Below, piece after piece: positions 1-49,896 of a stretch of DNA of 49,896 nucleotides (position 1 is its first letter; each line of letters starts with the position of its first letter). The DNA lies in the NCBI GenBank assembly GCA_902634075.1, contig CACPJA010000007.1, forward strand, positions 1-49,896, written 5' to 3'. The stretch is from an uncultured Gammaproteobacteria bacterium. Its GTDB lineage: Bacteria; Pseudomonadota; Gammaproteobacteria; Steroidobacterales; UBA11654. The translations under genes were made by a program, and so were the position numbers. The notes under the pieces are model-generated. The model worked only from the letters and a program-made list of their open reading frames with translations, ran no database searches and was not told the origin of the DNA.

Positions 1-269
1 CTGTGACCAAAGTTACGCTTATAATTCTTTCTTCTCTTAAATTTAACAACTTCAATCTTCTTATCTTTACCCTCATCTATAACTTTAGCTTCAACAATAG
101 CATCCGCCAAATAGGGTGTGCCAATCTTAATATCATTACCCTCACCAACAGAGAGAACTTGGTCAAAAACAACTTTCTTACCTACATTAGCCTCTAGTTT
201 CTCGAGTTTTAACTTCTCGCCTTTACTAACTCGGTATTGTTTTCCGCCTGATTTAAATACGGCATACAT
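1..269 (-). CDS. rplU: 50S ribosomal protein L21 (partial, C-terminus beyond left edge)
   Basis: Reading the minus strand from an ATG at 269 gives MYAVFKSGGKQYRV, the canonical L21 N-terminus, followed by a lysine-rich segment ending KRRKNYKRNFGH at the window edge, the conserved 23S rRNA-binding tail. About 89 residues are present, so only a short C-terminal piece is missing. L21 is a structural protein of the large ribosomal subunit. An AAAGG ribosome-binding site lies just upstream of the start on the minus strand. The gene is divergent from ispB, the arrangement known from many gammaproteobacteria, where rpmA and obg normally follow rplU; those would lie outside the window. Confidence 0.96.
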   Translation of the reverse strand, partial: MYAVFKSGGKQYRVSKGEKLKLEKLEANVGKKVVFDQVLSVGEGNDIKIGTPYLADAIVEAKVIDEGKDKKIEVVKFKRRKNYKRNFGH

Positions 270-356
270 AGCTTTCTTACCTTTGTTTCACTTAAAGAAT
301 TTGGCAATTCTATAGATTAAAGCTTTTTAATTCAATAATTATAAAGGTTTGCTATA

Positions 357-1394
357 TTGTCGTCATTAATAAAAAGTATAGATAAAGTGATACAAAGCGT
401 CGACAAAGTAAAACAAACTAAAACTTCAATAGAAGAGATAAGAGACCTGGTCAAAGACGACTGGAAACTTATGGATCAAGAGATTGAAGATCAATTAAGC
501 AGTGATATTGGTCTTATCAATAGTATTTCCAGCTATATCATTAATAGCGGCGGAAAAAGACTAAGGCCTTTACTTGTGCTTCTATCCTCAAAGGCTTGTG
601 GAATTGATAACAATAGAGAAGCAATCAAAGCAGCAGCGATGATAGAGTTTATACACACAGCCACCCTGCTCCATGATGATGTGGTCGATAATTCCGATAC
701 GAGGAGAGGATCAATTACTGCACATAAAAACTTCGGCAATGAAGAAACAATTCTTGTGGGTGATTTTTTATACTCGAGGGCTTTTCAAATCATGGTTGAA
801 ATAGGAAATATGAGGATTATGGAAATTATGTCAGAAGCCACAAATAGGATTGCGGAAGGAGAAGTAATGCAACTCATCAATTGCGGTAATCCAGATACTA
901 CTGAAGAACAATATATGGAGGTCATTTATAGAAAAACTGCAAAACTGTTTGAGTCAGCTGCAAAAATTGGAGCCGTTTTATCTGGCCAATCCAAAAGAAT
1001 TGAAAATAGTCTGAATGATTTTGGAAGAGAGTTAGGGATTGCCTATCAATTAATAGATGATGTATTAGATTATAATTCTTCGTTTGAGATAATGGGTAAA
1101 GACATTGGAGATGATTTATCAGAAGGTAAGCCAACTCTTCCTTTAATTTATGCATTAAAACGGGCAAATCCTGATGAACAAATACTTTTGAGAAATGCTA
1201 TTAGCCAAAAAGATAGCTCTAACAGCAATAATATAATTGAAATTATAGAAGCAACTGGCTCATTAGCTTTAGCCGCTAACAAAGCTGAAGAGACAACAAC
1301 AAAAGCTACCAATGCCTTGAAAGAATTACCAAATAATAAATACAAGGAGGCATTAATTGAACTCTCAGAATTTAGCTTCAAGCGCACTTTTTAG
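357..1394 (+). CDS. ispB: All-trans polyprenyl (octaprenyl) diphosphate synthase
   Basis: Trans-prenyltransferase of about 345 residues that would make the long isoprenoid tail of ubiquinone from farnesyl or geranyl diphosphate and isopentenyl diphosphate. The first aspartate-rich motif is seen in LLHDDVVDNSDTRRG and the second in YQLIDDVLDYN; GGKRLRP is the usual IPP-binding segment. The start is TTG at 357 with AAAGG at 343-347, nine bases upstream; no ATG gives a better N-terminus. The exact chain length (C40 versus another) cannot be read from sequence; the name rests on family and on its position divergent from rplU. trhO follows after 9 bases, probably co-transcribed. Confidence 0.93.
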   Translation: MSSLIKSIDKVIQSVDKVKQTKTSIEEIRDLVKDDWKLMDQEIEDQLSSDIGLINSISSYIINSGGKRLRPLLVLLSSKACGIDNNREAIKAAAMIEFIHTATLLHDDVVDNSDTRRGSITAHKNFGNEETILVGDFLYSRAFQIMVEIGNMRIMEIMSEATNRIAEGEVMQLINCGNPDTTEEQYMEVIYRKTAKLFESAAKIGAVLSGQSKRIENSLNDFGRELGIAYQLIDDVLDYNSSFEIMGKDIGDDLSEGKPTLPLIYALKRANPDEQILLRNAISQKDSSNSNNIIEIIEATGSLALAANKAEETTTKATNALKELPNNKYKEALIELSEFSFKRTF

Positions 1395-1403
1395 AGCGGG
1401 GAA

Positions 1404-2333
1404 ATGGAAGAGAATAAATTAATTGCTGCATTCTATAAATTTGTTGATTGGAACAACCTTAAAAGAAAGAAATCAGAGATCGAGAAATTATGCCTAAAAA
1501 ATAATATCGTAGGCACGATTCTTCTAGCAAATGAAGGTATCAATGGAACTATAGCCGGATCAGAGGAATCTATTTTAGCTGTTATAAAAGGGCTCAAGGA
1601 TGACCCTCTTCTCTTAGACATTGAGCCTAAATTCTCTAAAGCAGAAGGTGAAATCTTCAAAAGAATGAAGGTCAGATTAAAAAAAGAGATCGTTTCAATG
1701 GGTATGGAGAATATCAGACCAGCAAATCTTAAGGGTAAGACTGTAAAGACAGGTGACTGGAATGAATTAATAAGTGACCCAAAAACATTAGTTATTGACA
1801 CAAGGAACCAATATGAGTGTGCTATTGGAACATTTAAAGGTTCTCTAGACCCTAAAACAAAATCTTTTAGAGATTTTCCAGAATGGTCCAAAAATAATCT
1901 GAAAGCCATAATGAAAAAAGAAGGGAAAACCAAAGTAGCAATGTTTTGCACGGGTGGGATAAGATGTGAAAAAGCATCGTCTCACCTCCTAGAAGAAGGT
2001 ATTGAAGAAGTCTATCAACTGGAAGGTGGGATTCTGAAGTATCTAGAAAATATATCATCTGATGAGAGTCTATGGGAGGGTGACTGCTTTGTCTTTGATG
2101 AACGTGTTTCTATTCAGCATGGTCTTGTTGAAGGCAATTATTCAATGTGTCACGCCTGTAGGATGCCTATTGATGATGATGATATGAAAAGTAAGAAATA
2201 TAGCGAAGGAATCAGTTGTCCACATTGTTACGCAACACACTCAGAAGAAAGAAAGGAAAGATTTGCTGAAAGACAGAAACAGATTAAGTTAGCAAAAATA
2301 AGGAACGAAAAACATCTTGGAAAAACCTATTAG
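1404..2333 (+). CDS. trhO: tRNA uridine(34) hydroxylase, rhodanese family
   Basis: A 309-residue member of the YceA/TrhO family, which hydroxylates U34 of certain tRNAs to 5-hydroxyuridine in an O2-dependent route, upstream of cmo5U/mo5U formation. The N-terminal acylphosphatase-like region contains LLANEGINGTIAG. The central rhodanese domain carries the active-site loop FCTGGIRCEKAS with the catalytic cysteine, and YQLEGGILKYL follows as in the family. A C-terminal cysteine-rich tail has CHACRMP and CPHC, a probable zinc site. The ATG at 1404 follows a GGGG-rich ribosome-binding site. The length matches the family and the gene appears intact. Confidence 0.93.
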   Translation: MEENKLIAAFYKFVDWNNLKRKKSEIEKLCLKNNIVGTILLANEGINGTIAGSEESILAVIKGLKDDPLLLDIEPKFSKAEGEIFKRMKVRLKKEIVSMGMENIRPANLKGKTVKTGDWNELISDPKTLVIDTRNQYECAIGTFKGSLDPKTKSFRDFPEWSKNNLKAIMKKEGKTKVAMFCTGGIRCEKASSHLLEEGIEEVYQLEGGILKYLENISSDESLWEGDCFVFDERVSIQHGLVEGNYSMCHACRMPIDDDDMKSKKYSEGISCPHCYATHSEERKERFAERQKQIKLAKIRNEKHLGKTY

Positions 2334-2353
2334 AACTTCTTATAAGGCTAGTC

Positions 2354-2752
2354 TTAAGTTGTATCATATTCAAAATGTTCACAATCGTTTGGAATAGAAT
2401 AATAATTGCCAGCATCTTTAGTATACATATGAGCCGCTGGTTCTAAGTCTGCTGAATCTGAAATTGTTCCAACCCAAATAAAAATTCTAGATGACCCTTC
2501 TTCTTTCCAAAAGAGACTAGATCCACAATCTTCACAAAATCCTCTCTCGGCCACTTCAGATGAAGAGAACCATTTTAGGCTTTCTGATTTCGAAAAACTG
2601 AGTTGAGATTTTTTGATTCCAGCAGCGGCAGCAAAGTGTCCACCCCAGCTCCTGCATTGTTTACAATGACAGAAATAAACCTTAGATATAGACCCAGAAA
2701 CCTCAAAGCTTACTGACTCACAAAGACAACTCCCTGTTGTAACATTACTCAC
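2354..2752 (-). CDS. GFA (glutathione-dependent formaldehyde-activating/CENP-V fold) protein
   Basis: A small 132-residue protein with the zinc-binding cysteine pattern of the GFA family: GSCLCESVSFEV near the N-terminus, FCHCKQCRSWGG at about residues 27-38, and CEDCGSSLFWKEE in the middle. These cysteines bind two zinc ions in characterised members. Despite the family name, most members have no proven glutathione or formaldehyde activity, so no reaction is assigned. It is convergent with trhO and lies six bases downstream of the long 2759-5101 gene on the same strand, so it may share its transcript. Confidence 0.85.
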   Translation of the reverse strand: MSNVTTGSCLCESVSFEVSGSISKVYFCHCKQCRSWGGHFAAAAGIKKSQLSFSKSESLKWFSSSEVAERGFCEDCGSSLFWKEEGSSRIFIWVGTISDSADLEPAAHMYTKDAGNYYSIPNDCEHFEYDTT

Positions 2753-2758
2753 AATGAT

Positions 2759-5101
2759 CTAATTATTTATTTCAGCCAATGCAAACTGACCCAAGACTTG
2801 GCTCTCAAAAGTATAAGTTCCTTTCTCTTGATCAATTTTATTTTTGTAGCTATTTCTAACCTTGGGATGCTCTTCAAATTCTTCGGTCAACTCATTGTAA
2901 ACAATGGGTGTAATACTCTCTGGATTAGTCATTCTTTCCTTATCATAAGGAATAGTTATCTCTGCAGGAACATTCAGAGTTGTTCGGTACGGACCAAAGA
3001 ATACGGTTTTAGAAATTGCATTTGGATGTATCGGCATCTGCACTGAGGGTGTGGCTTTTTCTTGGGTACCAATTACAGCAATAAAATCGTCTTTAGCACT
3101 GTCCAAGAAATCTGAATTTTTATCATATTCATTTATTGCCCTGACGGCATCCTGTCCAGTATTTGGTTGCTTGTCTGTTGATGGTCTCCAGCGGTTATAC
3201 CAACTATAGGACTCTGGTCTATCAGGATTTGGATCGGCACTTATAAGGAGCTTTGCTCCAGCCAAAGAGCCGTCTTTTACCTCTACGATTCCTCCTTCAA
3301 TTTTAGTAACTTCACCTTCAGCTGCAATGCTGATGTCTAGCTCGGGGTATATCTTAAGTCGCTCTATCCCACCTCGAATTCTGTTTACATAATTGATCGC
3401 CATTTCCTTAGAATAATCTTCAAAAGCCTCTGTTAACTGGAGTCTAGTAAAACCCTCAGGACATTGATGCTCAATAGCTGGAACTTGTTCATAATCTCCA
3501 GGTGCATTGTGCTTCTCACACCAGGTCATTCTTAATTCGCCTTGATGTATCTCTTCTATGGAGTTCAGAGGTATATTGAGAGCCTCTCTCATATTGATGA
3601 TCAGCACCCAGTAGGTATAGCCCCAATGGGATAATTGAATAATCACCTCTTTTTTACCTTGATTAAGGATGGCGTCCTCAATTGCTCCTCGAAGATTTGT
3701 AAAACGAAGGGGATCTTCTTTGTAGCCTAGTTGAGTGCCACTGAATAAAGCATAGGAGTATAAATTATTTGTTCTAGCATCCTCGGTTCCGAAGCCTCCG
3801 GTTTTAAGGAAACTAATCTTATGGTCATTTTCATTTTGCTCAATATATCTTTTGAAACTTAGGAAATTTAAATAGGCATTCTCATGGAAAACTTCATTTA
3901 TAAATGGTGCTGCATTTGACATCGGACCCACAGGGTTAGCTCCAGGCCAAGGTAAACCAAATGTGGTGTAGATAACTGAAACCTCACTTCCTGGTTCTAT
4001 ATGATCCAAGTGACGTTCTAAATTCTGATGCATCATATAGTTGTATTCTGGAGTTCTTCCATACATTCTCACTTGATTAATATTAAAATCTTTAACATCA
4101 AAACGAGCCCTACATAAAGATTGCAATGAGAGATGAAGGTCCCAAAAATTGTTTGCATAGACATTGTGATCTGTTATCGGCTTAGCTAGCACGATGTTTC
4201 TATAACCATTTCTCGCAGCGCGAGGCATGGTATCTTTGAGATGCTTTGTCATTCTTGGGACATTAGAATAAAAACCTTCTGTAACCTTGATATCTTCAGA
4301 AAAATATTCCCCTATCCAATCCGATATAAACGGGTCTTGAACTCCCTCAACTGCATCATATTCCGGGTAGAAAACAGGTTCATCTAGATCCCAACCCATC
4401 ATTCCTGCAACTCTCGCTTTGTAAGCTTTATCTATCTCGTAGAAATCATTGATCCCATTGGGTTGTTTTATTAGAAAAATACCTTCCAAATAATCTTCAC
4501 CATTTCGAGGGTCTGGCGTGTAACGTGTTAGTGGAAATCCTCCTGTGTCAGAAGATGCTGAAGCAGGAGCATAATCTTTCATAGCAATTATTTCTATTCC
4601 GCCTAGGTCTTTTTTATAGAGTGTTGGTGCATCTCCTCCCGCATAAGGAAAATCTCCAGCACGGTTATTAACAACAGGTATATAACTTTGTTTGTCCTCA
4701 CTAATCCTATAAGCTCCAACGCTGTCCCAAAGTCTCTCCATACCTTCTACTTTCCTCCCTACTGCAAAAGGCAATCGAGAAATTTCAACTTGGAAGGGGT
4801 AAGAACCTACATGCCATTCAGTGCATGCCTGATTTGGAGAAGTTATTCTTTCTCCTCCTGAAGTTCTCCAAAAGAGATAATCATCATAGGCCTTATTGAA
4901 ACCTTCTGGAGTTCCCCAGCCAGATAATACAACTATTGGCTTCTCCTTTTTTCTTAAGGATATTGGGTCACCTTGATGATCTAAAAGTACCGCTGGTGCA
5001 TAACCACTAGCTGGTATGTAAGTATTTCTAGCAAAAAATATTGCAAGAAATAATAGGTATAAACCAAGAGATAATAAAACTGTGTTTTTGACTAGACGCA
5101 T
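2759..5101 (-). CDS. Large membrane-anchored protein of unknown function, possibly chelatase-like
   Basis: A 780-residue protein with a short basic N-terminus and one hydrophobic segment at about residues 7-25, so it is probably anchored in the inner membrane with the bulk in the periplasm. I do not recognise the family. Motifs that recall class II chelatases (ferrochelatase superfamily) are IVVLSGWGTPEGF near residue 57, VSVIYTTFGLPWPGANP in the middle, and EVIIQLSHWGYTYW further on. This resemblance is weak and only a hypothesis. The last 70 or so residues look like a separate beta-rich domain. The protein appears full length, with the start ATG at 5101 preceded by a GGGGAG ribosome-binding site on the minus strand. 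Confidence 0.8.
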   Translation of the reverse strand: MRLVKNTVLLSLGLYLLFLAIFFARNTYIPASGYAPAVLLDHQGDPISLRKKEKPIVVLSGWGTPEGFNKAYDDYLFWRTSGGERITSPNQACTEWHVGSYPFQVEISRLPFAVGRKVEGMERLWDSVGAYRISEDKQSYIPVVNNRAGDFPYAGGDAPTLYKKDLGGIEIIAMKDYAPASASSDTGGFPLTRYTPDPRNGEDYLEGIFLIKQPNGINDFYEIDKAYKARVAGMMGWDLDEPVFYPEYDAVEGVQDPFISDWIGEYFSEDIKVTEGFYSNVPRMTKHLKDTMPRAARNGYRNIVLAKPITDHNVYANNFWDLHLSLQSLCRARFDVKDFNINQVRMYGRTPEYNYMMHQNLERHLDHIEPGSEVSVIYTTFGLPWPGANPVGPMSNAAPFINEVFHENAYLNFLSFKRYIEQNENDHKISFLKTGGFGTEDARTNNLYSYALFSGTQLGYKEDPLRFTNLRGAIEDAILNQGKKEVIIQLSHWGYTYWVLIINMREALNIPLNSIEEIHQGELRMTWCEKHNAPGDYEQVPAIEHQCPEGFTRLQLTEAFEDYSKEMAINYVNRIRGGIERLKIYPELDISIAAEGEVTKIEGGIVEVKDGSLAGAKLLISADPNPDRPESYSWYNRWRPSTDKQPNTGQDAVRAINEYDKNSDFLDSAKDDFIAVIGTQEKATPSVQMPIHPNAISKTVFFGPYRTTLNVPAEITIPYDKERMTNPESITPIVYNELTEEFEEHPKVRNSYKNKIDQEKGTYTFESQVLGQFALAEINN

Positions 5102-5173
5102 ATGAATACTCCCCTTTGATAATACTATGATGAAGAGGCATTAATTTCAAATAAGGCACGTACTAAAAGGTAT

Positions 5174-5202
5174 ATAGCCAAAGTAAAAAATACTCTGGCT
5201 AT
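5174..5202 (-). terminator. Probable terminator after the two-repeat periplasmic protein
   Basis: Arms at 5174-5185 and 5191-5202 enclose a five-base loop. In the minus-strand RNA all 12 positions pair, one as G-U; on the plus strand that position is an A-C mismatch, which points to function on the minus strand. A CCUUUU run follows a few bases later. It lies 19 bases past the stop of the 5221-5907 gene and before the 2759-5101 gene. Confidence 0.55.
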
Positions 5203-5220
5203 TTTAAATAATTAGATTCT

Positions 5221-5907
5221 TTAGTCCTGTATCAGAATTAGCAAATCATCTGAGTGAGTTCTGATGTCTAGGTCTGCTGTCCCAAGCTCTTCCCCTATGA
5301 TTGAATTAATTTCGTTATGCTTTTTTCCGAAGTCAGAGAAATCCTCAAAACCACAATTGATATAATGCCCCATAGTTGGGCCCCAAGCATGATTATAAAG
5401 ATTACAACCATCAAAAGCTCTATTGAAAGCATCATAGAGTTTTTCTGCCCTATCCTGCCTTTCAGCATTAGTTAAATATGGTCCAAATTCCCATTCCATC
5501 CATAAAAGATTGGTTGGTGCTTTTGTCAAACCTACCTTCTGCCTAAGGAGTATATGGTCTGTGTGTGATGAATAATTCTGAGTTATACCCATACGATCTT
5601 CATTTGCTTCTGCTCTTTTATGGATTGCATCCAGTTGGTCAAAGTCTGTAAAAAAGCAATACGCATAAAAAGCGCGCTCTCCGCCATACCAATGTCTATA
5701 TAAACCACAATCGTTATAGCCATCCTCTTCTTGATCTAGAGTTAGTTGAACTAATTCCTTTTCAAGTTCTGCTGGATTTTGCCCAGCGGCAATTTCATAG
5801 GTAGAAAGCAACATAAAAGTATTCTCCGCAGGTTTAGCCTCCTCATGGCCTCCTGCAAAGACATTCATAGAAAAGCTCACTAAAATTAATAACAATAAAT
5901 TCTTCAT
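5221..5907 (-). CDS. Exported protein with two tandem Cys-paired repeats (ABM-like fold suspected)
   Basis: A 228-residue protein with a clear signal peptide (MKNLLLLILVSFSMNVFA, cleavage near residue 18), so it is periplasmic or secreted. After a short linker it contains two related halves. The first has DCGLYRHWYGGERAFYAYC and the second has GCNLYNHAWGPTMGHYINC; each keeps a C-x16-C pair (C67/C84 and C168/C185) and ends in a His-Thr-Asp or His-Ser-Asp segment followed by hydrophobic beta residues. The pattern suggests a duplicated dimeric alpha/beta-barrel with one disulfide per repeat. Function is unknown. A GGAGAA ribosome-binding site precedes the ATG at 5907. Confidence 0.8.
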   Translation of the reverse strand: MKNLLLLILVSFSMNVFAGGHEEAKPAENTFMLLSTYEIAAGQNPAELEKELVQLTLDQEEDGYNDCGLYRHWYGGERAFYAYCFFTDFDQLDAIHKRAEANEDRMGITQNYSSHTDHILLRQKVGLTKAPTNLLWMEWEFGPYLTNAERQDRAEKLYDAFNRAFDGCNLYNHAWGPTMGHYINCGFEDFSDFGKKHNEINSIIGEELGTADLDIRTHSDDLLILIQD

Positions 5908-5956
5908 TTATTTTCTCCTTAAAAATATATCCTTAACCTTAGATTAATAAAAAAAC

Positions 5957-6919
5957 TTAATAAATTGTGACAATTTCATCTCCTTTGGAATTCTTGTAAG
6001 CTCTTGCCATCCCATCAGTGTTAAAAATCATTGATGCATTGCCTTCTTTATCGATAACAATTACTCCACCTTCAATTCCCATTCCACTAAGCTCATCAAT
6101 CACCTGTTTAGAGGCTTGATCTGAACTTAATCCTAAATAATCCATCCTTGCACAAATCTCTCGAGCCACATTAAATCTCATAAAATATTCACCGTGACCT
6201 GTGCCTGAAACTCCACAAAGATTATTCTGTGCCCAAGTTCCCGCACCTATTATTGGCGAATCTCCTACTCTTCCAGGTAGCTTGTTGGACCTTCCGCCAG
6301 TCGATGTTGCGGCAGAAATGTTCCCCTCCTTATCAATAGCAACTGCACCCACCGTGCTCAATTCATCCTTTGTTTTTTGTCTTCTTACCCTGTCTAATTT
6401 TTCTTTAGAGTAAAAATAACTTGGATCAACAACCTCTAAACCGCCTTTGATAGCTACTTTTTCAGCTCCTTGGCCAACAATTAATACATGCTCTGTCTTT
6501 TCCATAACATATCGAGCAAGTTTAATAGGGTTTTTTATTGTTGAAACAGAAGCTACGGCGCCAGCGTTCTGAAGCTCCCCTGTCATTATAGAAGCATCCA
6601 TTTCTTGCCTCTCTTCAGCTGTATAAACAGAACCTTTGCCAGCATTAAAAGTGACATCATCCTCTAATATAACTACCGCAGCCTCCACAGCATCTAGGCT
6701 AGTTCCGCCCGATTCAAGAATTGCGAAACCCTCATCCAAAGCTCTCTTTAATCCATCTTCAATGGACTTTAGTTTTTCTTCAGTCTGATTTCTGCTCCAC
6801 CCTGCGCCTCCATGAATAACTATGGCAATATTAGAAGCCATAACGTCTGAATTGGGCTGGCTCGCGATCAAAAAATTTGATTGAGCCAGAAGAAGAAAGA
6901 GTAGTAGGTATTTTTTCAT
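5957..6919 (-). CDS. Exported isoaspartyl peptidase/L-asparaginase (Ntn hydrolase, family T2)
   Basis: A plant-type asparaginase of 320 residues that hydrolyses isoaspartyl dipeptides and/or L-asparagine. A signal peptide (MKKYLLLFLLLAQSNFLIAS) puts it in the periplasm. VIHGGAGW at residues 34-41 is the family start, NAGKGSVYT near 92-100 is a conserved loop, and STVGAVAID at 188-196 holds the autocleavage site, with Thr189 becoming the N-terminal nucleophile. ATSTGG follows, and GTGHGE lies in the beta subunit. The length fits the family. Substrate preference cannot be set from sequence. It is upstream on the same strand as the two-repeat protein and may be co-expressed. Confidence 0.92.
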   Translation of the reverse strand: MKKYLLLFLLLAQSNFLIASQPNSDVMASNIAIVIHGGAGWSRNQTEEKLKSIEDGLKRALDEGFAILESGGTSLDAVEAAVVILEDDVTFNAGKGSVYTAEERQEMDASIMTGELQNAGAVASVSTIKNPIKLARYVMEKTEHVLIVGQGAEKVAIKGGLEVVDPSYFYSKEKLDRVRRQKTKDELSTVGAVAIDKEGNISAATSTGGRSNKLPGRVGDSPIIGAGTWAQNNLCGVSGTGHGEYFMRFNVAREICARMDYLGLSSDQASKQVIDELSGMGIEGGVIVIDKEGNASMIFNTDGMARAYKNSKGDEIVTIY

Positions 6920-7060
6920 TAGCTAAATAGTATTTCATTATTTACAAACATAACAAATCTCAGATTAGCTTAATAGAGCTTGATTATTGTATTATTTAAA
7001 AAAATATAACTGAGAAGGATTCTGAGCAACTCTGAAAAAATTATCGATATACCCTGGAAA

Positions 7061-7660
7061 ATGGCTGTCTGGGTATTACCTATCCATCTTTATGCACTTC
7101 TCGTGCCTTTAATTCTTATCCCAGCAGCAAATAACAATAGATTGTTACTAGAAGAAAAGATCTTCAATGTTGAGCTTTTGTTTCTCGCTGCAGCGATTTT
7201 GGTATTAGGTAGCTTATTTGAAATCATACAAAACCATATAGACCGTTGGTTTGTCTCAACTGAAAGCGCCAGCGGAAATGGCTATAGCCTGATGGATGGA
7301 TTGTTTGCTTTTTTCATCCTACTTGGTCAAGCTCTTATTCTTATTGCGCTCATAGGTCAAAGCAACATAGTTAAAGCTTTTGCAGTAATTTGTGTGCTTG
7401 CAGGACCAATTTTATATTACAGGAAACAACTGGTTTTCTTGCCAACTAGTCTAATAGGCACTGTTAACACTATAGTTGCTTTCATAATTTTTAATGATTG
7501 GGTTATTTTTATGCAAATAATCACCGTTGCTCTAACTATTATTTTCTTTAACCGGTTGCTGGACACTGGTAATCAGTTCTATCATGGCTTAACAACATTG
7601 GCAGCCTCATCAGGAGTCTTGTTTCTGGCCTTCGTTATTAACAATGCTAGCTATGGATAG
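7061..7660 (+). CDS. Multi-pass membrane protein of unknown function
   Basis: A 199-residue, highly hydrophobic protein with about six predicted membrane helices and a short loop containing HIDRWFVSTESASGNGYS. I do not recognise the family. The ATG at 7061 has only a weak ribosome-binding site. The frame stays open upstream, and a non-ATG start near 7019-7022 directly after AAGGA would add SNSEKIIDIPWK before the first helix, so the true start may be slightly upstream. It overlaps the following FAD oxidoreductase gene by 17 bases, which suggests translational coupling and that it may serve as its membrane partner; that role is inference. Confidence 0.75.
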   Translation: MAVWVLPIHLYALLVPLILIPAANNNRLLLEEKIFNVELLFLAAAILVLGSLFEIIQNHIDRWFVSTESASGNGYSLMDGLFAFFILLGQALILIALIGQSNIVKAFAVICVLAGPILYYRKQLVFLPTSLIGTVNTIVAFIIFNDWVIFMQIITVALTIIFFNRLLDTGNQFYHGLTTLAASSGVLFLAFVINNASYG

Positions 7661-8843
7661 ACGCACTTTTTCAAAATTGCTTTCACTTCTGATGATTTCC
7701 TCGAATCATGCATTAGCAGCTTTCAATAAGCGTGAAAAAATAATTGTAATCGGGGCCGGCATTATAGGAACCTCGATAGCCTATGAATTATCAAAAATGG
7801 GGGCGCAAGTTACTCTTATAGATCAAAAATTTCCTGGGTCGGCTGCTAGTGGAAGCACTTTTTCTTGGATTAATGCCACCTACCCTAAAAAACCTTATCC
7901 CTATAATTTTCTCTCCCAGCTCGGTATAGATGCTTACAAAAGTTTAGAGAAAGAAATAAATTTAAAAATAAAGTGGGGCGGTTCTCTTGAATGGTTCGAT
8001 TCAGATGAAGAGCAAACCACCCTTATGAATGAGGTCAATAATTTAAAAAAATATCCAAGATACTCAGCTGTTGATGTGATCAATGAAAGAGAAGCTAGAA
8101 ATCTAGAACCTGGTATTGATTTCAAAAATAAAAATATTGTCTTCTCCAGAGCTGATGGAGCAATAGATACTATTCATGCTATCAACTTGATGATAGAGAA
8201 TATTGAATTTAATGGGGGTTCTGTACTCTACCCCTGTCAGTTTCAAGGACTAAAATACACAAATGGAAGATTGTCATCTGTGGAAACCACAATTGGGGAA
8301 TTAGAAGCACATCAAGCAATATTTGCAACAGGCATTGATAGTGGACGATTATTATCAATCGAAATGATGAAACCATCAACACCAGGAATCATAGTTACAT
8401 CAAAACCTACAGAAAATATATTAAACAGGATAATAGTAGGTCCAGGAGTGCATATTCACCAACAAACAGACGGGAGAATAATCTTTGGTGAGCAAACAGG
8501 AGCTCCCAGTTCTCACATAGATAGATTGAGCGATAAGCCAAAAGAATTTCCATCCGAGATTTTTGCTCAAGATCACACCAATCGAATTTTTGATACGGCA
8601 AAAACGTTTATGAAAAAAGTTGAAGATCTTAAAGTTGAAAGAGTCTCCATCGGGTGGCGTCCGCTTCCAAGAGATGGAATACCCATAATAGGAAGGCTTG
8701 AAGGATTATCAGATGTATATGTGGCAGTTATGCACAGTGGGGTAAGTCTTGCAGCAATCGTTGGGAAGCTTGTATCAGAAGAAATTCTTAGTGGATCAAC
8801 AAATTTATTATTGAAAGATTTTAGACCATCTAGATTCAATTGA
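7644..8843 (+). CDS. Tat-type FAD-dependent oxidoreductase of the D-amino-acid oxidase (DAO) family
   Basis: A 399-residue flavoprotein. The N-terminus has a twin-arginine-like signal (DRRTFSKLL followed by a hydrophobic stretch to about residue 25), suggesting folded export to the periplasm. The Rossmann FAD motif is IIVIGAGIIGTSIAYELSK with an acidic residue after the second strand (TLIDQ). FSWINATYP and a C-terminal GWRPLPRDGIPIIGR plus VYVAVMHSGVSLA are typical of the DAO/glycine oxidase superfamily. The oxidised amine or amino acid is not predictable. A second ATG at 7653 would start exactly at MDRRTF and is a good alternative. The gene overlaps the membrane protein before it and is followed by copper-handling genes. 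Confidence 0.87.
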   Translation: MLAMDRRTFSKLLSLLMISSNHALAAFNKREKIIVIGAGIIGTSIAYELSKMGAQVTLIDQKFPGSAASGSTFSWINATYPKKPYPYNFLSQLGIDAYKSLEKEINLKIKWGGSLEWFDSDEEQTTLMNEVNNLKKYPRYSAVDVINEREARNLEPGIDFKNKNIVFSRADGAIDTIHAINLMIENIEFNGGSVLYPCQFQGLKYTNGRLSSVETTIGELEAHQAIFATGIDSGRLLSIEMMKPSTPGIIVTSKPTENILNRIIVGPGVHIHQQTDGRIIFGEQTGAPSSHIDRLSDKPKEFPSEIFAQDHTNRIFDTAKTFMKKVEDLKVERVSIGWRPLPRDGIPIIGRLEGLSDVYVAVMHSGVSLAAIVGKLVSEEILSGSTNLLLKDFRPSRFN

Positions 8844-8878
8844 TATCTTCTATGATTACTATAAAATTCGACTCATAG

Positions 8879-9031
8879 ATGAACCAAGATAAAAAATATC
8901 TCTATATTTTTGCAGGACTCGCACTGATCCCGTTTGTAATACTGTTACTATTTAATGCCTGGGCATTAATTTCATCTATATATTTTCCAGAATATAACCC
9001 AGTGGCAGTTATATGCGGACCTCGTGTTTAA
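8879..9031 (+). CDS. Small single-span membrane protein (50 residues)
   Basis: An ATG at 8879 opens a 50-codon frame ending in TAA at 9029-9031. The product has a short charged start (MNQDKKYLYI), one strong hydrophobic segment (about residues 10-34) and a tail with YFPEYNPVAVICGPRV. Its stop overlaps the ATG at 9031 of the PCu(A)C gene (TAATG), the usual sign of translational coupling, and the gap to the gene before it is only 35 bases. These features argue that it is a real gene. Its function is unknown; a structural or accessory part in copper or oxidase assembly is possible from context only. Confidence 0.6.
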   Translation: MNQDKKYLYIFAGLALIPFVILLLFNAWALISSIYFPEYNPVAVICGPRV

Positions 9032-9468
9032 TGATTAGAAAATCACTGCTCTTCTTAGGGCTACTATTTTTTATACCTCATTCAGCAATAAGTGAAATTG
9101 TTGTAAAAAATGCATGGGTCAGAGCTGCGCCAGCGGGATCTAAAGCTATGGCAGCTTATATGTTTATCGATAATCAAGGACCAAAAAAAATGAGTTCCTC
9201 AAAGATCATCGCCAATGGTTTTGAGAAAGCAGAAGTACACATGATCTTTATTAGCAATAATATTGCACAAATGAGAAAACTAGAGAATATCTCTATTGAT
9301 GGAAAAGAATCAATAGCCTTAGAGCCGGGTGGGTTGCATTTAATGTTAATTAATCCTAACAAAGTACCTAAAAAGAATTCTAAAGTTGAGATACTCATGT
9401 TTTTTGAAAATGAAAATAATGCTGAAGTTGTAAGAATTGAAGCTGATGTTAGGAGTCAAGAATTATAG
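9031..9468 (+). CDS. Periplasmic copper chaperone PCu(A)C
   Basis: A 145-residue exported protein of the PCu(A)C family, which delivers Cu(I) to the CuA site of cytochrome c oxidase, often with SCO. The signal peptide is SLLFLGLLFFIPHSAIS. The copper-binding pattern H(M)-x10-M-x21-H-x-M is exactly met: His70, Met71, Met81, His103 and Met105. NAWVRAAP at the start of the mature domain is also typical. I chose the ATG at 9031 because it overlaps the stop of the small gene before it (TAATG) and directly precedes the signal peptide; an in-frame ATG at 9013 would add six residues. A SCO gene follows after about 14 bases. Confidence 0.92.
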   Translation: MIRKSLLFLGLLFFIPHSAISEIVVKNAWVRAAPAGSKAMAAYMFIDNQGPKKMSSSKIIANGFEKAEVHMIFISNNIAQMRKLENISIDGKESIALEPGGLHLMLINPNKVPKKNSKVEILMFFENENNAEVVRIEADVRSQEL

Positions 9469-9482
9469 AAACGAAAAATAAA

Positions 9483-10082
9483 TTGTTCTTAATATTTGCT
9501 GTGATTGCTTTGGTATTCATGGTCTTAATCATACAAAAAGGTCCAATATTAAATGAGAAACAACCCATACTTCAAAGTGGAAAAGCATTAAAACAACCCT
9601 TAGAAATTATTGACTTTGAGTTGAAAGATCAGAAGAATCAAGTGTTTACAAAAAATGATTTTAAAAATCAATTTACCCTTCTTTTCTTTGGTTATACGAA
9701 CTGTCCAGATGTTTGCCCAAGCACCATTTATAAACTTAGCCAGATGAAAAAGAAAATAAGTCAGGATATACCAGAGGCAACTCTCGAGATTGTTTTTATT
9801 ACGCTTGATCCAGAAAGAGACACGACAGATCGACTTGATGAGTACATGAATTTTTTCGATTCCACGATGATTGGTCTAACAGGAGAGATTAGTGAAATTG
9901 TTAAGCTATCTGCAAATCTTAGTGTATTTTTTCAAAGGATAAACAAAGAAGATGGGTATGATTTTAATCACACAGCTTCAATTTTTGTAATCAATACAGA
10001 GGCTCAGCTTGGAGCTTCGCTCAGCCCGATAAGTTCACTTGAAATGCTTGAAGAAGATATAAGAACCTTAGTGTCAAAATAA
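9483..10082 (+). CDS. SCO1/SenC family copper-binding thioredoxin-fold protein
   Basis: A membrane-anchored periplasmic protein of about 200 residues. An N-terminal hydrophobic helix (residues 2-17) is followed by the SCO domain. FGYTNCPDVCPS holds the CxxxC copper/redox pair (Cys74, Cys78), and His163 in NHTASIF is the third ligand. ITLDPERDT is another family motif. It would assemble CuA of cytochrome c oxidase together with the PCu(A)C protein just upstream. The TTG start at 9483 has a poor ribosome-binding site. An in-frame ATT at 9462 lies six bases after a strong AGGAG at 9451-9455 and would add a natural basic cytoplasmic tip, so the real start may be 9462. Confidence 0.92.
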   Translation: MFLIFAVIALVFMVLIIQKGPILNEKQPILQSGKALKQPLEIIDFELKDQKNQVFTKNDFKNQFTLLFFGYTNCPDVCPSTIYKLSQMKKKISQDIPEATLEIVFITLDPERDTTDRLDEYMNFFDSTMIGLTGEISEIVKLSANLSVFFQRINKEDGYDFNHTASIFVINTEAQLGASLSPISSLEMLEEDIRTLVSK

Positions 10083-10094
10083 TACTAAGTTAGA

Positions 10095-10463
10095 TCAATT
10101 CTTTGATATGCCAATCTTATCTCTGGCCAATAGATTATTCTCTTCTATATCATCAAGAACCCAATCACTTGTTAAAAGCCTTGCAGAATATTGCCTGTTA
10201 TATAGAAAAGGCATAATTAGTTGGAAAATTCCGAAAGTTACTAATGAAAAAATTAAGTGAAAGACGCCAATAGAGATCTCCCCTCTGAAAATAGGAACAA
10301 AAAAGCCAAAAAAGAAATAGGTCCAAGAGTAGCCAACAAAACAAGTCCCGTTTAAGCCTGATCCCTTATGCCTTATTTTTATCTTTTTTTGCCAGCCCAT
10401 AACCAAGGTTCCAATGATTAAGGGTAGGAAAATCATGATAATTATAAATAAAGCAATTCCCAT
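10095..10463 (-). CDS. Small membrane protein resembling the HrgC/DUF2628 group
   Basis: A 122-residue protein with an N-terminal hydrophobic helix (residues 3-23), a basic stretch (KKIKIRHKGSG), then the recognisable segment YSWTYFFFGFFVPIFRGE and two further hydrophobic stretches ending LIMPFLYNRQY. This Phe/Trp-rich signature followed by an 'FxRGD/E' turn is common to small membrane proteins annotated HrgC or DUF2628, whose function is not known. Its ATG overlaps the stop of the SDR gene upstream (TAATG at 10465-10461 on the minus strand), so it is translationally coupled to that gene. Confidence 0.7.
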   Translation of the reverse strand: MGIALFIIIMIFLPLIIGTLVMGWQKKIKIRHKGSGLNGTCFVGYSWTYFFFGFFVPIFRGEISIGVFHLIFSLVTFGIFQLIMPFLYNRQYSARLLTSDWVLDDIEENNLLARDKIGISKN

Positions 10464-11341
10464 TAGATAACTCCTATATCTTTAATATTAGTTACTTTAG
10501 AAGCATAATCCCATACGGATTCTTTTAGATTATTATCATATGAAAGTGTCGATGCTTCTTTTCTTTTGCCATGCTCCCAATAGAAACCAGATTTGCCAAT
10601 ATATTGTAGATCAGAAGTCATTACAATATGATTTAAAGCCCCTTTTTCAGCAGACTGCAGAAAAGGTTTGATTAAATTTACAATAACGCCATGCATACCT
10701 CGCATATGCCGATGAATATTTGTATTAATAAAATAACCAGGTGAAACTGCAAAAACGTCTATGTTTGTTTGTTCTAGTTTTTCAGACAATATAAAGCTAA
10801 AAAGATTAAGGCACAATTTTGATCTTGCATAGGCTTGAAATCCCATGGAATGATTAACTTTTTCCCAGCCAGTTTCAAAATTAATATCATCAAAATCAAA
10901 TTCCTTTGCCATTCTATGACCATCTGAAGAAATATTTATTATCCTAGAATTGTCAGGTTTCATGAGTAGATCCAAAAGAAGATGGGTCAAGAGGAAGGGC
11001 CCAAGAAAATTCGTAGCCATGGTCATTTCAAAACCATCCTCACTTTGTCTTCTGATTGACTCAGTAATTCCAGCATTATTAATTAAGACATCTAATTGAG
11101 AATAATGATTATGGATTTGTCTTGATAACTCTCTTAACGCACTAAAAGAAGAAACATCACAATCAAAATATTCAATATCTTTATTTCCTGAAGCGTCAAT
11201 AATCTCATCTTTTGAGTTGATACCCTCTTCAGTATCAAAATCAACCAGAATCAGTCTAGCCCCCTTATCTGCGAGTGCTTTGGCTGCAATTCTACCCATT
11301 CCGCTGGCTGTGCCAGTAATTAAGACTGTCTTATCTTGCAT
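10463..11341 (-). CDS. Short-chain dehydrogenase/reductase (retinol-dehydrogenase-like)
   Basis: An NAD(P)-dependent oxidoreductase of about 292 residues. TGTASGMGRIAA is the glycine-rich cofactor motif, NNAG the structural motif, and ISSDG with YARSK gives the Ser-Tyr-Lys catalytic set. The overall pattern (NFLGPFLLTHLLLDLL and VSPGYF) is closest to the retinol dehydrogenase/WW-domain oxidoreductase-like branch. The start ATG at 11341 yields MQDKTVLITG, the standard SDR beginning; a longer frame back to 11377 would run into the end of the DUF169 gene. It sits four bases after that gene, so the two and the cytochrome c gene probably form one transcript. Substrate unknown. Confidence 0.88.
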   Translation of the reverse strand: MQDKTVLITGTASGMGRIAAKALADKGARLILVDFDTEEGINSKDEIIDASGNKDIEYFDCDVSSFSALRELSRQIHNHYSQLDVLINNAGITESIRRQSEDGFEMTMATNFLGPFLLTHLLLDLLMKPDNSRIINISSDGHRMAKEFDFDDINFETGWEKVNHSMGFQAYARSKLCLNLFSFILSEKLEQTNIDVFAVSPGYFINTNIHRHMRGMHGVIVNLIKPFLQSAEKGALNHIVMTSDLQYIGKSGFYWEHGKRKEASTLSYDNNLKESVWDYASKVTNIKDIGVI

Positions 11342-11345
11342 TAAT

Positions 11346-12311
11346 TTAGCTGAGCATGCTTGGATCCATACCAACACTTTTCATCTGTTCCAAGACTACA
11401 GATTTTGTTATTTCTTCAATTCCATTTTCCCTTGCAAAATCTTCTACGTTATTAATAGCCATTTCTATAATGCCTGGTGGGGTTGATGCAATCATATCTT
11501 TTGATTCCTGATCCCAAATCATGCTTAGTTTCGACTCAAATTCATTTTTTGGAGCATCTTCTTTTAACTTTCTTTCTTTTGCTTTTTTAGCTCGTTTTCT
11601 TTTGTCCCAGTATTCAGATTCTTCTGGCTTAGTGGCTTCTAATACAGCTCTTGCGTCAGGGGTTGAAGTCATAATATTTAATAAACTTTCCAAATACTCA
11701 TTTGGAACAACCACAAACATTTCCTCAGGTTTTAATCGATTATTCATTCTCCCCCCCAGATCACCAGGAGTAATGACAACGTTGCCGTCATGCCAAGGTG
11801 TTGCAAAAAGATCACTGCAAAAAGAAGAGCCAGCAGCTCCTCTTGGCGGGGTGCCATCCAATACAGTCCTTGCACCTCCAATAAAGTTAGCCCAATGGGG
11901 TGTGCAAACTACGACTATCCAATCTACAAATATGTCGTCAGGGACATCAGAAAGCGGTGCGGCACCAATCCCGACAACAGTTTTTTGGGGTAAAACATAC
12001 TCTCCAGTTTTAATTTTCTCAGCCCCCACATCTGTATAGGCAGGTATATTTTGTGCAAGGTATTGTCCGTTCCTTATCTCGTCAGTTCCCTCATGAACTC
12101 CTGCGGTGTAGACACCTGTGGTGCAATCGTGATGATGTCTATCAAATGAAACTATCTCCCCTTTATCCATAGCGTGCCTGACAATGGAACATGGAACCAC
12201 TTTCTTTTGTTCATAAGGTTTAGGTATTTCTTCTTTAAATAAGCTAATAGCAACCGGGTTACCTCTTACCTTTCCAGCTAAAGAGTCACTAAGTTCTTTG
12301 AGATCTATCAT
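11346..12311 (-). CDS. DUF169 protein with C-terminal PCP_red-like domain
   Basis: A 321-residue soluble protein. The N-terminal two thirds match my recollection of the DUF169 family: CSIVRHAMDKGEIV at 41-54, then a His/Cys-rich loop (RHHHDC, residues 58-63), GQYLAQNIPAY and VCTPHWANFIGG. A lysine-rich linker follows at about 236-256. The last 50 residues (about 265-310, WDQESKDMIASTPPGI... DFARENGIEEITKSV) look like the PCP_red domain found at the C-terminus of the BchB/ChlB subunit of dark protochlorophyllide reductase. No photosynthesis genes are nearby. Function unknown; the conserved Cys and His residues could hold a metal centre. It lies 19 bases downstream of the cytochrome c gene. Confidence 0.82.
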   Translation of the reverse strand: MIDLKELSDSLAGKVRGNPVAISLFKEEIPKPYEQKKVVPCSIVRHAMDKGEIVSFDRHHHDCTTGVYTAGVHEGTDEIRNGQYLAQNIPAYTDVGAEKIKTGEYVLPQKTVVGIGAAPLSDVPDDIFVDWIVVVCTPHWANFIGGARTVLDGTPPRGAAGSSFCSDLFATPWHDGNVVITPGDLGGRMNNRLKPEEMFVVVPNEYLESLLNIMTSTPDARAVLEATKPEESEYWDKRKRAKKAKERKLKEDAPKNEFESKLSMIWDQESKDMIASTPPGIIEMAINNVEDFARENGIEEITKSVVLEQMKSVGMDPSMLS

Positions 12312-12330
12312 ATTTGAATTATAGCCTGTT

Positions 12331-13128
12331 TTATTCTATTGGTCTTCCAGGCAAAATGCCGCCGTATAGCATCAGGTCTTCTTTTGGTTTAGATCGCCAA
12401 AGCTCCTTAGCAAAACGGGGTATTGCCATTGCTGCTATAGGAAAACATTCAACAAACTCTGAAGTTGAAAAAGGTAATCGATGGATGGCGTAACAAAACA
12501 TGTCTCTTTCTGTTATATGCCAAAACCCGCTGACCCCCTTAAGGCTTGTAGAAACTGATCCATTAGTATTGAAGTAAGCATCAAATTCAATCTGGTTGTC
12601 ACTATCAACTAAACGATAGTGAGTAGTGTTGGTCATCAGATGATTCCAAAAACTAGGAAAACGCTCAGAAACAGGGAGACTTTTATCAATTGTTTCTGCA
12701 ATAAATGATCTCTCAATATTGGGTTTATTTGGAGCACCTGTTTCTATCATCATAAAAGCTATCATATCGATTAAAAATTCTTCAGGAACAGGCTCAGGAA
12801 TCATCATGGTGCTCCCTGGAAAAAGCTTTTGAGGACCTTGTAGAAATCTATAAATTAATTCCTTATCCCAAATCAAATCAGATGAACCCATTGACAATGA
12901 GTAATTATAAGCAGGATCTTCTCCAACACTTCTACCAAATATTTGCCAAAGATTTGGGCCTACAATATTTGCGCTATCTGCCGCTAAAGTATGGCAAGCG
13001 CTACAACGTTGCTGAAATGCATTTTTACCATTGAGATAATCAGCATTATCCAGCTCATCTGTTGTTGGTGTCGCAAGAACCGCTGTGCTTAAAAAGCACA
13101 AGAAAAATATTTTTAATCCAAAACCCAC
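12331..13128 (-). CDS. Exported class I cytochrome c with a C-terminal extension
   Basis: A 265-residue periplasmic protein. A hydrophobic signal peptide ends near ATA/TPTT at residue 20. RCSACHTLA at 41-49 is the covalent heme site, GPNLW follows, and Met108 or Met109 in FPGSTMMIPEP is the probable distal axial ligand, as in cytochrome c2/c-type domains. The heme domain ends near residue 130. The remaining 135 residues form an unrecognised domain with HYRLVDSDNQIEFDAYF and two cysteines in FCYAIHRLP... ECFPI, resembling small periplasmic domains of DUF995 type. The start is GTG at 13128 with a weak ribosome-binding site. It is first in a minus-strand operon with the DUF169 and SDR genes. Confidence 0.88.
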   Translation of the reverse strand: MGFGLKIFFLCFLSTAVLATPTTDELDNADYLNGKNAFQQRCSACHTLAADSANIVGPNLWQIFGRSVGEDPAYNYSLSMGSSDLIWDKELIYRFLQGPQKLFPGSTMMIPEPVPEEFLIDMIAFMMIETGAPNKPNIERSFIAETIDKSLPVSERFPSFWNHLMTNTTHYRLVDSDNQIEFDAYFNTNGSVSTSLKGVSGFWHITERDMFCYAIHRLPFSTSEFVECFPIAAMAIPRFAKELWRSKPKEDLMLYGGILPGRPIE

Positions 13129-13204
13129 TTTAATTTAGTATTTTTTTTATAAGAAATATAAATTAGCATTATTACTTTAAAGATAAAACGGTTAGAATTT
13201 TGAC

Positions 13205-14080
13205 ATGAAATTTTGGGGTAAGAAAAATGAGAAGTGGGTTGAAAGCCCAATGCATAATAACTGGTATCAATCCAGTTCATATTTTCTAAGCTCTTTCGCT
13301 CTAATAACCTCTGTAAGCGAGGATGGAGTAACAAGTATTGGACCTTATCAACTTTCTTTCCCTTTTGGCGTTATTGAACGCAGAGAAGTAATTGTGATTT
13401 CAAGAAGAGGATCAAATACCTCAACTAACTTAAAAAGAGTCAAAAAGTGCGCAATGAATTGGGTCGAATACGATAGAAGCAAGGTAAAGAACATCGTTGA
13501 CCTAGGTTACCCTGGCCAAGAACCGGTGGAAAAAATGGAAGACTGCCCTTATGAGCTTGAAGAAACGCCAACAGAAGCTTTCCGCGATGATCCGGATAGA
13601 CCCAAAGTTATTAAAGATGCGTTTCAAGTTTTTGAATGTGAATTAAATGATAATCCTGATGATTTTTACTACAAGGGAACGGAGCATACAGAGTATCTTC
13701 TTCTTAAACTTAATAACATCTACCTAAGAGAGCGATGGAGAAATAATCTGGATTTAGGCGATGACATGAAGATTCCAAATATGCCTATTAGCTTTGGTTT
13801 TAGAAATGCTAATCAGTTCTGGTTCGCCAAACATAAGAAACCATTTTGGTTGCCAACTCCAGAAGGCAAAGGTGCTGCGCATGACGCTGTAATGTATATA
13901 GGAAATCGAATCGATCCAGAAATCAACTTTACAGAAGATGCCTGCAAGCAACTAACTGGGGTACCAAAGGTTTTTGTCAAAACAGTCCTAAAAGGAATCA
14001 TTAAAGAAGCAAAAAAAGAAGGCGTTACAGTAATCGATGAAGCTTTCGTTAAAAAAGTTAACGAAAACAGAAATAAATAG
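13205..14080 (+). CDS. Flavin-reductase-like split-barrel protein with C-terminal PCP_red-like domain
   Basis: A 291-residue soluble protein. The N-terminal part (about 15-150) reads like an FMN-binding split barrel of the flavin-reductase/DUF447 kind: SSYFLSSFALITSVSEDG, SIGPYQLSFPFG, VIVISRRGSNTSTNLK, and NWVEYDR. The C-terminal 50 residues (FTEDACKQLTGVPKVFVKTV... EAKKEGVTVIDEAFV) resemble the PCP_red domain, the same kind of tail as on the divergently transcribed DUF169 protein 900 bases away. I infer a flavin or F420-linked redox role, but no substrate can be named. It is divergent from the cytochrome c gene and is followed after four bases by a membrane methyltransferase-like gene. Confidence 0.75.
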   Translation: MKFWGKKNEKWVESPMHNNWYQSSSYFLSSFALITSVSEDGVTSIGPYQLSFPFGVIERREVIVISRRGSNTSTNLKRVKKCAMNWVEYDRSKVKNIVDLGYPGQEPVEKMEDCPYELEETPTEAFRDDPDRPKVIKDAFQVFECELNDNPDDFYYKGTEHTEYLLLKLNNIYLRERWRNNLDLGDDMKIPNMPISFGFRNANQFWFAKHKKPFWLPTPEGKGAAHDAVMYIGNRIDPEINFTEDACKQLTGVPKVFVKTVLKGIIKEAKKEGVTVIDEAFVKKVNENRNK

Positions 14081-14084
14081 ATTA

Positions 14085-14705
14085 ATGTCACATCGAACCA
14101 AGGACCTTCCTAAACTATCTGGGTTAGCTCACCTGATTAGAGAACTCAGATATCATGAATTCTCTAGGCAAAGCATAGGCATAATACTAGTAAGTGTTTT
14201 TTGCTTTGAAACATCTCCTGATTTAATTTTTCCTTATGCATCTCATTTTGCTATAAGTCTCATTCTTATCGGACTAAGTCTCCGAATGTACGCATCAGGA
14301 TTCGTGTTAAAAAATAAAGAACTTTCGACCACAGGACCTTATGCTTTTATGAGACATCCTCTCTACACTGGAAATATAATGATTCTAATAGGTTTGTGTC
14401 TAATTAATGGTTTCTTTTGGTCTTTTGTAATTGCATTTATTTTCTTTTGGTTTTATTACCCAACTGCAATTGAATATGAAGACAGAAAACTAAAATCACT
14501 TTTTCCAGATACTTGGGAAGAATGGGCATCTATGACACCAGCGCTAATACCTAAAATGGATCTTAAGGGCACTATTAAAGGAAAAATCTTTTCTCAATTG
14601 GATCTTAGAAGCTGGTCTTTGAAGAAAAGCTTAGTAACAAACTACGAACCAGTCATTGTGATTTATGTAATTGCCTGGTTAATTGTTATTGGTAATCGTG
14701 GCTAA
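14085..14705 (+). CDS. Isoprenylcysteine carboxyl methyltransferase-like (PEMT/ICMT) membrane protein
   Basis: About 206 residues with four to five membrane helices. The diagnostic region is STTGPYAFMRHPLYTGN followed by a hydrophobic helix, then FYYPTAIEYEDRKLKSLF and WEEW, which form the SAM-binding end of ICMT and phospholipid N-methyltransferase proteins. The bacterial substrate is usually unknown (isoprenylcysteine-like compounds, phospholipids or others). I chose the ATG at 14085, four bases after the preceding stop; a longer frame back to 14037 would overlap that gene by 44 bases. Its end overlaps the start of the kinase-like gene, so these genes look translationally linked. Confidence 0.85.
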   Translation: MSHRTKDLPKLSGLAHLIRELRYHEFSRQSIGIILVSVFCFETSPDLIFPYASHFAISLILIGLSLRMYASGFVLKNKELSTTGPYAFMRHPLYTGNIMILIGLCLINGFFWSFVIAFIFFWFYYPTAIEYEDRKLKSLFPDTWEEWASMTPALIPKMDLKGTIKGKIFSQLDLRSWSLKKSLVTNYEPVIVIYVIAWLIVIGNRG

Positions 14706-15384
14706 TCAAGAAAATGAATCAATAGAGTCGAGTTTCATTGAATCTGTTGAAAAAGCTCTTAGAGATGATAAAGCTCTAGTCAAATCCTATGAGGGCAACC
14801 AAGGCATTCTCTTTAAACTTAATCTTGGAGGTAAAAACTATCTCATTAAACGAGCAAATAAATCAAACGTCTTCTTAAGATACTTTAATCAAAGAACTCT
14901 CAATCGTGAATTAGAAATATACAAAAAACTTCAAGACATCGATGGGATTCCGAATTGTTTTGGCATGACTGGGAGAGGTGATCTTATTCTAGAATACATT
15001 GAGGGACAATCCTATCGAGACAAACAATACGAATTAGCAGGCAATCAATCATTCTTTCAAGAATTATTGGATCTAATATTAAATATCCATAATAAAGGCA
15101 TTGCCCATGGCGATCTTAAAAGAAAGGATAATATCCTTGTTAATAATGATAACGAACCATTCTTAATAGATTTTGGCACTGGAATTTCCATAGATAAACC
15201 CAAAGGGCAAATAAAAAGATTCTTCTTTCGTTTTTTGAAGTCAACTGATCTAAATGCCTGGATCAAGCACAAGTACAACAGGAATTATGATGATATAAGT
15301 AAAGATGATAGACAATATTACTCTCCTACACTTATAGAAAAGTGTTATAGAATTATAAGAAAGATATTTGTCAAATACGGATAG
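14698..15384 (+). CDS. Kinase-fold protein (LPS-core kinase/RIO-like)
   Basis: About 228 residues with a small eukaryotic-type kinase fold. YLIKRANKS carries the probable ATP-anchoring lysine, LILEYIEGQSY is the hinge, HGDLKRKDNILV is the catalytic loop (Asp acting as base and Asn as metal ligand) and LIDFGTG is the DFG metal site. The pattern is closest to the lipopolysaccharide core kinases (KdkA/WaaP/InaA-like) and RIO kinases; the phosphorylated target is unknown. I take GTG at 14698, which overlaps the stop of the methyltransferase gene (GTGGCTAA); a TTG at 14683 is the other option. The basic tail (RIIRKIFVKYG) could contact the membrane. Confidence 0.8.
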   Translation: MANQENESIESSFIESVEKALRDDKALVKSYEGNQGILFKLNLGGKNYLIKRANKSNVFLRYFNQRTLNRELEIYKKLQDIDGIPNCFGMTGRGDLILEYIEGQSYRDKQYELAGNQSFFQELLDLILNIHNKGIAHGDLKRKDNILVNNDNEPFLIDFGTGISIDKPKGQIKRFFFRFLKSTDLNAWIKHKYNRNYDDISKDDRQYYSPTLIEKCYRIIRKIFVKYG

Positions 15385-15395
15385 TAAAAAGAAAG

Positions 15396-15596
15396 ATGAT
15401 GCTTGAACCTCCATTGCTTTATTACTGGGTTATACCACTCATAATTTGGTCGGCCTGTTGGAAACTTGTTGCACTTTGGAAAGCTGCTAGGAACAGACAA
15501 TTAGCCTGGTTTATATTCCTAGCAATTTTTAATACAGCAGGGATGCTCCCAATTCTCTATATCTACTTCTACCAAAGAGATAAATCTGAATTCTAA
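15396..15596 (+). CDS. Small membrane protein, DUF5652-like
   Basis: A 66-residue protein with two hydrophobic helices joined by a basic loop (KLVALWKAARNRQLAWF) and ending in IFNTAGMLPILYIYF. This 'WKxxALWKAARNxQxxWF ... NTxGxLPIxY' pattern matches the small DUF5652 membrane proteins as I remember them. No function is known. It lies 11 bases after the kinase-like gene and two bases before the homocysteine methyltransferase gene, so it is part of the same probable operon. A second ATG at 15399 is an equally good start. Confidence 0.7.
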   Translation: MMLEPPLLYYWVIPLIIWSACWKLVALWKAARNRQLAWFIFLAIFNTAGMLPILYIYFYQRDKSEF

Positions 15597-15598
15597 AG

Positions 15599-16489
15599 AT
15601 GAAATATATTTTAGACACTGGAATGGGAACAGAGCTCCAAGAAAGAGGAGTCAATGTTCCTGACTGGAAGAAATCAATATGGTCAGCTGACGCTCTAATT
15701 CATAACCCAGAATCAGTAAAAGATATTCATAAAGCAAACATTGAAGCTGGCTCGAATGTCATCATTACAAACAACTACTATGTCACACCAAATATTCTGA
15801 AAAGAGAAAACTTAGAATTTGATTTCACAACACTTATCCAAAAATCTATAGATCTTGCGAAAGATGCTAGATCAGAGTGTGATGATGTGCTGATTGCAGG
15901 TTCTTTTCCTCCTATTGAGACAAGCTTCAGACCAGACCTTACACCAGAAAATGATGAAATCATTGATTTCTATAAAGATTTATTGGAAATCATGACCGGA
16001 CAAGTAGACATCATCATTTGTGAAACCATGAGTTCAATTAGAGAAGGCAAAATAGCTTGCGAGATCGCATTGAAGGAATTTGATGAGGTTTGGTTAAGCT
16101 GGACAACAAGAGGAGTAGACGGATCAACACTAATAAGCGGAGAATCTTTAGAAGATGCAATCATGATTGGTAATAAGATTGGAGCTGCATGCCAACTGTT
16201 AAATTGTACTGCTACAAACTTAGTAACAGATCACCTTGAAACAATGAAAAAAGCCAATTCATTTGGCGCTTATGCCAACTCACATGCATTAAAAGAATCT
16301 CATTTAATCGAAGACTTAGGTAAAAATGTTGACCCAGATATCAATCACTATCATAACTCCGTAAAACTCACACCTGATGAGTATGCAAAGCAAGCAAAGA
16401 TTTGGTTCGATGAGGGGGCTTATGTAATTGGAGGATGCTGTATGACAGGGCCAGATCACATAAAAGCACTCGTTAAAATAATCAGTTAA
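15599..16489 (+). CDS. Homocysteine S-methyltransferase family protein
   Basis: A 296-residue zinc-dependent methyltransferase barrel. ILDTGMGTELQERG is the family start, ANIEAGSNVIITNNYYVTP the second motif, LLNCTATN holds the first zinc cysteine, and GGCCMTGPDHIKAL the C-terminal cysteine pair. Characterised relatives transfer a methyl group from S-methylmethionine or a betaine-like donor to homocysteine to give methionine; the donor here is not predictable. The B12-binding and folate domains of MetH are absent, so this is a stand-alone domain. The gene runs convergent with aceE, overlapping it by four bases. Confidence 0.88.
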   Translation: MKYILDTGMGTELQERGVNVPDWKKSIWSADALIHNPESVKDIHKANIEAGSNVIITNNYYVTPNILKRENLEFDFTTLIQKSIDLAKDARSECDDVLIAGSFPPIETSFRPDLTPENDEIIDFYKDLLEIMTGQVDIIICETMSSIREGKIACEIALKEFDEVWLSWTTRGVDGSTLISGESLEDAIMIGNKIGAACQLLNCTATNLVTDHLETMKKANSFGAYANSHALKESHLIEDLGKNVDPDINHYHNSVKLTPDEYAKQAKIWFDEGAYVIGGCCMTGPDHIKALVKIIS

Positions 16490-19098
16490 CCTGAAATTTC
16501 TTTTGCTTTTCTTACAATGGATTTTGCACTTATACCAAAATGATCTCTTAGGGCTTCTCTGGTTTCGCTCAATCCAAAGCCATCAGTACCAAGAGCAGAA
16601 AAAGTTCCAGGAAATAAATGGGCAAGACTATCGGGTAAGAGCGTTATCCAGTCGCTAACAGAAATAAAATGACCCTTTTCATTTTTTAGTATCGTTTCTA
16701 GATAAGACTCCCTGCCCTCTTCAATCGATTCTCGGTAATCTTTATGCAATAAATTGTAACTCGTTACACTCCATATATTCGTAGGAATCCCTTCTTTTTC
16801 TAATTCTTCTTGTGCTTGAATGACTTGTTGCATGATGCTGCCACTTCCTAATAAGTGAATTTGATCACCTTTGAAACTCTTTACCAAATCCTTAGATGCT
16901 TTCTTGAAACAATACATCCCATTGAGGATATTTTCTTTGTTCACGTCCTTTATTGGTGGATGAGTGTAATTCTCATTGTAGACAGTTATGTAGTAAAAAA
17001 CGTCTTCTTGTTCTTCGTACATCCTTCGAATTCCTTCTTGGATAATAACTGCTAATTCATATCCAAATGCAGGGTCATAAGTCATAAGATTGGGGACTAC
17101 AGAGGCTAAAACATGAGAATGCCCATCTTGATGTTGAACCCCTTCTCCATTTAGAGTTGTTCGACCTGATGTCCCGCCTATTAAAAATCCTCTGGTCATT
17201 GCATCTCCACAAGCCCAAATCATGTCACCAACTCTTTGAAAACCGAAAATAGAATAAAATATATAAAAAGGAATCATTGGTAGCTCATAGTGTGAGTAAG
17301 CTGTTCCTGCAGCCATAAACGAAGCCATCGCACCAGCTTCACAAATTCCTTCCTGTAAAATCTGACCGTCCTTAGCTTCTTTATAGGGAGAGATTGTACC
17401 TGCATCGACAGGCTGATAATTCTGTCCATCATGCGAATAAATACCTGCTTGAGAAAACAAGCCATCCATCCCGAAAGTTCTAGCCTCATCAGGGACAATT
17501 GGAACGATATACTGGCCTATCTCGTCTTCTCTTAGCATCTTTGAGATCATTCTTACAAGAACCAACGTGGTTGATATAGATCGATCTATACCGTTTGTAA
17601 AATCTTCAAAAAGCCCTATATCAGGAGCCTTAATGGATTTGCATGAATCAAATCTAATCGGCTGATAACCTCCAAGCTCTTTTCGTCGTTCATGAAGATA
17701 TTGCATTTCCTCAGATTTTGGATCGGGAACATAAAATGCTGCGTCTTTTTTCTCTTGATCTGATAAAGGAATGCCTAATCTATCGCCAATTTCTATTCTC
17801 TCTTCATCAGACATTGTCTTCTTCTGGTGAGCTATATTTCGACCTTCTGAACCCTCACCTAAACCATAACCTTTCAATGTTTTAATTAAAACAACCGTTG
17901 GCTTACCCTTCGAATTAACAGCCTTTTCAAAAGCTGCATAGAGTTTCTTACGATCAAAACCACCTCGTTTTATATCTTTTAACTCATCATCACTCAAATT
18001 AGACATAATAGACTCAAGTTCTTTATTGTCATGAATCCAATGAGCTCTCTGATCAGCGCCTGAAGAAACAGAATAATTTTGATATTCTCCATCAACTACT
18101 TCGTCCATTCGTCTTTGCATAACATCGTTTGTGTCAATTGCAAATAAAGGATCCCATTCAGAGCCCCAAATGACTTTGATGACATTCCAGCCTGATCCTC
18201 TAAACACAGCTTCGAGTTCTTGAATAATCTTTCCGTTACCTCTAACGGGTCCATCTAAACGCTGAAGATTGCAATTCACAACAAAAATAACGTTATCTAG
18301 TTGCTCTCTTGAGGCAATATTAATTGTGCCTATTGTCTCTGGCTCATCCATCTCACCGTCGCCTAGAAAGGCCCATATTTTACCTGGTGATTTTTTCAGT
18401 AAGCCTCTGTTTTCTAGGTACTTTGCAAAACGTGCGTAATAAATTGAACTCACCCCATTAAGACCCATAGAAGCAGAAGGGCTAGGCCATAACTCAGGTC
18501 GGCGTCTAGGATGCGGATATGAAGGAAGCCCTCCTGCGTCCTGGAGCTCTCTCCTGAAGTTACCTATCTCATCTTTTGTCAGACGTCCCTCTAAGAAGGC
18601 TCTAGAGTATATGCCAGGTGAAGCATGGGCTTGGATATTCATCATATCGCCTTGGTAGTTCTCCGTTCTGGATTTGATAAAGTGATTTAAAGCCACTTCT
18701 GTCATTGTTGCGGCAGAAGCATAGGTAGCAATATGGCCCCCAAGACCTTCGCCTGTATCATAGGCTTGTAAAACCATAGCCATAGCGTTCCAACGGATAA
18801 TATTTTCAATTTTATCTTCTAATTCATGGTTACCCGGATAACTGGGCTGTTCCGAGAGTGGTATGGTGTTTCTGTAGGGTGTGTTTAGCGTTGCTTCAGT
18901 GAGCGTTATTCCTTGGCTCAAGGCAAAGTTCTGTAAAGATCTTAAGAGGTCCTTAACCTCTTTGTTCCCATAACTCTCCTTGACTGCCTCAAGGGATTCA
19001 ATCCACTCGTTGATTTCGATTTTCCATTCCTCTTCGAATTTTTTATCAACCGAATCACTCATGGAAATAACCTCAGCCGTTTTTTTTGGATCACTCAT
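16486..19098 (-). CDS. aceE: Pyruvate dehydrogenase E1 component (homodimeric type)
   Basis: An 870-residue thiamine-diphosphate enzyme that decarboxylates pyruvate and acetylates the lipoyl E2. The ThDP/Mg motif is GDGEMDEPETIG with the distal Asn in FVVNCNLQRLDG; GHIATYASAATMTEV, HASPGIYSRAFLEGR and YGLGEGSEGRNIAHQKK are further AceE signatures. Its length is close to that of E. coli AceE (887). The frame starts at 19098, but a second ATG at 19062 has a better GAGG ribosome-binding site and gives MSDSVDKKFEEEW, so the true start may be there. Unusually, no aceF or lpd follows: downstream comes the convergent methyltransferase gene. It is divergent from ilvD. Confidence 0.96.
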   Translation of the reverse strand: MSDPKKTAEVISMSDSVDKKFEEEWKIEINEWIESLEAVKESYGNKEVKDLLRSLQNFALSQGITLTEATLNTPYRNTIPLSEQPSYPGNHELEDKIENIIRWNAMAMVLQAYDTGEGLGGHIATYASAATMTEVALNHFIKSRTENYQGDMMNIQAHASPGIYSRAFLEGRLTKDEIGNFRRELQDAGGLPSYPHPRRRPELWPSPSASMGLNGVSSIYYARFAKYLENRGLLKKSPGKIWAFLGDGEMDEPETIGTINIASREQLDNVIFVVNCNLQRLDGPVRGNGKIIQELEAVFRGSGWNVIKVIWGSEWDPLFAIDTNDVMQRRMDEVVDGEYQNYSVSSGADQRAHWIHDNKELESIMSNLSDDELKDIKRGGFDRKKLYAAFEKAVNSKGKPTVVLIKTLKGYGLGEGSEGRNIAHQKKTMSDEERIEIGDRLGIPLSDQEKKDAAFYVPDPKSEEMQYLHERRKELGGYQPIRFDSCKSIKAPDIGLFEDFTNGIDRSISTTLVLVRMISKMLREDEIGQYIVPIVPDEARTFGMDGLFSQAGIYSHDGQNYQPVDAGTISPYKEAKDGQILQEGICEAGAMASFMAAGTAYSHYELPMIPFYIFYSIFGFQRVGDMIWACGDAMTRGFLIGGTSGRTTLNGEGVQHQDGHSHVLASVVPNLMTYDPAFGYELAVIIQEGIRRMYEEQEDVFYYITVYNENYTHPPIKDVNKENILNGMYCFKKASKDLVKSFKGDQIHLLGSGSIMQQVIQAQEELEKEGIPTNIWSVTSYNLLHKDYRESIEEGRESYLETILKNEKGHFISVSDWITLLPDSLAHLFPGTFSALGTDGFGLSETREALRDHFGISAKSIVRKAKEISG

Positions 19099-19231
19099 TG
19101 TTTGTCGTTAGCTCAATTAAATAATACCAAGTTAACTAAAATTTACTGAGACTACTGTACCATGAGAATTATAATTGTTATTCAGAAATGAGATAATATT
19201 TCCAATGGAATTAACATACTGAAAAATTACT

Positions 19232-21085
19232 ATGCCTGACTACAGATCAAAAACATCAACACACGGCAGAAACATGGCTGGTGCTCGAGCACTATGGCGT
19301 GCGACTGGCATGAAGGAAGATGACTTTGGCAAGCCTATCATCGCTATTGCTAATTCATTTACACAATTTGTACCCGGTCATGTTCACTTAAAAGATCTCG
19401 GGCAAATGGTTGCCAGAGAGATCGAAAAATCGGGTGGGGTAGCAAAAGAGTTCAGCACTATTGCTGTAGATGATGGTATTGCAATGGGGCATTCAGGTAT
19501 GCTCTACAGCCTTCCTTCCAGAGAACTTATTGCTGATGCGGTTGAATACATGGTCAATGCTCACTGTGCAGATGCACTGGTCTGTCTATCCAATTGTGAC
19601 AAGATTACTCCTGGAATGCTGATGGCGTCTATGCGATTAAATGTCCCAACTATTTTTGTTTCTGGGGGACCAATGGAGGCTGGAAAAAGTATCGTTCAGG
19701 GGAAAGAAACAACACTGGATTTAGTTGATGCTATGGTCCTTGCAGCGGACGATTCGATTTCAGATGAAGATGTTGCAAGTGTTGAACGATCCGCTTGCCC
19801 AACCTGTGGCTCATGCTCAGGAATGTTTACAGCCAATTCTATGAACTGCTTGGTTGAAGCACTGGGTCTAGGTCTTCCAGGGAACGGGAGTGTTTTAGCC
19901 ACTCATATTGATAGAAAAGGTTTGTTTTTAAAAGCTGGGCAATTAATTGTAGAAATGACAAAGTCCTATTATGAGGATGACAATGAAGATGTTCTCCCTA
20001 GAAATATTGCCAATAAAGAATCCTTTGAAAATGCGATGACACTTGATATCGCCATGGGAGGATCCACCAATACAGTACTTCATATTTTAGCTGCTGCTAA
20101 AGAAGGCGGAATTGATTTTAATATTAACGATATTGATCGATTATCTAGGCGTGTTCCCAATTTATGTAAAGTAGCACCAAGCAGCCAATATCACTTGGAA
20201 GATGTTCATAGAGCTGGTGGAGTTATGGCAATTCTAGGTGAGCTGGAAAGGTCAAAGCTCTTAAACTCAGAGACAAAAACAGTGCATGCATCCAGTCTAA
20301 AAGAGGCGATTGACAAATGGGATATTAACCGTAAACCAAGCAAAGAAATTGAAGAATTCTATTCGGCAGCACCCGGAATGATTCCTACAACTGAACCGTT
20401 TTCACAAAACAAGCGTTACGACGAATTAGACACGAATCGGGAAACAGGATGCGTCAGAGATTTAGATAACGCCTACAGTCTTGATGGAGGTCTTGCTGTG
20501 CTTAGAGGGAATATTGCTGAAGAAGGTTGTATTGTTAAGACTGCTGGCGTTGATCAAAATAATTTGGTGTTTAGTGGGCCTGCAAAGATATTTGAAGGAC
20601 AAGATGAAGCGGTGGATGCAATTCTCAACAATGAGGTTAAAGCTGGAGATGTTGTACTAATTCGATACGAGGGACCCAAGGGTGGTCCTGGAATGCAGGA
20701 AATGCTCTACCCCACGAGTTACCTCAAATCTAAAGGTCTTGGTAAAAAATGTGCCTTGATCACTGACGGTCGATTTTCCGGAGGAACATCAGGATTATCG
20801 ATTGGTCATATATCTCCCGAAGCTGCTTCTGGAGGCAATTTAGCGTTAGTAGAAGATGGTGACCTGATCAATATCGATATCCCTAAAAGAAGCATTGATG
20901 TTGATTTATTACCTGAAGAAATTGAACAACGAAGGCTGGCAATGCAAGGTAGAGGTTCAAAAGCCTGGAAACCTAAAGTTAGACAAAGAGTTGTAAGTGA
21001 AGCGTTGCAAGCCTATGCATTAATGGCAACATCAGCCTCTGATGGAGCAGTCCGAGTGGTTCCTAAGGAACAAGATCATGAGTAG
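19232..21085 (+). CDS. ilvD: Dihydroxy-acid dehydratase
   Basis: A 617-residue enzyme of valine/isoleucine biosynthesis that dehydrates 2,3-dihydroxy-3-methylbutanoate and -pentanoate to the 2-oxo acids. Iron-sulfur and metal motifs are visible in [14 protein letters not shown] and [20 protein letters not shown], with [22 protein letters not shown] near the C-terminus. Its length matches the long (E. coli type) IlvD. The ATG at 19232 gives [19 protein letters not shown], the family N-terminus. No other branched-chain genes adjoin it. Its last eight bases overlap the start of the F420-NADP reductase gene, so it may share a transcript with the F420 cluster. Confidence 0.96.
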
Positions 21086-21734
21086 TGAAATAAAAAGTAT
21101 TGCAATCTTAGGTGGAACAGGTGCATTGGGCTCGGCTTTGACAAAAAAATGGGCTAATGCTGGCTACAGAATTGTCATCGGCTCGAGAGACCCAGAAAAG
21201 GCAGAAAGAATAGCCAGAGAAATTAATCAAGAATTAGATTCTGATAAGGTCACTGGCTCTGATTTAAAGACTGCGGCGAGTCAGTCTGATATCTCGGTTT
21301 TAACTGTCCCTTATTTTAGCCAAAAAGACACTCTTACACTTATCAAAGAAGATCTGGCAGGAAAAATTCTAATTGATACAACAGTTCCATTACAAAAAGA
21401 GGTAACTAAAGTAAAACTCCCAAGCATAGGCTCTGCTGCACTTGAATCTCAAGCCATTCTTGGATCTGAGACCGAGGTTGTATCTGCGCTTCAAAATATT
21501 GGCTCACATTTGGTTGGCTCAAAAGAAGAAATTAAAGCTGAGGTTTTGGTTACTGGCAATAATGAAGAATCTGTTGAGACTGTCATTTCTTTACTCGATG
21601 ATTTGGGATTAAAATCTTGGTATGCAGGCTCATTGGAAAATTCAGCAGCAGCTGAGGCATTAACATCAGTCCTGATTGTGATTAATAAGAAACACAAACT
21701 AAAATCATCAGGAATCAATATAACCTCCAACTGA
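21078..21734 (+). CDS. npdG: NADPH:F420 oxidoreductase
   Basis: A Rossmann-fold protein of about 218 residues that passes hydride between NADPH and the deazaflavin F420. The dinucleotide motif is [22 protein letters not shown] followed by the NADP-phosphate site [18 protein letters not shown] and DTTVPL are family features, as in NpdG/Fno proteins. I use the ATG at 21078, which gives [13 protein letters not shown] and overlaps the ilvD stop; the longer frame from 21042 lies wholly inside ilvD. It is the first gene of a complete F420 cluster, which strongly supports the function over a generic NADP oxidoreductase. Confidence 0.88.
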
Positions 21735-21750
21735 ATTCAAGATATAGTTT

Positions 21751-22530
21751 ATGAACTCAAGATCGGCTAATAATAAGCTTGAAGTGTTTGCACTGAATAA
21801 CGTGCCCTCAATTAAAGAGCACGATGATATAGCCAAAATCATTCTCGAGAATTCCAAAGAAGACAATCTCGCTATTCAAAAAAATGACATCGTGGTCATA
21901 GCTCAAAAAATTATTTCTAAATCTGAAGGACGATTGATTGATCTAGAGACAATCGTTGCGAGCGAACAAGCAGAGAAAATAGCTAAACAAACCTCAAAAG
22001 ATGCTCGACTGGTTGAACTGATCATTCAAGAGTCCAATGAGATTATAAGAATCCAGGATGGAATAATCATCGTGGAGCATCGACTTGGCCATGTTCTTGC
22101 AAATGCAGGAATTGACCAATCAAACATAGAAAATGGAAATGGACACGTTTTATTATTGCCTGAGAATCCAAGTAAATCAGCGGATCAGATCAGACGTGCT
22201 ATAGAATCCTCCATAGATGTTGAAGTGGGCGTGATTATTACTGACAGTATGGGTAGAGCATGGAGGCTTGGAACAACTGGTCATGCAATTGGTTCATCAG
22301 GTGTAAAAACCATTATTGACCTGAGAGGAAAAAGCAAAGATTTGTTTGGGCGAGAATTACAAACTACCGTTATTGGTTTCGCAGACCAAATAGCCTCGTC
22401 AGCAGCCTTGGTTATGGGGGAAAGCAATGAGGGAAAACCAGTTGCTATTGTCAGAGGCATTGATATGCCGTCAGATTCTGATAACGTCAATGATTTGATA
22501 AGGTCCAAGGAAGAAGACTTATTCCGGTGA
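21751..22530 (+). CDS. cofE: Coenzyme F420-0:L-glutamate ligase
   Basis: A 259-residue GTP-dependent ligase that adds glutamate (the gamma-glutamyl tail) to F420-0. Signature stretches are DIVVIAQKIISKSEGR near residue 46, GIIIVEHRLGHVLANAGID near 105-125, and VGVIITDSMGRAWRLGTTGHAIG near 160-185, followed by DLFGRELQTTVIGFADQIASSAALVMGE. The length corresponds to the archaeal-type single-domain CofE; the C-terminal nitroreductase-like domain of mycobacterial FbiB is absent. The stop codon overlaps the start of cofD. The length of the glutamate tail cannot be predicted. Confidence 0.94.
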   Translation: MNSRSANNKLEVFALNNVPSIKEHDDIAKIILENSKEDNLAIQKNDIVVIAQKIISKSEGRLIDLETIVASEQAEKIAKQTSKDARLVELIIQESNEIIRIQDGIIIVEHRLGHVLANAGIDQSNIENGNGHVLLLPENPSKSADQIRRAIESSIDVEVGVIITDSMGRAWRLGTTGHAIGSSGVKTIIDLRGKSKDLFGRELQTTVIGFADQIASSAALVMGESNEGKPVAIVRGIDMPSDSDNVNDLIRSKEEDLFR

Positions 22531-23480
22531 GCATGAGTGAAAATAATCTTATAGCGATAAGTGGTGGCATTGGTGGCGCCAAATTATGTTATGGCTTAGA
22601 CCAGATACTAGAACCTGGGCAGCTTCGGGTTATTGCTAACACCGGTGATGATTTCTTGTATCTTGGCTTTTATATCTCACCAGATATCGACACCTTGATC
22701 TACACCTTAGCCGAAGTAAATAATAAAGAAACAGGCTGGGGAAGAGAGGATGAGACTTGGAAGACCCATAATGTCCTAGGTGAACTTGGCGCAGACAATT
22801 GGTTTAAATTAGGGGATAAAGATTTGGCTCTGCATCTGCATCGATCGAAAGCATTGAGGAACGGAGAAACCTTAACATCTATAACCCAAGATATTGCTGA
22901 ACGATTTAAATTAAAAACTGTAATCTTGCCAATGAGTGATCATATCATCCAAACAGTTGTAGACACTGATGAGGGCTCGATGCCCTTCCAAGAATACTTT
23001 GTCAAAGAATCAACTAATCCTAAAGTTCGAGAAATCTCATTTGAAAGCAAACACCCTGAAACCACAAAAGAGGTTCTCGAGGCAATCAATGATCCTGAAC
23101 TGTCTGGTTTTATGATAGCTCCTTCAAACCCTTATTTAAGTGTAGACCCGATTCTGTCAATAGATAAAATCAAACAAACTATTATGCAATCCAACAAACC
23201 TAGAGTTGCCGTCTCACCAATAATTGGTGGTGATAGTGTCAAGGGTCCAACAGCTAAAATTATGGAAGAGATGGGACTTGAAGTTAATGTTATGACTATA
23301 GCAAATCACTATGAGGATCTTATCGACGGCTTAATCATAGATAATACTGATGAGGAGTACATCCAAGCGATAGAGTCCTCTGGTATTAAAGTTAAAGTCT
23401 CAAATATTCTCATGAATAACAACGACGATAAAACTAGATTGGCAGAAGAAGCTATCGAATTTTTAAACGAGTTAAGCTAG
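22527..23480 (+). CDS. cofD: 2-phospho-L-lactate transferase (F420-0 synthesis)
   Basis: A 317-residue transferase that moves the phospholactyl-type group from its GDP-activated form to the deazaflavin Fo. The N-terminus ISGGIGGAKLCYGL is the classic CofD nucleotide-binding start, followed by VIANTGDDFLYLGFYISPDIDT and, further on, GFMIAPSNPYLSVDPIL and VAVSPIIGGDSVKGPTAK. The start is GTG at 22527, overlapping the cofE stop; an ATG at 22533 is possible and loses two residues. Whether the incoming group derives from phospholactate, PEP or 3-phosphoglycerate is not readable here. Confidence 0.95.
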   Translation: MSMSENNLIAISGGIGGAKLCYGLDQILEPGQLRVIANTGDDFLYLGFYISPDIDTLIYTLAEVNNKETGWGREDETWKTHNVLGELGADNWFKLGDKDLALHLHRSKALRNGETLTSITQDIAERFKLKTVILPMSDHIIQTVVDTDEGSMPFQEYFVKESTNPKVREISFESKHPETTKEVLEAINDPELSGFMIAPSNPYLSVDPILSIDKIKQTIMQSNKPRVAVSPIIGGDSVKGPTAKIMEEMGLEVNVMTIANHYEDLIDGLIIDNTDEEYIQAIESSGIKVKVSNILMNNNDDKTRLAEEAIEFLNELS

Positions 23481-23489
23481 TTAAAAAAT

Positions 23490-24098
23490 ATGTGGGCTAT
23501 CATTCCGATTAATAGTTTCAAAAAGACCATGACTAGGCTCTCTGAAGTATTAAATGCCAACCAAAGAATTAAACTAACTAAACTTCTCACCCAGCAAATA
23601 ATTGATCATCTCTTGGGAATCCCAGAGATAGAAAAAATAGTTTTACTCACAAATGAAACTGAATGGGCACAATCTTTTGATGATAAAAAAATTATTTTAA
23701 AAGCAAACCAAGATAGATTGAGCCTAAAAGAGAACATCAATCAAACCGCTGATTGGTTATGGGAAAAAGGTGCAAAAAAAATGCTCTATCTATCAATTGA
23801 CCTCCCCTTAGCATTAAAGGACGATGTCTTGGATCTAATTAATCAGCACAGAAATGGGCTTACGCTTGTTATTGCAAATAAAGACGGGGGGACCAATGCA
23901 TTGATTCTAGATATGCCGCGCTCTTTCCCCTTCCAATTTGGAGAGAATAGTTTAGAAAAACATCTAGCAGAAGCAAAAAAATTTGGAGTAGAAACCCAAG
24001 CTCTTAATATTCATGGATTAAGTTTTGACCTCGATGATATTGATGACTGGAATCATCTTATTGCCACAAATAAATCTTTATTAAATAAGCTGGATTAA
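23490..24098 (+). CDS. cofC: 2-phospho-L-lactate (or analogue) guanylyltransferase
   Basis: A 202-residue nucleotidyltransferase that activates the three-carbon phospho-acid with GTP for CofD. The N-terminus WAIIPINSFKKTMTRLSEVL matches the CofC opening with its GTP-binding lysine, LYLSIDLPLALKDDV is the metal-binding motif, and ANKDGGTNALILDMP is the highly characteristic family segment. SFDLDDIDDWNHL closes the domain. Ten bases separate it from cofD. CofC sets which phospho-acid enters F420; the sequence alone does not let me choose. Confidence 0.92.
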   Translation: MWAIIPINSFKKTMTRLSEVLNANQRIKLTKLLTQQIIDHLLGIPEIEKIVLLTNETEWAQSFDDKKIILKANQDRLSLKENINQTADWLWEKGAKKMLYLSIDLPLALKDDVLDLINQHRNGLTLVIANKDGGTNALILDMPRSFPFQFGENSLEKHLAEAKKFGVETQALNIHGLSFDLDDIDDWNHLIATNKSLLNKLD

Positions 24099-24150
24099 TT
24101 AACAGGAAATAGTCATGGTGTCACGACAATTAAAAGGGTATAAATAACTC

Positions 24151-26526
24151 ATGAAGAATGAACTAAGTCGTTATAACGAGATTGGAATATCGACGCCATT
24201 GATCGATTTAATGGAAGAAGCTAGCGGTCTTCGTGATCAAGAAAAATTTCTCATCACCTATTCAAAAAAAGTATTCATACCCTTAACCATGTTGTGCCGT
24301 GATGTTTGTCATTACTGTACTTTTGCCAAGGTTCCAAGAAAATTATCCAGTCCTTTCTTAAGACCTGACCAAGTTTTAAAGATTGCCAAAACTGGAGAAA
24401 AAAATTACTGCAAAGAAGCCTTATTTACGCTGGGTGAAAAACCTGAGTTAAGATACAAAGCTGCCAGAGAAGATCTTAAATATCTAGGCTATGACACCAC
24501 ACTAGATTATTTGCATGCCATGGCAAAAATGGTTCTAGATGAGACCGGTCTTTTGCCTCATCTCAACCCTGGAACAATGAGTATAGATGAGATTAAGCGT
24601 CTGAAAGAGGTCTCATTGTCTATGGGGATTATGCTTGAGTCTGCTTCAAAAAGACTGTGCCAAAAAGGAGGGCCGCATTATGGCTCACCGGACAAAGATC
24701 CCGAGTTAAGATTGCAAACAATACAAAACCTTGGTGAATTAAATGTTCCTGTCACCACCGGCATATTAATAGGTATTGGTGAAACCAGAAAAGAGCGACT
24801 GGAAAGTCTTTTGGCGATCAAACAACTGCATGAAAAATATGAGCATATTCAGGAAATTATTATCCAAAACTTTATACCTAAACCTGACACTAAAATGAAG
24901 AATGTAAAGGCACCAGAACCTGAAGAGCTTTTATGGACACTTTCTATGGCTCGCATTATCTTTGGCTCAACAATGAATATTCAATGCCCGCCAAATCTTA
25001 ATAAGGGTTTTTTGTCTGAGATCATTGATTCGGGTATAAATGACTGGGGCGGAGTTTCTCCTGTTACTGATGATCATGTTAATCCAGAATCACCTTGGCC
25101 TGATTTAGAATTACTGAAGCTCTCAACGAATAATAAAGGCTTTGAGTTACAAGAGCGCCTTGCTGTTTATCCTGAATATCAAAAAGATCCTAAGTGGGTG
25201 GATAGCAACCTCAGACCGCATCTTTTGGAACTATCTGACTCTGAAGGTTATGGCCGACATAATAAATGGCGCTGTGGTGAATCTCTCAAGGTACCTAAAA
25301 CTGGTAAACACCCCATTTGGACAGATCATGAACCCAGTGGCTCAGTTGAGATCTCAAATATAATCAGTAAATCCTTTGCACAAAAAGACTTAAGTCACAG
25401 TGAAATAACTTCGTTGTTTAAAGCCAGGGGCAATGACTTTCATCTGGTCTTAAATAAGGCCAATGAATTGAGGCAAATCATAAATGCAGAACAGGTGAGT
25501 TATGTTGTTACAAGAAATATTAACTACACGAACATTTGTAAATACACCTGTCATTTCTGTGCCTTTTCCAAGGGTAAAACAAAAGAAAACCTAAGAGGCA
25601 AACCCTACCTACTCTCTTTCGAAGAAATAGGTAATCGAGCATTAGAAGCATGGAATCGAGGAGCAACTGAAGTTTGCATGCAGGGTGGTATTCACCCTCA
25701 TTTTGACGGTGAAACTTATTTAAATATATGCAACGCCATTACGACCAAAGTACCAAACATGCATATTCATGCCTTCTCCCCACTAGAAATTACTCATGGG
25801 GCAACCTCTCTGGGAATCTCAATCGAAAATTTTCTGATCATGCTTAAAGAGAGCGGTCTTAAGACAATGCCAGGAACGGCAGCAGAAATCTTGGACGATG
25901 AAGTAAGAAAAAATATCTGCCCAGACAAGCTTAATTCAAATCAATGGTTAGAAGTTATAAAGACAGCACATCGTGTTGGCATTAAAACAACATCGACAAT
26001 AATGTTCGGTCATCAAGAACATATAGAACATTGGTCTACACATTTGATTAAACTTAGAGAAGTACAAAAAGAAACGGGTGGAATTACAGAATTTATTCCC
26101 CTCCCCTTTGTCAGCATGGAGTCACCCATGTATAAAAGAGGGAATGCCCGACCAGGGCCCACATTCAGAGAGGTTCTTTTAATGCATGCTGTGGCTAGGC
26201 TTGCACTGCATCCTTATATTCAAAATATTCAATCGAGCTGGGTTAAATTGGGATCAAGTGGCGCCGAGAGCTGTCTTCATGCAGGCGTCAATGATATGGG
26301 AGGAACATTAATGAATGAATCCATATCAAAAGCAGCAGGCAGCATTCATGGTCAAGAATTTGAACCTCTTAAAATGGAAACATTCATAAAAGGTTTAGGC
26401 AGGAAACCGGTGTTGAGGGACACCCTCTATAATGACATCAGTAATGAGAAAACTATAAATAAAGTGGATTCTGAAGCACTGGATCAAATGCAATTTTTTC
26501 TAGATAGCGCTCACCCGATTTACTAA
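24151..26526 (+). CDS. fbiC: Bifunctional Fo synthase (CofG-CofH fusion)
   Basis: A 791-residue double radical-SAM protein that joins tyrosine and the ribityl-diaminouracil intermediate of riboflavin synthesis to make Fo, the deazaflavin core. The N-terminal CofG half has the [4Fe-4S] motif CRDVCHYC (Cys49, 53, 56). The C-terminal CofH half has CKYTCHFC (Cys463, 467, 470). MQGGIHPHFDGETYL and PGTAAEILDDEVR are CofH signatures. The fused form is known from actinobacteria and F420-making proteobacteria. The local ribosome-binding site is far from the ATG (AAGGG at 24134-24138), and a 10-codon frame ends three bases upstream, so coupling to upstream translation is possible. It overlaps the convergent DUF4491 gene by four bases. 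Confidence 0.96.
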   Translation: MKNELSRYNEIGISTPLIDLMEEASGLRDQEKFLITYSKKVFIPLTMLCRDVCHYCTFAKVPRKLSSPFLRPDQVLKIAKTGEKNYCKEALFTLGEKPELRYKAAREDLKYLGYDTTLDYLHAMAKMVLDETGLLPHLNPGTMSIDEIKRLKEVSLSMGIMLESASKRLCQKGGPHYGSPDKDPELRLQTIQNLGELNVPVTTGILIGIGETRKERLESLLAIKQLHEKYEHIQEIIIQNFIPKPDTKMKNVKAPEPEELLWTLSMARIIFGSTMNIQCPPNLNKGFLSEIIDSGINDWGGVSPVTDDHVNPESPWPDLELLKLSTNNKGFELQERLAVYPEYQKDPKWVDSNLRPHLLELSDSEGYGRHNKWRCGESLKVPKTGKHPIWTDHEPSGSVEISNIISKSFAQKDLSHSEITSLFKARGNDFHLVLNKANELRQIINAEQVSYVVTRNINYTNICKYTCHFCAFSKGKTKENLRGKPYLLSFEEIGNRALEAWNRGATEVCMQGGIHPHFDGETYLNICNAITTKVPNMHIHAFSPLEITHGATSLGISIENFLIMLKESGLKTMPGTAAEILDDEVRKNICPDKLNSNQWLEVIKTAHRVGIKTTSTIMFGHQEHIEHWSTHLIKLREVQKETGGITEFIPLPFVSMESPMYKRGNARPGPTFREVLLMHAVARLALHPYIQNIQSSWVKLGSSGAESCLHAGVNDMGGTLMNESISKAAGSIHGQEFEPLKMETFIKGLGRKPVLRDTLYNDISNEKTINKVDSEALDQMQFFLDSAHPIY

Positions 26527-26810
26527 TCTTTTTTATTGGGATTTTTCGGAAACCATCCCTTTTCAACTCTTTTTTCTTGCTCGATTAACTCTCCGATGCT
26601 CCAGAGTGATGAGAAACCAAAAACGCCAAGAAAAATAGAAAAGAATATTTCTTCTGTAAACAGTGACCAGATAATAAAACCCCAGCCGATAACAAAGAAT
26701 AAGGGCCAGATCTTTTTACCAATATAGTATTCAGCCTTGATAACCATGGGGTGAAAAACACCAATAATAAGAAAGACGATTAATCCCATTGCTAATCCCT
26801 CAAAGTGCAT
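26523..26810 (-). CDS. DUF4491 small membrane protein
   Basis: A 95-residue protein with three hydrophobic helices. FLIIGVFHPMVIKAEYYIGKK at the end of helix one, and FLGVFGFSSLWSIGELIEQ followed by EKRVEKGWFPKNP at the C-terminus, are the recognisable DUF4491 pattern. No function is established for the family. The gene is single, convergent with fbiC (four-base overlap), and reads away from the Fur-controlled promoter. A TTCTCC-complement ribosome-binding site (GGAGAA) lies just upstream of the ATG at 26810. Confidence 0.85.
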   Translation of the reverse strand: MHFEGLAMGLIVFLIIGVFHPMVIKAEYYIGKKIWPLFFVIGWGFIIWSLFTEEIFFSIFLGVFGFSSLWSIGELIEQEKRVEKGWFPKNPNKKD

Positions 26811-26934
26811 CTTTTCTCCTTTTATTAACCGTTTCCTAAACCTATATTTCGTATCTTACTTGAAAGCAGATTTATTGAAATAACAATCAAATAAAAAGAT
26901 TAAAAATATATGTTTTTTTTGTTGATTTTATAAT

Positions 26935-26953
26935 GATAATGATTATCATTATC
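26935..26953. promoter_or_regulatory. Fur box 1 upstream of the TonB receptor
   Basis: This 19-base palindrome differs from the classical Fur consensus (GATAATGATAATCATTATC) at only the central base. A TATAAT hexamer at 26929-26934 abuts it. Fe-Fur bound here would block transcription of the receptor gene starting at 27016. Confidence 0.9.
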
Positions 26954-26957
26954 AAAG

Positions 26958-26976
26958 TTTAATGATAATCATTATC
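26958..26976. promoter_or_regulatory. Fur box 2 upstream of the TonB receptor
   Basis: A second Fur site, matching the 19-base consensus at 17 positions (only the first two bases differ). The two boxes are 23 bases apart, about two helical turns, which would allow Fur dimers to bind on the same face. This predicts tight iron repression of the downstream receptor. Confidence 0.88.
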
Positions 26977-27015
26977 ATTAATTACTAATTTAATTAATAA
27001 AAAGGTATTTAAAAA

Positions 27016-29217
27016 ATGAGTAATAAAAAGCATTTAACTTTACTTGCTATTATCACTTTAAGCATGAATCTAACTAATGTTTATGCAGACGGTCATGAGA
27101 GTGATGAAAATAAAGTTATTGATAATATAACTATTATTGGTGATAAAAATGTACCCGGTTCAGCAACTGTAGTTTCTGCTGAAGAGTTAGAAAATTTTGA
27201 AACATTAGATGTTCATAAAGCTCTAGCTACTGTCCCGGGTATTAATGTTAGGCCAGAAGAAGGTTATGGCTTAAGACCAAATATAAGTATTAGAGGAACC
27301 TACCCAGATCGTTCTGGAAAAGTTACGCTAATGGAAGATGGTGTATTGATAGCCCCTGCTCCATACGCTTCATCATCCGCTTATTATTTCCCTACATTTT
27401 CAAGAATTAATTCTGTTGAAGTAGTAAAAGGAGCATCAGCAATTGAAACTGGTCCCTATACTATCGGTGGAGCAATCAATATGATCAGCACGCCTATCCC
27501 TAATGGAACGTCAGGGATGGTCAACCTTGAAACAGGATCTGATGGGAATATGAAAGCACACTTTCACTATGGTAGTTCATCAGAGAACTTTGGATGGATG
27601 ATTGAAGGTCTTGAACATAGTACAGATGGCTTTGATGATATAGAACACATTGGAGGTGATTCTGGTTTTGATAAAGGCGATCTATTACTGAAGATGAGAT
27701 ACAACAGCGATACTGATGCCGATGTCTATCATCAGTTTGATTTTAAATATCAAGACTCAGATGAAGAATCAGACCAAACTTATGTGGGTCTAGCAGAAGC
27801 TGATTATCGATCAAATCCAAGATTACGTTATGGTTTTACAGATTATGACCAAATGAATAATGAGCATGATCAGATTGTACTTAGCTACAATGTTAGAACA
27901 GGGAATTCAGAGTTTGAAGCAACCTACTATCAAAATGATTTTGCAAGAGATTGGTTTAAAACCGATAAGGTTTACTATGGAGGTGCTTCAAAAGGCATCA
28001 ATAATGTTATTGATTATGCTAATGCTGGAGACGCTTTAGCAATATCAATTCTTAGAGGAACCAATACCGTTGCTGAAAAAATTAAGCTAAAGCACAACAA
28101 CAGAGTATATACCTCTGAAGGTCTTGTGCTCAAAGGAAGCTTTGATCTAGGTAATCATAAGGTAACTGTTGGCTATCGAGATACTGAAGATGATGAAGAT
28201 AGATTTCAATGGTACGAATTTACCAACTGGCAATCTGGCACTCTTAGTGCACTTGTAAGCGACGCTATGGATCCTGGGTATGGAAGCAATAATAGAGTTA
28301 CAACTGCAGAGGCTAGTGCATTCTTTATTAGTGATGAAATAGACATGGGTGACTTAGTGTTAACTCTTGGAATCCGTAATGAAGATTGGAAAATAGTTGA
28401 AGAAAGATTTGTAGATAGTGCTAGAACAGCAGTTAAAACTGATAGTGGCTACCCTAAAACAAAATCTGACGATAGCGAGACTGTTTTCGGTATAGGTTTC
28501 ACCTATGATATGGGTAATGGCTACTCTATGATAGGCGGGTATCATGAAGGATTTACACCAACATCAGGAGGAGCTGACCCTGAATCTGCTGATAACCTAG
28601 AAATAGGTGCTCGTTATGCAGATGAGAATACATCTTTTGAAGTTATATACTTCAACACAGACTATGCAAATATGTTTGGTGAATGTAGAGCTTCATCTTC
28701 TGGTGTAATAGAAGGCTGTGAGATTGGAGACACCTTTAATGCTGGAGAATCAACTATATCTGGATTAGAGGCCTCATATGCTACGGGCTGGAAATCAGCT
28801 GCAGGAAGTCTGATGACTGCCAAATTGGTTTACACACATACTGATGCAGAATTTGATTCTACCTTTGATAGTAGTTTCTGGGGTGCTGTTGATAGGGGTA
28901 TGAATATACCTAATGTACCTGAAACACAGATTGCAGTTGTGCTTGGAGCCGACTTTCAAAATGGTTGGGAAGCAGATCTAAGGGGGCTTTATTATGGCTC
29001 AACATGTTCTGTCGCAGCTTGCTCTGCAAATACGAACATTGATTCAAACAGTATGTTGGATCTATCTGTGAAAAGAGAAATTAATGAAAAAACAGATCTT
29101 TACTTTATGGTTGTTAACCTCTTTGACTCTGAAGACATCGTTGCCAGAGCACCGAAAAATGGGATAAGAACACAAAGACCAAGATCATACAGTCTAGGAG
29201 TAAGATATAGATTTTAA
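27016..29217 (+). CDS. TonB-dependent outer-membrane receptor, FecA-like (iron)
   Basis: A 733-residue outer-membrane transporter for a ferric chelate. A signal peptide ends near ADG (residue 25). The plug domain has GSATVVSAEELENFE, VHKALATVPGINVRPEEG, GLRPNISIRGTYPDRS and VEVVKGASAIETGPYTIGGAINM. The beta barrel runs to a C-terminal YRF, the BAM signal. The GLRPNIxIRG and LMEDG segments are typical of the FecA/ferric-citrate-like branch, but the ligand is not certain. The N-terminus lacks the extended FecA signalling domain, so it probably does not control a sigma factor. Two Fur boxes precede it and an FTR1 permease gene follows, supporting iron uptake. Confidence 0.93.
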   Translation: MSNKKHLTLLAIITLSMNLTNVYADGHESDENKVIDNITIIGDKNVPGSATVVSAEELENFETLDVHKALATVPGINVRPEEGYGLRPNISIRGTYPDRSGKVTLMEDGVLIAPAPYASSSAYYFPTFSRINSVEVVKGASAIETGPYTIGGAINMISTPIPNGTSGMVNLETGSDGNMKAHFHYGSSSENFGWMIEGLEHSTDGFDDIEHIGGDSGFDKGDLLLKMRYNSDTDADVYHQFDFKYQDSDEESDQTYVGLAEADYRSNPRLRYGFTDYDQMNNEHDQIVLSYNVRTGNSEFEATYYQNDFARDWFKTDKVYYGGASKGINNVIDYANAGDALAISILRGTNTVAEKIKLKHNNRVYTSEGLVLKGSFDLGNHKVTVGYRDTEDDEDRFQWYEFTNWQSGTLSALVSDAMDPGYGSNNRVTTAEASAFFISDEIDMGDLVLTLGIRNEDWKIVEERFVDSARTAVKTDSGYPKTKSDDSETVFGIGFTYDMGNGYSMIGGYHEGFTPTSGGADPESADNLEIGARYADENTSFEVIYFNTDYANMFGECRASSSGVIEGCEIGDTFNAGESTISGLEASYATGWKSAAGSLMTAKLVYTHTDAEFDSTFDSSFWGAVDRGMNIPNVPETQIAVVLGADFQNGWEADLRGLYYGSTCSVAACSANTNIDSNSMLDLSVKREINEKTDLYFMVVNLFDSEDIVARAPKNGIRTQRPRSYSLGVRYRF

Positions 29218-29227
29218 CCCCCTAGCG

Positions 29228-29286
29228 GTAGCAGGATATTGAGCACTAACCCTCAAAAAGACTCTCACAACAAAATATCCTGCTAC
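29228..29286. repeat. 13-bp perfect inverted repeat with 33-base spacer
   Basis: GTAGCAGGATATT at 29228-29240 is perfectly complementary to 29274-29286. Inside the spacer, TTGAG (29239-29243) and CTCAA (29252-29256) offer a second, competing pairing. It lies 11 bases after the TonB receptor stop. A short TTTT follows at 29291-29294, so it may end or stabilise the receptor mRNA; the long loop makes a simple terminator less likely. Confidence 0.6.
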
Positions 29287-29326
29287 TCACTTTTGATTTA
29301 TATCAAAAGAAAGGTATTATTTTTTA

Positions 29327-29355
29327 TTGGGAATGATTATCATTACCAATAAGAT
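29327..29355 (+). promoter_or_regulatory. Fur-regulated promoter of the FTR1 permease gene
   Basis: A -35-like TTGGGA (29327-29332) and a -10-like TAAGAT (29350-29355) are 17 bases apart. The Fur-like palindrome at 29329-29347 (15 of 19 consensus positions) overlaps the -35 element and the spacer, the classical arrangement for iron repression. The permease gene starts at 29436. Confidence 0.72.
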
Positions 29356-29435
29356 AAGGAAAGCAAGATTAACATCCTTAACCCTCAACCCACTGTTTTT
29401 CTTGCCTTCCTTTTTATCAAATAGGAATAAAAAAT

Positions 29436-30344
29436 ATGAATGAATTCATTATAGTCTTCCGAGAAAGTCTTGAGGCTTGTTTGATAGTTGGCATAATTTT
29501 TACGCTTCTGGAAAAAAACAACCTTAAGAATGAAATAAAACAATTGTGGCTTGGTGTAGCTGCCGCCTTAATTGCTAGCATCATCGTTGCAATAGCTCTA
29601 AATAATATCAAACAATCAATAGGCAATGCTTCGTATACTGCTCTTTTCGAAGGAATCTTTATGTTCATAACTGCAGGATTGCTTTGGTATGTAATCTTTT
29701 GGTTATCAAAACATGTCAGTGATAAAAGTGAATTAGAAAGTGAAACTAGACAAGCAATGACAGCTTCGGGTTGGGGAGTTTTTCTGGTGGTATTCTTTGC
29801 CATTCTTAGAGAGGGCTTTGAAACCGTTATATTCTTAATGGGTAGCTTCTCAATTCTAGGATCTTTCTCATATCTAGGCTTCATTTCTGGAATGGTTATC
29901 GCAATCTTAATCGGCTATTTAATTGTTATTCAAGGCAGAAGAATTAATCTTAAAAAATTTTTCCAAGCAACTACCCTTTTACTAGCAATATTCGCCTCTG
30001 GAATGGTTGCTTATGGGACACACGAGATTGAAGAATTTTTAGTTAAAGGTAATCACTTAAATTGGGTTGGCCTAGAAGAAAAAAGCGAAATCAAAAGGGT
30101 TTGGGATATTTTAGAACCTAAATCAGAATTAAGCTCTTCGGATAATGCTTCTATGTATTCATACAATCTAAACGGGAAAGGAAAGTACACTCATCTCTTT
30201 CACGATAAAGGTAATATTGGTGTTTTCCTTAAAGGGTTCTTTGGATACAACAGCAATCCGAATTATGTTGAATTTGTCTTCTGGTTGTTATCTCTTATCT
30301 TTGGGCTAAAGCTTTGGAGAAAATTTTATTTTCAGCCTGCCTAA
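29436..30344 (+). CDS. FTR1-family iron permease
   Basis: A 302-residue inner-membrane permease with about seven helices that imports iron. Both iron-binding RExxE motifs are present: RESLE (residues 9-13) and REGFE (125-129). The first helix opens directly at the N-terminus, as in EfeU. No efeO or efeB genes and no ferroxidase follow, so it is a stand-alone permease, perhaps working with the TonB receptor just upstream. A periplasmic loop near 195-255 separates the last helices. The start at 29436 follows an AGGAA ribosome-binding site. A Fur box lies 89 bases upstream. Confidence 0.9.
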   Translation: MNEFIIVFRESLEACLIVGIIFTLLEKNNLKNEIKQLWLGVAAALIASIIVAIALNNIKQSIGNASYTALFEGIFMFITAGLLWYVIFWLSKHVSDKSELESETRQAMTASGWGVFLVVFFAILREGFETVIFLMGSFSILGSFSYLGFISGMVIAILIGYLIVIQGRRINLKKFFQATTLLLAIFASGMVAYGTHEIEEFLVKGNHLNWVGLEEKSEIKRVWDILEPKSELSSSDNASMYSYNLNGKGKYTHLFHDKGNIGVFLKGFFGYNSNPNYVEFVFWLLSLIFGLKLWRKFYFQPA

Positions 30345-30347
30345 TCT

Positions 30348-30373
30348 CTTGAAAATTTAAATTCCGATCATAT
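30348..30373 (+). promoter_or_regulatory. Putative heat-shock (sigma-32-type) promoter
   Basis: CTTGAAA at 30348-30354 is a perfect sigma-32 -35 element. About 11 bases later GATCATAT (30366-30373) matches the second half of the CCCCATAT -10 consensus only. It sits between the FTR1 stop and the ROSE-like leader of the small heat-shock gene, the expected place. The weak -10 keeps confidence moderate. Confidence 0.55.
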
Positions 30374-30381
30374 ATCTAGGT

Positions 30382-30433
30382 TGTAGATGCCAATGATGGG
30401 TCTACATTTAATTAACTTGCTTAATAAAGGAGT
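30382..30433 (+). ncRNA. ROSE-type RNA thermometer in the leader of ibpA
   Basis: Two hairpins are visible. The 5' hairpin pairs TGTAGA (30382-30387) with TCTACA (30401-30406) and extends inward with C-G pairs. The 3' hairpin pairs ACTT-CTT (30415-30418, 30420-30422) with AAGGAGT (30427-30433), closing on an AATA loop with G30419 bulged. This gives the ROSE signature: a TTGCT anti-Shine-Dalgarno, one bulged G and an occluded AGGA, seven bases before the ATG at 30440. In characterised ROSE elements heating opens this stem and frees the ribosome-binding site. Confidence 0.82.
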
Positions 30434-30439
30434 AAAATT

Positions 30440-30889
30440 ATGGTTAATACTATATTTGACACAGTATGGAGAGACATCTCTCCTTTCGCGGTTGGTTTTG
30501 ATAGAACCTTTGATGCATTATCAATTATGGCTAATTCAAAATCACAAAGCGTTAACTATCCACCGTATAACATCAGGAAAGTTTCTGATGAAAAATACAC
30601 CATTGAACTAGCTGTTGCTGGATTTGATGAAGAGGATATTGACGTTGAAGTCGAAGGAGAAAGCCTTACGATCTCAGGAAATCGACCTGAAGATGCCTCT
30701 GAAGGTCTGGTCCATCAAGGATTAGCATCTAGAAGCTTTATAAGGAAATTTGTCTTATCCGACGACATGGAAATCAAAGGCGCTGCTTTGTCGAATGGGA
30801 TGCTCTATATCGGAATGGAGCGATTTATCCCAGAACATCGCAGACCTAAAAAGATATCTCTAACTTCAAAAAAGAAGCTATTGGGATAA
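30440..30889 (+). CDS. ibpA: Small heat-shock protein, IbpA type
   Basis: A 149-residue Hsp20 chaperone that holds unfolding proteins on aggregates. The alpha-crystallin domain spans about 37-130: PPYNIRKVSDEKYTIELAVAG, FDEEDIDVEVEGESLTISG, HQGLASRSFIRKFVLSDDM and a tail with GMLYIGMERFIPE. The N-terminus FDTVWRDISPFAVGFDRTFD is close to IbpA/IbpB. It has no paralogue in the window. Control appears double: a sigma-32-like promoter upstream and a ROSE-type thermometer masking the ribosome-binding site. A strong terminator follows seven bases after the stop. Confidence 0.94.
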   Translation: MVNTIFDTVWRDISPFAVGFDRTFDALSIMANSKSQSVNYPPYNIRKVSDEKYTIELAVAGFDEEDIDVEVEGESLTISGNRPEDASEGLVHQGLASRSFIRKFVLSDDMEIKGAALSNGMLYIGMERFIPEHRRPKKISLTSKKKLLG

Positions 30890-30895
30890 AAAATG

Positions 30896-30920
30896 GAAAG
30901 GGGGCATAAAGCCCCCTTTC
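30896..30920. terminator. Bidirectional intrinsic terminator
   Basis: A perfect 10-bp stem (30896-30905 with 30911-30920, core GGGGGC/GCCCCC) closes on a five-base loop. On the plus strand a short T run follows. On the minus strand a run of six T follows (the A run at 30888-30893). It serves the convergent ibpA and the 30931-31323 gene. Confidence 0.88.
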
Positions 30921-30930
30921 TTAAATAATT

Positions 30931-31323
30931 CTAGAATAAGTCTCTGATGGGTGGCGAGAGATAAGCCAAAGAAATTTTTAGGCCAGCCATCAAAGATGCC
31001 ACTTGGACCATGACAATTGATAAGGGTGACATAATTGTCAGCTCTGGCATTAATGAGGCAAGAATATAAAAAAGAGTGATCAGAAGTATCCAAATCTCCC
31101 TTGAATGCCTCACAAAGAAAAACATCATAAAATCGGCACTAAAGGCTAACACAGCAATAAGAAGCTGAGCATTATACAATCCGCTAAATCCATCGACAGC
31201 TAACTGGCCATAATATCCATTCACAGACTCAGGAAATGGATATGCAAAATCAAGTATAACGGCCACTATCACCATAAGAATAGGAGCTACGATTAAAAAT
31301 CTAAAATAACTTATATAGTTCAT
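30931..31323 (-). CDS. Four-helix membrane protein of unknown function
   Basis: A 130-residue protein with four predicted membrane helices: residues about 7-25, 52-70, 76-93 and 98-120. A periplasmic loop with YPFPESVNGYYGQ separates the first two. I do not recognise the family and see no catalytic motif. It begins 10 bases after the luciferase-like oxidoreductase gene on the same strand, so the two probably share a transcript; this does not define a role. It ends at the bidirectional terminator shared with ibpA. Confidence 0.72.
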   Translation of the reverse strand: MNYISYFRFLIVAPILMVIVAVILDFAYPFPESVNGYYGQLAVDGFSGLYNAQLLIAVLAFSADFMMFFFVRHSREIWILLITLFYILASLMPELTIMSPLSIVMVQVASLMAGLKISLAYLSPPIRDLF

Positions 31324-31333
31324 CTATCCTTTA

Positions 31334-32371
31334 CTATAAAACTTCATTTGCTATTACTTCTATGGACTTCGCATTAACATTACCTAAAACCAAGGTGCCA
31401 ATTCTTCCAGTTTTGTCTAATTCTTTCCAGGACTGAAGTCTTTCCTTGATTCTTTCAGGAGGTCCTATCAAAGCACACTCGTCAACTAATTGATCTGGAA
31501 CCGCCAAAGCTGCTTCTTCTTTCTTTCCGTCCAAGTATAAATCTTGTATTGTCTCAGCTGCCTCTTCGTAGCCGAGACGTTTGGCGTAATCATTGTAAAA
31601 GTTTTTCGATTTTGCTCCCATTCCACCAATGTAGAGAGCAAACATTGGTTTCATTGCCATGGTACAGAAATCGGTGTCTCCCATAGCCACGGGAACAAAA
31701 GGAGCCACATCAAAATTATCATAACTTTTTTCGCCATCTGCCTTTGCAAAACCTTCTTCAACATGCTGACCAATAATTTCAAATTTATCTGGATTCATCC
31801 ATATTGGGAAAACTCCATCTGACACTTCACCCGCACACCTTAAACCAGCTGGGGTAATTGATGCGGTATAAATTTTAACCTCACTAGTGCTGTGTAAAAT
31901 ACTTTTAAGAGGCTTGCCTAGACCTGATGAACCCTCCCCTTTATAAGGGAATTGATAGAGTTCTCCATCATGCTCTAGAGGTCCTTCTCTAGCGATAACT
32001 TGTTTAATAACTGAAATATATTCCTTTGTTCTAGTCAAAGGCTTTCCATAAGCTTGGCCGTACCAACCTTCAACTACTTGAGGCCCAGAAGGCCCAATAC
32101 CTAAGAGGAACCTATTGCCTGATAAGGCATTCAAAGACATAGCTGTCATAGCAACCATGGTGGGTGTTCTTGCTTGCATTTGCATAATAGCAGTACCTGC
32201 TTTTATTTTAGACGTTGAAGCCAAAACATAAGCGGCAACTGAAACCGCATCCGACCCGTAGGATTCAGCAGCCCATACTGAGTCAAAACCAGCCTTCTCT
32301 GCGGCTAAAATATCGTCCATTGGTATTGTTAACTTTGCTGGAGAATAACCTAATCCCATTCCTAGTTTCAT
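31334..32371 (-). CDS. LLM-class (luciferase-like) oxidoreductase, probably F420-dependent
   Basis: A 345-residue TIM-barrel oxidoreductase of the bacterial luciferase superfamily. MKLGMGLGYSP at the start, AEKAGFDSVWAAESYGSDA, IKAGTAIMQMQARTPTMVAMTAMSLNALSGNRFLLGIG and PPERIKERLQSW near the end are typical of the F420-using branch (methylene-H4MPT-reductase-like) as opposed to FMN-dependent monooxygenases. The F420 cluster 5 kb away makes the cofactor choice more likely; it remains an inference. Substrate unknown, though relatives act on alcohols, sugars phosphates or in catabolism. It is first in a two-gene minus-strand unit with a membrane protein. Confidence 0.86.
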   Translation of the reverse strand: MKLGMGLGYSPAKLTIPMDDILAAEKAGFDSVWAAESYGSDAVSVAAYVLASTSKIKAGTAIMQMQARTPTMVAMTAMSLNALSGNRFLLGIGPSGPQVVEGWYGQAYGKPLTRTKEYISVIKQVIAREGPLEHDGELYQFPYKGEGSSGLGKPLKSILHSTSEVKIYTASITPAGLRCAGEVSDGVFPIWMNPDKFEIIGQHVEEGFAKADGEKSYDNFDVAPFVPVAMGDTDFCTMAMKPMFALYIGGMGAKSKNFYNDYAKRLGYEEAAETIQDLYLDGKKEEAALAVPDQLVDECALIGPPERIKERLQSWKELDKTGRIGTLVLGNVNAKSIEVIANEVL

Positions 32372-32548
32372 GATGCATCGATGCCTTAAATTGATTAATA
32401 AACCATTATAAGATGAAGTATTTTTATTTCAAAATAAGAACTTAATTAAATAAATATTAAATTATTTCTTTTCTTTTCTATGATTGGTAAATCCACAGCT
32501 ATACAATAGAAGACTTAAGTTCAAAAGCGAGTATCAATAAGCGTTGAG

Positions 32549-34669
32549 ATGAGCAAAGTAGACAAAAAATGGCGAAAGAAAGCAGAAGAAGAGTTAAGAG
32601 GTGAGAGCATTGATTCTCTTAACTGGGATACCCTTGAAGGCATCCAAGTTAAGCCTTTATATACATCACAAGATCTTCTTGAGCTAGAACACCTTGATAA
32701 TTTACCTGGATTCTTACCGTTTCTCAGAGGTCCAAAGGCCACCATGTATTCCAAAAGACCTTGGACGATTAGACAATATTCAGGTTTCTCGACAGCCGAA
32801 GAATCAAACAAATTCTACCGAGATAACTTAGCCGCAGGACAGACTGGGTTATCTGTGGCTTTTGATTTAGCAACTCACAGGGGTTACGACTCCGATCACC
32901 CAAGAGTTCCTGGTGATGTGGGAAAAGCCGGGGTTGCTATTGATAGCATTGAAGACATGAAGATCTTATTTGATCAAATCCCTTTGGATCAAATGTCGGT
33001 TTCAATGACAATGAACGGTGCTGTTATACCAATAATGGCTATGTTTATCGTTGCTGCAGAAGAGCAAGGAGTGGATAAAAATGATTTAAAAGGAACTCTC
33101 CAAAATGACATTTTGAAAGAATTCATGGTCAGAAACACCTACATATACCCTCCAGACCACTCGATGAGGATCGTTGCAGACATCATCGCTTACTGCTCAA
33201 ATCATCTGCCGCAATTCAATTCAGTATCAATCTCTGGGTATCACATGCTTGAAGCTGGAGCAACTTGCACTCAGGAGCTAGCTTATACCATAGCTGACGG
33301 ACTTGAATATGTCAGAGCAGCCAAAAATCAAGGTCTCGATGTAGACTCATTTGCACCTCGATTATCATTTTTCTTTGGTATTGGTATGAATTTTTTCATG
33401 GAAATCGCAAAATTAAGAGCTGCTAGATTCCTGTGGTCTGAATTAATTGAACAAGAATTTAAACCAAAAGACCCAAGATCACAGATGCTTCGGACTCATT
33501 GTCAAACATCGGGCGTAAGCCTAACCAGTCAAGACCCTTACAATAATATCATTAGAACCACTATCGAAGCGATGGCAGCTGTGCTTGGCGGGACCCAATC
33601 TTTACACACAAATTCATTCGATGAAGCCCTAGCCTTACCAACACCTTTCTCTGCTGAAATTGCACGAAGCACTCAATTGGTACTAAGAGAAGAAAGTGGA
33701 TTAACCAAGGTCGTTGACCCATTAGCTGGCTCGTATTATATCGAATCACTCACTGGCTCAATCATCAATGAAGCCAGAAAACTCATTGCAGAAGTTGAAG
33801 AACTAGGGGGGATGACCAAAGCGGTACAAGCTGGTGTTCCAAAACTCAGAATTGAAGAATCAGCTGCTATAAGACAGGCAAGGATTGAGAAAAAAGAGGA
33901 AATTGTTGTTGGTGTGAATGATTACTTTTCATCAAAGGAACAAGATGTCGATATCCGATCAATTGACAACGAGGATGTCAGAAATCAACAAATTACCAAG
34001 CTCGAATCAATAAAGAAATCAAGAGACGAGACCGTTTGTCAAAAAACTCTGGAAAACATTGAATCAGTTGCAAAAAATGGTGGTAATCTTCTTGAAGCAG
34101 CGATAGAAGCAGCCAAAGCCAGAGCCACAGTGGGTGAAATCTCAGAGGCAATGGAGAATGTTTTTGGAAGGCATCAAGCTGTCTCTCAATCGATCAGCGG
34201 TGTGTATCGAAAAGAATACGAAGGTGAAGATGAATTTATGGATGTTGAGAAACAAATAGAGCAGTTTTTAAAAACCAATGGGCGAAGGCCAAGGATTCTT
34301 GTTGCTAAACTCGGGCAAGACGGGCATGACCGGGGAGCAAAAGTTATTGCAACCGCCTTTGCTGATCTGGGTTTCGATGTCGATATTGGACCCTTGTTTC
34401 AAACCCCTGAAGAAGCCGCTAAACAAGCTATAGAAAATGATGTTCATATCCTCGGTGTCTCAACACAAGCAGCCGCACATAAAACCTTGGTGCCAATGCT
34501 TATAGACTCTCTAAAAGAAGAAAATGCTGACAATATCTTGGTCGTTTGTGGAGGTATTATTCCAGACAATGATATACCTGAATTGGAATCTATGGGTGTG
34601 GGTGCTGTTTTTGGCCCAGGTACTAATATCTCAAAAGCAGCTCTAAAGGTTCTAGATCTAATTCAATAA
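32549..34669 (+). CDS. scpA: Methylmalonyl-CoA mutase (single-chain)
   Basis: A 706-residue adenosylcobalamin enzyme that rearranges (R)-methylmalonyl-CoA to succinyl-CoA. The N-terminal substrate barrel has [34 protein letters not shown] and [19 protein letters not shown]. The C-terminal B12 domain has the DxHxxG motif in [23 protein letters not shown] (the lower axial His) and [11 protein letters not shown]. The length fits the homodimeric ScpA/Sbm or catalytic MutB type; no small inactive subunit gene is next to it. It heads the propionate operon and is followed by pccB after four bases, with a 177-base upstream gap that must hold the promoter. Confidence 0.95.
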
Positions 34670-34673
34670 AGCA

Positions 34674-36206
34674 ATGAAGAAAAATCTAGAAGAATTAGAG
34701 ATAAGAAAACAAGCCGCTAAATTGGGCGGTGGAAAAAATCGAATAGAAAAACAACACGCTAAGGGCAAACTCACAGCTAGGGAGCGTATTGAAATATTAA
34801 TTGATGAAGGGACCTTCGAAGAATTAGACATGTTTGTAGAACATCGTGCAGTGGATTTTGGGATGGAGGAACAAAAAATCCCTGGCGATGGAGTGGTCAC
34901 AGGTTACGGAAAAATTAATGGTCGGTTGGTTTATGTCTTCAGTCAAGATTTCACTGTGTTTGGTGGTTCATTATCAGAAGCTCACGCTGAAAAAATATGC
35001 AAAGTTATGGACCTAGCCGTTCAGAATGGAGCTCCTCTGATTGGACTCAATGACTCAGGAGGGGCGAGAATACAAGAAGGTGTGGTTTCCTTAGGAGGCT
35101 ATGCAGAGGTGTTTAAACGAAACGTTTTAGCCTCTGGCGTTGTTCCTCAACTATCATTGGTGATGGGTCCTTGTGCTGGCGGTGCAGTGTATTCTCCTGC
35201 AATGACAGACTTTATATTTATGGTTGAGGATAGCTCTTATATGTTTGTAACTGGGCCTGATGTTGTTAAAACAGTAACCCATGAGGAAGTATCAGCTGAA
35301 GAATTGGGTGGCGCTTCGACGCACAGTAAAAAATCTGGGGTCGCAGATCTCACCTTCGAAAATGACACTGAAGCATTATTGATGACTAGAGAATTTATGA
35401 GTTATCTTCCACAAAGTAATAGGGAAAGACCTCCTCTAATAGCATCAAAAGACCCAGTGGATCGACAAGAAAAATCCTTAGACACCTTAGTACCTCAAGA
35501 TCCAGCAAAGCCTTATGACATCAAGGAAGTAATCCATAAGGTTGCTGATGAAGGAGAATTCTTTGAAATCCAACCCAATTATGCACAAAACATTGTTATT
35601 GGCTTTATTCGATTAGATGGATCCACCATTGGGGTTGTTGGTAATCAGCCTATGGTTTTAGCCGGCTGCTTAGATATTGACTCATCCATTAAAGGGGCAC
35701 GATTTGTGCGTTTTTGTGATGCATTTAATATTCCCCTACTCACTCTTGTTGATGTCCCAGGATTTATGCCAGGAACTTCACAAGAATACGGGGGGATTAT
35801 TAAGCACGGTGCTAAACTCTTATTTGCCTACGCTGAAGCAACTGTGCCCAAGGTAACTTTGATTACCAGGAAAGCCTATGGAGGAGCCTATGATGTCATG
35901 AGTTCAAAACACATAAGGGGTGATGTCAATTTTGCGTGGCCTTCAGCTGAAATTGCAGTGATGGGTCCGAAAGGTGCTGTTGAAATTATCTTTAGAGCCG
36001 ATATTGGCGATGAAGAAAAAATTGAGAAACGAACTGAAGAATATAGGGATAAATTTGCTAATCCTTTTATAGCTGCCAGTCGTGGGTTCATTGACGATAT
36101 TGTTTTACCTCATCAATCAAGAGAAAAGTTGTGTCGCTCATTCGAAATGCTTAAAGATAAAGAACAAGATAATCCCTGGCGTAAGCACGACAATATTCCG
36201 CTCTAA
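34674..36206 (+). CDS. pccB: Propionyl-CoA carboxylase beta chain (carboxyltransferase)
   Basis: A 510-residue biotin-dependent carboxyltransferase that moves CO2 from biotin to propionyl-CoA, giving (S)-methylmalonyl-CoA. [21 protein letters not shown] is the N-terminal family signature, [15 protein letters not shown] and [14 protein letters not shown] line the acyl-CoA site, and [16 protein letters not shown] and [13 protein letters not shown] belong to the C-terminal half. The propionyl rather than acetyl or methylcrotonyl specificity is inferred from the surrounding mutase, MeaB and epimerase genes. It lies four bases after the mutase gene and three before pccA. Confidence 0.94.
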
Positions 36207-36209
36207 TTC

Positions 36210-38174
36210 ATGTTTAAAAAAATCCTCATTGCCAATCGTGGAGAAATTGCTTGTCGAGTGATTAGGACTTGCAAAGAAATGGGAATAAAATCGGTCGCTG
36301 TTTATTCTGATGCCGATCAAAATTCTATGCACGCAGACCTAGCTGATGAGTCTATATGTATTGGTGGATCAGCATCTTCAGAGAGTTACCTGGTTATTGA
36401 AAAAATTATACAAGCTTGTATCGAATCCAAAGCCGAAGCCATTCACCCAGGTTATGGATTCTTGTCTGAGAATGAAGAGTTTGCAAAGGCTCTTGAAAAA
36501 GAAAAAATTGTTTTTATTGGTCCCGGAAAAAGGGCGATTGTCAGTATGGGTGACAAAATTGAATCTAAAAAGATAGCAGAAAAGGCTGGGGTAAATGTTA
36601 TCCCTGGTTTCACAGAAGCTATAGCAGATGCTGATCAAGCTGTTCAGGTAGCAAATGATATCGGTTATCCAGTGATGCTCAAAGCGAGTGCGGGTGGAGG
36701 TGGTAAAGGCATGCGAGTAGTTTATTCTGATAGTGAATGCAAAGACGGATTTGAACGAGCAAAAAATGAAAGCCAAGCCAGCTTTGGAGACGATCGAATT
36801 TTTGCCGAAAAATTCATAACTGAACCTCATCACGTCGAGATACAGTTGTTAGCTGATGAAGCTGGTAATACTGTGTATCTAGGGGAAAGAGAGTGCTCGA
36901 TCCAGAGACGCCATCAAAAGGTCATCGAAGAGTCACCATCGCCATTCATTAGTGATAAAACTAGAAAAAAGATGGGCGAACAGGCTGTGGCATTAGCTAA
37001 AGCAGTCAATTATAAATCTGCAGGTACAGTTGAGTTCATTGTTGATAAGGATCAGCAATTCTATTTTCTTGAAATGAACACTCGTCTTCAGGTAGAACAC
37101 CCTGTCACCGAATTGGTCACTGGGGTCGACCTGGTTGAAAAAATGATTAGAATTGCTGCCGGCGAAAAACTGGATCTAGAGCAAGATAAGATTGCCTCTA
37201 AAGGCTGGGCTATAGAATCAAGGATATATGCTGAAGACCCCTACAGAGACTTTATGCCCTCGATTGGTCGGCTGACAAAATACTTAACGCCAGAATCCTC
37301 AAAGGAGGTTAGGATTGATACCGGGATTAGAGAAGGCAGTGAGGTTTCGATGTTCTATGACCCTATGATTGCAAAGCTCATTACCTATGGAAGGAATCGT
37401 AATGAAGCCATTGAAAAGATGTTAGGTGCCATCGACCAGTATCTGATCACGGGTGTTTCTCACAATCTCAATTTTTTAAGCTCAATCATGCAAAATGAAA
37501 CCTTTCAATCTGGGTATACAACCACGAACTTCATAGAGGAACAATATCCAGATGGGTTCAAAGGGGATCTAGCAATCTCTGATGAAAGGGAGTTAGTAGC
37601 GGCTCTCCTAACTGCTTATCATACAGCTCGACTGAAACGCATGATCTCCTATCAAGATCTTCCCAATCAATGGGCAGTTTCGATCGATGGTCAACAAATA
37701 GAGGTGCTTATTAAAGAATCAATATCATCATTAATAGCTGTGATTGGGTCTAGGGAGTTTGATGTGAATCTTGATACCCTCCCCAATGACCCAAGAGTGA
37801 GATGTGAAATTAATGATGATGAATTCCATATGCAGATTATGCATAACTCTCCAGGTTATGAATTGGTCCACAGAGGTAAAATATTCAACGCCCTGGTTAC
37901 CAGACAAAGAACGGCAAAGCTGAATGAATTAATGCCAGAGAAAGTGCCCTTAGACCTATCGCAGTTCTTGATATCGCCAATGCCTGGACTGCTAATGAAG
38001 GTTTGTGTTGATGAGGGGCAATCTATAAAAGCGGGGGAAGAATTAGCTATCGTTGAAGCTATGAAAATGGAAAATAGCCTTAGAGCAACCAAAGACGTTA
38101 AAATTAAATCGATATTAGCTTCAGAAGGCGATAACCTAGCAGTGGATCAGAAAATTCTGGAGTTTGAGGATTAA
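36210..38174 (+). CDS. pccA: Propionyl-CoA carboxylase alpha chain (biotin carboxylase + BCCP)
   Basis: A 654-residue subunit that carboxylates its own biotin with bicarbonate and ATP. The biotin carboxylase part opens with KKILIANRGEIACRVIRTCKEMG, the ATP-grasp loop is KASAGGGGKGMRVV, and ERECSIQRRHQKVIEE, FLEMNTRLQVEHPVTE and HNLNFLSS follow. The C-terminal biotinyl domain has AIVEAMKMENSLRA with the biotinylated lysine in the canonical AMKM. The middle region links to PccB. ATG at 36210 is preceded by the pccB stop. The end of the frame runs into the meaB leader, one base before the chosen meaB start. Confidence 0.95.
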   Translation: MFKKILIANRGEIACRVIRTCKEMGIKSVAVYSDADQNSMHADLADESICIGGSASSESYLVIEKIIQACIESKAEAIHPGYGFLSENEEFAKALEKEKIVFIGPGKRAIVSMGDKIESKKIAEKAGVNVIPGFTEAIADADQAVQVANDIGYPVMLKASAGGGGKGMRVVYSDSECKDGFERAKNESQASFGDDRIFAEKFITEPHHVEIQLLADEAGNTVYLGERECSIQRRHQKVIEESPSPFISDKTRKKMGEQAVALAKAVNYKSAGTVEFIVDKDQQFYFLEMNTRLQVEHPVTELVTGVDLVEKMIRIAAGEKLDLEQDKIASKGWAIESRIYAEDPYRDFMPSIGRLTKYLTPESSKEVRIDTGIREGSEVSMFYDPMIAKLITYGRNRNEAIEKMLGAIDQYLITGVSHNLNFLSSIMQNETFQSGYTTTNFIEEQYPDGFKGDLAISDERELVAALLTAYHTARLKRMISYQDLPNQWAVSIDGQQIEVLIKESISSLIAVIGSREFDVNLDTLPNDPRVRCEINDDEFHMQIMHNSPGYELVHRGKIFNALVTRQRTAKLNELMPEKVPLDLSQFLISPMPGLLMKVCVDEGQSIKAGEELAIVEAMKMENSLRATKDVKIKSILASEGDNLAVDQKILEFED

Positions 38175-38175
38175 T

Positions 38176-39093
38176 TTGAACACATTAGATATTGAAGAAT
38201 TATGCAAATTGATTTTTTCAGGAGATCGAAAAGCCATTGCGACTGCCATTACGCTTGTTGAATCGACAAAACACGAGGATCAAGATTCCACTAACCGTCT
38301 ATTAACCCTTTTAGAATCTCAACAAACACAGAGTATAAGAATTGGTATTTCAGGTCCTCCTGGGGTCGGAAAATCAACCTTCATAGAAGCGATTGGGCAT
38401 TCGGTTCTAGAAAGTGATGAGCGATTAGCTATCCTTGCTATTGACCCAAGTTCAAGCATCAGTGGCGGATCAATTCTTGGCGACAAAACAAGAATGGAAT
38501 CTTTATCACGCAATGAAAACACTTTTATTAGGCCATCTCCTTCAGGAGGGAATCTTGGTGGTGTGCATCGATCCACCAGAGAATCTGTGAGTATACTTGA
38601 AGCAGCAGGGTACTCTGTTATTTTGATAGAAACTGTCGGTGTCGGACAAGCTGAAACTGAAGTATTTGAAATGACTGATATCTTCCTCGTCCTCCTTAGT
38701 CCAGGAGGTGGTGACGAACTTCAAGGTATTAAACGTGGAATTATTGAGTTGGCTGATATCCTGGTTGTCAACAAAGCTGATGGTAACTTGGAAGCCACAT
38801 CGAGAAGCACAGTATTGGATTACAAAAATGCACTTAAGCTTCTCAAACCAAGAATTCAAGGCTGGAATGTTCCTGTTCTTCCTTGTTCTGCATTAGAAAA
38901 GAATGGCATTGACCAAATATGGAATGAGGTAATCAACTTAAAAGATCACTTGGTAAAAACAGGTCAACTTGAAAAGTCTCGACTAGAACAAAGTAAGATC
39001 TGGTTAAAAAATAAGAAGAAAAATCTTATACTATCTGCGATCGAGGATGACGAAGAACTGCTTGATAAGCTAGGTGAAACAATAAAAGAATAG
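38176..39093 (+). CDS. meaB: Methylmalonyl-CoA mutase-associated GTPase
   Basis: A G3E GTPase of about 305 residues that gates cobalamin loading of methylmalonyl-CoA mutase and protects it from inactivation. The P-loop is GISGPPGVGKSTF, SSSISGGSILGDKTRM is the switch region, ETVGVGQAETEV the G3 motif, and VVNKADG the guanine-specificity motif. I prefer TTG at 38176, five bases after GAGGA (38166-38170), giving MNTLDIEELCKL; a TTG at 38164 would overlap the pccA stop. Position directly after pccA and before the epimerase is typical of the pathway operon. Confidence 0.94.
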   Translation: MNTLDIEELCKLIFSGDRKAIATAITLVESTKHEDQDSTNRLLTLLESQQTQSIRIGISGPPGVGKSTFIEAIGHSVLESDERLAILAIDPSSSISGGSILGDKTRMESLSRNENTFIRPSPSGGNLGGVHRSTRESVSILEAAGYSVILIETVGVGQAETEVFEMTDIFLVLLSPGGGDELQGIKRGIIELADILVVNKADGNLEATSRSTVLDYKNALKLLKPRIQGWNVPVLPCSALEKNGIDQIWNEVINLKDHLVKTGQLEKSRLEQSKIWLKNKKKNLILSAIEDDEELLDKLGETIKE

Positions 39094-39101
39094 AGAAAAA
39101 A

Positions 39102-39509
39102 ATGATTGGACGACTAAACCATATTGCGATTGCTGTTCCGGACCTTAAGGAAGCTACTAAGATTTATCGAGATACTCTAGGTGCAAAAGTTTCTGAACCG
39201 GTACCTCTTCCTGAACATGGAGTAACCACTGTTTTTGTAGATCTCCCTAACACTAAAATAGAGCTCATAGAACCCTTAGGAGGACAATCGCCCATTGCTG
39301 CATTTATTGAAAAACATCCCAAAGGTGGAATGCATCATTTGTGTTACGAGGTTGACGATATCTTCGAGGCAAGAGATAGAATGGTTGAGTTGGGTGCTAC
39401 AATTGTAGGGACTGGTGAGCCGTCCATAGGTGCTCACGATAAACCTGTAATTTTCATGCACCCCAAAGACTTTGCTGGAACATTGATTGAGCTAGAACAA
39501 AAAGACTAA
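39102..39509 (+). CDS. mce: Methylmalonyl-CoA epimerase
   Basis: A 135-residue vicinal-oxygen-chelate protein that interconverts (S)- and (R)-methylmalonyl-CoA, linking the carboxylase to the mutase. Metal ligands are visible as His in RLNHIAIAVPDL, His in GMHHLCYEVDD and Glu in GTLIELEQ. VSEPVPLPEHGVTTVFVDLPNTKIELIEP is characteristic of the family. Gap to meaB is eight bases. It is the last gene of the operon and is separated by two bases from the convergent DUF5916 gene, so the terminator must be weak or overlap coding sequence. Confidence 0.94.
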   Translation: MIGRLNHIAIAVPDLKEATKIYRDTLGAKVSEPVPLPEHGVTTVFVDLPNTKIELIEPLGGQSPIAAFIEKHPKGGMHHLCYEVDDIFEARDRMVELGATIVGTGEPSIGAHDKPVIFMHPKDFAGTLIELEQKD

Positions 39510-39511
39510 TT

Positions 39512-41833
39512 CTAGAAACGATACCTAAGTTTGGCTGAGAAGACATTGGCTTCTGGTTCCTGCCAAGTGGTTCTATATATCTTAGAAGTGTCCGCTTCAT
39601 CGTCAAAAAAGTAGCCGCCGCCGCGTGTGTAGACTAGATAAAAATTAGAGAGCGCATCAATTTCATATCGGTAACGCATTTGGAAAGCTAGCTTTCCTAA
39701 GTTAATACTATTTACTGCCTCCTCTTCGCTAACTAAGAACCCATTACTATCAGCAAACCAACCTTTACCTTGCTGATTCCTAAAGGCAGTAGCTTCTAGT
39801 TTTATTTGTATTTCTTGATTGCTGGTTGGGTACCATCGACTGCCTATATTGACACTGGTTCGTCTTTGTTTAAACGTCCCGTAATGATTATCGGATAATC
39901 GGTTTAACCAATTGGTTCTTGAGTGATGATTGAAAAACATCCAAAATCTGAGGTTATCTTTAGGGTTGAAATTAAAACCAGCATTAATTTTTTTGTGGTG
40001 ATCCTTAAATGCATAGTAGTCGTCCATTTCTGATTGGAATCCTACTCTATATCCCCATTTTCCATTATTGTATCTAGGGCTGTTATAACCGACCTCGAAA
40101 TTTGAACCTGAACCAATTCTTATAAAAGGGGCAACAATACTTCCCCTTGGAATCTGGTCATCTCTGCCTTCCCCTCTTGCGAAAACATTAAGACTAATGG
40201 ATGAAGTGTTCTTGAAGCCTTGCCTAAAAAAGAGAGTGTAAAATTCGTTCAAATTATCGTTATCAGAGTTATTCTCATCCCAATAATCGAGATTGTAGCT
40301 TCGAAAATTTACATTAGAATCTTCTGGAAAGTCAGTTCTTAGATAATTGAAAGATGCGCCCCAGGAAGCAAGGTCATTCCTCCACATATATCCCATATCA
40401 TTGATGTTAATGTCCTTATCAAAATAATAATATTCGGCACCAAATTTGAGTTCTTTAGATGGTCTGTATGAAGCCATCGTTCTTGAGCCAAAACCACTGT
40501 CTTCTCCAGTTACATTAGACACCATAGATAAGTGCTCAACCTTTATCCCGCTTTTTGGAACGTACTGATAATCAACTGCACTAACTGTAGCTGACCTATC
40601 TAAGACATCGTTTTGATTATACGTAGCCATATAACCAAGCTTTTGATCATCTCCAATTTTTCTAAGTGCCCTAAAAGCAAAAAAGTCTTCGCCTTTACTG
40701 AAATCCTCGTCTTTCTCAAAAGCAGCGAAAACACCTATGTCTGTGGTCTCACCGAGTTGGGTGTATTTAATTGCAGTATCTATATCATTGACACTCTTGC
40801 GACTCGCTTCACACTGCGACTCAAGTTCATTGCTGCCTCCCTCGAGAGCTGAGTATTTAGAACAATCATAATTAGGGCTATCGCCAATACGTCTTGTATG
40901 AAAGATTGAATAAAGTTCAAAACCTGGATACCAATCCTCACTAACATCGAATAAAGATTGGCTTTGAGTAAAGAAAGGTCGTTTATCTGAATAAAATGTT
41001 TCCCTTGGAGAAAAATTGATCACCACATTATCGCTCTCAACTTGCCCAAAATCAGGGTTAATCGTCGCGCTCAATTCTCCGCCGCGACCATTGTTATAAA
41101 AAACTTCAGCTCCTACATCATAAGTGGAGTCATCTTCAATAAAATCATTATTTGCAACCATATATGGTAAAAAATCTAAACGGGTTGGGTTGGACTTAAA
41201 CACTTCTATCTTCGGTAACCGTGAAAGAAATTTTTGTCTACTTGAGCTCACTTTTGCAGACCCAAACCATTTATTTATATATCGTGCTTGCCTCCCTGCT
41301 AATATCCTGATGGTTCTTTTTTCTCCTTGTTGCTCATTCATTGGAACCATTGACCAAGGAACAAAGAACTCAGAATACCAATTCTCTTCGGACTCCGAAG
41401 TCTTGGCAAACCATTCGCCATTCCAATCACCGTCCATGCTGTTTTCATTGGTGATAGTAAAATCAATTAAGGCATCACTGAGTGAGACTCCGAGTAAATA
41501 ACCCGTGTTACCTTTGTTATCAAAGTCAATGGCAATTGTATTTCTATCAAAATCCCCCATTAAATCATCTCTTCTATGGGTTCTTCGATCTCTAGTGTCC
41601 ATGTCTTGAGCATTGATAAAACCGACATACAGACCTTCTTCATTCGAATAAACAAGCGCCTTAGTTTTCAAAGGTGCAGCCTCTAAACTGAACGGGTCAA
41701 TGACAAAAAATTCTTCTATTGTTTGTGCTTCTTGCCATTCTGGCTCATCCAATACCCCATCGATTGTTATTTCAGCCATAACAGATGTTGTGAACCCACT
41801 TAAAAGGATTATGATTGTGATAAATTTATGCAT
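39512..41833 (-). CDS. DUF5916 outer-membrane protein with CBM9-like domain
   Basis: A 773-residue exported protein. A signal peptide ends near VMA (residue 20). The N-terminal CBM9-like domain starts ITIDGVLDEPEWQEA and contains YVGFINAQD and FDRNTIAIDFDNKGNTGYLLGV. The remainder reads like a beta barrel: INPDFGQVESDNVVINFSPRETFYSDKRPFF is a segment I associate with DUF5916, and the last residues are LRYRF, the outer-membrane insertion signal. In marine bacteria such proteins are often linked to degradation of polymers or to protein secretion, but no role is proven. Its start overlaps the end of the FabD-like gene by eight bases. Confidence 0.87.
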   Translation of the reverse strand: MHKFITIIILLSGFTTSVMAEITIDGVLDEPEWQEAQTIEEFFVIDPFSLEAAPLKTKALVYSNEEGLYVGFINAQDMDTRDRRTHRRDDLMGDFDRNTIAIDFDNKGNTGYLLGVSLSDALIDFTITNENSMDGDWNGEWFAKTSESEENWYSEFFVPWSMVPMNEQQGEKRTIRILAGRQARYINKWFGSAKVSSSRQKFLSRLPKIEVFKSNPTRLDFLPYMVANNDFIEDDSTYDVGAEVFYNNGRGGELSATINPDFGQVESDNVVINFSPRETFYSDKRPFFTQSQSLFDVSEDWYPGFELYSIFHTRRIGDSPNYDCSKYSALEGGSNELESQCEASRKSVNDIDTAIKYTQLGETTDIGVFAAFEKDEDFSKGEDFFAFRALRKIGDDQKLGYMATYNQNDVLDRSATVSAVDYQYVPKSGIKVEHLSMVSNVTGEDSGFGSRTMASYRPSKELKFGAEYYYFDKDININDMGYMWRNDLASWGASFNYLRTDFPEDSNVNFRSYNLDYWDENNSDNDNLNEFYTLFFRQGFKNTSSISLNVFARGEGRDDQIPRGSIVAPFIRIGSGSNFEVGYNSPRYNNGKWGYRVGFQSEMDDYYAFKDHHKKINAGFNFNPKDNLRFWMFFNHHSRTNWLNRLSDNHYGTFKQRRTSVNIGSRWYPTSNQEIQIKLEATAFRNQQGKGWFADSNGFLVSEEEAVNSINLGKLAFQMRYRYEIDALSNFYLVYTRGGGYFFDDEADTSKIYRTTWQEPEANVFSAKLRYRF

Positions 41834-42800
41834 TGCCTAAACTATTCGCTGTTTCATTGATTGTGGATGTATTAATGGCAGCATAATAACTTATTTCATG
41901 CTTAAAACCTCTAAAGTTTTTCTTGGTTATTGCCTCTAGATTTGGTCTTTTTTCACTCGGCTCTTTTCCTCCGCCTATGCCACCACCAAATTCAATAATT
42001 GTGTCAATGGCATAATTAACTGAAGTTCTCATACAACCTAACCAATTCACGGTCTTGTATAACTGATGAAATAGAAGATCAGCTGTATCACACCCAGACT
42101 CGTTGTGAACTTCTGTTGAGTGATTGGATAACACTGGTGTTTTCATTGGTGAAAAATTAGTTTCTGATAATGTGTTCTTAAACTCTTCAGCTGCAACCGT
42201 CATCAGATCTGTATGAAAGGCACCTTCGGTATCTAGCTTGACGGTTCTTTTCTTTGGATAAAGTTTAGAGATACCTTCCTGAAGGTAATCAATGTTAGAT
42301 TCAGTGCCACCCACAACCGTTTGCTGCTCCAAATTAATCGTGGCCACTTGACAATTATATTCTTCTGCTAGAGACGAGCTCTGTTGATAATTAAGTGGCA
42401 GAGCCAACATGGATCCCTCGCCATGTGCTCCCATCAATTGACCTCGTCGACTCACAAGCTTTAATCCATCCTCAAAACTAATGCATCCTGAGGTGACTAA
42501 AGCAGCGTATTCACCTAAGCTATGTCCAGCCATTAGCTTGGGTTTTAAATGATCCTCTGTTAACTGATTAAACACTGCCAAACAAGCTATTTGGTGAGTC
42601 AATAATACCGGTTGAGTAAATTCTGTTAGGCTGATTTTGTGATCTTCATCGTCGAATGACAATTTGACAATATCGTAACCTAAAACTTCATTAGCCTGAT
42701 CGTAAATATCTTTAGCTACATCGAATTCAGAGTATAAATCTTTACCAATACCTTTGTATTGTGATCCCTGACCTGGAAATATATACATAATCTCAGACAT
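41826..42800 (-). CDS. FabD-like acyl-carrier-protein acyltransferase
   Basis: A 324-residue acyltransferase of the malonyl-CoA:ACP type. FPGQGSQYKGIGKDL is the N-terminal signature, AGHSLGEYAALVTSG holds the catalytic serine, SRRGQLM the conserved arginine that binds the malonyl carboxylate, and EGAFHTDLM the catalytic histidine. IIEFGGG near the C-terminus is the usual closing motif. There are no other fatty-acid genes around it, so this may be a second copy dedicated to a special pathway, or the only one in a scattered genome. It precedes and overlaps the DUF5916 gene. Confidence 0.87.
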   Translation of the reverse strand: MSEIMYIFPGQGSQYKGIGKDLYSEFDVAKDIYDQANEVLGYDIVKLSFDDEDHKISLTEFTQPVLLTHQIACLAVFNQLTEDHLKPKLMAGHSLGEYAALVTSGCISFEDGLKLVSRRGQLMGAHGEGSMLALPLNYQQSSSLAEEYNCQVATINLEQQTVVGGTESNIDYLQEGISKLYPKKRTVKLDTEGAFHTDLMTVAAEEFKNTLSETNFSPMKTPVLSNHSTEVHNESGCDTADLLFHQLYKTVNWLGCMRTSVNYAIDTIIEFGGGIGGGKEPSEKRPNLEAITKKNFRGFKHEISYYAAINTSTINETANSLGNA

Positions 42801-42893
42801 CTATTCCCCAAATTATATAGTGAAATTTTCAGCCATTATGACTTATAAAGGATTAAAAACAATAATAAAGTCGATATTTTATTAGCTTTGAAC

Positions 42894-42908
42894 GTAACTT
42901 TTTGTAAC
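42894..42908. promoter_or_regulatory. GTTAC-N5-GTTAC direct repeat, site A
   Basis: GTAAC at 42894-42898 and again at 42904-42908, five T apart, so the half-sites repeat every 10 bases on one face of the helix (GTTAC-N5-GTTAC on the other strand). A -10-like TATATT lies 35 bases downstream (42944-42949) with no good -35, suggesting an activator-dependent promoter for the FAD monooxygenase gene. Confidence 0.55.
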
Positions 42909-42971
42909 GATGGAGATCCAGAAATCTATATCGTAATATTATCTATATTCAAATCATGAGAGGTACAAGAA

Positions 42972-44144
42972 TTGAGCGATAAACACATAGCTATTATTGG
43001 GGCAGGAATTGGGGGAATGACCGCTGCCGTAACCCTTGCTAAGAAGGGAATAAAAGTCAGTATTTTTGAGCAAGCCCCTGAACTGAGTGAAGTCGGCGCA
43101 GGACTTACCATTACCCCTAATGCAACCAAAGGTTTGATGTATCTTGGCCTCGAAAAACAAATGAAAGAAGTGGGTATGGCTCATACACAACAGGGGGTTA
43201 GGCACTTTGAAACCGGTGAAATGATAGTGCCCTTAGAGCGTGGTGAAAAAATGCTAGAAAAATACGGGGCATATCAGTTCCAAGCTCATCGAGCAGATGT
43301 TCATAATGTGCTGATAGACGAATTAAAATTACACAATTCAAATACAATTTATACTAATCATGAACTCATTGATCTTAACGAAAAAAATAATAGCGTCGAA
43401 TTAGTTTTCAGTAACAACGAAACCCATGAGGTTGATTTTGTTATTGGTGCTGATGGCAATAGGTCGGCGGTTAGAAAAATAATTTTAGGTGATGACGATC
43501 CTCAATTTGCTGGTTACGTGGCTTGGAGGGGGCTGGTTCCAGTTGAGCTCCTTGGTGAGGATGATTTTGATGAATGCGGGTCTTCTGCCTTTATAGCGCC
43601 TGGCAGAGTCTTTGCTAGATATTTAGTTCGCAATGGAGAGCTTTATAATTATGTGGCCTTCCTCGCAACCGATGAATGGGCAGAAGAAGGATGGGCTATC
43701 CCCTCAAAAGTTGATATCGTCATGGATATTTTCTCTGACTACAACCAACAGGTAAAAAATATTATTGCTGCAACGCCAGCAAACGATCTTTTTAAGTGGG
43801 GAATTTTTGCTCGAGAGCCTGTGTCCAAATGGTCAACTAAAAACATAACCCTTCTTGGTGATGCCGCCCACCCCTTAGAACCTTTTATGGGTCAAGGAGC
43901 CAGTCTTGCAATTGAGGACGGTGTGGTTTTAGGAAGAATAATAGAGGATTCAGAGAGTTCAGATGAGATCGTATCCAGATATGAAGCGGCTAGAATTGAA
44001 CGTGCTCATTTTGTTACGGAACATTCAAAACGTGCCGGAGCCAGGTTCACAGGAATAGATCCTGAAAAATATACAAAAGAAGAACATAAGAATGAAGAAG
44101 AGCTAGGCCTTTTTAATTATCACCCAGGAGATGTTATAGTTTAG
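42972..44144 (+). CDS. FAD-dependent aromatic-ring monooxygenase (salicylate-hydroxylase-like)
   Basis: A 390-residue class A flavoprotein hydroxylase. The FAD dinucleotide motif is IAIIGAGIGGMTAAVTLAKKG, the DG motif is FVIGADGNRSAVRK, and the GD motif is LLGDAAHPLEPFMGQGASLAIEDG. FEQAPELSEVGAGLTITPNATKGL is typical of salicylate/3-hydroxybenzoate-type hydroxylases. It uses NAD(P)H and O2 to hydroxylate an aromatic or cyclic substrate that I cannot name. The start is TTG at 42972 with AGAGG nine bases upstream. It is the first plus-strand gene of the catabolic island and precedes the first Rieske gene by 25 bases. Confidence 0.9.
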   Translation: MSDKHIAIIGAGIGGMTAAVTLAKKGIKVSIFEQAPELSEVGAGLTITPNATKGLMYLGLEKQMKEVGMAHTQQGVRHFETGEMIVPLERGEKMLEKYGAYQFQAHRADVHNVLIDELKLHNSNTIYTNHELIDLNEKNNSVELVFSNNETHEVDFVIGADGNRSAVRKIILGDDDPQFAGYVAWRGLVPVELLGEDDFDECGSSAFIAPGRVFARYLVRNGELYNYVAFLATDEWAEEGWAIPSKVDIVMDIFSDYNQQVKNIIAATPANDLFKWGIFAREPVSKWSTKNITLLGDAAHPLEPFMGQGASLAIEDGVVLGRIIEDSESSDEIVSRYEAARIERAHFVTEHSKRAGARFTGIDPEKYTKEEHKNEEELGLFNYHPGDVIV

Positions 44145-44169
44145 CCGTGTTTACTCTGAGAGAAATATA

Positions 44170-45279
44170 ATGTTTATCAATTTTTGGTACGTCGCTGATG
44201 AAAGCAAAAACATAACTGATAAACCAGTTAAAAAGAAGATGCTGGGTCAGAACTTTGTCCTTTTTAGAGACTCAAAAGGTAAAGTTCACTGTCTGAGTGA
44301 TGTCTGCATTCATCGTGGCGGTTCGCTAGCTGGAGGAAAGATTGTTCAAGACTGTGTCCAGTGTCCTTATCATGGTTGGCGATTCAATGGAGCCGGCAAA
44401 TGTCAGCAAATCCCTTCACTCGGTAAGAATGCAAAAATCCCTTCCAGAGCTAAAATCGACTCGTATCCCACAAAAGAAGTCTATGGTCTGGTCTTCTGCT
44501 TCTTAGGCGATGCTCCAGAAAAAGAACGATGCCCAATCATGAAAGTTGGTGAATACGAAAAAGAAGGATGGCAAACCACAACACAGTATTTTCAGTTTGA
44601 CATCGATTACAAGCGATCAATAGAAAACGGTATCGATGGTGCTCATAATGAATTTGTTCATCCTACACATGGGTTTTCAGGGGAAGATGAGGAGTACAAG
44701 TCACCCCCGATAGATATGAAGGAAACAAAATGGGGAACAGGGTTTTGGAGTAAGATGTACGCACCCCCACTCAAGGAAAAAAAGATGCGAGAAGCATCGG
44801 GACGAGATAAAAATGCAGTGATGGAAGCGGGCACAGGTCATCATGGTATCTCAATGCTATGGACACATATCCACCCTACTGCTCAAGTTTTCATCCACCA
44901 GTACATGTATGAAACACCCATAGATGAAGATCGAACTAACCTTTATTTGATAAACACAAGAAACTTTTTAACCGATCCTCAGCATGATGAAACAGTGATG
45001 GAAAGAAATCAGGTCGTTGCATTCCAAGATAGAGATGTCCTGTCAGGCCTGCATCCCAAGCTGACTCCAGAAACAACAAAGAATGAATTTTTTGTCACTA
45101 TGGATAAACCCATTAAGCGTTATCGAGACCTATTGGACGAATGGGAAAACAAAGGTTGGAGAATTAATAGTGAAGAGGTTCAAAAAAATAAAAAGAGCCA
45201 TGCCTATGCAATCCCAAGCCCTGCGAGACGCAAGAGTAAGGGTTGGGTTCTTGATCCTATCCCTTTGATAAAACCCTAA
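44170..45279 (+). CDS. Rieske non-heme iron oxygenase, copy 1
   Basis: A 369-residue oxygenase alpha-type subunit. The Rieske centre is CIHRGGSLAGG ... CPYHGWRF (C-x-H, then C-x2-H). The mononuclear iron site is ENGIDGAHNEFVHPTHG, with the bridging Asp and two His of the D-x2-H-x4-H motif. It hydroxylates or demethylates a ring substrate with electrons from a reductase. The architecture is that of single-component alpha subunits such as vanillate demethylase or related ring-hydroxylating enzymes. It is paralogous to the gene at 45390. No ferredoxin or reductase gene is in the window. Confidence 0.92.
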   Translation: MFINFWYVADESKNITDKPVKKKMLGQNFVLFRDSKGKVHCLSDVCIHRGGSLAGGKIVQDCVQCPYHGWRFNGAGKCQQIPSLGKNAKIPSRAKIDSYPTKEVYGLVFCFLGDAPEKERCPIMKVGEYEKEGWQTTTQYFQFDIDYKRSIENGIDGAHNEFVHPTHGFSGEDEEYKSPPIDMKETKWGTGFWSKMYAPPLKEKKMREASGRDKNAVMEAGTGHHGISMLWTHIHPTAQVFIHQYMYETPIDEDRTNLYLINTRNFLTDPQHDETVMERNQVVAFQDRDVLSGLHPKLTPETTKNEFFVTMDKPIKRYRDLLDEWENKGWRINSEEVQKNKKSHAYAIPSPARRKSKGWVLDPIPLIKP

Positions 45280-45302
45280 TTTTAGATGAGAAATTATTCA
45301 AA

Positions 45303-45317
45303 GTTACATTTCGTTAC
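45303..45317. promoter_or_regulatory. GTTAC-N5-GTTAC direct repeat, site B
   Basis: GTTAC at 45303-45307 and 45313-45317 with an ATTTC spacer. A perfect TATAAT (45352-45357) lies 34 bases downstream while the -35 position (45329-45334, TTAAAT) is poor. The gap of 110 bases after the first Rieske gene is otherwise empty. The site would control the second Rieske gene. Confidence 0.55.
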
Positions 45318-45389
45318 GATTTAACATCTTAAATAAATCTTAATATCGTCATATAATTTCCCATAGAGAAAATTTAACGGCTGATTATT

Positions 45390-46511
45390 ATGTACATTAA
45401 TTTCTGGTACCCAGTATGCTTGACTAAAGAACTTGAGGATAAGCCGGTAAAGGCGACAATCCTTGGTCTTGATTTTGTTGCTTTTAGAGATAGCAAAGGC
45501 AAAGCACATTGCCTAAGTGATGTTTGCTGTCATCGAGGGGGTTCGTTAGCTGGAGGGCTATGTCATAGCGAAGATGATACGATTGCTTGCCCTTATCATG
45601 GTTGGCGATTCAACGGTTCTGGTAAATGCACGCAGATTCCATCGTTAGGGCCAGGCAGTAAAATCCCAGCTAGAGCCAAAGTTGATAGTTACCCTGTTAA
45701 AGAAAAATACGGTATTGTTTTTGCCTTTTTGGGTGACCTATCTGAAGAGGACCGCTCACCTCTTTATGAAATAGAAGAATTTCAAGCCGAGGGATGGCGA
45801 GCAAATAAAACCGTAATAATTGATATTAATTACAATTATGAACGCTCGATTGAAAACGGGTTGGACCCTGCACACAATGAATTTATTCACCCAACTCACG
45901 GGTTTGAGGGCACAAAGAATGACTATAAAGTAAACCCTACACAAATCACAGATCATCAATGGGGAGCAGACTTTGCACAAGTCTTTGATGCGCCACCACT
46001 TGATAAAGAAGTTTATGGGGACACAGCACGAGAAGAATCAGGAGAACTAACCGTCTTTGGTGGTTACCATGGACCCAATACATTAATCACTCAAATCCAC
46101 ACAAAAAAAGATATCAATTGGTTTCATCAATATTTCTTTGAGCAACCCGTGAATCAATTCAAAACCAGGATTTTCTTCGTGAATATGAGAAATTGGATAA
46201 TGGATGAAAAAATGGACGATATGGTGATGGAACGCAATATGGTTATCGCCAATGAAGACATCGCGGTAATGACAGATCTTAGGCCTGTGGTTACACCTCC
46301 TGTTAAAACTAAGGAGATCATGGTACCAGCTGATTTAATTATCGGTAATTACAGAAAAACTTTGGAAGGGTTTAAAGATAAAGGCTACAAAATTGATGTG
46401 AAAAAATTCAATGAAGAACAGCATGAAACCGCGTTTGCTATTCCTAGTCCAGACCGAAAGACAGAAAAAAACTGGGTGCTTGACCCCATTCCATTGCTTA
46501 ACGGAAAATAA
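45390..46511 (+). CDS. Rieske non-heme iron oxygenase, copy 2
   Basis: A 373-residue oxygenase clearly paralogous to the gene at 44170: both start MxINFWYxx, share LSDVCxHRGGSLAGG and CPYHGWRFNGxGKCxQIPSLG, and end with WVLDPIPL. The Rieske motif is CCHRGGSLAGG ... CPYHGWRF and the iron site is ENGLDPAHNEFIHPTHG. The copies differ most in the catalytic domain, as expected if they act on different steps or substrates, or form a heteromer. It has its own promoter region with a GTTAC repeat. The neighbouring SDR gene is convergent, eight bases away. Confidence 0.92.
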   Translation: MYINFWYPVCLTKELEDKPVKATILGLDFVAFRDSKGKAHCLSDVCCHRGGSLAGGLCHSEDDTIACPYHGWRFNGSGKCTQIPSLGPGSKIPARAKVDSYPVKEKYGIVFAFLGDLSEEDRSPLYEIEEFQAEGWRANKTVIIDINYNYERSIENGLDPAHNEFIHPTHGFEGTKNDYKVNPTQITDHQWGADFAQVFDAPPLDKEVYGDTAREESGELTVFGGYHGPNTLITQIHTKKDINWFHQYFFEQPVNQFKTRIFFVNMRNWIMDEKMDDMVMERNMVIANEDIAVMTDLRPVVTPPVKTKEIMVPADLIIGNYRKTLEGFKDKGYKIDVKKFNEEQHETAFAIPSPDRKTEKNWVLDPIPLLNGK

Positions 46512-46519
46512 TAAGAGAT

Positions 46520-47272
46520 TTACTGAGCTGATAACCCGCCATCAATAACTAGTTCACTTCCAGTTATTAATTTTGATTCATCTGAAGCAAGAAACAATAT
46601 TGCATTGGCTACATCACCAACATCTGCAAGACTTCTTGCAGGGATCTGTCGTTCTATTTTACCTATTAATTCATCGCTTGGGTCTGCAAAGAATGATTTC
46701 ATCATTTCAGTTTTAGCAAAAACAGGGTGGATACTATTGCATCGAACCAACTTAGTTGTTCTAGCACAGTGGAGGGCAACTGATTTTGAAAGATGCCTTA
46801 CCCCTGCTTTAGCACTGTTATAAGCAGCAAAATTATGTCCTGCAACTATTCCAGATATTGATGAAACATTAACAATAGAACCGTTTCCTGAATCTCTCAT
46901 AAGAGGAATTGCGTATTTACAGCCGTAGAAGACAGAGTCCAAATCAACCTTATGAACCAATTCCCATTCCTCGATCGTCGTGGCCTCCACATCAGCCATG
47001 AAACCAATTCCGGCATTGTTAACCAATATGTTGAGTTTGCTTTCATTGACCTTAATATGATCAATAACTTTTTCCCAATCTTCTGTTTTGGTGACGTCAT
47101 GACTAACAAAATTCACGCCAAGTTCTTCTGCAACTTTTTTTCCGCCCTCTTCATTGATATCTGAAATATAAACCGTCGCACCTTCAGCATTAAAAACTTC
47201 TGCAGTTTTTTTCCCAAACCCTGAAGCACCTCCTGTTATAAGAGCAACCTTGTCTTTTAACCTATTAGCCAT
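46520..47272 (-). CDS. Short-chain dehydrogenase/reductase (classical)
   Basis: A 250-residue NAD(P)-dependent oxidoreductase. TGGASGFGKKTAEVF is the cofactor motif, with an acidic Asp (YISDIN) after the second strand, which favours NAD. NNAG, NVSSISG and YNSAKAGVRHL supply the structural motif and Ser-Tyr-Lys triad, and ITGSELVIDGGLSAQ closes the protein. It would oxidise an alcohol made by the oxygenases; the substrate is unknown. It is convergent with the second Rieske gene and divergent from the hydrolase gene, sharing the 105-base region that contains a partial GTAACGA element at 47364-47370. Confidence 0.9.
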   Translation of the reverse strand: MANRLKDKVALITGGASGFGKKTAEVFNAEGATVYISDINEEGGKKVAEELGVNFVSHDVTKTEDWEKVIDHIKVNESKLNILVNNAGIGFMADVEATTIEEWELVHKVDLDSVFYGCKYAIPLMRDSGNGSIVNVSSISGIVAGHNFAAYNSAKAGVRHLSKSVALHCARTTKLVRCNSIHPVFAKTEMMKSFFADPSDELIGKIERQIPARSLADVGDVANAILFLASDESKLITGSELVIDGGLSAQ

Positions 47273-47377
47273 AATTTTTTTAAGTTGTTAAAATTGAGAG
47301 CACATTATAACTTCATAAAGCCCAAATAAAATAAAAAGCACTTTAAAAAAACTTAATACCTCTGTAACGAATTACGA

Positions 47378-48367
47378 ATGAATCAAATAAAAACTGAATA
47401 TTGCACTATAAAAAGTCATTGGGGCAACAGGCAAGTAAGATTCCTAATTGCTGGTTCAGGACCTATAATATTTCTCCTCCATCAATCTCCCAAATCGGCT
47501 GATGAATATAGGCCACAGATTGAAGAATGGAGTAATGACTTTACAATTATCGCACCCGATACACCTGGATACGGTGATTCAGATGCTCTTGGAACAGATG
47601 AAGTAACAATAGAAAAAATTGCCCAGGCAAATATTGAGCTTGCTGATACCTTAAAGATTAAAGAATTCGGACTATATGGTTTTCATACAGGGGCAATTAT
47701 TTCTATTGCAATGGGGCATCATTACCCTGATCGAGTGAAAGCGATTGCTTGCAATGGGGTTTTGGTTTTGACCGATAGTGAACTAGAGAATATAAGGCGT
47801 CACTATTTGCCGCCATATAAACCTCAATGGGATGGAAGTCATCTATCCTGGCTGTGGTCAAGAATGAGGGAACAACTCGTCTTCTTCCCTTGGCATGAAA
47901 GAAAAGAGGAAGCCAGAATGCGATTTGATATTTCTTCACCAGAAATACTGCATGAGAATTCAATTGAGATTATGCGTGCTGGAGACAAATACCGACAAGC
48001 CTATGGAGCTGCCTTTGAATATAGACTCGAAGATTTTGTACCAGAGTTAAGTGTTCCTGCATTAATTACTGCTGGTGAATCTGACCCATTGAGTAAGTGC
48101 TTGGAAAAACTAACCCCTTCTGATTCAGTGTTAATTGAAATCTCAAAAACACATGAAGAAGCTTTAGAAAAATCTAAAGCAATGTTATTAAGACATCCCG
48201 CTGAAGCTAGCGTTTCATTAGAATTACCAATAATTAATAATGGTAAATTTACAAAATCAATTTTTCATTCAACACTGGGGGACATAAAAATTGAAAAGAA
48301 TTTTGACGCGAACACCAGCCCATTATTTTGTCTTCACTCTGCCGGCGGCTCTTCAAAAAACAATTAG
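47378..48367 (+). CDS. Alpha/beta-hydrolase, first half of a tandem protein split by a frameshift
   Basis: A 329-residue frame whose first 300 residues form one alpha/beta-hydrolase domain: IFLLHQSPKSADEY (oxyanion region), DTPGYGDSD, and the elbow YGFHTGA at 100-106. The nucleophile position of the G-x-S-x-G motif is occupied by His103, so classical esterase chemistry is doubtful. QWDGSHLSWLW at 150-160 is a lid motif. The end, SPLFCLHSAGGSS, is the start of a second hydrolase domain. It is cut off by a stop just after an A6 run at 48355-48360; removing one A restores a frame of about 559 residues. So this is probably one gene with a frameshift. Confidence 0.8.
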   Translation: MNQIKTEYCTIKSHWGNRQVRFLIAGSGPIIFLLHQSPKSADEYRPQIEEWSNDFTIIAPDTPGYGDSDALGTDEVTIEKIAQANIELADTLKIKEFGLYGFHTGAIISIAMGHHYPDRVKAIACNGVLVLTDSELENIRRHYLPPYKPQWDGSHLSWLWSRMREQLVFFPWHERKEEARMRFDISSPEILHENSIEIMRAGDKYRQAYGAAFEYRLEDFVPELSVPALITAGESDPLSKCLEKLTPSDSVLIEISKTHEEALEKSKAMLLRHPAEASVSLELPIINNGKFTKSIFHSTLGDIKIEKNFDANTSPLFCLHSAGGSSKNN

Positions 48368-49058
48368 ATTCCTAACTGAATCAATCGCTAAAGAAATTGA
48401 TGTCTGTTCAATTGATCTGCCGGGGCATGGGGAATCAGATAAAAAATTAATAGAAACGGATTGTGTTAAAGCTCACACAGACATAATTTCGCAAATTCTA
48501 GAGCATCAAAACTGCAATGAACTGATGATAATGGCCTTTCAGGCAAGTTGTGCCTCAGCGCTTGATGTGACAAAGAATATCTCTGTTGACATAAAAAAAA
48601 TTATTCTTATTGAGCCTTGGATATTAAATGATCAGGAAGTGACTGATTATATTGATAACGGATTACCACTAATAAAGCCAGACTGGTCGGGAGGACATCT
48701 ACAAAGCTATTGGCATATGGTGAGAGATTCTAGACTATTTTGGCCTTGGTACAACAGAACTATCTCTGGAATCATTGAAGGAAAACCGGATTTAGAGGAA
48801 AAACAATTAGATACTGAAGTCACAGAATTAATCAGATCTGAGGGTTACTGGCAACAAACCATTAAAGACCAGTTGACCTATCCGACTAAAGATTGCCTAT
48901 TTGAGATTGATTCTCCAATTCTTATCTTGTCTCGAGAATCACATCCTCTAAATAATATCTATGTCGAAATTGAAAAGAATCTTAAAAATGCTAACTACCT
49001 TTCTTTGGAAAATAATCCTGAAACTTGGGGTTCGACTGTTACAAAATGCATCTTGTAA
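48291..49058 (+). CDS. Alpha/beta-hydrolase, second half (out of frame)
   Basis: Only the part from about 48361 on looks coding: TIRFLTESIAKEIDVCSIDLPGHGESD is the continuation of the hydrolase domain that starts as SPLFCLHSAGGSS in the frame before. DWSGGHLQSYWHMVRDSRLFWPWY repeats the lid motif DGSHLSWLW ... FFPW of the first domain, so the two halves are a tandem duplication. The elbow reads MAFQASCAS, lacking both glycine and the serine nucleophile in the usual place. The frame has no good start of its own (a TTG at 48291 lies inside the first frame). The real product is most likely the fused protein; a sequencing error or a real mutation cannot be told apart here. Confidence 0.65.
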   Translation: MKRILTRTPAHYFVFTLPAALQKTIRFLTESIAKEIDVCSIDLPGHGESDKKLIETDCVKAHTDIISQILEHQNCNELMIMAFQASCASALDVTKNISVDIKKIILIEPWILNDQEVTDYIDNGLPLIKPDWSGGHLQSYWHMVRDSRLFWPWYNRTISGIIEGKPDLEEKQLDTEVTELIRSEGYWQQTIKDQLTYPTKDCLFEIDSPILILSRESHPLNNIYVEIEKNLKNANYLSLENNPETWGSTVTKCIL

Positions 49059-49069
49059 GATTATGAAAG

Positions 49070-49084
49070 GTTACATTTAGTTAC
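49070..49084. promoter_or_regulatory. GTTAC-N5-GTTAC direct repeat, site C
   Basis: GTTAC at 49070-49074 and 49080-49084 with an ATTTA spacer, the same half-site, orientation and 10-base period as site B. It is in the 90-base gap before the MFS gene; the best -10-like hexamer (TATTCT, 49127-49132) is 42 bases downstream and lacks a -35 element. Confidence 0.5.
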
Positions 49085-49148
49085 TTGTTATGCTTAATTT
49101 TTTTAGTCAGACTTACTCATTAGCCTTATTCTTATCAAAGGAATCTCA

Positions 49149-49896
49149 ATGAAAGCAAAAATTGGGCCAATAAAATTAGCTGAAGGTATTTCTAGATTTA
49201 ATGCCGTTACATACCTATACGCCTGCATCATTTGTATTGGGATTCTTGCAGGATTAAATTTCATCCAACCCTACATCCTCAGTGTGGTTCTGGACATACC
49301 AAGATTAGAACAAGGTACAATTAGTGGGAGCCTTGCTTTTATGCAAGAAATTATTGCTATCCTTTCTGTCTCTTTCTTCGGTGTATTATCCGACCGCATT
49401 GGCCGAAGACCTGTTATGGTTTTTGGAACCATAGTTGTTGCCCTAGGTTTCGCTCTTTTTCCCTATGCTTCGAATATTAATGAATTGTTTATTTTTAGAT
49501 CAGTTTTTGCAGTAGGAGCTGCAGCATTATCTTCGGTACTCGCCATTATTGTAAATGATTACCCAACTGAAGAATCAAGAGGTAAATTTGTCAGTTTGCA
49601 TTCTGTTCTAAATGCCCTAGGTGTAGCACTATTTGCTGCTTTTTTGGGTCGACTCCCTACTGTTTTGACGAACATAGGTTATGACCCTATCACAGCTGGG
49701 CGATACACCATGTTGTTTGTTGCAGCTGTAGCATTTTTATCTGGGATAATCTTTGCAATCGGCCTGAAAGGAGGAACACCAGAAACTCTGGATGAAAAAC
49801 CAACCTTTAAACATCTTGTTGCCACGGCAATAAGATCCATGAAAAACCTCAGAATCTCTTTGGCTTTTGCAGCCACACTCTTAGCTCGTGCTGACG
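49149..49896 (+). CDS. MFS transporter (partial, cut by window end)
   Basis: The frame starts with ATG at 49149 after AAAGGAAT and stays open to the window end, about 249 residues. It has a charged N-terminus (MKAKIGPIKLAEG), then six hydrophobic helices. The loop between helices 2 and 3 is GVLSDRIGRRPVMVFG, the diagnostic MFS motif (G-x3-D-x-x-G-R-R). A second long loop follows LKGGTPETLDEKP, as in the central loop of 12-helix carriers. It probably takes up the substrate degraded by the oxygenases in this island or exports a product; direction and substrate are not known. Confidence 0.88.
   Translation, partial: MKAKIGPIKLAEGISRFNAVTYLYACIICIGILAGLNFIQPYILSVVLDIPRLEQGTISGSLAFMQEIIAILSVSFFGVLSDRIGRRPVMVFGTIVVALGFALFPYASNINELFIFRSVFAVGAAALSSVLAIIVNDYPTEESRGKFVSLHSVLNALGVALFAAFLGRLPTVLTNIGYDPITAGRYTMLFVAAVAFLSGIIFAIGLKGGTPETLDEKPTFKHLVATAIRSMKNLRISLAFAATLLARAD

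Follow-up and report, generated by a model that had tools for sequence, protein, structure and literature searches.

A PCP_red-like C-terminal module on unrelated redox proteins of a gammaproteobacterial lineage

A 49,896-nucleotide stretch of DNA from an uncultured gammaproteobacterium of the order Steroidobacterales (the whole of which is called the window here) encodes two unrelated proteins whose C-termini resemble PCP_red (PF08369), the C-terminal domain of light-independent protochlorophyllide reductase subunit B, raising the question of whether the two tails are one module and what such a module might do in this setting. The first protein, encoded on the minus strand (11346–12311, 321 aa), consists of a DUF169 core (PF02596; 11679–12272) and a tail at 11349–11528 (residues 262–321; Pfam match at 11391–11516). 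The second, FlavB, encoded on the plus strand (13205–14080, 291 aa), joins a flavin-reductase-like split barrel to a tail at 13895–14074 (residues 231–290). Between the two genes lie a minus-strand cytochrome c gene (12331–13128), whose predicted secreted product has a C-terminal region of no known family, and the 76-bp intergenic region (13129–13204) from which cytochrome c and FlavB diverge. An SDR gene (10463–11377, minus strand) overlaps the DUF169 gene by 32 bases, and a gene for a PEMT/ICMT-type membrane methyltransferase (14037–14705, plus strand), a neighbour kept across the genus, overlaps the 3′ end of FlavB. The order, orientation and coordinates of the DUF169, cytochrome c and FlavB genes agree with the preliminary description of the locus. 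In a relative with 97–99% identity (L002, 7261–11485), the DUF169, SDR and methyltransferase genes are split into pieces in different frames, and these breaks are probably assembly errors. Elsewhere in the window, at 7644–8843, lies a gene for an FAD-dependent oxidoreductase whose N-terminus (DRRTFSK) is twin-arginine-like; across the genus it stays close to the genes for PCuAC and SCO1.

The DUF169 core scores 88 bits against PF02596, over the curated cut-off of 27. Three of its cysteines (Cys41, Cys63 and Cys165) are invariant in relatives with and without the tail, and possibly form a metal or Fe–S site. Untailed relatives occur (G011 and G521), and the tail on DUF169 is confined to relatives from the window's own family (f1) and from family f15. 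Against Pfam, FlavB scores weakly with PNPOx_N (13.6 bits) and PCP_red (12.4 bits), and does not itself reach the Flavin_Reduct cut-off. Comparison of its core by hhalign with a Pfam-confirmed flavin reductase family (Flavin_Reduct 60–65 bits) gave a probability of 98.6% over 196 columns, with shuffles at ≤0.3%; judged from these sequence profiles, the core belongs to the flavin-reductase split-barrel superfamily. Single-sequence PDB searches with either core found no relative, and no relative of either protein was found on plasmids.

The DUF169 tail matches PF08369 with 26.4 bits in the protein scan (residues 266–307, E=7e-6) and 29.3 bits in the genome scan (E=1.2e-6), slightly short of the curated Pfam cut-off of 32.5 bits, and its orthologues in G003, G004, G006 and G008 score 32.3–36.1 bits and are marked as passing that cut-off. 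For the FlavB tail, the single-sequence score of 12.4 bits (E=0.16) is under the cut-off and not significant, and taken by itself would have led to rejection of a PCP_red identity. FlavB homologues with a complete tail were found in 52 of the 296 genomes of the order, and a profile built from 55 non-redundant tails matched pooled PCP_red domains of universal stress proteins (USP) and radical-SAM proteins with 97.9% probability (E 2.5e-12) and standalone PCP_red proteins with 94.8% probability. Control profiles gave ≤0.4% (40 column-shuffled versions) and ≤0.1% (FlavB segments ending upstream of the tail). A profile comparison of BchB with DUF169 tails gave 72%. The resemblance to PF08369 claimed in the preliminary description thus stands for the DUF169 tail, by its own scores and those of its orthologues, and for FlavB by the 55-tail profile and not by the sequence alone. 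The combined tail profile recovers both window tails (E 1.7e-24 and 1.9e-19), both being among its own seeds.

AlphaFold models, each built from the protein's own orthologues only, reached a pLDDT of mostly 70–90 in both tails. The top PDB match was in both cases 2KRU, the NMR structure of PCP_red from BchB, with a TM score (normalised to 2KRU) of 0.78 at 1.6 Å for the FlavB tail and 0.76 at 0.9 Å for the DUF169 tail; the latter also matched 2L09 and 2YNM_D, a BchB chain. RuvB lid domains of the AAA+ type ranked after 2KRU, and the fold is therefore of the small helical kind. For the rest of FlavB the model is not reliable, with a pLDDT below 50 at residues 1–226, because its alignment had only 11 close orthologues, and the DUF169 core was modelled confidently in part only. 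The profile comparison with its shuffled controls and the top fold match confirm that two unrelated enzymes carry one shared PCP_red module at the C-terminus. The columns conserved across tails hold an invariant proline and mostly alanine, glycine, tryptophan or phenylalanine, and hydrophobic or aliphatic residues. No cysteine or histidine is invariant in the tail alignment across hosts, which argues against iron or haem ligation and for a structural or interface role.

We then asked how widely the module occurs. A profile of 19 tails matched in 77 of the 296 genomes of the order, some of them phototrophs with BchB or genomes with the USP/radical-SAM type; the tailed redox proteins other than Bch are concentrated in three families, f1, f13 and f15. 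The preliminary description had seen two tailed proteins at this locus; both are there, and the usual number in relatives is about four for a genome of f1 or f13 and between one and seven for one of f15. The hosts, assigned by Pfam or a clear sequence signature, are flavin reductase, FlavB, DUF169, a Rieske/VanA-type oxygenase, a TauD dioxygenase and free-standing proteins of 66–75 residues, the copies of the latter in the window's genus being weak by Pfam alone. DUF169 and flavin reductase tails are 35–41% identical over ~62 residues and fall together with support 0.965 in a tree of 82 tails, whose resolution suffers from the shortness of the sequences; the tails of FlavB cluster there with those of TauD and the small proteins, and the Rieske tails form a group of their own. 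In five genomes (L274, at 5523–7802, L275, L276, L277 and L262) the module lies inside a Rieske–PCP_red–SDR fusion of 654–766 residues, the SDR of which is encoded by an adjoining gene of its own in L038, L041 and relatives. As this fusion demonstrates, two enzymes encoded separately side by side in other genomes can be bridged physically by the tail. In the window itself, two adjacent Rieske-type genes followed by an SDR on the opposite strand (44170–47272) are 32–34% identical to the tailed Rieske oxygenase by tblastn and have no PCP_red match.

In a sample of the phylum outside the order, PCP_red was found almost only on BchB/BchZ-like pairs or in the USP/radical-SAM set. The latter set was seen at L036 (8283–10280), L037, L082 (9174–12849), L058 and L068, where a universal stress protein that has multiple PCP_red domains in tandem adjoins a radical-SAM/SPASM protein with at least one PCP_red domain and a HemY-like FAD amine-oxidase-family gene; at L082 the set stands beside an apparent NarG-type molybdoenzyme operon. 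The plasmid-borne flavin reductases that we found have no PCP_red tail, and in the open-access papers searched we found no report of the fusions described here, nor of PCP_red anywhere but in the chlorophyll enzyme.

The tailed genes also keep company with one another, in line with the conserved neighbourhood expected from the preliminary description. The divergent DUF169/FlavB pair is present in all relatives from the genus and the family, and in five f13 genomes (L045, L118, L121, L123 and L126) FlavB stands divergent to a tailed flavin reductase, so that the layout is constant and the tailed partner is exchanged. In f15, a flavin reductase lies within a few kb of FlavB at L042, L149, L156, L125 and L128, and L042 has a compact, operon-like run of four genes encoding a tailed flavin reductase, an alpha/beta hydrolase, a luciferase-like monooxygenase and FlavB; the tailed DUF169 is followed by a homologue of the window SDR at L197 and L199, also in f15, and by a luciferase-like gene at L198. 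FlavB is present in 16 of 16 genomes with a tailed DUF169 and in neither of the two with an untailed relative; a tailed flavin reductase occurs in 42 of the 50 genomes with FlavB and 2 of the 30 without it. With every positive belonging to one of three families, common descent confounds these counts, and shared ancestry accounts for part of the co-occurrence, which is confined to one clade. Seven f15 genomes have FlavB and no detectable tailed flavin reductase. No flavin reductase was detected in the window's own genome (77% complete); its near-identical relative G009 has one.

The absence of chlorophyll genes that the preliminary description noted for the region is supported for the lineage as regards bacteriochlorophyll: the window genome, at 77% completeness, has no BchH match and no PF08369 match other than the two tails. 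A lineage making its own Mg-porphyrin was considered and rejected, as no BchH match over the cut-off was found in the searched genomes of the three tail-bearing families; the one sub-threshold match, in G004, is probably CobN-like. An untailed DUF169 gene in G521 (L203, 6620–7369) overlaps the start of bchH (7341–11033) and lies beside bchI (5449–6558), both chelatase genes scoring above the NCBI cut-off, in a genome that also has a BchZ-like PCP_red match. This layout suggests a link between DUF169 and Mg-tetrapyrroles.

What, then, might the tail do? Reasoning from the homology and fold observed for the tails, from their host range, and from the fusion, the operon-like run and the pairs of genes that are conserved, we infer with about even confidence that the PCP_red tail is a docking module assembling cytoplasmic enzymes of flavin-dependent oxygenation. 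In one lineage of Gammaproteobacteria, a small autonomous helical domain of the PCP_red fold, resembling AAA+ lids, would have been added to several cytoplasmic redox enzymes that are not related; a tail would contact another tail, a PCP_red protein of the free-standing kind or a partner common to the tails, and docking would thereby hold in proximity the enzymes of a pathway that depends on flavin and oxygen. The tailed flavin reductase may supply reduced flavin to the luciferase-like monooxygenase and perhaps to FlavB, and the Rieske or TauD oxygenases, DUF169 and the SDRs may act on one common substrate. Two-component luciferase-like monooxygenases rely on a separate flavin reductase, and a flavin reductase adjoining a luciferase-like gene fits such a supply. 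We favour docking because the conservation of the tail is structural, with no invariant cysteine or histidine, and because the Rieske–tail–SDR fusion bridges enzymes; the pairing and neighbourhood of tailed genes, the likeness of DUF169 and flavin reductase tails and the existence of untailed relatives of the hosts also count for it. The internal position of the module in the fusion counts against it, as do the confinement of the co-occurrence to one clade and the seven f15 genomes in which FlavB has no detectable tailed flavin reductase, and the roughly three sequence groups of tails are no proof of mutual binding. The preliminary description had left docking and cofactor binding side by side for a module of an uncharacterised redox system: the shared module on unrelated redox proteins is borne out, cofactor binding is not favoured by the tail alignment, and docking is the more probable reading of the two.

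The main rival, which we regard as unlikely, sees the tail as a domain that takes up a ligand of hydrophobic, tetrapyrrole-like or aromatic nature and offers it to the redox domain to which the tail is joined. PCP_red is otherwise carried by BchB and BchZ, which are tetrapyrrole reductases, and by the radical-SAM protein next to the HemY-like gene; the DUF169–bchH overlap in G521 points the same way, as does the window SDR, with a full-length match to the LPOR model at a score far below the cut-off. However, the tails have no invariant cysteine or histidine, BchH is missing above the cut-off from the searched genomes of the tail-bearing families, the Rieske partners are VanA-type, and the DUF169–bchH case was seen once only.

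It is rather improbable that each enzyme has the tail only for its own folding, solubility or self-oligomerisation, with no common partner involved. Conservation limited to the tail core and the separate grouping of tails from different hosts would fit such a private domain, but tailed genes adjoin in several lineages, most genomes of the three families hold two to seven tails, and free-standing copies occur.

The cytochrome c had suggested a further reading, in which a single redox chain is made up of DUF169, FlavB and the cytochrome, the last being the docking partner of the tails. Its gene stands between DUF169 and FlavB in the window and in five relatives (L002, L003, L004, L007 and L012), and at L117 in f15 (264–8810), where an aceE-cluster gene is close to FlavB just as it is in the genus of the window, a cytochrome homologue is 7 kb away, an arrangement indicating that the neighbourhood in part predates the genus. 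However, about half of the relatives (L005, L006, L008–L011, L034 and L052) have no cytochrome gene between the pair, and at L005 DUF169 and FlavB are divergent only 47 bases apart. In addition, the N-terminus of the cytochrome reads as a signal peptide (MGFGLKIFFLCFLSTAVLA) and neither DUF169 nor FlavB has one, making direct contact unlikely, as the proteins are expected on opposite sides of the inner membrane. A role for the cytochrome is therefore not supported; it was dropped as a core part and is an optional neighbour outside the conserved core, and the redox chain, largely refuted by the relatives without it, is very improbable. That the FlavB tail is a generic helical C-terminus resembling PCP_red by chance, as its non-significant single-sequence score might allow, is refuted by the profile comparison with shuffled controls and by the independent fold match to 2KRU, and we give it almost no credence.

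PCP_red, a domain named for one chlorophyll enzyme, recurs in non-phototrophs as the tail of six or more kinds of redox proteins, which makes its role testable outside dark-operative protochlorophyllide reductase (DPOR), offers a handle on DUF169 and predicts which enzymes of an uncharacterised marine catabolic pathway act together. More tentatively, PCP_red may be a mobile dockerin-like assembly module by which a lineage of marine Gammaproteobacteria gathers DUF169, flavin reductases, oxygenases of the Rieske and TauD kinds and a free adaptor into a cytoplasmic oxygenase metabolon, with the same partner-recruiting role in BchB and BchZ.

Among known systems, the tails have the fold, profile and C-terminal position of PF08369 in BchB/ChlB of DPOR (2KRU, 2YNM and 2XDQ) in common, whereas the window cores are DUF169 and a split barrel, the nitrogenase-like N-terminal domain is missing, the window genome has no BchH match, and the FlavB window tail is far below the Pfam cut-off. 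The USP/radical-SAM set of other Gammaproteobacteria likewise bears the module on non-Bch proteins with both neighbours tailed, but differs in its tandem copies, other hosts and HemY-like link, and was not found with the DUF169/FlavB set. DUF169 proteins (PF02596, COG2043) have the full core in common with the window protein, the PCP_red tail of its f1 and f15 relatives being the difference. Finally, two-component monooxygenases made of a flavin reductase (PF01613) and a luciferase-like protein (PF00296), both encoded at L042, share the split barrel with FlavB and the tailed reductase; the added PCP_red tail, which the plasmid-borne flavin reductases found do not have, is the difference.
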